Source: Mesostigma viride (taxonomy: Eukaryota > Streptophyta > Mesostigmatophyceae > Mesostigmatales > Mesostigmataceae). Taken from it: a stretch of 64,000 nucleotides of DNA. This document shows, in pieces, positions 1 to 64,000 of this stretch. The stretch spans positions 6,649,302-6,713,301 of the forward strand of contig RPFO01000041.1 of the NCBI GenBank assembly GCA_009746045.1. Direction: 5' to 3'. Both the position numbers and the translations under genes were made by a program. Below the pieces are notes generated by a model. The model had not been told where the DNA came from. It worked only from the letters and a program-made list of their open reading frames with translations, and searched no databases. Position 1 is the stretch's first letter, and each line of letters starts with the position of its first letter.

Positions 1-189
1 GCCGTCGCCTCCTCACCATGCTTGATGGCAGCCACCTGGGCCTCCATCGAGTCGGTCTTGCCCGCCATCTCGGCGAAGTGGACCGTCTTGATGCCCGCGG
101 CTGGACACTTGTTCATCAGGTGCCACTTCGTGTCTGCCCCATGCGACTTCGTGCAGCGGCTTGGACACTCGCGACTAAGGTGCCCATCC
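1..189 (-). pseudogene. E0 retrotransposon gag, C-terminal part
   Basis: Read on the minus strand this is the second half of a CCHC zinc knuckle (DKDGHLSREC) followed by Cys/His-containing sequence, and it stays open to the window edge. The first half of the knuckle (CYLCD) lies at the lower end of the ORF at 1504-2688. The two are separated by the hAT element at 198-1495. Removing that element plus one 8-bp duplication joins them in frame into a CX2CX4HX4C knuckle. Such knuckles bind nucleic acid in retrotransposon nucleocapsids. Any protease or pol would lie off the left edge, so the superfamily of E0 cannot be told. Confidence 0.75.
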
Positions 190-197
190 TTGTCGCA

Positions 198-1495
198 CCG
201 GGTTGGTCAGTACGCCGTACGGAGCCGCAAAAATACGGGAAAACGTACACTGAAGGCCTCCGCCGTATATACGCGTACTTTACTTCAGAATACGCGGTTT
301 GGACTTGGAATTTTTCGTTGGTACCAGCGGGCAGCGGGCACTGGCGCGGTGCCCAGGTTCTGGGCGCGGCGCGTTCACTGCACATTTGAGATTTTTACCA
401 CTAGAAGTAGATGCGTACAGTTCTTTCCATAAAGCGCAAGCCTTGCAAAATCTTTGGCCGGTAGGAGACAGCTAGGACTAGGTACATAACGCATAATGCC
501 AGCAAATGCCAGCTGTGCTACTGACGGTGTAATGCAATATAGCGACGACGAGGCCAGTGCGACTGTGCGACAGTGTGCAGCCATTTTCGATTTGCAGCCA
601 TGAAGAAGAAAGGGCCTGAATGGGATTTGGTTCTCGAGAAGAAAGAAGCAGTCACAGATGCTGTTAGTAACAAAACGCAGTTTGTGTCGAATACGTTCTG
701 CTCATTTTGCAACAAGAAGTTCTCATACGGGGCGGGGGCAATCAGCGTATTCCGAGTCCGTGCACACTTTGCCGGAATCGCAGGGGAAGGGATGTTACCC
801 TGCGACAAAATTCCACCGAATATCCGGAGCAGTTTTCTCAGGATTGCTAACAACAAGTTGCAGAAGTCAGACGCCAAGAAGCAGCACAAGTTGAACAGGG
901 CAATGGCGGAGATGGGAGGGGCTGCGCCGGCTGACTTGTCGTCGGTTCCCAGCAAAGGCCAGCTGAGCATCACCAAATGGCTGGTTCCCGTCGACGAGAA
1001 AGGTGTCCAGCTGCTGGCTGCCGAATTTTTCATCGAGAACGGCATTGCCTTCAATGCGGCTGAGAGCGCCTCTTTCAAGCAGATGGTGGCCGGCATGATC
1101 CAGTACAAAGGAGGGCACGTCACCCCTCCTTCTCGGAAGTTGTGTCTTATGTCCTCTCATGCATTATATAGTGGATGGCTTTCCTTACAATTAACTAATT
1201 AATTGATTCCTTACAGTTCCCGTTGCAGTCTGCTCCCCCCAGCATTTAACAAATCATAATCAGATAGGATTGCAGGGCATAAATTGATGGAAGATGTTAA
1301 TAAATAAGCATATACACCAAATTTCAGTTGCAATAACTGCATGACCATCATCAAGGAGCGTGCTAATTGGGTGACTGACAATTGGACCACAAAAACTGTC
1401 GCGTATTTTACCGCCGCGTATTTTACACCCCCCACGTATAATACGCGTATTTTAGGTCCGCGTATTATACCCCGTACCCGTATTTGCCAACCCGG
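198..1495 (+). mobile_element. hAT-type DNA transposon, internally deleted (hAT-1)
   Basis: The termini are inverted repeats CCGGGTTGG (198-206) and CCAACCCGG (1487-1495). They are flanked by identical 8-bp duplications TTGTCGCA (190-197 and 1496-1503), the length typical of hAT elements. Both ends carry several copies of a CGCGTATTTTA-like motif (around 239-298 and 1390-1480), as expected for subterminal transposase-binding sites. The only ORF is the N-terminal part of a hAT transposase. At 1298 bp the element lacks the catalytic RNase H-fold and hAT dimerisation regions, so it must be non-autonomous. It sits inside the zinc-knuckle codons of the E0 gag. Confidence 0.88.
600..1202 (+). CDS. 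hAT transposase N-terminal fragment with BED zinc finger
   Basis: This 200-residue ORF starts at MKKKGPEWDL. An in-frame ATG 27 bases upstream is possible but precedes no conserved sequence. Residues about 34-65 form a BED-type finger: CSFC, then RVRAHFAGIAGEG and a PC pair, the layout seen in hAT transposases. Near residues 145-165, FFIENGIAFNAAESASF matches the hAT motif that precedes the catalytic domain, usually FF...GIPFNVAxSPxF. The ORF then runs into unrelated sequence and stops, and no DDE catalytic core follows. It could give a DNA-binding protein without transposase activity, or an exon could be missing. Family assignment is firm; function is inference. Confidence 0.8.
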   Translation: MKKKGPEWDLVLEKKEAVTDAVSNKTQFVSNTFCSFCNKKFSYGAGAISVFRVRAHFAGIAGEGMLPCDKIPPNIRSSFLRIANNKLQKSDAKKQHKLNRAMAEMGGAAPADLSSVPSKGQLSITKWLVPVDEKGVQLLAAEFFIENGIAFNAAESASFKQMVAGMIQYKGGHVTPPSRKLCLMSSHALYSGWLSLQLTN

Positions 1496-1503
1496 TTGTC
1501 GCA

Positions 1504-2688
1504 AAGGTAACATTTACCGCGTGACGGGGTGGGTGCGCCCAGCGCGCCTTGCACGCCCTGCGCCTCCTGAGTCCCATCCGATGACGGCGGACGACCGCCT
1601 CCGCCTCGACCACCACCGCGACCCCGACCACCGTAGCCACTGCCGCCGCCACCACGACTGACACCGCCGCTGCCACCCTGACCGCCACCGCCGCTGCCAC
1701 CCTGACCGCCACCGCCGCTGCCCCCGTGACCGGCGTTGCCACCACCCTGAGTGCCGACATATTCACCGCGCCCCGCACCAGGCAGCCGCTGGCCACCCTT
1801 GACCGCGATGGCCTTCTCCATCTCAGCCATCTTCTTGCGCATCTCAGCCAGCTCAGACGAGATACCCTTCTCGCCTTCCGCACGCTTCCTGAGCAGCCGC
1901 TTGAATGCTGCACAGAGAGTCACCAAAGTCCACTCCCCACCGGGCGGCTCCGGAAGATCGATGGCCAGCAGGGGCACTGCACTCCGCCATAACCGGCAAG
2001 CCTTGGTCTGCGTATAATCAGGCACTTTGCCCGCAAACGCGAGAAGCCGGTCAAGGGAGAAAGCCGGATCCTCACCCTCGGCGACGGTGAACGCTCCATT
2101 CCATTCCGCGATGGCCTTGACGTGCTCAACTGGGTACTCCAGCCGCAGTTGCTGCCACAGCTGCTCTGCCGGGTCGACATCGAAGATGATCGAGTCGAGA
2201 TCCGGTGTGCCCATGTCCGTGAGCGCAAACCATATGTCCGTGCGATGACAGCGGTCCACGAGCGCTCGGTAATGCTGGACCAAAACCTGGACCTTCTTCT
2301 TGGTCAGGTCATGGAAAAAAAGGTGAATAAAATCCATCACCATCTCATGGCGAAGAGGATACCCCGAGGCATAACGATAAGTGTTACAATGAGCTCGGAA
2401 GAGCTCATAGGCTTCCTCTAAAGTCGCACCCGTGCCTGCTGAGGTGAACTTCTCGCGAAGCTCCACCTTGGGCAGCGATGGCACACGAGTGGATTCGCCA
2501 TGCACGCCGTACGGCATGCGGTGGGGTCGCTGGACGTCGTCGCCCTCACCCCATGGTATGCTGGCTACCTCCCGATCGACTTGGCCCCAGCCGAAGTCTG
2601 ACCGAGTGCCGCCAAGCCTGGGCCGCCCTGCGGTGCCACCCAACGGCGTTGCTGCCGCCGTCATGGGTGGCCGACCTGTGCTAAACAA
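1504..2688 (-). pseudogene. E0 retrotransposon gag, capsid and nucleocapsid part
   Basis: This minus-strand frame is open from about 2688. It holds a helical capsid-like region (motifs LEEAYELFRAHC and LVQHYRALVDRCHRTD), a short charged helix (ELAEMRKKMAEMEKAI), a long Gly/Arg-rich tail and the first half of a CCHC knuckle (CYLC). It is cut there by hAT-1, and the rest of the knuckle is at 1-189. Upstream the reading joins the ORF at 2661-3436 only after a one-base shift at a run of seven G residues on the minus strand near 2707. That shift may be a sequencing error, a mutation or ribosomal slippage. Capsid identity rests on layout and the knuckle; I recognise no specific family. Confidence 0.7.
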
Positions 2689-3436
2689 GCCACCTGATGC
2701 TCCCCCCCTGGGGGCTGCACCATACCCGCCGCGCCACGATAACGTGCCTTGGTTGGGTGCCCGTAGGTTCCCCCCAGCGTATAAGATGCGTCGGCAGTCG
2801 ACCGGGTGCCTACCCGACCGACGTTCGGCTGCAGCTCGTCATCCTGCGCCATTTCCCCGTCGCCCCGCCGTTGACCGCTTGGTCCGACGCGTGGCTGACT
2901 GGGCTCAACGTTGCGTAGTGGACCTGTCCCACTGCGCTCTTCGTCGAAGTGTCCGCGTTGGTCACGCAGCGCCTCATGTCGCCGCGCTTCCTCGGCAGCG
3001 GCCTCCTCGTCGGCAGCCTGCCTGGCCTCGGCGTCGCGTTGGGCCGCAGCTTGGCAGGCGCGTGCAGCTTCCGTGGTTGCCTCCGCCTGCCGCCGTTGCT
3101 CAGCGCGCTCCGTAGCACGCCTCGCTTCAGCCGTAGATTCCGCGCGCTCCAAAGCAAGTCGCACAGTTTCTTCAACAAGCGTCGCCTGTTGCGATAACTG
3201 CGTCGCTTGCTGAGCTCGGAGTGCCGCCAGCTCTGCCGCTTGCTCTTGCAGCAGGCGCAGCACTTGGGTAAGAGCACCACCGTCCCCTGCCGAAGAAAGG
3301 GAAGGCGCTCCATTACCTAACAAAGCGGTGTCCGCACTAGTGCCGAGACGACCGCTGGGCGGGTCAGTTGCTTGACCGCCCGTAGCTGCCGGCGCTGACC
3401 CACCACTGCCTGATGCTGTGGGGTCAGTTCCTGACA
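2661..3436 (-). pseudogene. E0 retrotransposon gag, N-terminal coiled-coil part
   Basis: The likely start is MSGTDPTASG at 3436; the frame is open further up to 3563 but that part looks untranslated. A Gly/Ser/Pro-rich head is followed by a long Ala/Glu/Arg/Gln heptad-like stretch (about 3250-2950) expected to form a coiled coil, then a charged linker. It stops at 2661, overlapping the capsid frame by 28 bases. I read it as the N-terminal domain of the same gag, separated by a frameshift at the poly-G run. No membrane segment or signal peptide is seen. Confidence 0.6.
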
Positions 3437-4973
3437 TGTTGATGGTGGTATCGACCCTGGAGAGCTCCTGCCCGTCGGTGTCGACGCCCGTGTTGGCACA
3501 GCCTGCGTGGCTTGCCAAAAACGCTGTGACCGACCTAGTGTGATATGACATAAACTGCCACAACCACTACCAAGTAGCAACGGTCTAATCTGAAAGACTT
3601 AATGGTTGATCAGGCCACTATGTGTGCTAGTCTTCCCCAGAAAACTGCACACCGTCTCTCTTTGCTGAAATGAAAATGTTCCTTTGCAGATGGAGCTAGT
3701 CTCTTCGAGTAATGAAAAGAGGGCTCTCAGCCGAGGACAAGGAACTGTCCCTCGTGCCTGATGACCACCTTCTTGATCCCCTTGTGTACCGTCGCGTGCC
3801 GCGTTTGAATATCCTTGCTGGGGCGTTAGCTAGACGCTCCAACTACTCTAATTGCGACAATATGATGGTGCAAGAGGGTGCTTTTGCCTCCCCTGCTATA
3901 GAACAATGCTTTCACAACACACACTTTGCACAGTCTGATGATGAAGCCGCACATGCGGAATTTATTGAGAAAGTTAATACAATTACAACACGTTGATAGT
4001 CTCAATATCGATGCACTCCATGCTCACGAGCCCGCAGTTAGGCAGCGCTCCATGACATGCTACCGGCCTTGCTCCCAAGGAAAGGGAGAAACACGAAGGC
4101 CACTAACGAGAGACTCGAAGAGACTACACGCTGCGTGAGAGTCCTCTTCGACTATGAACCAAACCATTCGTCATGCCACACGCATGACACACGCCACACT
4201 TGTCAGTCCAGCCAGGAATGCCAAAACTATCTTGCTGCCTGAACCATGCAAATAGAAACCGCATTCCAGTTGCCGTCCTGGCTTTCTACCACACATGCCA
4301 ACAAAAGCAGGAAGGCATCCCGACAAATCTAAATTGCTACCCTCTTGCCGATCTCATCTCCTAGAGGCTCCGGCATTTCTGTCCCTGGGAATGTCCGGCA
4401 TTGAGTCACGTCCACCAAGGTCGAAGCATAATATCCTTCAGACAATCTGCACGCTCACACCTTGCGTGTGAGTGGCCCAGCAAACATTGCGTCTAATCGT
4501 TCCTTTCTAGAAGAAATCCCTTTGTAGGGCTGCCAGCGATTTCGCATTCATTCCAGCGATCTGGCTGCGCACCGCAAATTGTCCTTTTCCATTTTCTGTC
4601 CAGTCCTCATAACGTTGACCCGCTATTCTACACCACAAAGACACCTGGCCTGTCAATAGCCTCGGCGCTGTTGAAGTCCAGCAGTCCAGCTTCAGCTCCA
4701 GCTGTCCACTAACACGCGTATGATCCTCTCGACGCTGCGCACTTGTGCTGCCGTCCGCTCAAGTCAGTGCTGCGCGCCCAGCTGTGCCTGGCCCGGCGCG
4801 CGTGCACGTACACTTTCGTCCGCTCTTATGCTGCAAGTGCTAGTGTCCCCCCCCGGTCACTAGCCTTTGTCGAAAATGCGTAGAAAACAAATTCCTTGCG
4901 CACGTCACCGGTCTTGTGCATAGTGGGCGCCGCCCGGATGACATAGCTCGCGTCCGTGACAAGGTGAGCTGGC
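3437..4973. other. No recognised gene; probable E0 upstream region
   Basis: This should include the E0 leader and perhaps its 5' LTR, but no second copy lies in the window to define LTR ends, and I see no primer-binding site complementary to a tRNA 3' end. An ORF at 3712-3996 (+, 94 codons, MKRGLSAEDK) has no recognisable domain and may be chance. From 4242 to 4973 I see nothing beyond unique-looking sequence. Confidence 0.4.
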
Positions 4974-7090
4974 AGCATCGAGAGGTTTAGCAGTCAGATG
5001 TGGTAGTAACGCGGTCATCATTGTCAGGCAGGGTTGGGGCGCAGGGCCGTGCGGTCGCTGGGGACGTGGGGTGGTAGAGGGGTGGTGGCTGGGATGTGGG
5101 CTTCTTATCATGCCGTTGTCGGTGTGCTTTTATGTTTAGTGCAATGCGTGTGTGGTGCGGCGGGGGTGAGCGTCGATGGGTTGGTTACGTGATCACTAGG
5201 GAGGATGGGAGACAGCTAGGCGTGGGGCAGGGCATGTTGAGTATAACGGGTGGGGTGGCAGGGACAGGGCTGGTGTGGGTATGGATGTTAGGGACGTCGG
5301 TGAGGCTGGCGGGTAGGTACGGATAGCGCGTGGGTGTGGGTGACATATGGTCGGGCACATGGGCGCAGTACGGGCGCAAGTAGTGCATACGGGCACAGGG
5401 CACGAGAGTGTTAGTGGGGTAGTGTAGGGTGGGCTTGCAAGGTTGCTGTATGCGTGAGGCATGCGACACATGGCGTGGTAATGGGTTGTACGGATGTTGG
5501 GCTCAATTAGATGGGGTGGCAGTGTGACAGACAATGGCCTGGACAGCAGGTGATCCATGCGGCTGAGTGGTACGCTTTTATCACTGCTTCAGACTATATA
5601 TATGCTGTTGCTGCGCGTGTAGTTTTGTGATGTATAGTTAGTTGTACCTTGTGCAGCTGGCGTGATCCTTGGATGTCTGTGACAGATTACTATTAATTTC
5701 TTCAGGGTTATTCTCCCAGTTATCGGGTTTTTCCTTATGTTGCATGCCTATCTCACCTCCGTAATCTATCATTCTCAATGAATATATGCGTACAACAGCT
5801 CGTGCTGTCAGGTGATGAGAGTGTAGCGGTGCGCCCCTCTGTTCCCTGCGATGCCACCCCCAGCTCACCATGTGGCACCATCGCTAGCTTCCCACAGGGA
5901 CACTGCTGCTGCTGCGGGGCACTTAACTGGGGGCGGGGCCGCCCACGTGAGTCGGCGTAGTCGGGTTCGTGGCCGTTCTGTCACCTGCATGCACGAGTGG
6001 GGCGGGGTGGGGTGGTGTGTGTGGGGGGGGGGGGCTGTGGCGTGTTGTGCATTCGTGGTGGTGTGGCTGTGAAAATGTATAGTCCGTAGGTGCATGGTCG
6101 GTTGTGCAGCACGTGGATGGACAAGGACGGGACACACTAAACGTCGTAGGCTGTGACATTGGTGGATTGTATTGTGGGAAAAGGTAGATGGAAGAGTCAC
6201 AATTGTGGCAACGTAATGTGACCCGTAGCGACTTGGGAGACAGGGGGTCTGGTCTTGGTTGTGGGAGGGGGGGGTGGGAGGGGGGGGAACCCCCCCTTGG
6301 CTGGGAGGTGAGCTGGCAGCATCCATCGGGAGGTTTAGCAGTCAGATGTGGTAGTAACGCGGTCATCATTGTCAGGCAGGGTTGGGGCGCAGGGCCGTGC
6401 GGTTGCTGGGGACGTGGGGTGGTAGAGGGGTGGTGGCTGGGATGTGAGCTTCTTATCATGCCGTTGTCGGTGTGCTTTTATGTTTAGTGCAATGCGTGTG
6501 TGGTGCGGCGGGGGTGAGCGTCGATGGGTTGGTTATGTGATCACTAGGGAGGATGGGAGACAGCTAGGCGTGGGGCAGGGCATGTTGAGTATAACGGGTG
6601 GGGTGGCAGGGACAGGGCTGGTGTGGGTATGGATGTTAGGGACGTCGGTGAGGCTAGCGGGTAGGGACGAATAGCGTGTGCGTGTGGGTGACATATGGGC
6701 GGGCAGGGGGCGGTGCGGGCACAAGTAGTACGGGCACAGGGCACGAGAACGTTAGTGGGGTGGGGTGGGCTTGCAAGGTTACTGTAAACATTGAGGCAGA
6801 TTACATATGACTTGAGGATGGGTGGTACAAAGTTGGGCGCAATAATAGCTGCGGTGGCAGTCGTACCAACCATGCATGGCATGGACAGCATCTACTACGT
6901 GTGCAGCTGCGTAGTATCCCTCTCTCACCGTCTCAGGGCTTATTTATATGCGTACAACACGTCGTGCTCCTATGTGCGGAAAGCGCTGTGGGTCAGGGGG
7001 CAGACCTTTGTACTAGGGGTGTTCACAGTTACCCTCTCTACAACAATGTGCCTGCAACTCACCTGTGTGTCCGGATTCGTTGGAGCTCTC
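4974..7090. repeat. Tandem pair of 1.34-kb G/T-rich units (copy A)
   Basis: The block at about 4962-5440 recurs at 6303-6780 with few changes, starting at a shared GTGAGCTGGCAGCATC. Weaker similarity continues beyond (TATATGCGTACAACA near 5785 and TATATGCGTACAACAC near 6945). The period is about 1.34 kb and the second unit is cut short by the (GGTC)n array. The plus strand is strongly G-rich, with runs of 12 G near 6022 and 8 G near 6270. ORFs here are low-complexity and not credible as genes. Confidence 0.75.
5608..5793 (-). repeat. Dispersed repeat of about 180 bp, inverted relative to 52296-52473
   Basis: Its reverse complement matches 52296-52473 with only a few substitutions, and copy C repeats it at 30432-30617. 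Both versions keep one frame open (motif MIDYGGEIGMQHKE), but the three differences I can see in that frame all change the amino acid. Conservation as protein is therefore not shown. Confidence 0.7.
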
Positions 7091-7114
7091 GTTTTTGCAT
7101 TTGGCAGTGCCAGG

Positions 7115-7998
7115 GTGGGTAGGTTGGTTGGTCAGTCAATCAGTCAATTGGTTGGTTGTTCGGTCGGTCGGTCGGACGAGCGGTCGGTCTGTCGGTCGGT
7201 CGGTCGTTCAGTCATTTGGTCAGTCGGTCGGTCGATCGGTCGGTCGGTTGGTCGGTCGGTCGGTCGGTCGGTCGGTCGGTCGGTCGGTCGGTCGGTCGAT
7301 CTGTTGGTCGGTCGGTCGGTCGGTCCGGGTCGGTCGGTCGGTCGGTCAGTCAGTCGATCGGTCGGTCGGTCGGTCGGTCGGTCGGTCGGTCGGTCGGTCG
7401 GTCGGTCGGTCGGTCGGTCGGTCGGTCGGTCGGTCGGTCGGTCAGTCGGTCGGTCGGTCGGTCGGTCGGCCGGTCGGTCGGTCGGTCGCTTGGTCGGTCG
7501 GTCAGTCGGTCGGGCGGGCAGGCGGGCGGTCAGTCAGTCGCTCGGTCGCTCGGTCTGTCGATCGGTCGATCGGTGGGTCGGTCGGTCGGTCGGTCGCGCG
7601 GTCGCGGTTGGTCGGTCTGTCTGTCGGTCGGTCGGTCGGTCGGTCGGTCGGTCGGTCGGTCGGTCGGTCGGTCGGTCGGTCGGTCGGTCGGTCAGTCGGT
7701 CGGTCAGTCGCTCGGTCGGTCGGTCGGTCGGTCGGTCGGTCGGTCGGTCGGTCGGTCGGTCGGTCGGTCGGTCGGTCGGTCGGTCGGTCGGTCGGTCGGT
7801 CGGTCGGTCGGTCGGTCGGTCGGTCGGTCGGTCGGTCGGTCGGTCGGTCGGTCGGTCGATCGGTCGGTCGGTCGGTGGGTCGGTCGGTCTGTCGGTCCGT
7901 CGGTCGGTTGGTCGGTCGATCGGTCGGTCGGTCGGTGGGTCGGTCGGTCTGTCGGTCAGTCGGTCGGTCGGTTGGTCGGTCGGTCGGTCGGTCGGTCG
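7115..7998. repeat. (GGTC)n tetranucleotide array, copy A
   Basis: About 880 bp of GGTC repeats, imperfect at the left and nearly pure to the right, with scattered GATC, CAGT and CTGT variants. All frames are open through it, giving GRSV-type repeats on plus and PTDR-type repeats on minus. These long ORFs are a by-product of the repeat. On the minus strand the array follows directly, in frame, from the coding-like fragment at 7999-8087. Confidence 0.95.
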
Positions 7999-8087
7999 AG
8001 CACAGTAATGGATAGGGAACCAAACTCTAAGGTGAGAGGAGTATCTGAACTAGATGAGGATGCAGCACGTCTAGGGGGAGAAGAAGG
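7999..8087 (-). pseudogene. Fragment of the gene into which E2 inserted (copy A)
   Basis: The minus strand reads ...PPRRAASSSSSDTPLTLEF and continues in frame into the (GACC)n array. Its upstream half lies beyond E2, at 52144-52292, and joins it in frame across the target duplication GAAGG (8083-8087 here). See the entry at 52144 for the domain assignment. Copy C carries the same fragment at 32809-32897. Confidence 0.55.
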
Positions 8088-8734
8088 AGTTAGCAACCAA
8101 CCAGAGCTGTGAGCTCCTGGTCTTCCACGCGCACAACGGGATGAGCCAAAGTTGCAAGGCAGCAACCTTTTAACCCGTGCACCAAGCCACGACCACGGTG
8201 AGCGTTTCCACGTCCAATGTGGGAGCCTCGGTTCGTGCTTGCCAAGATAGCTGGTCATCCCCCATGACCAAGCTATATCCTTTGTGTTGTTCCTCGTTCC
8301 CATCGGCGTGACGAGGCACGTGCAGGCGGGCAAGCAAATCCTCAACGTCCACTGGCATCAGTGCAGAGCCAGGACGAACTGGATTTGCCTAGACTCTGCA
8401 ACCTAGGAAGTACAGGACCTGTCACAAGCCTGCAAGGCCTAGTATCCTTGCAGCCCTGTGCTAGCTCCAGTATTCCACCAGTCACAGGCTGCTGCTCCTC
8501 TGGCCTACGTGGACCACAGTCACGTGATAGTCAGGCTAAGCCTGTGCAGGCACGGCCTGCCACGTGTCCTGTCCACTATACCAGAGGACTGCACCCTAGT
8601 CGGCCACGGACGGCTAGGACTTCGGGACCTCATATCTTTCTCGTCCCTTGTCTGTTTCAGGCGGTCAGCACGGCGTTGGAAAGGTCTTTCCAAACTGCAT
8701 CCACTTAGCATATTGGTTGCCCAAAATGCTAACT
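8088..8734 (-). repeat. E2 LTR, 3' side of copy A
   Basis: 647 bp; on the minus strand it begins AGTTAGCATTTTGG and ends GGTTGCTAACT. Matching copies lie at 20255-20894 (degraded), 32898-33543 and 51495-52143. A purine tract, AAAAGAAGAAAGGGTTGG on the minus strand (8735-8752), adjoins it and fits a polypurine tract priming plus-strand synthesis. Orientation agrees with the minus-strand pol. Confidence 0.9.
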
Positions 8735-9742
8735 CCAACCCTTTCTTCTTTTGGAGCTGGACCAGCTTGAAACAAGCCTACCCTTGCTAATTGTGCCCAC
8801 TCAGCCACAGACCACTTGGTCCCTTGAGGTTGATCAGACCTTCTAGGGCCCAGGGTCCTGCCTCCTTTGGGTAACAACATATCTGCCCTTGGACCAGGCT
8901 AGGTGTACTGACCAGTGAATCAGAGGTCACCCCAGGTTATCCCCTGACCCCTTGGTCAGCTCCCAACCTTTCCTTGGGAACTTGGTGCTAGATTAAAGTC
9001 AAGGCACATTACCTAGTCCAATGGCTGGGATTAAAGGATGCCAAGAACGTATTATTGTGAGTTCCTGATCTTTCACAGTTATCACAGGCGCCCGTTCTTA
9101 TGGCGCCCGCCTTGGCCAGCCTTTCCCTTTTATGCTCAAAGAGACTCAGGTAGTACCTATGCAAATACTGCCTTATTGGGGAGCCCATGTCTTCACTGGG
9201 TGTTAAGCCCAGGAATCACTCATGCCAGGCTGTGGCTCTGCTGGGGAATTGAACCCCACCCCAACCTCCAGGTTTATAGGTGACCTGGAACTTCACACAG
9301 GAGAAACATTACAACCATGGCACAACATGAGAATGACATGATTATGTTTTATTCAAGCATTATATAACCCAGAATGTGGCTCCCTGGCAACCATGTCCCA
9401 CATGGTCACACAACCAGGTTCTTTATTAGCAACAGGTTGGAAACGGGCACTAGAAAACATATATACAGCAACCTGTAAGAACCAGCATTCGGGTTGCCCT
9501 TGCATGGCCTAACTGTTTGAGGCCAAAGGCGTCGACTTAAGTCCTGGCGACTCTTCTGAACCCCATGGGGAGGGCCAGGCATGATTCTCAGCTGGTAGGA
9601 GTGACATTCCACACCAACTCCTGTCCAGGAGGGTGTACCTAACCCTGAAGGACCGGCTGTCAACCAGTAAGCACCAGTCACCACTTGGTACTTTGGTCAA
9701 GCAGCCCACTGGGGACACCCAAGCTGAAGCAAGGCCTGGTCT
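8735..9742 (-). other. E2 3' untranslated region (copy A)
   Basis: About 1 kb between the pol stop and the 3' LTR. It holds no credible ORF. It contains a tRNA-like segment at 9242-9300, listed separately, and the polypurine tract at its left edge. Copy C has the same region at 33544-34550. Confidence 0.7.
9242..9300 (-). ncRNA. tRNA-like (SINE-like) segment with Pol III B box
   Basis: On the minus strand, GGTTCAATTCC is a perfect B box inside a T-arm with paired GGGG/CCCC stem (9242-9258). It is preceded by a 5-bp anticodon-like stem CCAGG/CCTGG (9268-9288) and a GTGTGAAG stretch where an A box could lie. No matching 5' acceptor strand is found, so it is not a functional tRNA. The likely source is a tRNA-derived SINE or tRNA relic in the E2 3' UTR. 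Copy C has it at about 34049-34108. Confidence 0.5.
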
Positions 9743-11634
9743 CTATGGCCGCCCGTGTAAGGGGTCCATGAGCCCACGGAGCAGAGGGTACTGCCGCTCC
9801 GCCTTCTCCTCCAGCTTGGTGAGGGCATCTGCAGGGTTGTCCACACCAGGCACATGTTCAATGTGAGCTAGGTAGGACATCTCCTTGAGCAACAAGTAGT
9901 CAAGGTCCCTGCTCCTGGCCAGCTGCCTGTGCACAAATTGCACCATGCCCATGCTGTCAGTCCTCACCAGTGTGTGCAGCTGCAACCTACAGGAAGCCAC
10001 TTGACATAGCTGGTAGAAGAGCTCCCTCAAGTAAAGAGCAGTATGCAGCCCTTCACAGATCGCCCTGCACTCAGCAATATCACTGCTGGGTGTAACCCTG
10101 TTCTGCAACCGACTGTACCAGGTAACAAGTGAGGTGTGATCTTGCTCCAGGGTAACTAATGCTGCTGCCCTGCCCCTGACCTCTGTGACCTTTCTATTAT
10201 CCATAGAACTGTCCACATAGAGAACCATGTCAAGGGGCTTGTACAAATCCACAGGACCCAGTATAAGAGGGGGAGACATCATGACAGCCTGCACCACACT
10301 CTCAGCACCCACCTCAACCAGCTGGGAATCAGTAAGTCGACTCAAAACCAGCAAGTCAGGGGCACATATACTTGCAAGCCATGCCAGCATGCCCCTGATG
10401 GTAGCACACCTAGCCTGCGTGATGGGCTCCTGCAATGCATCTACAATCTGCTGTGGATAGTCCTTACCACCCTCCATCCTGATGAACCACGAGCCCTTGG
10501 CTTGGAACAACGTAGCCTGCATGCCACAGAAGACCATAGGCTCATTCTCCACCATGTGCTGTATCTTACCCAGCTCAAACCGCTTCTGGATCTTGGCCAA
10601 AACAGCCTCAACCCAGTCTGGTGGACCTATAAGATGCAGGTCATCACCATGCAGTGAGGCAAAGACAGGAAGGCCATTGTGGGACCCTTGGAACAAACAG
10701 GGATCCACTGGAGACACAGAAAACCCACAAGTATTCTTCAAGAATTTCTCTAGGCTCTTTCTCCAGATAATGGGACTGGACCTGAGACCTTCCAACCCTT
10801 TTAGAATTCTCAGGTACCTGGCCTTTATCTCTGCTCTCCATACAGCAGGTACAGTCACAAAGAAAGGAGGGATATCTCTCCAAGTCTGCCTAGCCTGATC
10901 TTGGTCACCCTTGAGAAAAGCCCTCTTGAAATCAATTAGCACAGAGCTATAGGGTACACCCTTAACCAGAAAAGACAGAAATATACACAGCAGAATCCTC
11001 CACGTGTCATGCAGCATCCCTGGAGTATAGAGCTCCTCATCTAACAACTGGCCAGTGCCATGATACTCGGTTACAACTGGTCTGACATGTGGCACCTGGA
11101 CACCATCCACCTCCTTGATCGAGCTTGAGGACAAACATCAATCTGAGCAGCTGGTGAACTTCTGGCAGCTCATCCACAGGTTCTGCACAGTTGGAAACTA
11201 TCCACTCATGCCCAGAAGCAACAAAGCCAAGAGTCCATGCCTTAGCCATCTTGGGGCTTTGCATCATCTCGACTAGCTGGCGCCAGGGAATAGGACTGTG
11301 AGCAGCTATCTGGTACCTGTTTACCCCTAACTGCCGTGGATCAAAGGTGGTTGGGATTATCAACAGGTCCTCAGCTATGGGCTCCTGTCCTTAAGGACCC
11401 TCAGCTGGCTGACTCTTAACAGCCTTTACCGCCACTGCAAGACCCTGGGAATAGTGATATCTTTCAAGGGGGAGGCTGCCCCTGCCTTCTAGTGCCAACT
11501 CATCAGAGGTCAAAGTAACCCCTGGCATGCACAAGAAGTTCTGACCCAGAATGGCAGGCCCCTGATAGCCCTCTACCACACAGAACGTGGTGGGCACCCC
11601 TAAGATAGGCACACTCACTTCCCCTAGGATCTTC
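9743..11634 (-). pseudogene. pol: E2 pol, protease C-terminal half - RT - RNase H (copy A)
   Basis: The minus strand encodes, in order: the back half of a retropepsin-like domain (VPILGVP...AILGQNFL, 11391-11630), the RT, and RNase H. RT motif A is DFKRAFLKGD and the catalytic loop is HGDD, where copia elements have YVDD. RNase H residues are D in YVDSSMD, E in AECRAI, D in RTDSMG and D in NPADALTK. An in-frame TAA at 11391 and a one-base shift near 11120 occur in both A and C, so they look real; this E2 is probably inactive. From 11134 to 9743 the 463-residue RT-RNase H frame is intact. E1 interrupts the protease at 11635. Confidence 0.85.
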
Positions 11635-11979
11635 AGTTAAAGCCCGACCGGCTCAGCTATGGCGGTCGGTCACGTTGAGCTTGGGATAAGGTGAACACAG
11701 AGAACTGCTGTCGGAGCTGGCCCACCACTGGTTTATGTCTTAGCCAGCAAACCCTATCCGGTTAGCCGTAACCGTGGGACAAGCTAGCTGTCCGTACCGA
11801 CCCGGATAAGGCCCCGGACTGGGGCCTAGGTGGCGCCGGCCCTAGGCGCCGCCCTTAGACCGGTCGACCGCATCGGACCGCCGGATTATAGCCGGCGGCT
11901 TAGCGGACGCTAGCGGAAGGCGTGCGGACGGACATGGGGAACTTAGAGCCAGATCCTAGGGCTCTAGAGTTACTCAACT
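11635..11979 (-). repeat. E1 3' LTR (copy A)
   Basis: 345 bp, GC-rich and full of short palindromes such as CCTAGG and GGCGCC. On the minus strand it begins AGTTGAGTAAC and ends GGGCTTTAACT. The partner LTR is at 17444-17788. Confidence 0.92.
11878..11898 (-). promoter_or_regulatory. TATA-like box in a perfect hairpin within the E1 LTR
   Basis: On the minus strand CCGCCGG and CCGGCGG pair around the loop CTATAAT. An AT-rich TATA-like stretch in an otherwise GC-rich LTR, on the coding strand, is a candidate core promoter; the stem could also act in the RNA. No start site can be assigned from sequence alone. Confidence 0.3.
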
Positions 11980-12356
11980 CCGACATACTCTTTTGTTCTT
12001 TGATTAATTATCAAAATAATTACATCAAATGCAGACCATACAAAACCCTCTAAGGTAGGGAACTCAAGGGGGCCTCAAGGCCGTCAAAATCACCACGGTA
12101 TCGACCCGCGCCCTTGTGATCACACATGAATAGTGATGTAATAAGTATCGAGAAAAAAACAACTATGCCACCAGACAAAAGGTGACCCATTTATTAGGAC
12201 CAGTGACCCGCCGACGGGCCCAAGGCACCGTCCAACGTGGCTAGGGTATGGTCAGGACAAGCAAAAAAACTACCACCATGATATTCGTGAATGCTAGCAA
12301 CACAGGGTGAGTTATGGCTGTATTCATAAAGCGCCCGAGCCGTAACCCTGTGTGGC
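11980..12356 (-). other. E1 3' untranslated region (copy A)
   Basis: About 380 bp between the RNase H stop and the 3' LTR. It is AT-richer than the coding part (a TTAATTATCAAAATAATTA stretch near 12003-12021). A moderately purine-rich stretch sits next to the LTR, but no clear polypurine tract like that of E2. No gene is seen. Confidence 0.6.
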
Positions 12357-14675
12357 TCACGGGTGTTGCATCGTCATGCGCTTGCGCAACACTGCGTACT
12401 GCGGGGCAGCCTCCCGCGCCTCCTTGGTGAGTGCATCCGCGGGATTGAGTTCATCCGCGATGTGCTGGAGACGCGTGACGCAGGAGGCCGCCTCAGCGAG
12501 TACGAGGTAATCAACGTCCTGTGACCGCGCATAGGGATTGTCAAGGAAGGCCAAACAACTTTGTGAGTCAGTGTGCACCGTGCTAGTCCAGTGAAGAGTG
12601 AACCCACACGAGCCAAATACCCAACCCAGCAAGTACCGCAGCCACATGCCATGTGAGATAGCTGAAACAATGCCCCGGCATTCAGCCGTGTTGGGGCTAG
12701 TGGCAATGCGGCTGTGCAAGCGCGAGTACCAATCTAACAACATGCCAGGCTGTCCCTCATTGCTAATAAAGAACAGTGCCCCCATGCGGGCCCGCACTTG
12801 GCTGACTGTGCGCGTCTCTAGATTAGCATCCGTCACTATCTCGAGGTGCACCGGCTGTGAGCAATCGAGCCCACGAAGCACAATGCCGGGCGTCATGGCC
12901 AGCTGCCGCCGAACATGAATGGACCCTAGTCCTTCCAGCACATCATCGGGCAGGCGAGCGAGCACCGCCAAATCAGGTGCCACCGTGTCCGCCAACCACC
13001 CGAGCTTGCCCTTAACCGAGGGCCCATGGGTTGCCAACAGCGGGGACGGGAGGTCGGCCAGCAGGTCAACCACATAGTTGCGGCTATCCTGCATGTGCAT
13101 GACCCATTCGCCAGAACGCGAATCCCGCTGCAACGTAGACTGCACGCCGCAAAACACCACGGGTTTACCCTCCTCATGATCCACCGCCCTGCCCAGGGGA
13201 AACTTAGCCGCCACTGCAGCAAGAAACTGGGTAGCAAAGGTGCGAGGTGCCACCAGCTTGAAGTCATCGCCATGCCACACGAAGAGGGCTGGCTCGCCAG
13301 GGACGCCGGTGGGGACCACAAAGAAGTTAGGATCCGCGCGATGGTACGTGGCCCCTAAGCTCTGCAAGACCTCCTCCGCGGAAATGCGGAAGATGATGGG
13401 AGAGCTCTGCAGCCCCTCCACCCCTGTCAACAGCTCGATATACTCGCTGCCAATGGTGCCATCCTGCCAGACCACCGGGACCTTCACCACGTAGCGGGTG
13501 CCTTGCCATGTTTGCTGCGCGACCCCAGCGTCGCTGTGGAGGAATGCCCGCTGAAAGTCACCGCACCACATCCCGTAGTCCTTGCCCGCGTTCCGCTTGC
13601 CCAAGTAGATGACCGTCAGTAGCCGATGCGAAACATGGTTGAGCCCAGGGGTATAAAGATCCTTGGCGTCCAGCGGGGAGGACCCCTTCGTCTCCGTGAC
13701 CACGGGCCTTACCCGGAACACCACCGAAGAGTTGGTCTCGTCCGGCTTGTAGGTGAGCACGAACTTCAACCGCAACCGCGTGGCCCCGGCTGGCACACTC
13801 TCCAATCCTCGGTAGACCTCGCGCTCTCGCCACTGCTCCTTGGCTCGAATGAACGCGTCGCGCCACAAAGCAAACTTGAGAGGATCTTGACAGTCCAGGA
13901 CAAGTTGCTCCCACGTCACAGGGCTATCCGCCGCCAGTGAGTGTGAGTGGAGGCCGAAGCTGCGCGGGTGCCAATCCTGAGGCTGAATGATGGACTGGAC
14001 GAGCGGCGGTGTGGAAAACGCCGCCATCGGTAAGCGCCGCACGACGCCGGGCTGCCCGACCACCACCCCCAATGGAGCGTGGTACTCGCGAAGCGGGATG
14101 CTGCCCACCCCCGCGACTGACAGCAAGTCAGCGGACACTGAGAACCCCGGGTATGATACGAAAGGTTCGCCCAGCAAGGCCACATCCTCGTAGCCATCCA
14201 CGACGTGAAACGGCGTGTCAATGCCCAACACCGGCAGCACCACCATCCCGGTAACTTGATATGCCGAAGTGCCTGCAAAGTCGGTCACCGATTTGTACGG
14301 CGACTCTAGCACTGGATACAGGGTGGCTGCCCGACGAGAGATAATAGACACGGATGCTTGCGTGTCCACAGCCACCAGCTGCCACGGTCTACACGTAGGA
14401 AACAAGGCTGACTTAACCGGCCTGACCCCCTGTGAGAGAGTTTTGACCTGAGCCACCCCTGATGCAGCTTTCGCTTTAAGCGCCTGAGCACGCCACAAGG
14501 CCGTGACCGTTGAAGCCAGGTCCCTAGGTGGGCGAGGCGCATGGGCAGGACCCTGACCCTCCGGCGAGGCCACGCTAGGCGGGCCTCCCACATTATCCGT
14601 GGCTAGCACAGGAGGTGAGTCACTACGTGCACTAGGTCCCGTCAAACCCACCCCATCCTCATCCCACCCATCCAC
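12357..14675 (-). CDS. pol: E1 protease-like - reverse transcriptase - RNase H (copy A)
   Basis: This 772-codon frame is intact. Residues about 100-200 are retropepsin-like: VDTQASVSIIS at the active site (Q where DTG has G), then VLPVLGIDTPFHVVDG and ALLG. RT spans about 235-520, with D373 in DFQRAFLH and HGDD at 468-471, in place of the usual YVDD. RNase H spans about 610-760, with D616 (TDAN), E665 (AECRG), D703 (TDSQS) and D747 (NPADALTK), the copia pattern. It overlaps the end of the gag-integrase frame by 34 bases in the -1 frame; its start is GTG or, more likely, translation enters by a shift at a C8 run near 14703. The protease lies after, not before, the integrase. The copy at 37164-39482 matches. 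Confidence 0.9.
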   Translation of the reverse strand: MDGWDEDGVGLTGPSARSDSPPVLATDNVGGPPSVASPEGQGPAHAPRPPRDLASTVTALWRAQALKAKAASGVAQVKTLSQGVRPVKSALFPTCRPWQLVAVDTQASVSIISRRAATLYPVLESPYKSVTDFAGTSAYQVTGMVVLPVLGIDTPFHVVDGYEDVALLGEPFVSYPGFSVSADLLSVAGVGSIPLREYHAPLGVVVGQPGVVRRLPMAAFSTPPLVQSIIQPQDWHPRSFGLHSHSLAADSPVTWEQLVLDCQDPLKFALWRDAFIRAKEQWREREVYRGLESVPAGATRLRLKFVLTYKPDETNSSVVFRVRPVVTETKGSSPLDAKDLYTPGLNHVSHRLLTVIYLGKRNAGKDYGMWCGDFQRAFLHSDAGVAQQTWQGTRYVVKVPVVWQDGTIGSEYIELLTGVEGLQSSPIIFRISAEEVLQSLGATYHRADPNFFVVPTGVPGEPALFVWHGDDFKLVAPRTFATQFLAAVAAKFPLGRAVDHEEGKPVVFCGVQSTLQRDSRSGEWVMHMQDSRNYVVDLLADLPSPLLATHGPSVKGKLGWLADTVAPDLAVLARLPDDVLEGLGSIHVRRQLAMTPGIVLRGLDCSQPVHLEIVTDANLETRTVSQVRARMGALFFISNEGQPGMLLDWYSRLHSRIATSPNTAECRGIVSAISHGMWLRYLLGWVFGSCGFTLHWTSTVHTDSQSCLAFLDNPYARSQDVDYLVLAEAASCVTRLQHIADELNPADALTKEAREAAPQYAVLRKRMTMQHP

Positions 14676-17424
14676 GGGGTCATATTGGGGCCCAGGGGAG
14701 GGGGGGGTGTAGCTGTGTCTGCCCCTGGGAGCGACCCGTGGGGTACCACCTCAGATGCTACGACAGGCGCATTATCCTTCACTACCCACCCCAGTGCCCT
14801 GTTGGCTGCCAGCTCACTCTCCATGCTATCCCCTTGCTTATAGCCTGCCACCGATGCCCATGGTACCCTATACACCCGATCATTCCACTCTATGTCTATG
14901 ACCCGCAGCGGCCAGTCTAACTTTGTGATGGCCCCAGGCCCCTGCATGGTGCCCCGTTTGCCGCTGGGCGAGCTCTCCTTGTGGAACATGACCAACTGCC
15001 CGACCTCAAAAGCGCTAGACAAATCAGGCAGCGTGGCATCCTTGAGCCGCAGCTTGGCGGCGGTATCCTGTAGATGCTGTTGGTATGCCTCTACTACCTC
15101 GGGTGAGTAGGTGCCCGCTGACAGCCCCCGAGGCGTGACTAGCCCAAAGCCCTTGACATCAAGCACGTGCCTATGGTTGCACACATGCATGAGCTCCTTG
15201 CACCACGCCGTCTTGACCGCGTAGGATTTGCCATGTGGGTTATCCTGTCGCTTGGCTGCCACAGTCTTGACATAGCTTACAGTGCGATCTATCATGCCCA
15301 TATTGCCGTGATCCTCACGCCCCACGATGACCACGGCCTCCATCCCCGGCAAACCTTGCACACAGCGGAACTGCTGGTCTAGCATGAGCTCCACTACGGG
15401 ATGAAAGAAAGCCAGGCTGATCTTGATAGCCCTGTGCAGGTCAGCCTCAAACATGTGAGGCAGCGGCTCAATGTAGGTGGCCTTGCTGAACCTATCCTTG
15501 ACTATGAAATAGGTGTCCCCCCCTTCCATGTGCATGACATCCCCCACAAGGTACCCTCGCTCCAAGGGTGGAGTCTTGGCATGCCGCCTACGCGACTTCT
15601 TCCTGATCTTGATGCAGGCAGGACACTGAGCACGCACATTCTTCAGCTCGTTGTATAAAGGTGCCCCCAACATGTGTGCCCCCTCTACCTCGGCTTGGGC
15701 CTCATGCCCGTATGCACGGTGCATCTGGTATGCTAACAGTTTCAGGGTGACAGCCTGAGGTGCAGTGGCATTGTCAGGATTCTCAACAGGTGGGGTGACT
15801 ACTGGGGTAGTGACATTGGCTAACTGGGCAGCTTCAGAGGCTGCACGAAAGGCCGCCCGTGTGAGCACCTTGCCAATGTGAAGATCCACACTAGGGTGGT
15901 GTGTACCGAGAACATCTGCCCGCCCAGCATTCTCTTGCACTGTCACAACATTCCTCATAGGCCCAACCGCCCCAGTATCTAGCTGGGGTGCTGCAGTAGT
16001 GCTTGGTCGCTCGGCGTTGTACACACCCGACCTAGAAGACACCACATTGCTTAGGTCACGCATTGTAGACCCGTGCTCAGGAAGCACGTGATCCTGGCGC
16101 GACAGAGCCAGAGCAGCATCAACGGATTGCGTGAGCACATCACGGAATGAGACAGAGGATGCAGTCACGTTGCTTTTAGGAACGACGTCAGGCTCTACGA
16201 CGGCCCGGTTCAGCGTGACGCATTGAGCAAAAGAAGGGGTATCGAGCGTGCTCTCACCTGACTTTCGTGCTGCCCGTCGCTCTGCCCACTCCTCGCGTGT
16301 GCCGTGGACGACGATGCGCTTGGCCTTGCACGCCTCCACGCTGTGACCACGCAGAACGTCGTGGCACTTGCGGCAAAGGTTGTCCTCGAGCTCCAGGTCC
16401 GGGCGAACTCGGCAGTCATCCCGGACATGGCGACGTCCGAAGCAGCGCTCACAGCGTTGCTTGCGGTCAGTAGACGCCCCCTGCTGCCGCTTGGCCGGGG
16501 GATGATCACCCTGCTTGGCGTCGCCACCATGCCCGCGCTTGCGCCCTCGCTGGCCCCCGTTGTTGCCGTGGCCGACGACCTTTTTCAGGATGGCCGTAAG
16601 CTCCGACCGCGTAATTGGAGCCTCTGCGCCTGAAGAAGAAGACGCGCCGGCATCCACCTTGCGCAGGGATGGCAGAGCAGCCGAGGCAGCCGGCTTGGAC
16701 TGCGCACTCTTGAAGCATGAGATCAAATACAGCATGCCCTCGTCGAAACTGACGGCACTCTTCTTTTTGAGTTCCGTCGCTATGGTCAGATGCACATCCG
16801 ACGACAGGTCGCATTTCTTGAGAAATCGATTGCACAGGAAAATGGGCTTGAGAGTATCTAGCAGCTTGTGCTTGTGCACGAAGACCTGGAAATCACGTGC
16901 AGCCCCGGGCAAATTTGCCTTATTAACTGCATAGCCCTCGAAGTCGTTGAAGGCTTGCTCGTCGGCCTCTTCCTTAGACCGCGACAAGTGGGCATCTAGA
17001 CCGTTGTAAAAAACTTCCCAGGTTTGTTTGTTGTCGTCCGCAATGCGAACTAGATTGGCAATGTTTGGGTGCTTTGTTGTACTGCAGAATACTGCACGGA
17101 ACTTGCCAATCAGCTCCGAATCTTTGTCTGCGCGTCCATCGCGCAGACGCTTGAGAGCAGCTAGAAAATCTGCTGCGTCGTCCGCCGTATAGTCGGCAGG
17201 TAGATCGCGGGCACCTCCGTTTGCTTGAGAGGGCCGCGATTCAGTGCATCGTCAGCAGCAAGCATCAGATGCTTGAACTGCTTGGCCAGTTCAGGTTGCG
17301 CCACGAGGGTTTGCATCAACCTCGTGGCCTCGTCCGCACTAAAGCGTGGCAGGACGGACCCTGCGGCCTCGCCACTTGGCGTATCTGTGTGTTCGCCCGT
17401 GCGGCTCCGTGTACCGGAAGCCAT
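14642..17424 (-). CDS. gag-int: E1 gag - integrase polyprotein (copy A)
   Basis: The start is MASGTRSRTG at 17424, only 19 bases inside the LTR. The frame breaks near 17206, where A lacks one C present in C; otherwise it would be about 927 codons. A helical capsid-like region is followed by a basic RGRKRGHGG segment and two Cys/His knuckles (CERCFGRRHVRDDC and CRKCHDVLRGHSVEAC). Then comes an integrase: HRAYGH...CPAC for the zinc site, and catalytic candidates D in GDVMHM, D in LDQQF and D in GMIDRT, where integrases normally have E. Further on, VYRVPWASVAGYKQGD may be a C-terminal DNA-binding part. An LDTGA motif before the integrase lacks other protease features. Confidence 0.85.
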
Positions 17425-17443
17425 CGGGATTTTTATGAATACA

Positions 17444-17788
17444 AGTTAAAGCCCGACCGGCTCAGCTATGGCGGTCGGTCACGTTGAGCTTGGGATAAGG
17501 TGAACACAGAGAACTGCTGTCGGAGCTGGCCCACCACTGGTTTATGTCTTAGCCAGCAAACCCTATCCGGTTAGCCGTAACCGTGGGACAAGCTAGCTGT
17601 CCGTACCGACCCGGATAAGGCCCCGGACTGGGGCCTAGGTGGCGCCGGCCCTAGGCGCCGCCCTTAGACCGGTCGACCGCATCGGACCGCCGGATTATAG
17701 CCGGCGGCTTAGCGGACGCTAGCGGAAGGCGTGCGGACGGACATGGGGAACTTAGAGCCAGATCCTAGGGCTCTAGAGTTACTCAACT
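17444..17788 (-). repeat. E1 5' LTR (copy A)
   Basis: 345 bp, matching 11635-11979. It carries the element promoter by position. The inner edge is at 17444, and the gag ATG follows 19 bases later, with no canonical TGG-starting tRNA primer site between. Confidence 0.92.
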
Positions 17789-17793
17789 TCTTC

Positions 17794-18680
17794 ATGGACA
17801 CCTTTCCTGAGAAATCAGACACAGCAAGGCACTAAGGCAGATGCCACAAGTGGCACTGACTCTGCTGCTAGCACCACTGTCTTCACCTCACGTATGGATC
17901 TCTCTACAGCCCCTTGCTGCCCATGACTCTCCCTGGGGACTACTACCAGCTTACAAGGCAGCTGGTCCTGATGCTTGAGCAAACAGTCAAACTGCAAGTC
18001 TGCCTGCACACTCTTGCACACCCAAAGCCTGGGATCAGGGCCTTCATACCCAACAACAAGTGGTGCTCCTGCATACCAGGCAGAACGTCTATCAGCCTGT
18101 ATCTACTAAACCTGTCCACCCCCACCAATATATACAAGCCCCTGATATGCTGGATATCCATCTGGATGTCGCCACGCTCCCTAGTAGCAGGTTCCCTAGC
18201 ATGGGACTGAGGTGGGTGAACAGCATTCTCCTGGCATCCACAGTTCTCAGCAGCAGCCTGGCAAGCCTCCCACAAAGGCTCCCTACCTAGCTTCCAAGCA
18301 AACATTGCTGCCTGCCCAGAATGCCCAAACATGTGATGCAACCTATGGCCAGCCTCAGCATAGCTCAGCACTCTCTCAGTACTGACCTGGCGAGACGTCT
18401 GAACCGTGTGTGGGGACACATGATCCACTTCTGAGGTTCCAGGGCTTCCCTGCAGGCCGTCCTGACGCCCCAAGTCAGGCCCTGCACCCTGGACCGCTCC
18501 AGGCCCTTCCAGCAAGGTCCCTTGGCCCTCCAGGCCAGCACCTGCTGGAGACCCACCACCTGCATGAGGAATAGGGAATTCAGCTGCAGCGTTGTTATTG
18601 CAATCCAGTGGAAGAACAACATCTTTACACCCTTGGTGCTGCACAAGGGGCACACCCCCGTCCTTATGTATATCCAGCAC
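17794..18680 (-). pseudogene. int: E2 integrase (copy A, frameshifted)
   Basis: The minus strand encodes an integrase zinc-site candidate (HHMFGH...CGC), a catalytic D in DIQMDIQ or the following VDRFSRY segment, a D in QADLQF and E in QQGAVERS. Unlike E1, the last catalytic residue is Glu. It is split by a one-base difference from copy C near 18020 (four C residues in C, three here), so this break may be an error. It ends near 17815, directly before the back half of the protease, so the integrase C-terminus and the protease active site appear deleted in E2. Confidence 0.75.
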
Positions 18681-18723
18681 ACCTTCCCTAGGGGTGATTG
18701 ACTATTTACAGGGGATGATGTAG

Positions 18724-19755
18724 CTAGTCACTGCTGCCCAGACTGGCCTCCTGCCCCAGCAGGCTTGGCCTTCCTGTCAGGGCACTCACGACGCCAGTGA
18801 CCTTCCTTGCCACACACAAAGCATGCTCCACCCTTCTTCCCAGACCCAGCCCCACCCTTGCCAGGCTTCCCCTGGCCTCCCTGAGACTGCCCACCCTGCT
18901 TGCCCTGGTTGCCTTGAGCTTGGCCCTTGCCTTGCCCTTGGCCACCCTTACCCTGCTGACCACCAGCTTGCTGGCTCCCAACCCCTCCTTGGGAACCTGC
19001 ACCCTTGCCACCCTGAGCCCCTTGCCTCTGGCGCCTGAAGCGCTTACGCTTGTTAGGCCTTGCCCCATCACGGGCTGGGTACCGGGGACATCACCTTGGC
19101 CCTGCACAGCGGAGGTGGCATTGCTGCCATGGGACTGGATAGCTTTGCAGGCAGGATCTGGCTTCCTTATGCTGAGGATTACAAGCTCCAGAGCACGCAA
19201 GGAGCCATCAGTCTGGTTAAGAAACATGCGGGCACCGTTCCTCCCATCCACACTCAGACCCATACGGTCCAGGAAATAGTCTGCCAAGGCCCTATCTGTG
19301 ACCAGGAAGCCATACTTGGCCCCCTTGTCCCTGATACGGTTGAGCCTAGCCCATTCCTCTGCCACAGGACCCACTATCTCAAAGGTGTCATACTGATGTT
19401 TATAATAGTTGGTGAGGTTGAGAACCTTGTCAGAGAACTCCTCCCTCAACCCATCCAGGAACTGTGCCCAGGTTAGCTTATCCTTGACAGCATCCTAGCC
19501 TTTTTCACGACGCTCTGATGAGTCCCTGTTGCACGTGGACGAGTGAAACACTTGCACTAGGTTGACAGTGGGGTCCACGGAGAACACAACCAGCTCCATG
19601 TCCTCTAGCCACTTGCCTAAAGCTTCCTGGTGCTAGCGGTGGGTTAAGAGGCTTTTTGTCCATTCATAACAGTGACTGCACTCATGTGAGGCCTCGACCC
19701 TGGCAGCGCCTTTACTGGTTCCACCACAGCGGTTGTCACAGCAACAGCACCACGA
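18724..19755 (-). pseudogene. gag: E2 gag, C-terminal two thirds (copy A)
   Basis: Same protein as 43535-44562. It has a capsid-like helical region, a Gly/Gln/Lys-rich tail, and a CCHC knuckle that is out of frame here because A lacks one C near 19082. Several further indels relative to C appear after 19490, where quality seems to fall towards the join at 19941. Confidence 0.75.
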
Positions 19756-19941
19756 GGGGATTCATAAGTGTTTGCTCAATTTCATAAATTTTACTCAATT
19801 TTTCCACATGTGATTAAATCCTTATATTTGTCAATAAGCAGGGGTCATCCAGCCTTCAGACCACAGAAAATAGACCACCCACAAAAAATTGGGCTCATTA
19901 TGAGCTTCAAATGGTGACATTGTGACAGCATACATGTGCAG
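19756..19941. other. Left end of the fold-back element, truncated (copy A)
   Basis: It corresponds to 44565-44755 with many small indels, beginning GGGGATTCATAAGTGTTTGC. It stops abruptly at about 19941, where (GGTC)n-type sequence begins. That join has no equivalent in C and is a suspected assembly breakpoint. Confidence 0.75.
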
Positions 19942-20254
19942 TTTTTCGGTGTCGGGGTCGTCGTCGTCGGGTCCGTCGTCGGTCGGTGGTCGGTGTTCGG
20001 TCGGTCGGTCGTCGTCGGTCGATCGTTTCGGTCGTCGTGGGTCGGTCGGTCTGTCGGTCGTCGGTCGGCTTGTCGGCTTTATGTTCGATGTCGGGTCGGT
20101 GCGGTGGGTCGGTCGTCTGTGGTCAGTCCGTCGTGGTTGGTCGGTCGTCCCGGTCGGTCGGTCAGCAACAAAGTAATGGATAGGGAACCAAACCTACAGC
20201 GTGAGAGGGAGTATCTAACTAGATGAGATGCAGCACGTCTAGGGGGAGAAGAAG

Positions 20255-20894
20255 AGTTAGCAACCAACCAGAGCTGTGAGCTCCTGGTCTTCACGGCACC
20301 AACGGGATAGCCGAACAGTTGCAAGGCAGCAACCTTTTACACGCGGCACCCAAGCCACGACCACGGTGACGTTCCACGTCCAATGTGGGAGCCGTCGGTT
20401 CGTGCTTGCCAAGTAGTGTCATCGCCACATGAACCAAGCTATATCCTTTTGTGTTGTTCCTCGTTCCATCGGGCGTGACGAGGACGTCATGCGGGCAAGC
20501 AAAATCTCCAACGCCACTGGCATCAGTGCAGAAGCAGGACGAACTGGATTTGCCTAGACTCTGCAACCTAGGAAGTACGGACCTGTCACAAGCCTGGCAA
20601 GGCCTAGTATCCTTGCAGCCCTGTGCAGCTCAAATTCCACCAGTCAAGGCTGCTGCCTGCTCCTCTGGCCTACGTGGACACAGTCACGTGATAGTCAGGC
20701 TAAGCCTGTGCAGCAGGCTGCACGTGTCCTGTCACTATATCCAGAGGAACTTGCAGCCTAGTCCCACGGACGGCTAGGACTTGGGACTCATATCATTTCT
20801 GTCCCTTGTCTGTTTCAGTGCGGTCCGCACGGCGTGGAAAAGGTCTTTCCAACTGCATTCCACTTAGCATATTGTGTTGCCCAAAATGCTAACT
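20255..20894 (-). repeat. E2 LTR, degraded copy B
   Basis: It starts AGTTAGCAACC and ends ATGCTAACT like the intact LTRs, but has dozens of indels. A remnant of the target duplication precedes it (GAAG). Confidence 0.85.
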
Positions 20895-21899
20895 CCAACC
20901 TTTCTTCTTTTGGAGCTGGACCAGCTTGAAACACAGCCTACCCTTGCTAATTGTGCCCACTCAGCACGACGACTTGTCCCTTGAGGTTGATTCAGACTTC
21001 TAGGGCCAGGGTCCTGCCTCCTTGGGTAACAACATATCTGCCCCTTGGGACCAAGGCTAGGTGTACTTGACTCAGTGATCAGAGGTCACCCAGGTTATCC
21101 CCTGACCCTTGGTCAGCTCCCAACTTCCTTGGGAACTTTGGTGCTATAGATTAAAGCAGGCCATTACTAGTCCACTGGCTGGATTAAGGAAATGCCAAGA
21201 ACGTATTATTGGGTGAGTTCTGATCTTTCACAGTTATCACAGGCGCTCCGTTCTTATGGCGCCCGCCCTTTGGCCAGCTTTCCCTTTTATGCTCAAAGAG
21301 ACTCAGTAGTACCCTATGGCAAATACTGCTTATTGGGGCGCCCATGTCTTCACTGGGTCGTTAAGCCCAGACCACTCATGCCAGCTGTGGCCTGCTGGGG
21401 AATTGAACCCCACCAACCTCCAGGTTTTAGGTGACCTGGACTTCACACCAGGAGAAACATTACACCATGGCACACAACATGAAAGAATGACATGAATTAT
21501 GTTTTATCCGCATTTATATAACCCAGAATGTGGCTCCCTGGCAACCATGTCACATGTCACACAACCAGGTTCGTTTATTAGCAACAGGTTGGAAACGGGC
21601 ACTAGAAACATATATAAGCAACTGTAAGAACAGCATCGGTTGCCGCTTGCCATGGCCTAACTGTTTTGAGGCAAAGGCGTCCGACTTAAGTCCTGGGCGA
21701 CTCTTCTGAAACCCCATGGGGAGGCCATGGCATGATCTCAGCTTGTTAGGAGGTGAGCATTCACACCAAACCCTTCAGGAAAGGTGTACCTAACCCTGAA
21801 GGACCGGCTTGTCACGCAGTAAGCACCAGTCACCACTTGGTACTTTGTCAAGCAGCCCACTGGGGACAACCAAGCTGAAGCAAGGCCTGTCTCTATGGC

Positions 21900-23736
21900 C
21901 GCCCGTGGTAAGGGGTACCCATGAGCCTACGAGCAGAGGGTACTGCGCCCGCCTTCTCCTCCAGCTTGGTGAGGGCATTGCCAGGGTTGTCCACCCAGGC
22001 ACATGTTCATGTGAGCTAGGTAGGACATTCCTTGAGCAACAAGTAGTAGGTCCCTGCTTCCTGCCAGCTGCCTGTGCACACATTGGCACCATGCCCATGC
22101 TGTCATCCTCACCAGTGTGTGCAGCTGCAACTACAGGAAGCCACTTGACATAGCTGGTAGAAGAGCTCCCTCAAGTAAGAGCAGTAGCAGCCCTTCACAG
22201 CTCGCCCTGCACTCATGAATCTGACTGCTAGGGTGTAACCTGTTCTGCAACCGACTGTACCGGTATACACGTGAGGTGTGATCTTGCTCAGGTAACTAAT
22301 GCTGCTGCCCTGTCCCTGACCTCTGTGCCTTTCTATATCCATAGAACTGTCACATAGAGAATCCCCAATGTCAAGGGGCTTGGTACAAATCCACAGGCCC
22401 AGTCTAAAGGGGGAGACAGCAGTGACAGCTGCACACACTCTCAGCACCCCATCTCACCAGCTGGAATGCAGTAAGTCGATCTCCAAACCAGCAAGTCAGG
22501 GGCACATATACTTGCAAGCCAATGCAGCATGCCCTGATGGTAGCACACCTAGCTGCGTGATGGGCTCCTGCAATGCATCTACAATCTGCTGTGGAATAGT
22601 CCTTACCGGAACCCTCCATCCTGATGAACCCGAGCCTTGGCTTGGACACGAGCTGCATGCACGAAGACCATAGGCCTCATTCTCCACCATGTGCGTAATG
22701 TTAACATCAAACCGCTTCTGGATCTTGGCAAAACACCCTCCACCCGTCTGGTGGCTATAAGATGCAGGTATACCATGCAGTGAGGCAAAACAGGAAGGCA
22801 TTTGGGACCTTGGATACAACAGGGATCCACTGGAGACACAGAAAACGCCAACAAGTATTCTTCAAGGAATTTCTCTGGCTCTTTCTCCGATAATGGACTG
22901 GACCTGGACTTCCCCAACCCTTTTAAGAATTCTCAGGTTACTGGCCTTTATCTCTGTCTCCATCATGGCAGGTACAGTCACAAAGAAAGAGGGAATATCT
23001 CTCCAAGTCCTGCCTGCCTGATCTGGTCACGCCTTGAGAAAAGCCCTCTTGAAAATCAATTAGCACAGAGCTATAGGGTAAACACATCTAACCAAGAAAG
23101 ACAGAAATCATACACGCAGAACCTCACGTGCATCAGCATCCTGGAGTATAGAAGCTCCTCATCATAACAACTGGCCGTGCCAATGATACTCGGTTACAAC
23201 TGGTCTGCTGTGGCACCTGGACACATCCACCTCCTTGGATCGACTTTGGGACAACTCCATCTGAGCAGCTGGTGGAAGCTTCTGGCAGTCATCATCGGTT
23301 CTGCAATTGTTGGAACAATCCACTCATGCCCAGAAGCAAAAAGACAAGAGTCATGCTAGCCATCTTGGGCTTTGGCATCATGCTCGACTACTGGCAGGGA
23401 TAGGACTGTGAGCAGCTATGCTGGTACCTGTTTACCCCTAACTGCCGTGGATCAAAGGTGGTTGGGATTATCACAGGTCCTCCGCTATGGGCTCCTGTCC
23501 TTAAGGACCCCAGCTGGCTGACTCTTACACAGCTTCTACCCGCCACGCAAACCCTGGGAAATAAGTGATATCTTTCAAGGGGGAGGCTGCCCCTGCCTCT
23601 AAGTGCACTTCATCAGAGGTAAGTACCCCTGGCAGCCACAAGAACAGTTCTGACCCAAATGGCAGCCCCTGATGCCTCTACACACAGAACGTGGTGGGCA
23701 CCCTAAGATAGGCCCACTCACTTCCCTAGGATCTTC
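21900..23736 (-). pseudogene. pol: E2 pol, degraded copy B
   Basis: It aligns with 9743-11634 throughout, including the TAA that ends the protease frame, and is broken in every frame by short indels. It ends at the E1 target duplication TCTTC (23732-23736). Confidence 0.8.
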
Positions 23737-26700
23737 AGTTAGCCCGACCGCTCAGCTATGGTGGTCGGTCACGTTGAGCCTTTTGGCTAAGGTGAAGCAC
23801 AGAGAACTGCGTCGGAGCTGGCCACCATGGTTTATGCTTAGCCAGCAAACTCTATCCGGTTAGCCGTAACCGTGGGACAAAGCTAGCTGTCCGTAACCGA
23901 CGGATAAGGCCGACTGGGGCTAGGTGCGCCGGCCCTAGGCCGCGCCTTAGAGCCGGTCGACGCATCGGACCCGCCGGATATAGCCGGCGGCTTAGCGACG
24001 CTAGCCGGAAGGTCGTGCGCGGCACATGGGGACTTAGAGGCCAGGATCCTAGGGCTCCTCCAAGAGTTCTCAACTCCGACTACTCTTTTTGTTCTTTGTT
24101 AATTATAAACTAATACCTAATGCAAGACCTATACAGAAACTCTAAGGTAGGACGCAAGGGGGCTCAAGGCCGTCAAATCACCAATGGTATTCGACCGCGG
24201 CCCTTGTGATCACTATTCATGAATAGTGATGTAATAAGTAGAGAAAAACAACTATGCCAACAGAACAAAAGGTGACATTTATTAGGACCAGTGACCCGCC
24301 GACGGGCCAAGGCCCGTCCAACGTGGTAGGTATGGTCAGTAAAGCAAAAAACTACCACCGATGCTATTCGTGAATGCTAGCACACAGGGTGAGTTTATGG
24401 TGTATTCATAAAGCGCCCGAGCCTACCCTGTGTGGTCTCACGGGTGTTGCATCGTCATGCGCTTGCGCAACACTGGCGTACTGCGGGCAGCTCCGCGCCT
24501 GCTTGGTGAGTGCAATCGCGGGATTCGGTTCATCCGCGATGTGCTGGAGACGCGTACGCAGGAGGCCGCTCAGCGAGTACGAGTAATCAACGTCCTGTGA
24601 CCCGCGCATAGGGATTGTCAAGAAGGCCAAACACCTTTGTGAGTCAGTGTGACATCCGTGCTAGTCAGTGGAGAGTGGCCGCACACGAGCCAATCCAACC
24701 CAGCAAGTACCGTAAGAAAAGCAGCACATGCCATGTGAGATAGCTGAAACAAGTGCCCGCAATTCAGGCGTGTTGGGGCTAGTGGCAATGCGGCTGTGCA
24801 AGCGCGAGTACCACATCTAACACATGCAGGCTGTCCCTCATTGCTAATGAAAGACAGTGCCCCATGCGGGCCCGCACTTGGCTGACTGTGCGCGTCTCAG
24901 AATTAGCATCCGTACTCCTTCGAGGGTGCACGGGTGAGCAATCGAGTCCCACGAGCACAATGCCGGGCGTCATGGCGCTGGCCGCGACATGAATGGACCT
25001 ATCCTTCCAGGCACATCATAGGGCAGGCGAGCGCGCACCGCCAAATCAGGTGCACCGTGTGCGCAAACTCACCCGGCTTGCCTTACCGAGGGCCCATGGG
25101 TTGCCAACGGGGGACGGGAGGTCGGACCAGCAGGGGTCACCAATAGTGCGGCTATCCGCATGTGCATGACCATCCGCCAGAACGCGAATCCCCGTGCAAC
25201 GTAGACTGACGGTGCCAAACACCCGGGTTTCCTGCCTCATGATCCACCGCCCTGCCCAGGGGAAACTTAGCCGCCACTGCCGGCAAGAAACTGGGTAGCA
25301 ATATGTGCCGAGGTGCCACAGCTTGAGTCATCGCCATGCCACACGAAGAAGGGCTGGCTCGCCAGGCGACGCCGGTGGGACAACAAAGAAGTTAGGATCC
25401 GCGCGATGGTTACGTGGCCAACTCTGCAAGACTCCCGGGAAATGCGGAAGATGATGGGAGATCTGCAGCCCCTCCACCCTGTCAACAGCTCGATATACTC
25501 GCTGCCAATGGTGCACCTGCCAGACACCGGGTACTTCACCAGTAGCGGTGCCTTGCCCATGTTTTGCTGCGCGACCCCAGCGTCGCTGTGGAGGAATGCC
25601 CGGCTGAAAGTCACCGCACCACATCCGTAGTCCCTTGCCCGCGTTCCGCTTGCCGAAGTAGATGACCGTCAGTAGCCGAGTGCGAAACATGGTTGAGCCC
25701 AGGGGTTAAAGTCCTTGGGCGTCCAGCGGGGAGGCCCTTCCGTTCCGTGACCACGGAGCCTAACCCGCGAACACCACCCGAAGAGTTGGTCTCGTCCGGC
25801 TTGTAGGTGAGTGCAACGAATCTTCAACCTCAACCGCGTGGCCCCGGCTGCACACTCTCCAATCCTCGGTAACCTGCTGCTCTCGCACTGCTTCGCTTGG
25901 CTGAATGAACGCGTCGCCGCACAAAGCAAAACTTGAGAGGATCTTGAACAGTCCAGGAACAAGTGCTTCCCAGTCAACAGGCTATCCGCCGCCAGTGAGT
26001 GTGAGTGGAGGCCGGAAGCTGCGCGAGGTGCCCATCCTGAGGCTGGAATGATGAACTGGACGAGCGGCGGTGTGGAAACGCCGCCATGGTAGCGCCGCAC
26101 GATGCCAGGGCTGCCCGACCACCACCCCATGGAGCGTGGTACTCGCGAAGCGGGATGCTGCCCACCCCGCCGACTTGAACAGCAAGTCGCGGACCTGAGA
26201 ACCCCCGGGTATGATACGAAAGGTTTCGGCCACAAGGCCACATCTGTAGCCATCAGACGTGAACGGCGTTCAATGCCCACAGCTGGCAGCACTACCATCC
26301 CGGTACTGATATGCCGAAGTGCTGCAAAGTCGGTCATCCCGATTTGGTACGGCGACTCTAGCACTGGATCAGGGTGGCTGCCGACGAGAGATATAGACAC
26401 GAGCTTGCGTGTCCAACAGCCACAGCTGCCACGGTCTACACGTAGGAAACAAGGCTGACTTAACCGCCTGACCCCCTGTGAGAGAGTTTTGACTGAGCAC
26501 CCTGATGCGCTTCGCTTAAGCGCCTGGCACTGCCACAAGGCCGTGACGTTGAAAGCCAGGTCCCTAGGTGGGGCGAGGCGCATGGCAGGACCCTGACCTT
26601 CCGGCGAGGCCACGTAGGCGGGCCTCCACATTATCCTGGCTAGCACAGGAGGTGAGCACTACGCACTAGGTCCGTCAACCCACCCCTCCTCATTCCCACC

Positions 26701-29700
26701 CATCACGGGGTCATATTAGGGGCCCGGGTAGGGGGGGGTGTAGCTGTGTCTGCCCTGGGAGCGACCCGTGGGGTAACACCTCAAGATGCTATCGACAGGC
26801 GCATTATCCTTCACTACCCACCCAGTGCCCTGTTGGCTGCCAGCTCACTCTCCATGCTATCCCCCTTGCTTATCGCCTGCCCCGATGCCCATCGGTACCT
26901 ATAACCCCGATCATTCCACTCTATGTCTATGACGCAGCGGCCAGTCTAACTTTGTGATGCCCCAGGCCCTGCAATGGTGCCCCGTTTGCCGTGGCGGAGC
27001 TCTCCTTGTGGACATGACCAATCTGCCCGCTCAAAGCGCTAGAAAAATAGGCCAGCGTGGCATCCTGAGACCCGCAGCTTGCGGCGGTATCCTGTAGATG
27101 CTGCTTGGTATGCCTCTACTACCCGTCGGGGTGAGTTACGGTTGCCGCTGACAGCCCCCGAGGCGTGACTCAGCCCAAAGCCCTTGAATCAGCACGTGCT
27201 ATGGTGCACACAATGCAGAGCTCCTTGCACCAGCCGTCTTGACCCGCGAGGATTTGCCCCATGTGGGTTATCTGTCGCTTTGGCTGGCCACAGTCTTGAC
27301 ATAGCTTAGCGTGCCGATCTATCATCCATATTGTCGTGATCCTCACGCCCCGATGAACACGGCTCCATTCCCCGGCAAACTGCACGACAGCGGAACTGCT
27401 GGTCAGCATGACTTCCCTACGGGAATGAAAGAGCCAGGCTGATCTTGATAGCCTGTGCAGGTCAGCCTCAAGACATGTGGGCAGCGGCTCAATGTAGGCT
27501 GGGCCTTGCTGACTATCCTTGAACTATGAATAGGTGTCCCCTCCATTGCATGACATCCCCCACAATTAAGGTCCCTCGCTCCAGGGTGGAGTTTTGGCAT
27601 GGCCGCCACGCGACTCTTCCTGATCTTGATGCAGGCCTGGGACACTGAAGCACGCACATTCTTCAGCTCGTGTATACAAGGTGCCCACTAACATGTGTGC
27701 CCCCTACCTCGGCTTGGGCTCATGCCGTATGGCACGTGCATCTGTATCACTTTCAGGGTGACAGCCTGAGGTGCAGGCATTGTCGATGCACAGGGGGATG
27801 ACTACTGGTAGTGACATTGCTAACTGGGCAGTTCAGGAGGCTGCACGAAACGGCCGCCCTTGTAGCACCTTCCAAAATGTGCAAGATCCACACTAGGGTG
27901 GTGTGTACCGAGAAATCTGCCCGCCCAGCAATTCTCTTTGACGTCAAACATTCCTCATAGGCCCAACCGCCCCGTAATTCTGCTGGGGTGCTGCAGTAGT
28001 GTTGGCGCTCTGCGTTGTAACACCGACTAGAAGACACCAACATTGCTTGGTCACGCATTGTAGACCCGTGCTCAGGAAGCACGTGATCTCGGCGCGACAG
28101 AGCCAGAGCAGCATCAACGGATTGCGTGAGCACATCACGGAAATGAGACAGAGGAGCAGTCACGTTGCTTTAGGACGAGACGTCAGCTCTACGACGGCCG
28201 CGTTTAAGCGTGACCATTGAGCAAAAAGAAAGGGTATCGAGCGTGCTCTCACCTGACTTTTCGTGCTGCCCGTCGCCTGCCCCACTCCTCGCGTGTGGCC
28301 GTGGACGACGATGCGCTGGCTGACACGCCTCACGCTGTGACCACGCAGAAAGTCGTGGACTGCGGCAAAGGTTGTCCTCGACTCCAGTCCGGGCGAACTC
28401 GGCAGTCATCCCGGACTGGCGACGTCCGAAGCAGCTCACAGCGTTCTGCGGCAGTAGCGCCCCGCTGCCGCTTGGTCGGGGGATGATTACCCTGCTTGGC
28501 GTCGCCGACATGCCCGCCGCTTGGCTCCTCGCTGGCCCCTCATTGTTTGCCCGTGGCCGACGATTTTTTCAGGATGGCCGTAAGCTCCGACCGCGTAATT
28601 GGAGGCCTCTGCGCCTGAAGAAAGAGGCGCCGGCATCCACCTTGCGCAGGATGGCAGAGCAGCCGAGGCAGCCGGCTTGGACTGCGCACTCTAGAGCATG
28701 AGATTAAATACAGCATGCTCGTTGACTGAACAGCACTCTTTCTTTTTTAGTATCCGTCGCTATGGTCAGATGCCTCGACGACAGTTCGCATTTCTTGAGA
28801 ATCGATTGGCACGTAAGAAAATGGGCTTGGAGTATCTAGCAGCTTGTGCTTGTGCACTGAAAACCTGGAATCACTCCAGGCCCGGGCAAATTTGCCCTAT
28901 TAACTGCTAGCCCTCGAAGTAATTGAAGGGCTTGTCTCGTCGGCCTCTTCCTTAGAACCGGACAAGTGCGGGCATCTAGACGTTGTAAAAACTTCCAGGT
29001 TGTTTGTTGTTCGTTCCGCAATGCGCCTAGATTGGCAATGTTTGGGTGCTTTGTTTGTATCTGGCAGAATATGCACGGAACTTGCCAATAGGCTCGATAT
29101 CTTGTCTGCGGTCATCGCGCAACGCTTGAGAGCGAGGGGCTTTTAGAAAATCTGCTGCGTCGTCCGCCGTAATAGTCGGCAGTAGATCCGCGGCCTCCGT
29201 TTTGTTGAGAGGGCCGCGATTCAGTGCATCGTCAGCAGCAAGCATCAGAATGCTGACTGCTTGGCAGTTCAGGTTCCGCACGAGGGTTTGCATCAACCTC
29301 GTGGCCTCGGTCCGCCTAAGCGTGGCAGGACGGCCCTGCGGCCTCGCCACTTGGCCGATCTTGTGTGTTCGCTCGTGCGGCTCCGTTACGGAAGCATCGG
29401 GGATTTTTATGAATAAAGTTAAAGCCCGAAAACCGCCACTCTGGCGGTCGGTCAGTTAGCTTGGGATAAGGGTGAAGCAAGAGAACTCTGTCGAAGCTGG
29501 CCCACACTGGTTTTGTCTTAGCCAGCAACGCCTATCGCGGTTAGCCGTAACCGTGGGACCGCTAGCTGCCGTACCGCCGGATAAGGCCCCCGGACTGGGC
29601 GTAGGTGGCGCCGGCCCTAGGGCCGCCGCCCTTAAGACCGTCTGAGATCCGCATCGGACCGGGATTATAGCCGGCGGTTAGCGGACGCTAGGGAGGCGTG

Positions 29701-29754
29701 GGACGGACATGGTAATTAGGAGCCAGATCCTAGGGCTCTAAGAGTTACTCAACT
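23737..29754 (-). mobile_element. E1 retrotransposon, degraded copy B
   Basis: LTR-like ends lie at 23737-24075 and 29417-29754, with TCTTC on both sides (23732-23736 and 29755-29759). The pol (about 24444-26690) and gag-integrase (about 26670-29398) regions follow the order of copy A but carry indels every few codons. I count it as the same insertion as in A and C, seen through poor sequence, not as an independent element. Confidence 0.85.
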
Positions 29755-29797
29755 TCTTCAGGTACACTTTCCTGAGAAATCAGACACAGCAAGGCCT

Positions 29798-31909
29798 AGC
29801 ATCGAGAGGTTTAGCAGTCAGATGTGGTAGTAACGCGGTCATCATTGTCAGGCAGGGTTGGGGCGCAGGGCCGTGCGGTCGCTGGGGACGTGGGGTGGTA
29901 GAGGGGTGGTGGCTGGGATGTGGGCTTCTTATCATGCCGTTGTCGGTGTGCTTTTATGTTTAGTGCAATGCGTGTGTGGTGCGGCGGGGGTGAGCGTCGA
30001 TGGGTTGGTTACGTGATCACTAGGGAGGATGGGAGACAGCTAGGCGTGGGGCAGGGCATGTTGAGTATAACGGGTGGGGTGGCAGGGACAGGGCTGGTGT
30101 GGGTATGGATGTTAGGGACGTCGGTGAGGCTGGCGGGTAGGTACGGATAGCGCGTGGGTGTGGGTGACATATGGTCGGGCACATGGGCGCAGTACGGGCG
30201 CAAGTAGTGCATACGGGCACAGGGCACGAGAGTGTTAGTGGGGTAGTGTAGGGTGGGCTTGCAAGGTTGCTGTATGCGTGAGGCATGCGACACATGGCGT
30301 GGTAATGGGTTGTACGGATGTTGGGCTCAATTAGATGGGGTGGCAGTGTGACAGACAATGGCCTGGACAGCAGGTGATCCATGCGGCTGAGTGGTACGCT
30401 TTTATCACTGCTTCAGACTATATATATGCTGTTGCTGCGCGTGTAGTTTTGTGATGTATAGTTAGTTGTACCTTGTGCAGCTGGCGTGATCCTTGGATGT
30501 CTGTGACAGATTACTATTAATTTCTTCAGGGTTATTCTCCCAGTTATCGGGTTTTTCCTTATGTTGCATGCCTATCTCACCTCCGTAATCTATCATTCTC
30601 AATGAATATATGCGTACAACAGCTCGTGCTGTCAGGTGATGAGAGTGTAGCGGTGCGCCCCTCTGTTCCCTGCGATGCCACCCCCAGCTCACCATGTGGC
30701 ACCATCGCTAGCTTCCCACAGGGACACTGCTGCTGCTGCGGGGCACTTAACTGGGGCGGGGCCGCCCACGTGAGTCGGCGTAGTCGGGTTCGTGGCCGTT
30801 CTGTCACCTGCATGCACGAGTGGGCGGGGGGGGTGGTGTGTGGGGGGGGGGGCTGTGGCGTGTTGTGCATTCGTGGTGGTGTGGCTGTGAAAATGTATAG
30901 TCCGTAGGTGCATGGTCGGTTGTGCAGCACGTGGATGGACAAGGACGGGACACACTAAACGTCGTAGGCTGTGACATTGGTGGATTGTATTGTGGGAAAA
31001 GGTAGATGGAAGAGTCACAATTGTGGCAACGTAATGTGACCCGTAGCGACTTGGGAGACAGGGGGTCTGGTCTTGGTTGTGGGAGGGGGGGGTGGGAGGG
31101 GGGGGAACCCCCCCTTGGCTGGGAGGTGAGCTGGCAGCATCCATCGGGAGGTTTAGCAGTCAGATGTGGTAGTAACGCGGTCATCATTGTCAGGCAGGGT
31201 TGGGGCGCAGGGCCGTGCGGTTGCTGGGGACGTGGGGTGGTAGAGGGGTGGTGGCTGGGATGTGAGCTTCTTATCATGCCGTTGTCGGTGTGCTTTTATG
31301 TTTAGTGCAATGCGTGTGTGGTGCGGCGGGGGTGAGCGTCGATGGGTTGGTTATGTGATCACTAGGGAGGATGGGAGACAGCTAGGCGTGGGGCAGGGCA
31401 TGTTGAGTATAACGGGTGGGGTGGCAGGGACAGGGCTGGTGTGGGTATGGATGTTAGGGACGTCGGTGAGGCTAGCGGGTAGGGACGAATAGCGTGTGCG
31501 TGTGGGTGACATATGGGCGGGCAGGGGGGCGGTGCGGGCACAAGTAGTACGGGCACAGGGCACGAGAACGTTAGTGGGGTGGGGTGGGCTTGCAAGGTTA
31601 CTGTAAACATTGAGGCAGATTACATATGACTTGAGGATGGGTGGTACAAAGTTGGGCGCAATAATAGCTGCGGTGGCAGTCGTACCAACCATGCATGGCA
31701 TGGACAGCATCTACTACGTGTGCAGCTGCGTAGTATCCCTCTCTCACCGTCTCAGGGCTTATTTATATGCGTACAACACGTCGTGCTCCTATGTGCGGAA
31801 AGCGCTGTGGGTCAGGGGGCAGACCTTTGTACTAGGGGTGTGCACAGTTACCCTCTAAACAACAATGTGCCTGCAACTCACCTGTGTGTCCGGATTCGTT
31901 GGAGCTCTC
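29798..31909. repeat. Tandem 1.34-kb G/T-rich units (copy C)
   Basis: Near-identical to 4974-7090 at an offset of 24824 falling to 24819. Differences are small indels, for example in the poly-G run near 30840. The dispersed 180-bp repeat is included at 30432-30617. Confidence 0.85.
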
Positions 31910-31938
31910 GTTTTTGCATTTGGCAGTGCCAGGGTGGG

Positions 31939-32808
31939 TAGGTTGGTTGGTCAGTCAATCAGTCAATTGGTTGGTTGTTCGGTCGGTCGGTCGGACGAGC
32001 GGTCGGTCTGTCGGTCGGTCGGTCGTTCAGTCATTTGGTCAGTCGGTCGGTCGATCGGTCGGTCGGTTGGTCGGTCGGTCGGTCGGTCGGTCGGTCGGTC
32101 GGTCGGTCGGTCGGTCGATCTGTTGGTCGGTCGGTCGGTCGGTCCGGGTCGGTCGGTCGGTCGGTCAGTCAGTCGATCGGTCGGTCGGTCGGTCGTCGGT
32201 CGGTCGGTCGGTCGGTCGGTCGGTCGTCGGTCGGTCGGTCGGTCGGTCGGTCGGTCGGTCAGTCGGTCGGTCGGGTCGGTCGGCCGGTCGGTCGGTCGGT
32301 CGCTTGGTCGGTCGGTCAGTCGGTCGGGCGGGCAGGCGGCGGTCAGTCAGTCGCTCGGTCGCTCGGTCTGTCGATCGGTCGATCGTGGGTCGGTCGGTCG
32401 GTCGGTCGCGCGGTCGCGGTTGGTCGGTCTGTCTGTCGGTCGGTCGGTCGGTCGGTCGGTCGGTCGGTCGGTCGGTCGTCGGTCGGTCGGTCGGTCGGTC
32501 GGTCAGTCGGTCGGTCAGTCGCTCGGTCGGTCGGTCGGTCGGTCGGTCGGTCGGTCGGTCGGTCGGTCGTCGGTCGGTCGGTCGGTCGGTCGGTCGGGGT
32601 CGTCGGTCGGTCGGTCGGTCGGTCGGTCGGTCGGTCGGTCGGTCGGTCGGTCGGTCGGTCGGTCGGTCGATCGGTCGGTCGGTCGGTGGGTCGGTCGGTC
32701 TGTCGGTCCGTCGGTCGGTTGGTCGGTCGATCGGTCGGTCGGTCGGTGGTCGGTCGGTCTGTCGGTCAGTCGGTCGGTCGGTTGGTCGGTCGGTCGGTCG
32801 GTCGGTCG
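31939..32808. repeat. (GGTC)n tetranucleotide array, copy C
   Basis: Same array as 7115-7998 but slightly shorter, with several one-base losses (GGTCGTCGG steps) that break the 4-base phase. This is what uncorrected or poorly polished repeat sequence looks like. Confidence 0.93.
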
Positions 32809-32897
32809 AGCACAGTAATGGATAGGGAACCAAACTCTAAGGTGAGAGGAGTATCTGAACTAGATGAGGATGCAGCACGTCTAGGGGGAGAAGAAGG
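32809..32897 (-). pseudogene. Fragment of the gene into which E2 inserted (copy C)
   Basis: Same coding-like fragment as 7999-8087. The duplication GAAGG is at 32893-32897; its partner on the far side of E2 is at 52144-52148. Rejoined there, the minus-strand frame stays open. Confidence 0.55.
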
Positions 32898-33543
32898 AGT
32901 TAGCAACCAACCAGAGCTGTGAGCTCCTGGTCTTCCACGCGCACAACGGGATGAGCCAAAGTTGCAAGGCAGCAACCTTTTAACCCGTGCACCAAGCCAC
33001 GACCACGGTGAGCGTTTCCACGTCCAATGTGGGAGCCTCGGTTCGTGCTTGCCAAGATAGCTGGTCATCCCCATGACCAAGCTATATCCTTTGTGTTGTT
33101 CCTCGTTCCCATCGGCGTGACGAGGCACGTGCAGGCGGGCAAGCAAATCCTCAACGTCCACTGGCATCAGTGCAGAGCCAGGACGAACTGGATTTGCCTA
33201 GACTCTGCAACCTAGGAAGTACAGGACCTGTCACAAGCCTGCAAGGCCTAGTATCCTTGCAGCCCTGTGCTAGCTCCAGTATTCCACCAGTCACAGGCTG
33301 CTGCTCCTCTGGCCTACGTGGACCACAGTCACGTGATAGTCAGGCTAAGCCTGTGCAGGCACGGCCTGCCACGTGTCCTGTCCACTATACCAGAGGACTG
33401 CACCCTAGTCGGCCACGGACGGCTAGGACTTCGGGACCTCATATCTTTCTCGTCCCTTGTCTGTTTCAGGCGGTCAGCACGGCGTTGGAAAGGTCTTTCC
33501 AAACTGCATCCACTTAGCATATTGGTTGCCCAAAATGCTAACT
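32898..33543 (-). repeat. E2 3' LTR (copy C)
   Basis: 646 bp, near-identical to 51495-52143 and 8088-8734. The polypurine tract adjoins at 33544-33561 on the minus strand. Confidence 0.92.
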
Positions 33544-34550
33544 CCAACCCTTTCTTCTTTTGGAGCTGGACCAGCTTGAAACAAGCCTACCCTTGCTAAT
33601 TGTGCCCACTCAGCCACAGACCACTTGGTCCCTTGAGGTTGATCAGACCTTCTAGGGCCCAGGGTCCTGCCTCCTTTGGGTAACAACATATCTGCCCTTG
33701 GACCAGGCTAGGTGTACTGACCAGTGAATCAGAGGTCACCCCAGGTTATCCCCTGACCCCTTGGTCAGCTCCCAACCTTTCCTTGGGAACTTGGTGCTAG
33801 ATTAAAGTCAAGGCACATTACCTAGTCCAATGGCTGGGATTAAAGGATGCCAAGAACGTATTATTGTGAGTTCCTGATCTTTCACAGTTATCACAGGCGC
33901 CCGTTCTTATGGCGCCCGCCTTGGCCAGCCTTTCCCTTTTATGCTCAAAGAGACTCAGGTAGTACCTATGCAAATACTGCCTTATTGGGGAGCCCATGTC
34001 TTCACTGGGTGTTAAGCCCAGGAATCACTCATGCCAGGCTGTGGCTCTGCTGGGGAATTGAACCCCACCCCAACCTCCAGGTTTATAGGTGACCTGGAAC
34101 TTCACACAGGAGAAACATTACAACCATGGCACAACATGAGAATGACATGATTATGTTTTATTCAAGCATTATATAACCCAGAATGTGGCTCCCTGGCAAC
34201 CATGTCCCACATGGTCACACAACCAGGTTCTTTATTAGCAACAGGTTGGAAACGGGCACTAGAAAACATATATACAGCAACCTGTAAGAACCAGCATTCG
34301 GGTTGCCCTTGCATGGCCTAACTGTTTGAGGCCAAAGGCGTCGACTTAAGTCCTGGCGACTCTTCTGAACCCCATGGGAGGGCCAGGCATGATTCTCAGC
34401 TGGTAGGAGTGACATTCCACACCAACTCCTGTCCAGGAGGGTGTACCTAACCCTGAAGGACCGGCTGTCAACCAGTAAGCACCAGTCACCACTTGGTACT
34501 TTGGTCAAGCAGCCCACTGGGGACACCCAAGCTGAAGCAAGGCCTGGTCT

Positions 34551-36441
34551 CTATGGCCGCCCGTGTAAGGGGTCCATGAGCCCACGGAGCAGAGGGTACT
34601 GCCGCTCCGCCTTCTCCTCCAGCTTGGTGAGGGCATCTGCAGGGTTGTCCACACCAGGCACATGTTCAATGTGAGCTAGGTAGGACATCTCCTTGAGCAA
34701 CAAGTAGTCAAGGTCCCTGCTCCTGGCCAGCTGCCTGTGCACAAATTGCACCATGCCCATGCTGTCAGTCCTCACCAGTGTGTGCAGCTGCAACCTACAG
34801 GAAGCCACTTGACATAGCTGGTAGAAGAGCTCCCTCAAGTAAAGAGCAGTATGCAGCCCTTCACAGATCGCCCTGCACTCAGCAATATCACTGCTGGGTG
34901 TAACCCTGTTCTGCAACCGACTGTACCAGGTAACAAGTGAGGTGTGATCTTGCTCCAGGGTAACTAATGCTGCTGCCCTGCCCTGACCTCTGTGACCTTT
35001 CTATTATCCATAGAACTGTCCACATAGAGAACCATGTCAAGGGGCTTGTACAAATCCACAGGACCCAGTATAAGAGGGGGAGACATCATGACAGCCTGCA
35101 CCACACTCTCAGCACCCACCTCAACCAGCTGGGAATCAGTAAGTCGACTCAAAACCAGCAAGTCAGGGGCACATATACTTGCAAGCCATGCCAGCATGCC
35201 CCTGATGGTAGCACACCTAGCCTGCGTGATGGGCTCCTGCAATGCATCTACAATCTGCTGTGGATAGTCCTTACCACCCTCCATCCTGATGAACCACGAG
35301 CCCTTGGCTTGGAACAACGTAGCCTGCATGCCACAGAAGACCATAGGCTCATTCTCCACCATGTGCTGTATCTTACCCAGCTCAAACCGCTTCTGGATCT
35401 TGGCCAAAACAGCCTCAACCCAGTCTGGTGGACCTATAAGATGCAGGTCATCACCATGCAGTGAGGCAAAGACAGGAAGGCCATTGTGGGACCCTTGGAA
35501 CAAACAGGGATCCACTGGAGACACAGAAAACCCACAAGTATTCTTCAAGAATTTCTCTAGGCTCTTTCTCCAGATAATGGGACTGGACCTGAGACCTTCC
35601 AACCCTTTTAGAATTCTCAGGTACCTGGCCTTTATCTCTGCTCTCCATACAGCAGGTACAGTCACAAAGAAAGGAGGGATATCTCTCCAAGTCTGCCTAG
35701 CCTGATCTTGGTCACCCTTGAGAAAAGCCCTCTTGAAATCAATTAGCACAGAGCTATAGGGTACACCCTTAACCAGAAAAGACAGAAATATACACAGCAG
35801 AATCCTCCACGTGTCATGCAGCATCCCTGGAGTATAGAGCTCCTCATCTAACAACTGGCCAGTGCCATGATACTCGGTTACAACTGGTCTGACATGTGGC
35901 ACCTGGACACCATCCACCTCCTTGATCGAGCTTGAGGACAAACATCAATCTGAGCAGCTGGTGAACTTCTGGCAGCTCATCCACAGGTTCTGCACAGTTG
36001 GAAACTATCCACTCATGCCCAGAAGCAACAAAGCCAAGAGTCCATGCCTTAGCCATCTTGGGGCTTTGCATCATCTCGACTAGCTGGCGCCAGGGAATAG
36101 GACTGTGAGCAGCTATCTGGTACCTGTTTACCCCTAACTGCCGTGGATCAAAGGTGGTTGGGATTATCAACAGGTCCTCAGCTATGGGCTCCTGTCCTTA
36201 AGGACCCTCAGCTGGCTGACTCTTAACAGCCTTTACCGCCACTGCAAGACCCTGGGAATAGTGATATCTTTCAAGGGGGAGGCTGCCCCTGCCTTCTAGT
36301 GCCAACTCATCAGAGGTCAAAGTAACCCCTGGCATGCACAAGAAGTTCTGACCCAGAATGGCAGGCCCCTGATAGCCCTCTACCACACAGAACGTGGTGG
36401 GCACCCCTAAGATAGGCACACTCACTTCCCCTAGGATCTTC
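34551..36441 (-). pseudogene. pol: E2 protease remnant - RT - RNase H (copy C)
   Basis: Same as 9743-11634, with the TAA at 36198 and the shift near 35930. C additionally lacks one C near 34981, which separates RT (34964-35941) from the RNase H end (34551-34916). The A copy is intact there, so this third break is probably an error. Key residues are as in A: HGDD loop and D/E/D/D of RNase H. Confidence 0.85.
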
Positions 36442-37163
36442 AGTTAAAGCCCGACCGGCTCAGCTATGGCGGTCGGTCACGTTGAGCTTGGGATAAGGTG
36501 AACACAGAGAACTGCTGTCGGAGCTGGCCCACCACTGGTTTATGTCTTAGCCAGCAAACCCTATCCGGTTAGCCGTAACCGTGGGACAAGCTAGCTGTCC
36601 GTACCGACCCGGATAAGGCCCCGGACTGGGGCCTAGGTGGCGCCGGCCCTAGGCGCCGCCCTTAGACCGGTCGACCGCATCGGACCGCCGGATTATAGCC
36701 GGCGGCTTAGCGGACGCTAGCGGAAGGCGTGCGGACGGACATGGGGAACTTAGAGCCAGATCCTAGGGCTCTAGAGTTACTCAACTCCGACATACTCTTT
36801 TGTTCTTTGATTAATTATCAAAATAATTACATCAAATGCAGACCATACAAAACCCTCTAAGGTAGGGAACTCAAGGGGGCCTCAAGGCCGTCAAAATCAC
36901 CACGGTATCGACCCGCGCCCTTGTGATCACACATGAATAGTGATGTAATAAGTATCGAGAAAAAAACAACTATGCCACCAGACAAAAGGTGACCCATTTA
37001 TTAGGACCAGTGACCCGCCGACGGGCCCAAGGCACCGTCCAACGTGGCTAGGGTATGGTCAGGACAAGCAAAAAAACTACCACCATGATATTCGTGAATG
37101 CTAGCAACACAGGGTGAGTTATGGCTGTATTCATAAAGCGCCCGAGCCGTAACCCTGTGTGGC

Positions 37164-39482
37164 TCACGGGTGTTGCATCGTCATGCGCTTGCGCAACACT
37201 GCGTACTGCGGGGCAGCCTCCCGCGCCTCCTTGGTGAGTGCATCCGCGGGATTGAGTTCATCCGCGATGTGCTGGAGACGCGTGACGCAGGAGGCCGCCT
37301 CAGCGAGTACGAGGTAATCAACGTCCTGTGACCGCGCATAGGGATTGTCAAGGAAGGCCAAACAACTTTGTGAGTCAGTGTGCACCGTGCTAGTCCAGTG
37401 AAGAGTGAACCCACACGAGCCAAATACCCAACCCAGCAAGTACCGCAGCCACATGCCATGTGAGATAGCTGAAACAATGCCCCGGCATTCAGCCGTGTTG
37501 GGGCTAGTGGCAATGCGGCTGTGCAAGCGCGAGTACCAATCTAACAACATGCCAGGCTGTCCCTCATTGCTAATAAAGAACAGTGCCCCCATGCGGGCCC
37601 GCACTTGGCTGACTGTGCGCGTCTCTAGATTAGCATCCGTCACTATCTCGAGGTGCACCGGCTGTGAGCAATCGAGCCCACGAAGCACAATGCCGGGCGT
37701 CATGGCCAGCTGCCGCCGAACATGAATGGACCCTAGTCCTTCCAGCACATCATCGGGCAGGCGAGCGAGCACCGCCAAATCAGGTGCCACCGTGTCCGCC
37801 AACCACCCGAGCTTGCCCTTAACCGAGGGCCCATGGGTTGCCAACAGCGGGGACGGGAGGTCGGCCAGCAGGTCAACCACATAGTTGCGGCTATCCTGCA
37901 TGTGCATGACCCATTCGCCAGAACGCGAATCCCGCTGCAACGTAGACTGCACGCCGCAAAACACCACGGGTTTACCCTCCTCATGATCCACCGCCCTGCC
38001 CAGGGGAAACTTAGCCGCCACTGCAGCAAGAAACTGGGTAGCAAAGGTGCGAGGTGCCACCAGCTTGAAGTCATCGCCATGCCACACGAAGAGGGCTGGC
38101 TCGCCAGGGACGCCGGTGGGGACCACAAAGAAGTTAGGATCCGCGCGATGGTACGTGGCCCCTAAGCTCTGCAAGACCTCCTCCGCGGAAATGCGGAAGA
38201 TGATGGGAGAGCTCTGCAGCCCCTCCACCCCTGTCAACAGCTCGATATACTCGCTGCCAATGGTGCCATCCTGCCAGACCACCGGGACCTTCACCACGTA
38301 GCGGGTGCCTTGCCATGTTTGCTGCGCGACCCCAGCGTCGCTGTGGAGGAATGCCCGCTGAAAGTCACCGCACCACATCCCGTAGTCCTTGCCCGCGTTC
38401 CGCTTGCCCAAGTAGATGACCGTCAGTAGCCGATGCGAAACATGGTTGAGCCCAGGGGTATAAAGATCCTTGGCGTCCAGCGGGGAGGACCCCTTCGTCT
38501 CCGTGACCACGGGCCTTACCCGGAACACCACCGAAGAGTTGGTCTCGTCCGGCTTGTAGGTGAGCACGAACTTCAACCGCAACCGCGTGGCCCCGGCTGG
38601 CACACTCTCCAATCCTCGGTAGACCTCGCGCTCTCGCCACTGCTCCTTGGCTCGAATGAACGCGTCGCGCCACAAAGCAAACTTGAGAGGATCTTGACAG
38701 TCCAGGACAAGTTGCTCCCACGTCACAGGGCTATCCGCCGCCAGTGAGTGTGAGTGGAGGCCGAAGCTGCGCGGGTGCCAATCCTGAGGCTGAATGATGG
38801 ACTGGACGAGCGGCGGTGTGGAAAACGCCGCCATCGGTAAGCGCCGCACGACGCCGGGCTGCCCGACCACCACCCCCAATGGAGCGTGGTACTCGCGAAG
38901 CGGGATGCTGCCCACCCCCGCGACTGACAGCAAGTCAGCGGACACTGAGAACCCCGGGTATGATACGAAAGGTTCGCCCAGCAAGGCCACATCCTCGTAG
39001 CCATCCACGACGTGAAACGGCGTGTCAATGCCCAACACCGGCAGCACCACCATCCCGGTAACTTGATATGCCGAAGTGCCTGCAAAGTCGGTCACCGATT
39101 TGTACGGCGACTCTAGCACTGGATACAGGGTGGCTGCCCGACGAGAGATAATAGACACGGATGCTTGCGTGTCCACAGCCACCAGCTGCCACGGTCTACA
39201 CGTAGGAAACAAGGCTGACTTAACCGGCCTGACCCCCTGTGAGAGAGTTTTGACCTGAGCCACCCCTGATGCAGCTTTCGCTTTAAGCGCCTGAGCACGC
39301 CACAAGGCCGTGACCGTTGAAGCCAGGTCCCTAGGTGGGCGAGGCGCATGGGCAGGACCCTGACCCTCCGGCGAGGCCACGCTAGGCGGGCCTCCCACAT
39401 TATCCGTGGCTAGCACAGGAGGTGAGTCACTACGTGCACTAGGTCCCGTCAAACCCACCCCATCCTCATCCCACCCATCCAC
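37164..39482 (-). CDS. pol: E1 protease-like - RT - RNase H (copy C)
   Basis: The 772-codon frame matches 12357-14675 throughout and is intact. The same DTQA, HGDD and RNase H residues are present. It overlaps the upstream frame after the same C8 run on the minus strand. Function and caveats are as in the copy A entry. Confidence 0.9.
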   Translation of the reverse strand: MDGWDEDGVGLTGPSARSDSPPVLATDNVGGPPSVASPEGQGPAHAPRPPRDLASTVTALWRAQALKAKAASGVAQVKTLSQGVRPVKSALFPTCRPWQLVAVDTQASVSIISRRAATLYPVLESPYKSVTDFAGTSAYQVTGMVVLPVLGIDTPFHVVDGYEDVALLGEPFVSYPGFSVSADLLSVAGVGSIPLREYHAPLGVVVGQPGVVRRLPMAAFSTPPLVQSIIQPQDWHPRSFGLHSHSLAADSPVTWEQLVLDCQDPLKFALWRDAFIRAKEQWREREVYRGLESVPAGATRLRLKFVLTYKPDETNSSVVFRVRPVVTETKGSSPLDAKDLYTPGLNHVSHRLLTVIYLGKRNAGKDYGMWCGDFQRAFLHSDAGVAQQTWQGTRYVVKVPVVWQDGTIGSEYIELLTGVEGLQSSPIIFRISAEEVLQSLGATYHRADPNFFVVPTGVPGEPALFVWHGDDFKLVAPRTFATQFLAAVAAKFPLGRAVDHEEGKPVVFCGVQSTLQRDSRSGEWVMHMQDSRNYVVDLLADLPSPLLATHGPSVKGKLGWLADTVAPDLAVLARLPDDVLEGLGSIHVRRQLAMTPGIVLRGLDCSQPVHLEIVTDANLETRTVSQVRARMGALFFISNEGQPGMLLDWYSRLHSRIATSPNTAECRGIVSAISHGMWLRYLLGWVFGSCGFTLHWTSTVHTDSQSCLAFLDNPYARSQDVDYLVLAEAASCVTRLQHIADELNPADALTKEAREAAPQYAVLRKRMTMQHP

Positions 39483-42230
39483 GGGGTCATATTGGGGCCC
39501 AGGGGAGGGGGGGGTGTAGCTGTGTCTGCCCCTGGGAGCGACCCGTGGGGTACCACCTCAGATGCTACGACAGGCGCATTATCCTTCACTACCCACCCCA
39601 GTGCCCTGTTGGCTGCCAGCTCACTCTCCATGCTATCCCCTTGCTTATAGCCTGCCACCGATGCCCATGGTACCCTATACACCCGATCATTCCACTCTAT
39701 GTCTATGACCCGCAGCGGCCAGTCTAACTTTGTGATGGCCCCAGGCCCCTGCATGGTGCCCCGTTTGCCGCTGGGCGAGCTCTCCTTGTGGAACATGACC
39801 AACTGCCCGACCTCAAAAGCGCTAGACAAATCAGGCAGCGTGGCATCCTTGAGCCGCAGCTTGGCGGCGGTATCCTGTAGATGCTGTTGGTATGCCTCTA
39901 CTACCTCGGGTGAGTAGGTGCCCGCTGACAGCCCCCGAGGCGTGACTAGCCCAAAGCCCTTGACATCAAGCACGTGCCTATGGTTGCACACATGCATGAG
40001 CTCCTTGCACCACGCCGTCTTGACCGCGTAGGATTTGCCATGTGGGTTATCCTGTCGCTTGGCTGCCACAGTCTTGACATAGCTTACAGTGCGATCTATC
40101 ATGCCCATATTGCCGTGATCCTCACGCCCCACGATGACCACGGCCTCCATCCCCGGCAAACCTTGCACACAGCGGAACTGCTGGTCTAGCATGAGCTCCA
40201 CTACGGGATGAAAGAAAGCCAGGCTGATCTTGATAGCCCTGTGCAGGTCAGCCTCAAACATGTGAGGCAGCGGCTCAATGTAGGTGGCCTTGCTGAACCT
40301 ATCCTTGACTATGAAATAGGTGTCCCCCCCTTCCATGTGCATGACATCCCCCACAAGGTACCCTCGCTCCAAGGGTGGAGTCTTGGCATGCCGCCTACGC
40401 GACTTCTTCCTGATCTTGATGCAGGCAGGACACTGAGCACGCACATTCTTCAGCTCGTTGTATAAAGGTGCCCCAACATGTGTGCCCCCTCTACCTCGGC
40501 TTGGGCCTCATGCCCGTATGCACGGTGCATCTGGTATGCTAACAGTTTCAGGGTGACAGCCTGAGGTGCAGTGGCATTGTCAGGATTCTCAACAGGTGGG
40601 GTGACTACTGGGGTAGTGACATTGGCTAACTGGGCAGCTTCAGAGGCTGCACGAAAGGCCGCCCGTGTGAGCACCTTGCCAATGTGAAGATCCACACTAG
40701 GGTGGTGTGTACCGAGAACATCTGCCCGCCCAGCATTCTCTTGCACTGTCACAACATTCCTCATAGGCCCAACCGCCCCAGTATCTAGCTGGGGTGCTGC
40801 AGTAGTGCTTGGTCGCTCGGCGTTGTACACACCCGACCTAGAAGACACCACATTGCTTAGGTCACGCATTGTAGACCCGTGCTCAGGAAGCACGTGATCC
40901 TGGCGCGACAGAGCCAGAGCAGCATCAACGGATTGCGTGAGCACATCACGGAATGAGACAGAGGATGCAGTCACGTTGCTTTTAGGAACGACGTCAGGCT
41001 CTACGACGGCCCGGTTCAGCGTGACGCATTGAGCAAAAGAAGGGGTATCGAGCGTGCTCTCACCTGACTTTCGTGCTGCCCGTCGCTCTGCCCACTCCTC
41101 GCGTGTGCCGTGGACGACGATGCGCTTGGCCTTGCACGCCTCCACGCTGTGACCACGCAGAACGTCGTGGCACTTGCGGCAAAGGTTGTCCTCGAGCTCC
41201 AGGTCCGGGCGAACTCGGCAGTCATCCCGGACATGGCGACGTCCGAAGCAGCGCTCACAGCGTTGCTTGCGGTCAGTAGACGCCCCCTGCTGCCGCTTGG
41301 CCGGGGGATGATCACCCTGCTTGGCGTCGCCACCATGCCCGCGCTTGCGCCCTCGCTGGCCCCCGTTGTTGCCGTGGCCGACGACCTTTTTCAGGATGGC
41401 CGTAAGCTCCGACCGCGTAATTGGAGCCTCTGCGCCTGAAGAAGAAGACGCGCCGGCATCCACCTTGCGCAGGGATGGCAGAGCAGCCGAGGCAGCCGGC
41501 TTGGACTGCGCACTCTTGAAGCATGAGATCAAATACAGCATGCCCTCGTCGAAACTGACGCACTCTTCTTTTTGAGTTCCGTCGCTATGGTCAGATGCAC
41601 ATCCGACGACAGGTCGCATTTCTTGAGAAATCGATTGCACAGGAAAATGGGCTTGAGAGTATCTAGCAGCTTGTGCTTGTGCACGAAGACCTGGAAATCA
41701 CGTGCAGCCCCGGGCAAATTTGCCTTATTAACTGCATAGCCCTCGAAGTCGTTGAAGGCTTGCTCGTCGGCCTCTTCCTTAGACCGCGACAAGTGGGCAT
41801 CTAGACCGTTGTAAAAAACTTCCCAGGTTTGTTTGTTGTCGTCCGCAATGCGAACTAGATTGGCAATGTTTGGGTGCTTTGTTGTACTGCAGAATACTGC
41901 ACGGAACTTGCCAATCAGCTCCGAATCTTTGTCTGCGCGTCCATCGCGCAGACGCTTGAGAGCAGCTAGAAAATCTGCTGCGTCGTCCGCCGTATAGTCG
42001 GCAGGTAGATCCGCGGGCACCTCCGTTTGCTTGAGAGGGCCGCGATTCAGTGCATCGTCAGCAGCAAGCATCAGATGCTTGAACTGCTTGGCCAGTTCAG
42101 GTTGCGCCACGAGGGTTTGCATCAACCTCGTGGCCTCGTCCGCACTAAAGCGTGGCAGGACGGACCCTGCGGCCTCGCCACTTGGCGTATCTGTGTGTTC
42201 GCCCGTGCGGCTCCGTGTACCGGAAGCCAT
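39449..42230 (-). pseudogene. gag-int: E1 gag - integrase (copy C, two frameshifts)
   Basis: Same protein as 14642-17424. C is intact at the N-terminus, where A is broken, reading from 42230 to about 41560. It lacks one G near 41560 and one C near 40474 relative to A. Each copy is therefore intact where the other is broken, so the element itself probably encodes one continuous gag-integrase frame of about 927 codons. Zinc knuckles fall at about 41280-41150 and the integrase at about 40540-39700. Confidence 0.82.
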
Positions 42231-42620
42231 CGGGATTTTTATGAATACAAGTTAAAGCCCGACCGGCTCAGCTATGGCGGTCGGTCACGTTGAGCTTGGG
42301 ATAAGGTGAACACAGAGAACTGCTGTCGGAGCTGGCCCACCACTGGTTTATGTCTTAGCCAGCAAACCCTATCCGGTTAGCCGTAACCGTGGGACAAGCT
42401 AGCTGTCCGTACCGACCCGGATAAGGCCCCGGACTGGGGCCTAGGTGGCGCCGGCCCTAGGCGCCGCCCTTAGACCGGTCGACCGCATCGGACCGCCGGA
42501 TTATAGCCGGCGGCTTAGCGGACGCTAGCGGAAGGCGTGCGGACGGACATGGGGAACTTAGAGCCAGATCCTAGGGCTCTAGAGTTACTCAACTTCTTCA
42601 TGGACACCTTTCCTGAGAAA

Positions 42621-43487
42621 TCAGACACAGCAAGGCACTAAGGCAGATGCCACAAGTGGCACTGACTCTGCTGCTAGCACCACTGTCTTCACCTCACGTA
42701 TGGATCTCTCTACAGCCCCTTGCTGCCCATGACTCTCCCTGGGGACTACTACCAGCTTACAAGGCAGCTGGTCCTGATGCTTGAGCAAACAGTCAAACTG
42801 CAAGTCTGCCTGCACACTCTTGCACACCCCAAAGCCTGGGATCAGGGCCTTCATACCCAACAACAAGTGGTGCTCCTGCATACCAGGCAGAACGTCTATC
42901 AGCCTGTATCTACTAAACCTGTCCACCCCCACCAATATATACAAGCCCCTGATATGCTGGATATCCATCTGGATGTCGCCACGCTCCCTAGTAGCAGGTT
43001 CCCTAGCATGGGACTGAGGTGGGTGAACAGCATTCTCCTGGCATCCACAGTTCTCAGCAGCAGCCTGGCAAGCCTCCCACAAAGGCTCCCTACCTAGCTT
43101 CCAAGCAAACATTGCTGCCTGCCCAGAATGCCCAAACATGTGATGCAACCTATGGCCAGCCTCAGCATAGCTCAGCACTCTCTCAGTACTGACCTGGCGA
43201 GACGTCTGAACCGTGTGTGGGGACACATGATCCACTTCTGAGGTTCCAGGGCTTCCCTGCAGGCCGTCCTGACGCCCCAAGTCAGGCCCTGCACCCTGGA
43301 CCGCTCCAGGCCCTTCCAGCAAGGTCCCTTGGCCCTCCAGGCCAGCACCTGCTGGAGACCCACCACCTGCATGAGGAATAGGGAATTCAGCTGCAGCGTT
43401 GTTATTGCAATCCAGTGGAAGAACAACATCTTTACACCCTTGGTGCTGCACAAGGGGCACACCCCCGTCCTTATGTATATCCAGCAC
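42621..43487 (-). CDS. int: E2 integrase (copy C)
   Basis: A 288-codon frame, intact here. A Pro/Gly-rich lead is followed by a zinc-site candidate HRLHHMFGH and a nearby Cys cluster. The catalytic core has QMDIQHIRGLYILVGVDRF, QADLQF and SHGQQGAVERSIREVK. The final acidic residue is Glu, as in most integrases, about 31 residues after the second Asp, slightly short of the usual 35. It ends at VPCCV, with no room for a full C-terminal domain. The protease remnant starts one frame over, just beyond, so a deletion at this junction is likely. Its position directly after gag and before protease agrees with E1. Confidence 0.75.
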   Translation of the reverse strand: MLDIHKDGGVPLVQHQGCKDVVLPLDCNNNAAAEFPIPHAGGGSPAGAGLEGQGTLLEGPGAVQGAGPDLGRQDGLQGSPGTSEVDHVSPHTVQTSRQVSTERVLSYAEAGHRLHHMFGHSGQAAMFAWKLGREPLWEACQAAAENCGCQENAVHPPQSHAREPATRERGDIQMDIQHIRGLYILVGVDRFSRYRLIDVLPGMQEHHLLLGMKALIPGFGVCKSVQADLQFDCLLKHQDQLPCKLVVVPRESHGQQGAVERSIREVKTVVLAAESVPLVASALVPCCV

Positions 43488-43534
43488 ACCTTCCCTAGGG
43501 GTGATTGACTATTTACAGGGGATGATGTAGCTAG

Positions 43535-44562
43535 TCACTGCTGCCCAGACTGGCCTCCTGCCCCAGCAGGCTTGGCCTTCCTGTCAGGGCACTCACGACG
43601 CCAGTGACCTTCCTTGCCACACACAAAGCATGCTCCACCCTTCTTCCCAGACCCAGCCCCACCCTTGCCAGGCTTCCCCTGGCCTCCCTGAGACTGCCCA
43701 CCCTGCTTGCCCTGGTTGCCTTGAGCTTGGCCCTTGCCTTGCCCTTGGCCACCCTTACCCTGCTGACCACCAGCTTGCTGGCTCCCAACCCCTCCTTGGG
43801 AACCTGCACCCTTGCCACCCTGAGCCCCTTGCCTCTGGCGCCTGAAGCGCTTACGCTTGTTAGGCCTTGCCCCATCACGGGCTGGGTACCCGGGGACATC
43901 ACCTTGGCCCTGCACAGCGGAGGTGGCATTGCTGCCATGGGACTGGATAGCTTTGCAGGCAGGATCTGGCTTCCTTATGCTGAGGATTACAAGCTCCAGA
44001 GCACGCAAGGAGCCATCAGTCTGGTTAAGAAACATGCGGGCACCGTTCCTCCCATCCACACTCAGACCCATACGGTCCAGGAAATAGTCTGCCAAGGCCC
44101 TATCTGTGACCAGGAAGCCATACTTGGCCCCCTTGTCCCTGATACGGTTGAGCCTAGCCCATTCCTCTGCCACAGGACCCACTATCTCAAAGGTGTCATA
44201 CTGATGTTTATAATAGTTGGTGAGGTTGAGAACCTTGTCAGAGAACTCCTCCCTCAACCCATCCAGGAACTGTGCCCAGGTTAGCTTATCCTTGACAGCA
44301 GTCCTAGCCTTTTCCCTGACACGCTCTGATGAGTCCCTGTTGCACGTGGACGAGTGAAACACTTGCACTAGGTTGACAGTGGGGTCCACGGAGAACACAA
44401 CCAGCTCCATGTCCTCTAGCCACTTGCCTAAAGCTTCCTGTGCTAGCGGTGGGTTAAGAGGCTTTTGTCCATTCATAACAGTGACTGCACTCATGTGAGG
44501 CCTCGACCCTGGCAGCGCCTTTACTGGTTCCACCACAGCGGTTGTCACAGCAACAGCACCAC
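43535..44562 (-). CDS. gag: E2 gag, main part with zinc knuckle (copy C)
   Basis: The frame is open from the fold-back border at 44562, not starting at an ATG. A capsid-like helical region (WLEDMELVVFSV, FLDGLREEFSDKVLNLTNYY) is followed by a basic RPNKRKRFRRQRQG patch, a Gly/Gln/Lys-rich low-complexity stretch and the knuckle CFVCGKEGHWRREC (CX2CX4HX4C). The N-terminal part continues at 49929-50259 across the fold-back insertion, in frame if one CAC duplication is removed, giving about 450 residues. Its role is nucleocapsid assembly and RNA binding, inferred from the knuckle and position. Confidence 0.82.
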
Positions 44563-44669
44563 GAGGGGATTCATAAGTGTTTGCTCAATTTCATAAATTT
44601 TACTCAATTTTTCCACATGTGATTAAATCCTTATATTTGTCAATAAAGCAGGGGTCATCCAGCCTTCAG

Positions 44670-45560
44670 ACCATGAAAATAGACCACCCACAAAAATTGG
44701 GCTCATTATGAGCTCAAATGGTGACATGTGACAGCATACATGTGCAGTTTTTCGTCATTTTCCCCCTTTTCTTACATGAAACAAATATGAATAGTGAACA
44801 AATGAACTCATATCAGGCTGGATTCTTGCAGGCAGCATTTATACCATGAAAATAGACCACCCACAAAAATTGGGCTCATTCTGAGCTCAAATGGTGACAT
44901 GTGACAGCATACATGTGCAGTTTTTCGTCATTTTCCCCCTTTTCTTACATGAAACAAATATGAATAGTAAACAAATGAACTCATATCAGGCTGGATTCTT
45001 GCAGGCAGCATCTAGACCATGAAAATAGACCACCCACAAAAATTGGGCTCATTCTGAGCTCAAATGGTGACACGTGACAGCATACATGTGCAGTTTTTTG
45101 TCATTTTCCCCCTTTTCTTACATGAAACAAATATGAACAGTGAACAAATGAACTCATATCAGGCTGGGTTCTTGCAGGCAGCATCTAGACCATGAAAATA
45201 GACCACCCACAAAAATTGGGCTCATTCTGAGCTCAAATGGTGACATGTGACAGCATACATGTGCAGTTTTTCGTCATTTTCCCCCTTTTCTTACATGAAA
45301 CAAATATGAACAGTGAACAAATGAACTCATTTCAGGCTGGATTCTTGCAGGCAGCATTTATACCATAAAAATAGACCACCCACAAAAATTGGGCTCATTC
45401 TGAGCTCAAATGGTGACACGTGACAGCATACATGTGCAGTTTTTCGTCATTTTCTCGGTTATCTTACATGAAACAAATATGAATATTGAACAAATGAACT
45501 CAGATCAGGCTGGAAACTTGTAAGCAGCATGTAGACCATCAAAATAGACTGTTTACAGCT
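44670..45560 (+). repeat. Satellite array, about 174-bp monomers, left arm
   Basis: About five monomers, each with GACCATGAAAATAGACCACC and CATACATGTGCAGTTTTTCG. The first four are highly similar and the innermost is diverged. It is inverted relative to the right arm. Confidence 0.9.
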
Positions 45561-45718
45561 CAAAAGGTGACAAATGAAAGGAAAACAATGCAGTTTGATG
45601 CCATTGCCACTGTTCTCTTGAATAAAACATTTTTGTGCGACCAAATGAAATTCATGGGCATTCATTGACAATCCTCGAGGTTCGTGCAGTCTGAATTTCG
45701 TACAACGGTAGTATGAAG

Positions 45719-47244
45719 TTCAGACTGGACGGGCAGTCTCGGGTCTTCGATGAATGAATTCCAGTGAATGCAAGATGAATTGCCGAGACCGACCTGTTAG
45801 CAAGGAAATTCGTCCTTTTCGTATGTTCAGACTGGACGGGCAGTCTCGGGGCTTCGATGAGTGAATTCCAGTGAATGCAAGATGAATTGCCGAGACCGAC
45901 CTGTTAGCAAGGAAATTCAAGTCCTTTTCGTATGTTCAGACTGGACGGGCAGTCTCGGGGCTTCGATGAGTGAATTCCAGTGAATGCAAGATGAATTGCC
46001 GAGACCGACCTGTTAGCAAGGAAATTCAAGTCCTTTTCGTATGTTCAGACTGGACGGGCAGTCTCGGGGCTTCGATGAGTGAATTCCAGTGAATGCAAGA
46101 TGAATTGCCGAGACCGACCTGTTAGCAAGGAAATTCAAGTCCCGTTTTCGTATGTTCAGACTGGACGGGCAGTCTCGGGGCTTCGATGAGTGAATTCCAG
46201 TGAATGCAAGATGAATTGCCGAGACCGACCTGTTAGCAAGGAAATTCAAGTCCTTTTCGTATGTTCAGACTGGACGGGCAGTCTCGGGGCTTCGATGAGT
46301 GAATTCCAGTGAATGCAAGATGAATTGCCGAGACCGACCTGTTAGCAAGGAAATTCAAGTCCTTTTCGTATGTTCAGACTGGACGGGCAGTCTCGGGGCT
46401 TCGATGAGTGAATTCCAGTGAATGCAAGATGAATTGCCGAGACCGACCTGTTAGCAAGGAAATTCAAGTCCTTTTCGTATGTTCAGACTGGACGGGCAGT
46501 CTCGGGGCTTCGATGAGTGAATTCCAGTGAATGCAAGATGAATTGCCGAGACCGACCTGTTAGCAAGGAAATTCAAGTCCTTTTCGTATGTTCAGACTGG
46601 ACGGGCAGTCTCGGGGCTTCGATGAGTGAATTCCAGTGAATGCAAGATGAATTGCCGAGACCGACCTGTTAGCAAGGAAATTCAAGTCCTTTTCGTATGT
46701 TCAGACTGGACGGGCAGTCTCGGGGCTTCGATGAGTGAATTCCAGTGAATGCAAGATGAATTGCCGAGACCGACCTGTTAGCAAGGAAATTCAAGTCCTT
46801 TTCGTATGTTCAGACTGGACGGGCAGTCTCGGGGCTTCGATGAGTGAATTCCAGTGAATGCAAGATGAATTGCCGAGACCGACCTGTTAGCAAGGAAATT
46901 CAAGTCCTTTTCGTATGTTCAGACTGGACGGGCAGTCTCGGGGCTTCGATGAGTGAATTCCAGTGAATGCAAGATGAATTGCCGAGACCGACCTGTTAGC
47001 AAGGAAATTCAAGTCCTTTTCGTATGTTCAGACTGGACGGGCAGTCTCGGGGCTTCGATGAGTGAATTCCAGTGAATGCAAGATGAATTGCCGAGACCGA
47101 CCTGTTAGCAAGGAAATTCAAGTCCTTTTCGTATGTTCAGACTGGACGGGCAGTCTCGGGGCTTCGATGAATGAATTCCAGTGAATGCAAGATGAATTGC
47201 CGAGACCGACCTGTTAGCAAGGAAATTCAAGTCCTTTTCGTATG
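45719..47244 (+). repeat. 109-bp minisatellite, about 14 copies
   Basis: The repeat starts TTCAGACTGGACGGGCAGTC. Copies are almost identical apart from the first (107 bp) and one with two extra bases near 46142, so the array was homogenised recently. The period is not a multiple of three, so the ORFs through it are incidental. Confidence 0.95.
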
Positions 47245-47299
47245 TGCGCGAAACATGAGGGGTGGGAAAACGGAATAAGCACAGAAAACGGAATCAGCG

Positions 47300-47590
47300 A
47301 TGGCGGAGAAGACGGCGATGGCACTTTTCAAATCGCATGTCATGGACGTGCACGAGCCGGAATGGTTGGTGGGGACCCCGGTATGCAAGATATTTTCAGG
47401 CCCAAACTCAGGGGAGAAGCGGTATCATGCCCATGTGACGGCGTTTAATAAGGAGCACAACATGGTCCATGTGCTCTACACAGACGGGGACGATGAAATA
47501 GTAGGGTTAGATGAGGTGCGAGCTGCGCTTTGCGCATGCCCAGGTGTAGAGTTACCCAATCTGCCACCCGACTCGACTGCGCGAGGTTAG
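47300..47590 (+). CDS. Small Tudor-like domain protein carried by the fold-back element
   Basis: 96 codons, start MAEKTAMALF. Residues about 20-80 (LVGTPVCKIF, RYHAHVTAFN, MVHVLYTDGDDEIVGLDEV) fit the five-strand Tudor/Agenet/PWWP-like pattern: G-x-x-V-x-K-x-F, a mid-strand x-V-T-x-F, then V-x-Y-x-DGD-x-E and a closing DEV. Such domains usually bind methylated histone tails or other methylated proteins. An upstream in-frame extension exists in another frame from 47242 but lacks domain similarity. It is the only credible ORF in the element: captured host sequence, an exon of a longer gene, or element-encoded. Assignment is by pattern, not alignment. Confidence 0.55.
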   Translation: MAEKTAMALFKSHVMDVHEPEWLVGTPVCKIFSGPNSGEKRYHAHVTAFNKEHNMVHVLYTDGDDEIVGLDEVRAALCACPGVELPNLPPDSTARG

Positions 47591-47977
47591 GCGGAGATAG
47601 TAGAGTGCGTTCGGATCGAAGCAGGTCGCACACCGGGGCACGGCTAGCAAGCAAGCGAAGGCGACCCCGCGCCACAAGCGCCGCCCTCCCCACATAATTG
47701 ATGACTCAGACTCAGACTAGCCTTATTGATGTGAGTTTAAATTTTTCAGTTTTAGATCCCAGCGTGCAACATACAGGGATGAAAAGCATGTATTATTGTG
47801 CTCTGCGACTCCCCAATAGGAGCGCGTGTTTTATCAATGAATTATTTAATTAATAATTTTTTCAGTTGGAAATGACGTCAAAACTGGGCTGAGTTTAAAT
47901 GTTACTTATATATATATATATACTGTCCTGAGCCAGTAGACATCGCGCCTTACGCGGATCCGCGCTTTTTACGTTTC

Positions 47978-48188
47978 AGTTCAGACAACTGGTCTCAGAC
48001 ATGCACGGGGCTCGGCGTGCCATGCTTCCACGTTTGTTGTCTCTTTTCAGACAACTGGTCTCAGACATGCACGGGGCTCGGCGTGCCATGCTGCCACGTT
48101 TGTTGTCTCTTTTCAGACAACTGGTCTCAGACATGCACGGGGCTCAGCGTGCCAATGCTTCAGTCCACGTTTGTTGTCTCTTTTCATA
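47978..48188 (+). repeat. 66-bp direct repeat, three copies
   Basis: Units begin CAGACAACTGGTCTCAGACA at 47982, 48048 and 48114; the third has small insertions. They lie at the inner border of the right satellite arm. Confidence 0.9.
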
Positions 48189-48189
48189 T

Positions 48190-49850
48190 ACTGTCACATG
48201 TCACCATTTGAGCTCAGATCGAATGAGCCCAATTTTTGTAGGTGGTCTAGTATTATGGTTTAAATGTTGCTTGCAAGAATCCAGCTTGATATGAGTTCAT
48301 TTGGTCATGATTCCTATTTGTTTCATGTAAGAAACCGGTGCAAATGGCGTAAAACTGCATATTCATACTGTCACATGTCACCATTTGAGCTCATAATGAG
48401 CCCAATTTTTGTAGGTGGTGTAGTATTATGGTTTAAATGTAGCTTGCAAGAATCCAGCTGGATATGAGTTCATTGGTTCATGATTCCTATTTGTTTCATG
48501 TAAGAAACCGGTGCAAATGACAAAAGGTTGCATATTTATACTGTCACATGTCACCATTTGAGCTCATAATGAGCCCAATTTTTGTAGGTGGTCTAGTATT
48601 ATGGTTTAAATGTAGCTTGCAAGAATCCAGCTCGATATGAGCTCATTTGGTCATGATTCCTATTTATTTCGTGTAAGAAAACGATGAAAATGGCGTAAAA
48701 CTGCATATTTATACTGTCACATGTCACCATTTGAGCTCATAATGAGCCCAATTTTTGTAGGTGGTGTAGTATTATGGTTTAAATGTTGCTTGCAAGAATC
48801 CTGGCAGCTCGATATGAGTTCATTTGGTCATGATTCCTATTTGTTTCATGTAAGAAACCGGTGCAAATGACGAAAAGCTGCATATTTACACTGTCACATG
48901 TCACCATTTGAGCTCAGAATGAGCCCAATTTTTGTGGGTGGTCTATTTTATGGTCTAGATGCTGCTTGCAAGAATCCAGCCTGAAATGAGTTCATTTGTT
49001 CACTATTCATATTTGTTTCATGTAAGAAAAGGGGGAAAATGACGAAAAACTGCACATGTATGCTGTCACATGTCACCATTTGAGCTCATAATGAGCCCAA
49101 TTTTTGTGGGTGGTCTATTTTCATGGTATAAATGCTGCCTGCAAGAATCCAGCCTGAAATGAGTTCATTTGTTCACTATTCATATTTGTTTCATGTCAGA
49201 AAAGGGGGAAAATGACGAAAAACTGCACATGTATGCTGTCACATGTCACCATTTGAGCTCAGAATGAGCCCAATTTTTGTGGGTGGTCTATTTTCATGGT
49301 CTAGATGCTGCCTGCAAGAATCCAGCCTGAAATGAGTTCATTTGTCCACTATTCATATTTGTTTCATGTAAGAAAAGGGGGAAAATGACGAAAAACTGCA
49401 CATGTATGCTGTCACATGTCACCATTTGAGCTCATAATGAGCCCAATTTTTGTGGGTGGTCTATTTTCATGGTCTACATGCTGCCTGCAAGAATCCAGCC
49501 TGAAATGAGTTCATTTGTCCACTATTCATATTTGTTTCATGTAAGAAAAGGGGGAAAATGACGAAAAACTGCACATGTATGCTGTCACATGTCACCATTT
49601 GAGCTCAGAATGAGCCCAATTTTTGTGGGTGGTCTATTTTCATGGTCTAGATGCTGCCTGCAAGAATCCAGCCTGAAATGAGTTCATTTGTCCACTATTC
49701 ATATTTGTTTCATGTAAGTAAAGGGGGGAAATGACGAAAAACTGCACATGTATGCTGTCACATGTCACCATTTGAGCTCAGAATGAGCCCAATTTTCGTG
49801 GGTGGTCTATTTTCATGGTCTACATGCTGCCTGCAACAGTCCAGCTTTAG
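48190..49850 (-). repeat. Satellite array, 173-177-bp monomers, right arm
   Basis: About nine and a half monomers marked by CTGTCACATGTCACCATTTG, inverse to the left arm. Inner monomers (48190-48890) differ clearly from outer ones (48890-49850). The outer ones match the left arm best, as expected if ends are homogenised together. Confidence 0.9.
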
Positions 49851-49928
49851 GTACCCTCAGATCTGAAAGATTTTTTTTTTACTCATTTGAAGACTTGTGA
49901 AATTGAGCAAACACCTATGAATCCCCTC

Positions 49929-50259
49929 CACTTGGCCCAGCAGGCACAGGGGAGAACACATCCACATGAAGCCTCTTACCATTGCCGTCAGCAGAGGTGT
50001 CCCTCTTACGCTTCTCCACGGCTGGTTGCCCATTCGCCACCGTTATTGCATCAGATGGCCCTGTCGCCCGCACCTTGCGCGCCTCCTCCACCGAGTCCTC
50101 GTGCCGCCTCTTGCTGCCTGGTCGCTTTCCTCCATCGCCGTCGCTGGCTGGGATTGCCTCTCCCACCAGCTGCTCCTTGTCCTTCCGAGGCTCCTGGCTC
50201 TCCCCAGCCGGTGCCTCCGCCTCACCCTTGTCGCCGTCGCCCGGTTTGCCACAAGGCAT
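49929..50259 (-). pseudogene. gag: E2 gag, N-terminal part, cut by the fold-back element
   Basis: The start is MPCGKPGDGDKGE at 50259. It is a hydrophilic, charged region rich in Glu, Lys, Arg and Asp, with KRPGSKRRHE and EKRKRDTS stretches that could act as nuclear-localisation signals. The frame reads into the element terminus at 49928 and stops at 49915. With the element removed it joins the gag frame at 44559. It lies 53 bases downstream of the ORF1 stop. Confidence 0.65.
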
Positions 50260-50312
50260 TATATACAGTGGGACGACAAAACAACACAGGCGAAAGACAA
50301 AGAAGAACAGGC

Positions 50313-51464
50313 TCAAGCGCGGGCACTGCCTGAAGAGGCCACTGGCTGCTCTCCAGGTGCTGCCTCCTCTTCACGCTCCTGCGCCGTGCGTGCCACCGGT
50401 GTCCCCACTCGCGGAACTGAGCGGACCTCCTCCGCGTTGTAAGGACCTAGCACACGGCTCACCGGCCTCCCGGCTGCTGTCTGCTCTACCGGCAGAATGG
50501 CCGCACTGCCACGGCGATACCACTGAAGGTTCCTGACCCACCTGCTACCACCACCTTGCCGATCGTTGCGAGACCCCCGACCGATTTCAGCAAAGTCGTG
50601 TTCCGGCTCAAACGGAATGTGCAACTCTGCTCTGCGCCGAGCTGAGTACCCCTCGTTCGTGCCGTCACCCTCGTCAATCTGCTGTGACGACCTGGCTATG
50701 ATGCCCGTCGGTCTGTCCACGAATTGCTCGTGGAAGTCTTCGTCGGTGACCTCCCGACCGGTGATTACCGTCACCGTTGGCCCAGTCGCCCCTGGCCTGC
50801 TCTGTACTCTCGGCGTGTCCAAGGTCGACCAGATGCCTGGCGGACGTGTGGTGATAACCCAGTGATCCGCGTGACCACGCGACTCCTGGATCAGAATGTT
50901 AACCAAATGCTCACAAGTCTGAGCAACCACCTCGGCGGAATCCCACGGGCTATCCGCTTCGCGCGTCTGCGCGTCCCGAATTATGTGCGACGCGTCGGTC
51001 CCCTCTCCCAGCGAGCTTGTCGCCACCCAGTGATTATACAACCTGGTTCCACCTAAGCAGATGGCCACCAGCTGGCCCAGCGTCTCTCGCGCTAAGTCAA
51101 GCGCCTGGATGGTCACGTGCCCGCCCTGGTACGCAACTTCTAGACTGTAGATCAACGAAGCTATCTCGTCTCGTATGGCAACGAGACGCTCCGTGCACAC
51201 CCTCCCTGTTTCTCCTGGCGACGTCGTCGCCCGGATCCTCATCACCACGGGGTCGTTCGCCGACGGCCCTGCTGCGTTACCAAACACAGCCACCCAACCG
51301 CCCTCCGCAAGGCCCCATGCAACGTAAGCCGCCTGCACGAAGGTGGAAGCGTTGGATTGATGAGTATAGGGATAGAAAGCGTTCTCGCGCGCCGGCAACT
51401 CTGGTGCTGCTTCGCGCCTGGGAGAAGACGACTCAGGTGTCTCAACCCGAGCCTCGGCCGACAT
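50313..51464 (-). CDS. E2 ORF1, additional 5' protein of unknown function
   Basis: 383 codons, start MSAEARVETP at 51464, 30 bases inside the 5' LTR. The frame is open further up through the LTR, but this ATG is the first inside the element. An Arg/Pro/Glu-rich N-terminus precedes a folded-looking middle with several hydrophobic or amphipathic helices (residues about 40-190, e.g. SNASTFVQAAYVAWGLAEGG, LETLGQLVAICLGG-like segment) and a charged tail ending in EEEAAPGEQPV. I recognise no domain, zinc knuckle or transmembrane anchor. It could be a separate capsid-like or accessory protein. E1 has no counterpart, since its gag starts directly after the LTR. Confidence 0.6.
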   Translation of the reverse strand: MSAEARVETPESSSPRREAAPELPARENAFYPYTHQSNASTFVQAAYVAWGLAEGGWVAVFGNAAGPSANDPVVMRIRATTSPGETGRVCTERLVAIRDEIASLIYSLEVAYQGGHVTIQALDLARETLGQLVAICLGGTRLYNHWVATSSLGEGTDASHIIRDAQTREADSPWDSAEVVAQTCEHLVNILIQESRGHADHWVITTRPPGIWSTLDTPRVQSRPGATGPTVTVITGREVTDEDFHEQFVDRPTGIIARSSQQIDEGDGTNEGYSARRRAELHIPFEPEHDFAEIGRGSRNDRQGGGSRWVRNLQWYRRGSAAILPVEQTAAGRPVSRVLGPYNAEEVRSVPRVGTPVARTAQEREEEAAPGEQPVASSGSARA

Positions 51465-51494
51465 GAAACCACGCAACAGGAATGCAATAATAGG

Positions 51495-52143
51495 AGTTAG
51501 CAACCAACCAGAGCTGTGAGCTCCTGGTCTTCCACGCGCACAACGGGATGAGCCAAAGTTGCAAGGCAGCAACCTTTTAACCCGTGCACCAAGCCACGAC
51601 CACGGTGAGCGTTTCCACGTCCAATGTGGGAGCCTCGGTTCGTGCTTGCCAAGATAGCTGGTCATCCCCCATGACCAAGCTATATCCTTTGTGTTGTTCC
51701 TCGTTCCCATCGGCGTGACGAGGCACGTGCAGGCGGGCAAGCAAATCCTCAACGTCCACTGGCATCAGTGCAGAGCCAGGACGAACTGGATTTGCCTAGA
51801 CTCTGCAACCTAGGAAGTACAGGACCTGTCACAAGCCTGCAAGGCCTAGTATCCTTGCAGCCCTGTGCTAGCTCCAGTATTCCACCAGTCACAGGCTGCT
51901 GCTCCTCTGGCCTACGTGGACCACAGTCACGTGATAGTCAGGCTAAGCCTGTGCAGGCACGGCCTGCCACGTGTCCTGTCCACTATACCAGAGGACTGCA
52001 CCCTATAGTCGGCCACGGACGGCTAGGACTTCGGGACCTCATATCTTTCTCGTCCCTTGTCTGTTTCAGGCGGTCAGCACGGCGTTGGAAAGGTCTTTCC
52101 AAACTGCATCCACTTAGCATATTGGTTGCCCAAAATGCTAACT
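51495..52143 (-). repeat. E2 5' LTR (copy C)
   Basis: 649 bp, ends AGTT...AACT on the minus strand. It differs from 32898-33543 mainly by two extra bases near 52005. GAAGG follows at 52144-52148. Confidence 0.93.
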
Positions 52144-52292
52144 GAAGGAGGGGTAGCAAAGACTAGGGATTCCACGGGAGGACGACCATGAGGAATAGAG
52201 CGTACATGTAGGCCTAAATCTGATTCACTATGGTCTATAAGGAACTGCTGAGCTTCTTCAAAGGTCACAAATTTCTTATACCTAACTACGTT
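52144..52292 (-). pseudogene. Target gene of E2: RNase H1-type hybrid-binding (viroplasmin-like) domain fragment
   Basis: The minus strand reads RYKKFVTFEEAQQFL, which fits the conserved end of the RNase H1 N-terminal hybrid-binding domain (YKxFxTxEEAxxFL). It continues through a linker to ATPPS at the E2 border. Past E2 it carries on in frame as SPPRRAASSSSS...LTLEF (32897-32809) and then the (GACC)n array. In RNase H1-like proteins a comparable linker leads to the catalytic domain, which I do not find. A possible 3' splice site (GTAG|TTAG) lies just upstream at about 52287. It may be a host gene, a pseudogene or an older element; the domain call rests on about 15 residues. Confidence 0.45.
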
Positions 52293-52295
52293 ATA

Positions 52296-52473
52296 TATTC
52301 ATTGAGAATGATAGATTACGGAGGTGAGATAGGCATGCAACATAAGGAAACACCCGATAACTGGGAGAATAACCCTGAAGAAATTAATAGTAATCTGACA
52401 CAGACATCCAAGGATCACGCCAGCGGCACAAGGTACAACTAACTATACATCACAAAACTACACGCAGCAACAG
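52296..52473 (+). repeat. Dispersed 180-bp repeat, inverse of 5608-5793
   Basis: See the entry at 5608. Here it directly follows the coding-like fragment upstream of E2, while its inverse copy lies on the other side of E2, beyond the (GGTC)n array. Confidence 0.7.
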
Positions 52474-52507
52474 CGCTGCCGGCCCACCATGCAGGCCTGG
52501 AAGGGAT

Positions 52508-53935
52508 CTAGACCGCATGGGTCGCGACAAAGTCGGCCCGGGTGCGGCGGAATAACACATCAGCCACGGTGCGAGTGAGGGCGAGTGACAGGCGCTGCCG
52601 CCAATACGAGGACCACGTGCGGGCCGACCACGGGGCGGTCTGACCCTCGAGGTCGAGGCGGTCTTCACGGCGCTGGCAGCACTCGTGGAAAAACTCCGCT
52701 GTCTTGGGGCCCATGGCCCCGAACTCCTCAAGGACAAAGGGGATGACCCGGTGGGGCCCCACATTGCCGTAGGAGGCAAAATTGTCGCGCTCAGCCACAG
52801 CGGCAGCAGCGCCGGCATCCACAGCCGCCCGGAGGATGTGGCGACCGGAAAGCGGCCGAGCCACGGAGACATCGATGAGCAGGTGGCAACCCTGCCCGTC
52901 GTAGTCAAGCACGGTAATGTCGGGGCGGTGGTTGGGTGAGTAGAGGGCGGCCCCATCCGCGTCCTCGCACTTGATGGTGGAGTGGGGAAAGACCGACCGA
53001 ACCATGGCACACACCACCCGGAGGAGAGCGGTATGGAGATAGAGGAACCAGTTCTGGTTCTGCTGGCCACCCATGCACGCGATGTAGTGCGTCCCAGTAG
53101 TATCCAGAGCAAGCCCGCAGCTGCCGCAGGACGCACCCGCCGTGATGAGAGGTTGCGGGGCAAAGAGCTGGTGGCGGAGAGCGATGGCGTAAAGGGCCGG
53201 AACCAGCGTGAACAAAGGGCTCATGGGGAGGGCGCGCAGGAATGCGGACCCCACGCTCCCCTCAAGGGAAACGGAGTGAAGCCAAGCCTTCCCCTGATCG
53301 TTCAAGCTCGCATGCAGACCCATCCAGTCGGCACAGTGTAGTATACCCGCGTAGGTCTTTTGTTGTTTTTCATGAACGCAGGCAGGGAAGACACTAGGAC
53401 TGACGACAGTGGACACGCCGGGCGTGCCCCGGGGCAGGCGACGGTGGACGGCCTGAGCGGGGCGGACGAGGTCGCAAGCCTGCTGGATCCCGAGGTAAGA
53501 ATCCTGCACAGCCTGCACAAAGGGGAAGGGGGATGGGGTGACCAAGTCGGGAATGGCGCTGACGGCGCTGGGGACCAACCGGCGGATCTCCGCCCAGGCC
53601 TGAGCAACAGAGCCAAGGAAGGCGGCGGGGGCGAGGCGGGCGGCGCGGGTGAGCCCACACCCGCCCATGCGGCAGGGGAGGGTGGCCAAGCGCATGGAGT
53701 GAGCTGGCAGGCTAGGGCCGGGGAGGAGCACCTGCAAGGCGGCCTGAATGCGCTCGTCATGGCCTTCCGCGGCAAGCCGCACCACGTTATATATACGGTT
53801 CTGAAATATCTTCCTAGCATCGGACCAAGAAAGGAAAATGGCGGACCATTGAGGCGTAATCACTACGTAATATTTAGCTAAGCTACTATCGCTGGAAGAA
53901 TGGGAAGGAGCAGTAAAAGCACGCCGCTGGCTCAT
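52508..53935 (-). CDS. Non-LTR retrotransposon-like C-terminal protein with zinc site and nuclease-like domain
   Basis: 475 codons, start MSQRRAFTAP. A region LPCRMGGCGLTRAARLAPAAFLG resembles the post-RT segment of algal, plant and invertebrate retroelement proteins. A CGSCG...H...C zinc-site candidate (residues about 285-302) and RPDITVL...LLIDVSVARPL (about 355-380) follow. The last looks like a PD-(D/E)xK restriction-type endonuclease core, the kind used by some non-LTR elements to nick target DNA. A late FGAMGPKTAEFF motif is also common in this family. No RT domain lies upstream in 54-56 kb, so the copy is 5'-truncated or its other exons are absent. Family placement is by recall of motif layout. 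Confidence 0.55.
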   Translation of the reverse strand: MSQRRAFTAPSHSSSDSSLAKYYVVITPQWSAIFLSWSDARKIFQNRIYNVVRLAAEGHDERIQAALQVLLPGPSLPAHSMRLATLPCRMGGCGLTRAARLAPAAFLGSVAQAWAEIRRLVPSAVSAIPDLVTPSPFPFVQAVQDSYLGIQQACDLVRPAQAVHRRLPRGTPGVSTVVSPSVFPACVHEKQQKTYAGILHCADWMGLHASLNDQGKAWLHSVSLEGSVGSAFLRALPMSPLFTLVPALYAIALRHQLFAPQPLITAGASCGSCGLALDTTGTHYIACMGGQQNQNWFLYLHTALLRVVCAMVRSVFPHSTIKCEDADGAALYSPNHRPDITVLDYDGQGCHLLIDVSVARPLSGRHILRAAVDAGAAAAVAERDNFASYGNVGPHRVIPFVLEEFGAMGPKTAEFFHECCQRREDRLDLEGQTAPWSARTWSSYWRQRLSLALTRTVADVLFRRTRADFVATHAV

Positions 53936-56034
53936 GGTAACGCACCTGGTTGGTCTTGAGTAGTCACGATAGGAGTAGAAGGAGTAGGAGGCGACTTAGC
54001 TGGGTTATCTGGAGCACCGAAAGTACGAGGGCGGCAATAGTCCATGCGCTCGTCCTAAAATCAGCGACCCAGTATTTCTGCGGGTGCGGCCGTCTAATGA
54101 ACAGCAGCACGAAGGAAAAGGTGTAGTCTACGAGACGCTAGTCGTCTCTCTACCGTAGAGCCGAACAATTATCCTCTATCTACGACAGTAAGCAACCATT
54201 CTCAGGAAAACAAAGCGAGGGAAAGGAGCTATCTATAAAAGGATTTTTCCGCTTCGAGCAGGTCTAACGTCTAGGCAAGGCGTGTCCCGAATCGGGCAGC
54301 ACTACCCCCCCAGCTTGAAGGCGACCCGCCCATTACCTGTCAAGTAGGTGTCGTCTTCGTTTCCCTGGACGCGGAAGGGTTGATGCAAAGGCGTATGTGA
54401 CAAGGGATCGTCGTCTCGCTCTCTACCTACGAAAGTTCCTCCGGAACCATTGTTACGTCCTAAACTTCTACCGCCACCTCTACCTCTACCCGGCCTAACG
54501 CTACCTAGACTAGTCAGGCCACCTCTAGTTAATCCCCTAGCGAAAGACGAACGAGACGAGACCAGATCTCAATGCATTTACGTATGTGCTACTATAATAC
54601 GCCATAAGCCATTTACACAAACCCGTTTACTCCAGGAATAGAGGAAGGAAACACAACTACACTGCCATGACCCAAGCCTATATGTGTTAATTCATTTAAC
54701 ACACGCCGAGTGCCAACACGAGGGGTAGAACGTGCATAAATGATCACCAACGGTCCAGCATGCTCGGGCCGACCTGGCCCTCGCCTACAAATGTACAGAT
54801 GCACGCTGGTCCACTACATTCTACCCGAAGGATAAGGACCACTAATAAAGTACGCGGCGCGACGCCCAAAAGCATCCAATGCACCACAGTACTGATACGA
54901 GTACAACAGTGTCCCAGTACAAACTACACGTAAACCTAGGAACGACCGAGACAAAGGACCTAATTTACGTCCGTAACTACAACGAATTGTTACGCGACGT
55001 AACAGGAGGCGACGTTGGAGAGTATCCTGGTGGTGGACTAGTGCTGTTGGTGGTGACTGCAAGCACTCAATGGTGGCGACTTCATCAAGCACTGCATGAT
55101 GGCCGCTGGGACTCTGGTGACTTGGGGACGCCCAAGTGACGCGTATCTGTAATGCTGGTGCCTGCTCCTGACGCTGTGTTGGGTCCTGCCTGCTGGTGGA
55201 CATCAAGCCAGCCGTGTGCAGATGAGTAACCTCCTACCCTTGCTTTGCACTGCTATGGACTTATCCTTGCTTGCATGGTGCCAGGATGGCTTGTTGTCTT
55301 GATAGTACACCATCCGCCCTTGAGCTGATTGCTTGCACAGCATGATGGTACCCACAACTGGGGGGTCGTAGTCTTTGACAATGTCCGCCTGGGCAACGCT
55401 ACTAATCCTACATATCCGAGGTCCCATGTCTGAATAAGAGGGGTTGAGCGGATGACGCCAACAGTGTCTGTGCTCTGCATGTCAGCTAAAATCATATCGC
55501 GGAGACAAACATATGGCGGTATGTCCAATGTTGGCCACTGCGTCGCCTAACAGGTTCTTACATATGGTCGGCAAGGGCCTGACCATGTAAGAAGATATCT
55601 CCCTGGCTGGCCAGTCCGCAAGGAACAAGCAGGGACCTCATCTGAATAAACCTGATTTATTAACTAACTACTTAATTCATTTATTAAACTCATGCCCCCA
55701 TTAGGGAGTCAAGGAGCATTAGTTAACCCCGATTCATTCATTCATTAATTAATTAAACACGTGCTCCCGTTGGGGAGTCACGGAGCACCGAAGTGCTTTT
55801 AATCCCTGTGTGCACATGCACAACAGGAGAAAGGGCAGAGACCCCCAGTCTCCTTCATGCCTAAGGCATGCCACAGCTGCATTCGGCCGGGAACGCTAGC
55901 TAAACGGACACGCTAACGATCCGGCAATCTGTGGGTGCAATAAGACCCATGTGAGCATGGCATAACACTAGGAGCGTGGGCAAGTAATCTCATCATAGCC
56001 AGGACGTAGCATGGCTGTACTAGGACTATACCCC
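53936..56034. other. No recognised gene
   Basis: Unique-looking sequence. A minus-strand frame without ATG at 54302-54568 encodes a Gly/Arg-rich stretch (RPGRGRGGGRSLGRNNGSGG) that could be the end of a gag or RNA-binding exon. An ORF at 54814-55206 (-) has no recognisable domain. Around 55690-55800 a short motif of the form GCTCCCGTTGGGGAGTCACG occurs twice, with a looser third copy near 59780. Confidence 0.4.
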
Positions 56035-56703
56035 GATGGATGGATGGATGGATGGATGGATGGATGGATGGATGGATGGATGGATGGATGGATGGATGGA
56101 TGGATGGATGGATGGATGGATGGATGGATGGATGGATGGATGGATGGATGGATGGATGGATGGATGGATGGATGGATGGATGGATGGATGGATGGATGGA
56201 TGGATGGATGGATGGATGGATGGATGGATGGATGGATGGATGGATGGATGATATGGATGGATGGATGGATGGATGGATGGATGGATGGATGGATGGATGG
56301 ATGGATGGATGGATGGATGGATGGATGGATGGATGGATGGATGGATGGATGGATGGATGGATGGATGGATGGATGGATGGATGGATGGATGGATGGATGG
56401 ATGGATGGATGGATGGATGGATGGATGGATGGATGGATGGATGGATGGATGGATGGATGGATGGATGGATGGATGGATGGATGGATGGATGGATGGATGG
56501 ATGGATGGATGGATGGATGGATGGATGGATGGATGGATGGATGGATGGATGGATGGATGGATGGATGGATGGATGGATGGATGGATGGATGGATGGATGG
56601 ATGGATGGATGGATGGATGGATGGATGGATGGATGGATGGATGGATGGATGGATGGATGGATGGATGGATGGATGGATGGATGGATGGATGGATGGATGG
56701 ATG
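56035..56703. repeat. (GGAT)n tetranucleotide array
   Basis: About 167 units of GGAT with one interruption (GATGATATGG near 56247), otherwise essentially pure. ORFs through it (WMDG on plus, SIHP on minus) are repeat by-products. Confidence 0.97.
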
Positions 56704-57549
56704 TCAGGCTTGTCTTACATGATGCAGTGGAACTTTGGTGCTGGAAGGTTAATTGTGGCCCGGTCTGGTTTAGCTTCAGTGCTCTCATGTCGGCCTTCAT
56801 TTGTAATTATTTGAATGCATGCCCATTGGGCCATGCAAAGTGTATATTTTTTATGCATGCACGCCCATTATGTATCGCTGGGTCCATCCCATCAATGCTT
56901 GTTTATTGCCAGGTCTGGTGTAAATAAGTTAGTACTTGCGTGTCATGCGCATGGGCATGTTTAGAGTACTATGCTAATCTCTTTAGAAACATAATAGTTA
57001 TATACAACGATTCCTTACGGAATCGATACTAAGCGCTTAGTATCGATTCCGCAGGAATCGATGTTTATAACTAAAACTTTTGCTTGCGCCGGCAAGGCTA
57101 AGGCCGATACTAGTCGGGTCATCGAATTGGCTATTCGATTATCGAAGTTGCCTATTCGACCATCGAACTTTCCTATTCGATTATCGAATTTTCCTTATTC
57201 GATTGTCGAAATTTCCTATTCGACAGGGGGTCAGAGGCCAGCGGCCTATCATACTCGGCGCCCAGCGAGCCACCGAACTAGGCCTAGTCGATTATAGCGA
57301 GACATCGCGTGGAAATTAGCCGATTTTCGGGGACTTAGCCGATTTTCGGAGCGACGTCGAACAACACAGATGATTAGCCGGTTGAGCACATCATATCAGT
57401 CGAATAGCTAGCGCTAGTACTCCGCCTAGTAAGCGGAGAGCACTTGCCTTATTCGATTAACATAGCACATTAGTTAGGCCGAACGCTTAGCGTCCGCAAC
57501 GTTATTCGCATTGCTAGGCGAAAAATCCACCCCCGGAACGATCCTAGCG

Positions 57550-57575
57550 GGATTCGAACCCGGGATGCCGGCGTG
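57550..57575 (-). ncRNA. tRNA T-arm relic with B box, left arm
   Basis: The minus strand has CCCGGGTTCGAATCCCG, a T-arm with four paired bases and the perfect Pol III B box GGTTCGAATCC (57550-57560). No A box or 5' acceptor half was found nearby. It lies next to the central LTR-like repeat, where a retroelement would have its primer-binding region. Confidence 0.6.
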
Positions 57576-57672
57576 TCGCAACAGTCTTAGTTATATACGA
57601 CGATTCCTAAGCGCTTAGTATCGATTCCGTAAGGAATCGTCGTATATAACTAAGACTGTTGCGACACGCCGG

Positions 57673-59114
57673 CAGTGTTTCTAGTAACGTGACGTTTTCG
57701 TCAAATGTTGACGCAAAACACAAATTTCGCCATGAAACGTCAACATTTTAGGGTAAAACGTCAACACTTTGACGCCAAAAAAATGCCGAATCGTCAACAT
57801 TTTGACGTTCGCGAAGTGTTCGTGCGTCAAACGGGTTTCGAACACAAGGGGCTCGGCGTCAACTGACGAGCGCCATGAGGCGCGGCGTCACTGGACCGGG
57901 GGGTAGGGGCGCAACGTCAACCACTAGTACTTGTGCAATATACTCCTTGTTACTGGACTATACTTGCTGTATGGAACATTCATGATACGGTGCGAAAATC
58001 TTGCCAGTTTGTTTGCCAGCAGGTCTTTCTGAGACACACATTGGGCACTTGGCACAGTTCTAGGCTTTGCCTGTCACGGTGCAGTGGAGGTAAAAGGACG
58101 CAGTAAGCCAGCAACAGATTACCGAGGGCAAATGCAGGCGAAGCGATACTGGTCGCAGCTCGCATTAGGTCGTTTCCAATGGATGCGTTTTACTTTTAAA
58201 ATATTGCGGTAAAGAATGGCTAACAAAAAAGGTGCTGTATCTTTCAAGTCAGAGTCCATCGCTAGTTTGTTTAAAAAGAAACTGGGTGGACCGGCTTCGG
58301 ATGATGCGGAAAAGGATGTCGTGGATGTTGGCAGGATTTTGGCGGATGATAGGCAGGGTAAGCACCGTCATGCCAAGCGGGCGAGAGAAGAGCTTGACGA
58401 GGCGGTTGATGCGGGGGAGATTGGAAGCGGCTGCCACTGAGAAAGCGCCTGCGGATACAGCAACTGAAACTGCGGGACGAGGGTCGGCCGTCTCTGCCGG
58501 AGGGAAATCTGGGAAGAAAACTTCGAGCGCGGCAGGAGAAAGCAACCTGGCAACAACAAGCGGATCAGGCAGTTGGCTTTGATGGGCATAATGTTTGCAG
58601 AGTCTATAGGGTGCGGTCAGCCCTGCACTTTTGACACGTGTGACTTGTTTGTTTTATCCTTGTACGGCTTATGCCCTAGAGGCACACTGGCAGAGTCGCA
58701 CGGGCAATGCCTGTGATCCGGATTATATCATCATTATCATGTCTTATTTCGACGCGACTGCTGGGTTTTGATACGGTGGCTTTTCAAAAGGCTCAGAAAG
58801 TAATGCACTAATGCTATAATTTAATCATTTTAATAAACGCACGTTGTTGTGGTACCAACACCACATGAGTCATGACGCCCCTTTCCCCTTCTGTTATCAA
58901 TGAGATAACGTCTATATTTGCAAGCTATTCCCCAAACTAGCAGGCTTAGGCCAGCCCCCCCCCAAAAAAAGCAATCATCATGTTTGACGCTACGCCGGGG
59001 CAAAAAGTCAAACGTTGACGCTACGCCGGGGCAAAAAGTCAACATTTTGACGGAAGGGTCAGGGGCAAAAGTCAACATTTTGACGTTTCCTAAAAACCTC
59101 TACTAGAAACACTG
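57673..59114. mobile_element. hAT-like non-autonomous element (hAT-2)
   Basis: Inverted ends CAGTGTTTCTAGTA and TACTAGAAACACTG, flanked by the 8-bp duplication CACGCCGG (57665-57672 and 59115-59122). CAGTG termini and 8-bp duplications are usual for hAT. Subterminal repeats of GTCAACATTTTGACG occur at both ends (57690-57810 and 59000-59090), likely transposase sites. There is no transposase, only a short ORF at 58216. It inserted in one arm of the palindromic element, next to the T-arm relic. Confidence 0.85.
58216..58440 (+). CDS. Short ORF in hAT-2, unknown
   Basis: 74 codons, MANKKGAVSF, Lys/Asp/Glu-rich, no recognised domain. The overlapping frame at 58232-58582 is open for longer with a Ser/Gly-rich tail, so a frameshifted remnant is possible. 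A short N-terminal exon of a deleted transposase would fit the position, but nothing in the residues proves it. Confidence 0.3.
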   Translation: MANKKGAVSFKSESIASLFKKKLGGPASDDAEKDVVDVGRILADDRQGKHRHAKRAREELDEAVDAGEIGSGCH

Positions 59115-59129
59115 CACGCCGGCATCCCG

Positions 59130-59140
59130 GGTTCGAATCC
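59130..59140 (+). promoter_or_regulatory. Pol III B box, right arm
   Basis: GGTTCGAATCC, inverse of the copy at 57550. Both point away from the centre of the palindrome. Confidence 0.55.
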
Positions 59141-59699
59141 CGCTAGGATCGTTCCGGGGGTGGATTTTTCGCCTAGCAATGCGAATAACGTTGCGGACGC
59201 TAAGCGTTCGGCCTAACTAATGTGCTATGTTAATCGAATAAGGCAAGTGCTCTCCGCTTACTAGGCGGAGTACTAGCGCTAGCTATTCGACTGATATGAT
59301 GTGCTCAACCGGCTAATCATCTGTGTTGTTCGACGTCGCTCCGAAAATCGGCTAAGTCCCCGAAAATCGGCTAATTTCCACGCGATGTCTCGCTATAATC
59401 GACTAGGCCTAGTTCGGTGGCTCGCTGGGCGCCGAGTATGATAGGCCGCTGGCCTCTGACCCCCTGTCGACTAGGAAATTTCGACAATCGAATAAGGAAA
59501 ATTCGATAATCGAATAGGAAAGTTCGATGGTCGAATAGGCAACTTCGATAATCGAATAGCCAATTCGATGACCCGACTAGTATCGGCCTTAGCCTTGCCG
59601 GCGCAAGCAAAAGTTTTAGTTATATACAACGATTCCTTACGGAATCGATACTAATCGCTTAGTATCGATTCCGCAGGAATCGATGTTTATAACTATAAT

Positions 59700-60141
59700 T
59701 ACACGGAAGTTACACATCTCATCTGCATCATGCCCCAAGACACTACATTAAAGAATCAAATAAAATTATAACATGCCTCCGTTGGGAGATCATGCAGCAC
59801 ATGCATATTCCTTGCTGAATGGGTAGAGGTGGGTCAAGCCGCGACATCGAAATAAGCTAACTCTAAGCTATCTAGTCTACAAAATACTAACTACACTTCT
59901 CCCCAAAGTGCCCCTTCCGCTTTGGGGGAGGGGGCTTACCCACATGGGCTGGCGTGTGAGCCGGGACATTGGTCTTCCACCTCTTCTTGTTCTGCATAGG
60001 AACATAGAGCGAAGAAATGCGGTGTGGGGACCCCTTCTCGTGGTAATGCGTTACATGTACTCCCCACCGGGCTTTGCTCTTCATGGGTTCATAAAGACAA
60101 CAATTATTCAGTAAGAATTTAATAAATTAGGAACATATATC
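59700..60141. other. No recognised gene
   Basis: A minus-strand ORF at 59887-60084 (65 codons, Lys/His/Pro-rich) has no recognisable domain and may be an exon or chance. Confidence 0.35.
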
Positions 60142-60683
60142 CGTTACCCAGACACACCCCTCCGTAACGAAACGGACACCCTGGCAGAATTGCTGGCCAC
60201 CAGAGAGGATGACGGTAGCATCTATTACAACGGATTTCACGTGTACACTTCTCCTCACACGCGAGCTCTAGGGGGCATCCGCTCTCGATGAAGAGCGTGC
60301 GGCTACTGCTCGCATAGGTAAGGACATGTTTTTACGAGCTTCCGAGGCCAATGCGAAACACTTGCCCGACCCGGATCGCGGTACCATTAGATTGCACGCG
60401 ACGGGGGGGCGACCATCTAAGACCTTCGATTTGACCCCGGAGGAGTCGTGGAAATATATAGACAGGTTTCCGAGAACCGCTCAGAAAGTCCGAGATGCCA
60501 TACGTGACGGTGACGAGACGGATGAGTGGGGGTATGCGATGGACATTCAAATTTCAACACCAGGCGAGCAGAGTAAAGAACAACTCGAAACTGGTGGATG
60601 TGTACAAGGGGATGGGAATGACAGTGAAGGACGACTCTGATGGTTTAGCAGTTGAAATGACAGGGACCCCTGCCGCTATCTGA
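60142..60683 (+). pseudogene. Broken ORF of unknown function
   Basis: Three successive frames look coding: 60142-60291 (RYPDTPLRNETDTLAELLA...), 60292-60567 (EERAATARIGKDMFLRASEA...SWKYIDRFPRTAQKVRDAIRDG) and about 60567-60683 (RVKNNSKLVDVYKGMGMTVKDD...). The shifts fall near 60290 and 60567. The stop at 60683 is 21 bases before the E3 LTR. I recognise no family. The charged composition and steady reading suggest one protein of about 180 residues damaged by indels or sequence errors. Confidence 0.4.
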
Positions 60684-60704
60684 AGTGCGTGCACGGGACA
60701 CGGG

Positions 60705-61288
60705 TGTTACGTCCCAGCCCAGACACACCTAGCCTGAGCTACGTAGCGAAAGATCCTCCTTGCCGGAATTAGGAATAATTCAAGATGGCCTAATGTAGAT
60801 TGCGCTTCACGACGTGAGTCGTGAGATATCTGGCACCGCGGCTTGATGCCGAGCTAATTGTACACACTTATATTGGCTAGCAATACCAATTACAAATGGA
60901 TAATTGCCCCGGGCTCAATGTGTAGGCGTATTCGCACTTATCATTCATCAAACCAAGAGGACGAGACTCTCGTCCTTGGACTAATTTAACCTAGGTCGGT
61001 AGCGGCGCAGATACAACGCCAAATCCCCTAGAACATTCCAAGTCAATCATTCCACGTGGGATCCGGGCCGACATCGACCCTCAACTGCAGGATCCACGCC
61101 TAGAACTACAGACAGACCCAGAACTGGCGCGGCGCCACGGCACCGGCCCCTAAAAGGTCAACCTAGGACCAAAATAACTAGTCCAATTCACACAATAGTC
61201 AATATCCATAAAACCCAGTACAACGGACCACACGGTCTTAGTAATTTATTCCATTGTTACGTCCAACCAAAAGGGCCGGGACGTAACA
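60705..61288 (-). repeat. E3 3' LTR
   Basis: 584 bp bounded by the 11-bp inverted ends TGTTACGTCCC and GGGACGTAACA, with canonical TG...CA. A polypurine tract adjoins it on the minus strand (61289-61302), which makes it the 3' LTR of an element extending right, past the window. The partner LTR is not in the window, so the call rests on the ends and the tract. Confidence 0.75.
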
Positions 61289-61302
61289 CTCCTCCCCCCC
61301 CC
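61289..61302 (-). promoter_or_regulatory. E3 polypurine tract
   Basis: Nine G residues then GAGGAG-type purines on the minus strand, directly before the LTR start TGTTACG. This is the usual primer for plus-strand DNA synthesis in LTR elements. Confidence 0.7.
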
Positions 61303-61508
61303 ACGGGTGTCGGTAGTCCCTACCGTACAAAGATAGAATAAGGAAGCAACGCTACTATAAGAGTACTATGTCCCAACCCCGGTTCACCCGCGGGTCAGTA
61401 ATACCAGTTCCTCTAGAGGTTGATACACAGGACCAACCCTGACGTAGTAGCAAGGACTCTGGTGACCGGATCAGTCCGCGATCCGTCACAAAAACTGGTA
61501 TAACCACT

Positions 61509-64000
61509 CTAGCGTCCGCCGCTGGTGGCCCGCCGCTGCTGCTGGGCCTCAGTGAGAGCCCGACGCCCCACGTGAGTCATTTGCCGGATCATCATCCCGG
61601 GGTGCGAGCACAGATCACACTCAAAGGCCACCTGGTAGGGAGACACCTTCTGCCGGCCCAACCGGGAAAGCTCCACCCACGTACCCCGGGGCCACATGGA
61701 CAGGAACCCGGCGAGGTACTGGGGGTGGGTGAATAGAAGAGTCAATGCCGACCGATCCACCACCCCACAGCGGTGCTCACGAACGAAGTGCTCCCCCGTC
61801 ATAAAAACCTCCGTGCGCACGTGATCATCGTTGATTGTCGCCCTCTGAGCCCCTGCAATATCGGGCGCCACCCGGTCCAAAAAGGCACGCCCTTCCGTTG
61901 GGGCCACCTTGGGAGGCGTCACCACGTGTCCCACCCCATCCACCTGATATCGCCAATCCCACCAGTCTTCGGAACCAAACCGCACAGTATGCCCCACCAC
62001 CACGGGAAGACGAGGATCGGCGGGTTGGGGTAGGGGCAATGGAACCTGAGGGAAGAAGGTGATTTCTACTTGTTCCCAGTAGGTACCGCGGTCCACCGCG
62101 CACCAGGGACCCGCTTGAAACACCAAAGGAGCGGGCAGATGCATACCGGGAGGAGCCTGGAGAGACGAAGGTCCCTCGAACACCACACACAGCTTCTCCG
62201 TACGGGGCCCTGGCCCACCGTACCTTACCGCCCTGCCCGGTACCGCCCGTATGAAATCCCCCATTGACCACTCCTCGTGTGAAGACCCCGGAGCCCTGGA
62301 AGCTGCATCATAGCGCACAGATGTGGCGGCAGAATGATCGCCTTGGCGACCGTGCTGGACCAACAAGCGCTGTATCAAGTCCTGTCCCGATTGTACCGCG
62401 GCCACGAGCGCCTCCAGGTGTACCACGGGCTCCGCGGGCACCAGAATGCCCGTCTCTCTGGAACCTCCTGCGACCCGAGGAGGCGTCTCCGCCATGGTAT
62501 GTAGGCACGGTTCCTCCGCGGAACGGTGCGAGTGTCGACCCGACGTGGTGGGTCGGCTGGGTCCCTCCGCGGGACGTGACATTGACGATCCGGCTTGGGC
62601 AGGCCGGGGACGTGGGTCCAAGGAGACCAGGAAGGTAGGCTCCGGTGGATCCACCTCCGGCCGGGAACGAGGCTCCAAGGAGACAAGGAAGGTAGGCTCC
62701 TGTTGGCCCACATCCGGCGGAGGACCCACTGGGGGCCGCATCAGAGGGCTCACCCCTGGCCGGCTGTTCTGTCCTAGCCGCAGCGGTCTCCGTCGTATCC
62801 GGCCGCGGTCGCCGGGCCTCCCGCTCCAACTCCAGCGCGGACCCCCACGTGCGATCCCAGTGACGATCATTCGGGCGACGAGGTGGTGGAGACGCTCGGC
62901 GAGCGGTTCGTACCTCGGTCCCCGAGTCCGAGCGGGAACGCGAACGCGAGGGCGGTGAGGGCGAACGACGACGTGCAGGCCGTTCCGGAGCACGCCGATG
63001 AGCTGGTTGACCGCCCCCGTCCCATCCAGTGGCCCTCGGAAGAATCCGCGACTCACGCCCGGGGGGTCGCCCCCAGCCTGTCGCTGGCGGAGGCGCCTCA
63101 TAACGCGCCACAGGACGGGGTCCTGCGCCGCCCTCCAAGGTGCCCCGAGACGGAGGATCCCGCGGAGGAGAACGAGGGAGAGGGCGTGAGGGGTAGTCAT
63201 CGGAATCGGAATCGTAATCCTCACTCCCATCGTCCTGGTCTTCGTCATCCATAGTCACAATGCGATCCAGGGCCTGTCGTAGCGAATACTGCCCCGCACG
63301 CAGACACTTTTCACCCCGCAACGCCCATTCCAACGGCAGGTACCGGGGAAAGTAGTTCCCCAGCAGGCTCCGCACCGCTGGTGGAACTAGGAGGAGCAAA
63401 AGCCGTGGAAATGCAAGACCCGCATCCAGCGTGTTCACGCACGCGTGACAAAGGCACTCCCGCTCATGGGTTTCCCAATCCGTGCCGACCACCACGCCGT
63501 CGCGCTCTGCGGTGCGGGTCTCGACCTTGAACCCCACATTTCTCCGCACGAACCCCCGAAAATTCTCCAACTGCGCGGGGCCGACCCGCGCCAGAATGGA
63601 ATCAGCGCGGAGATCCGAAGGCATCTGGTTACGGCGCCGGCGTCGTCGTTCCAACAAGGCTTCACCCTCCCGACCATAGTCGCGCAAGAACACTCGGGGA
63701 TTAAATGTCTCCTCGTTCAGCTCCTTCACTAGCTGCATCGTGCGCGCGTCCGGTGCTCCGGGTCTGGACGACGTCTCTTGCAGGCGTTCGCGGCCGGATG
63801 AAGGCCCCGTCTGCCAGCCACCACCTCCCGAGCCTCCGGCCCCTAAGGCACCCCCTCGGACTGCAGGCTCTCCGCGAGCTGTCTGCGTCCTCGCATCCCT
63901 TTCTGGTTGAGGGACCTCAGTTTGGTCTGGCATGTCCATGTCAACCAGATCTTCTTCGCTGGACTCCCCGTCTGCTTCCCGGATTTCTGCATCTGCAGCC
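61509..64000 (-). CDS. E3 last ORF, SR-rich and acidic protein, frameshifted, partial
   Basis: The minus strand is open from the window edge (64000) to about 62750 in one frame, then continues to the stop at 61509 in the frame below. The switch is near the G/C-rich run at 62720-62740. The first part has a DNA-like acidic stretch (DDEDQDDGSEDYDSDSDD), an Arg/Ser/Pro-rich region and a CLCHAC pair. The second has a 17-residue tandem repeat (EPTFLVSLEPRSRP, EPTFLVSLDPRPRP) and a CDLC motif near the end. It sits directly before the polypurine tract and 3' LTR. I recognise no RT, integrase or gag domain. It may be a 3' accessory ORF or the cargo of a non-autonomous element. Confidence 0.55.

Follow-up and report, generated by a model that had tools for sequence, protein, structure and literature searches.

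A new order of protein domains in LTR retrotransposons of Mesostigma viride

Can an LTR retrotransposon carry its integrase ahead of its protease, with both ahead of the reverse transcriptase (RT)? The question is raised by a stretch of 64,000 nucleotides of the Mesostigma viride genome (GCA_009746045.1, contig RPFO01000041.1, positions 6,649,302 to 6,713,301), here called the window. The original prediction was that an element in it, E1, is arranged as gag, integrase, protease, RT and RNase H. In the accessible part of PMC3248453, the integrase of copia elements lies between protease and RT, and that of gypsy elements comes last.

E1 is a complete LTR retrotransposon, running from LTR to LTR over 11635-17788 on the minus strand. 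The 5’ LTR (17444-17788) and the 3’ LTR (11635-11979) are each 345 bp long, have the form AGTT...AACT and agree at 345 of 345 positions. They are flanked by the 5-bp target site duplication TCTTC (11630-11634 and 17789-17793). Directly after the 5’ LTR, at 17425-17443, stands TGTATTCA, which also occurs in two loci, L041 and L043, of a third family described below. A tRNA primer site would be expected here, but such a site usually starts with TGG, and TGTATTCA does not.

Two open reading frames fill the element, both on the minus strand. ORF1 (14642-17424, first ATG at 17424) encodes gag, CCHC knuckles and an integrase with its C-terminal domain; in this copy the frame is broken near the gag start. 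Two CCHC-type knuckles, read by motif, lie from 16453 onwards. The integrase covers 15287-15721, with its HHCC motif from 15721 and a D-D-D core to about 15290, and the C-terminal domain is at about 15010-14870. ORF2 (12360-14750, 797 aa) holds a retropepsin-like domain at 14046-14387, which runs from VDTQAS, with the protease Asp at 14366, to ALLG at 14180. It is followed by RT, with its HGDD motif at 13277, and by RNase H, which ends in the motif ADALTK at 12440. The positions of domains and motifs along E1 therefore bear out the predicted order.

ORF1 and ORF2 overlap by 109 nt (14642-14750), in -1 phase. Within the overlap, the heptamers CCCCCCT (14705) and GGGCCCC (14693) have the phase that a -1 slip site should have. 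RNA downstream of the presumed frameshift site folds no better than shuffled sequence (z 0.07).

Searching the genome with ORF2 gave 57 scored matches, each 100% identical over 797 aa. These are the best 57 of 8349 candidates, which makes the count a lower bound that is biased to the best copies. Twenty of these loci were read. ORF1 is open to the locus edge in 8 of them. For 15 loci the end of the 3’ LTR could be placed exactly, and the flanks of these all differ. A single fused frame, masked by a homopolymer error, was also considered, but 20/20 loci have an identical C8 run at the junction, which does not support it. A protein search with ORF2 returned two proteins, both from Mesvir1, one of which matches 79% of the query at 100% identity. 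No relatives of ORF1 were found outside the host.

The window does not present each element once. Self-comparison finds a 15-kb block twice, with 4974-19948 matching 29798-44754 at 99.7% identity. Between the blocks, 19946-29795 is a further copy of about 10 kb at 88% identity, in which nearly all differences are gaps, hundreds of them. Both the duplication and this error-rich copy are probably an assembly artefact with uncorrected long-read sequence. The assembly measures 439.9 Mb in 2243 contigs; in the accessible part of PMC6947507, that of strain NIES-296 is described as PacBio-based, with 2363 scaffolds, and rich in LTR elements. Because the block is duplicated, E1 and a second element, E2, are at both places a single nested locus, which the window shows repeatedly, with E1 inside E2. 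The second window copy of E1 (36442-42594, minus strand) duplicates the first; three single-base indels set the two apart, and ORF1 is broken in places. Similarly, the E2 integrase that the original prediction gives at 43487-42621 and the one at 18701-17815 are the same locus twice.

E2 was also said to have the layout of E1. It lies on the minus strand, between a 5’ LTR at 51495-52143 (AGTTAGC...GCTAACT) and a 3’ LTR at 32898-33543 (also 8088-8734), both with the outer flank CCTTC. The window copy consists of part of gag with a CCHC knuckle (43535-44584; zf-CCHC is above the Pfam cut-off), an integrase with HHCC and D-D-E that is cut off before its C-terminal domain (42621-43508, also 17815-18701), the back half of a retropepsin-like domain (36201-36443, also 11394-11636), and RT with RNase H (34554-35944, also 9743-11137). 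Compared with a copy elsewhere in the genome, L047, it lacks about 750-790 bp at the E1 site, and with them the integrase tail and the protease front. Given that only the back half of the protease is kept, the window copy alone is half the evidence for the order.

The order in E2 is instead read from L047. All 91 scored matches to the E2 RT in the genome, the window’s own among them, are 99-100% identical, and 9 of the 91 sit in an open frame of 1190 aa. In L047, the one of these nine that was fetched, this frame holds an integrase (HHCC, D-D-E), its C-terminal domain, a protease (VDTNSQ ... AILG), RT (HGDD) and RNase H (ADALTK). It is in phase with an upstream gag segment closed by a single UGA, with CUA after it; the start of gag is in another frame. 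The claim for E2 thus stands on this complete frame elsewhere in the genome, and is only partly visible in the window.

Other features surround E2. At about 44563-49927 its gag is interrupted by an insertion rich in repeats, which resembles a foldback-type element: its inverted arms are 884 bp long and built of 173-bp units, and a 109-bp tandem array lies inside. Upstream of gag, 50316-51764 is an open frame of 483 aa with no Pfam match. Similar sequence is present at the same place in L047 (L047:2-751), so that an additional 5’ gene in E2 is possible. Further out, at 52511-53995, a frame of 495 aa resembles, on inspection by eye, the C-terminal portion of an RT from a non-LTR retrotransposon; Pfam gives nothing for it at E up to 0.1.

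A third family, E3, was recognised through the second Mesvir1 protein, bringing the number of families in this genome to at least three. A frame of 1249 aa is present in 13 of its 71 genome matches and in each of the three loci that were fetched whole (L041-L043), where gag (406-424 aa) and a single UGA CGU precede it in phase. The zinc knuckles of E3 were read by motif. In L041 the long frame contains, in this order, an integrase (D-D-D), its C-terminal domain, a protease (IDTMAG ... TLIG), RT and RNase H. L041 and L043 each have a pair of LTRs about 433 bp long, with 97.9 and 98.8% identity, ends AGTTG...CAACT and 5-bp target duplications (ATGTT and ACGCT). No LTR pair was detected in L042.

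All three families therefore have integrase, protease, RT and RNase H in the same order. They are 28-49% identical pairwise over protease, integrase and RT, and have the LTR ends AGTT...AACT in common. This agrees with the prediction that the layout is shared and is not that of one rearranged copy, and in two of the families it is found in one uninterrupted frame. Since these frames (1190 aa in E2, 1249 aa in E3) are uninterrupted, the order is real, and not the result of a frameshift or of assembly. Given the duplicated block, the error-rich copy and the nesting of elements in the window, one might still suspect a rearranged copy, a nested insertion or a misassembly. However, the same order is found in open frames on other contigs, in two further sets of loci (E2 and E3), and the E1 matches are spread over many contigs. 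This rules out an assembly artefact, and gives this explanation as a whole a negligible probability.

As a control, two conventional copia elements from the same genome (L044 and L045) have the order Pol_BBD, rve, SH3, RVT_2, where in our reading Pol_BBD marks the protease position. Ty1/copia elements resemble E1-E3 in having LTRs, a CCHC gag, an integrase upstream of RT, and an RT that is detectably related by profile. They have the protease before the integrase, however, while in E1-E3 it comes after. In Ty3/gypsy elements and in retroviruses the protease directly precedes RT-RNase H, as it does in E1-E3, but Ty3/gypsy has the integrase after RT-RNase H, and E1-E3 have it upstream, before the protease. 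We conclude that E1-E3 represent a new domain order within the LTR retrotransposons, and no new kind of element.

The identification of the protease is central to this conclusion. One structural model of the VDTQ domain was made, with moderate confidence, and its top Foldseek and VIA structural matches are retropepsins; weak sequence matches agree. The structural matches speak for the modelled parts, and other folds are possible in parts outside the models. As modelled, the domain between integrase and RT in E1 has a retropepsin-like fold. Like retropepsins such as Ddi1 and the retroviral proteases, it combines this predicted fold with hydrophobic-Asp-Thr and LLG-type motifs.

E1 also has a second candidate. 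A textbook D-T-G-A, in the motif LDTGA, is found at residues 424-428 of ORF1 (15968-15982, minus strand), between gag and integrase, and could be the real protease. Neither E2 nor E3 has a D[ST][GA] before the integrase in the pol frame, however. The surroundings of LDTGA were modelled without strands, at pLDDT 24-31. By itself this counts for little, because that model failed to resolve the integrase as well: the stretch from LDTGA through the integrase has a mean pLDDT of 34.6, too poor to reveal an integrase fold. LDTGA was rejected as the protease on its absence from E2 and E3 together with its lack of a confident fold, and we consider that role highly improbable. The original prediction had likewise preferred the VDTQ region and set LDTGA aside, and on both points it is supported.

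The catalytic D-[ST]-G of retropepsins was not found in the retropepsin-like domain. D-T is kept, but the glycine is replaced by Gln, Asn or Met in E1, E2 and E3 respectively (DTQ, DTN, DTM), in 20/20 E1 and 20/20 E3 loci read. The original prediction had passed over this replacement. To our knowledge, proteases of retroviral type are generally regarded as all having this glycine. It is possible, though we would not bet on it, that the order is real and the domain a dead protease, with a structural or RT-associated role, while a host enzyme cuts the polyprotein or the polyprotein is used uncut. The replaced glycine in all three families fits this, as does the absence of any D[ST]G from the E2 and E3 pol frames. 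Against it, the Asp and Thr are invariant across the families, and the protease is as conserved as RT. The host copia elements L044 and L045 also have no glycine: they read LDSAAS, which we take to be their active site, at the motif where D-S-G is expected. The glycine change alone is therefore no proof of death.

The integrase was assigned mainly by motif. Its HHCC and catalytic positions align in E1, E2 and E3, with a D-D-E core in E2 and D-D-D in E1 and E3; the D-D-D form is present in 20/20 E1 and 17/20 E3 loci. Profile matches to rve are weak (E2 0.021, E3 0.0087). A profile of the E1 and E2 integrases matched integrase entries of MMTV type at 0.011 (presumably MMTV, going by the entry codes), and a profile of all three had no match.

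The place of the three families among known elements rests on RT. The RTs of E1, E2, E3 and a fragment from Prorocentrum lima (P0003) are 36-49% identical to one another. Where BLAST matched them to host copia RT, they are 21-24% identical (E 0.004 to 1.2). A four-sequence profile of these RTs finds the host copia RT at E 5.1e-7; for RNase H the value is E 5.4e-6. The integrase match is weak, at the expected place (E 0.04), and the protease match falls at the wrong place (E 0.2). The RT motif of host copia is HVDD, as opposed to WHGDD or LHGDD in E1-E3. Among RT families RVT_2 alone is listed, for E2 (1.6e-4) and P0003 (6.9e-6) and below the curated cut-off; it is not listed for E1 or E3. In the E1-E3 searches no RVT_1-type match is listed at E up to 10. 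Reading E1 ORF1, E1 ORF2 and E3 pol whole gave no Pfam family. Sequence searches of the PDB (queries E1 ORF2, A2 and A4) yielded no useful match, and no relatives were found in viral contigs or in bacterial and archaeal genome contigs.

The P. lima fragment is 36-43% identical to the RTs of E1, E2 and E3 and shares their motifs; at 291 aa it consists of RT alone. Because it is related, the clade may be wider. Its identity of about 43% to E1 also speaks for the possibility that the clade already has a description under another name, for example in Repbase. The full-text literature that was searched, outside Repbase, GyDB and most subscription papers, showed no description of the INT-PR-RT-RH order and no clade with it, which is in line with the prediction. 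The two Mesostigma genome papers, one of them PMC6947507, treat LTR elements only in bulk in the parts accessible to us. We consider an earlier description improbable.

The reading we prefer, at a probability of roughly three in four, is that E1-E3 form a deeply divergent group of LTR elements with a copia-related RT, in which integrase, protease, RT and RNase H follow Gag, and which uses recoding, a dimeric protease and 5-bp integration. Observed are the order in three families, the open frames, the recent spread in near-identical copies, the LTR ends and the 5-bp target duplications. In E2 and E3, Gag-Pol would be made by readthrough of the one in-frame UGA between gag and integrase. E1 would make a Gag-integrase fusion, and a -1 frameshift within the 109-nt overlap would give it access to protease, RT and RNase H. 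Directly before RT, a divergent dimeric aspartic protease would use the conserved Asp-Thr despite the lost glycine, and cut itself free from integrase at one end and from RT at the other. Integration of the cDNA, with a 5-bp stagger, would follow. Given that the E1 recoding site comes after the integrase, E1 would make as much integrase as Gag, unlike E2 and E3.

More tentatively, and with the odds against it, these elements could be a separate early branch and not rearranged copia. The integrase would then have been placed between gag and an older protease-RT-RNase H block, independently of copia and gypsy, in a lineage that extends over both green algae and dinoflagellates and relies on a glycine-less retropepsin.

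Pfam finds almost nothing in E1-E3, so that elements like these may go unnoticed in the genomes of other algae. Domain order is a main character that separates copia from gypsy. A third order, found here in families of which one genome has dozens of near-identical copies, shows that integrase and protease have no fixed places, and makes repeated placement of the integrase testable. Three families that have spread with the glycine of D-T-G replaced also call into question a residue usually treated as universal.
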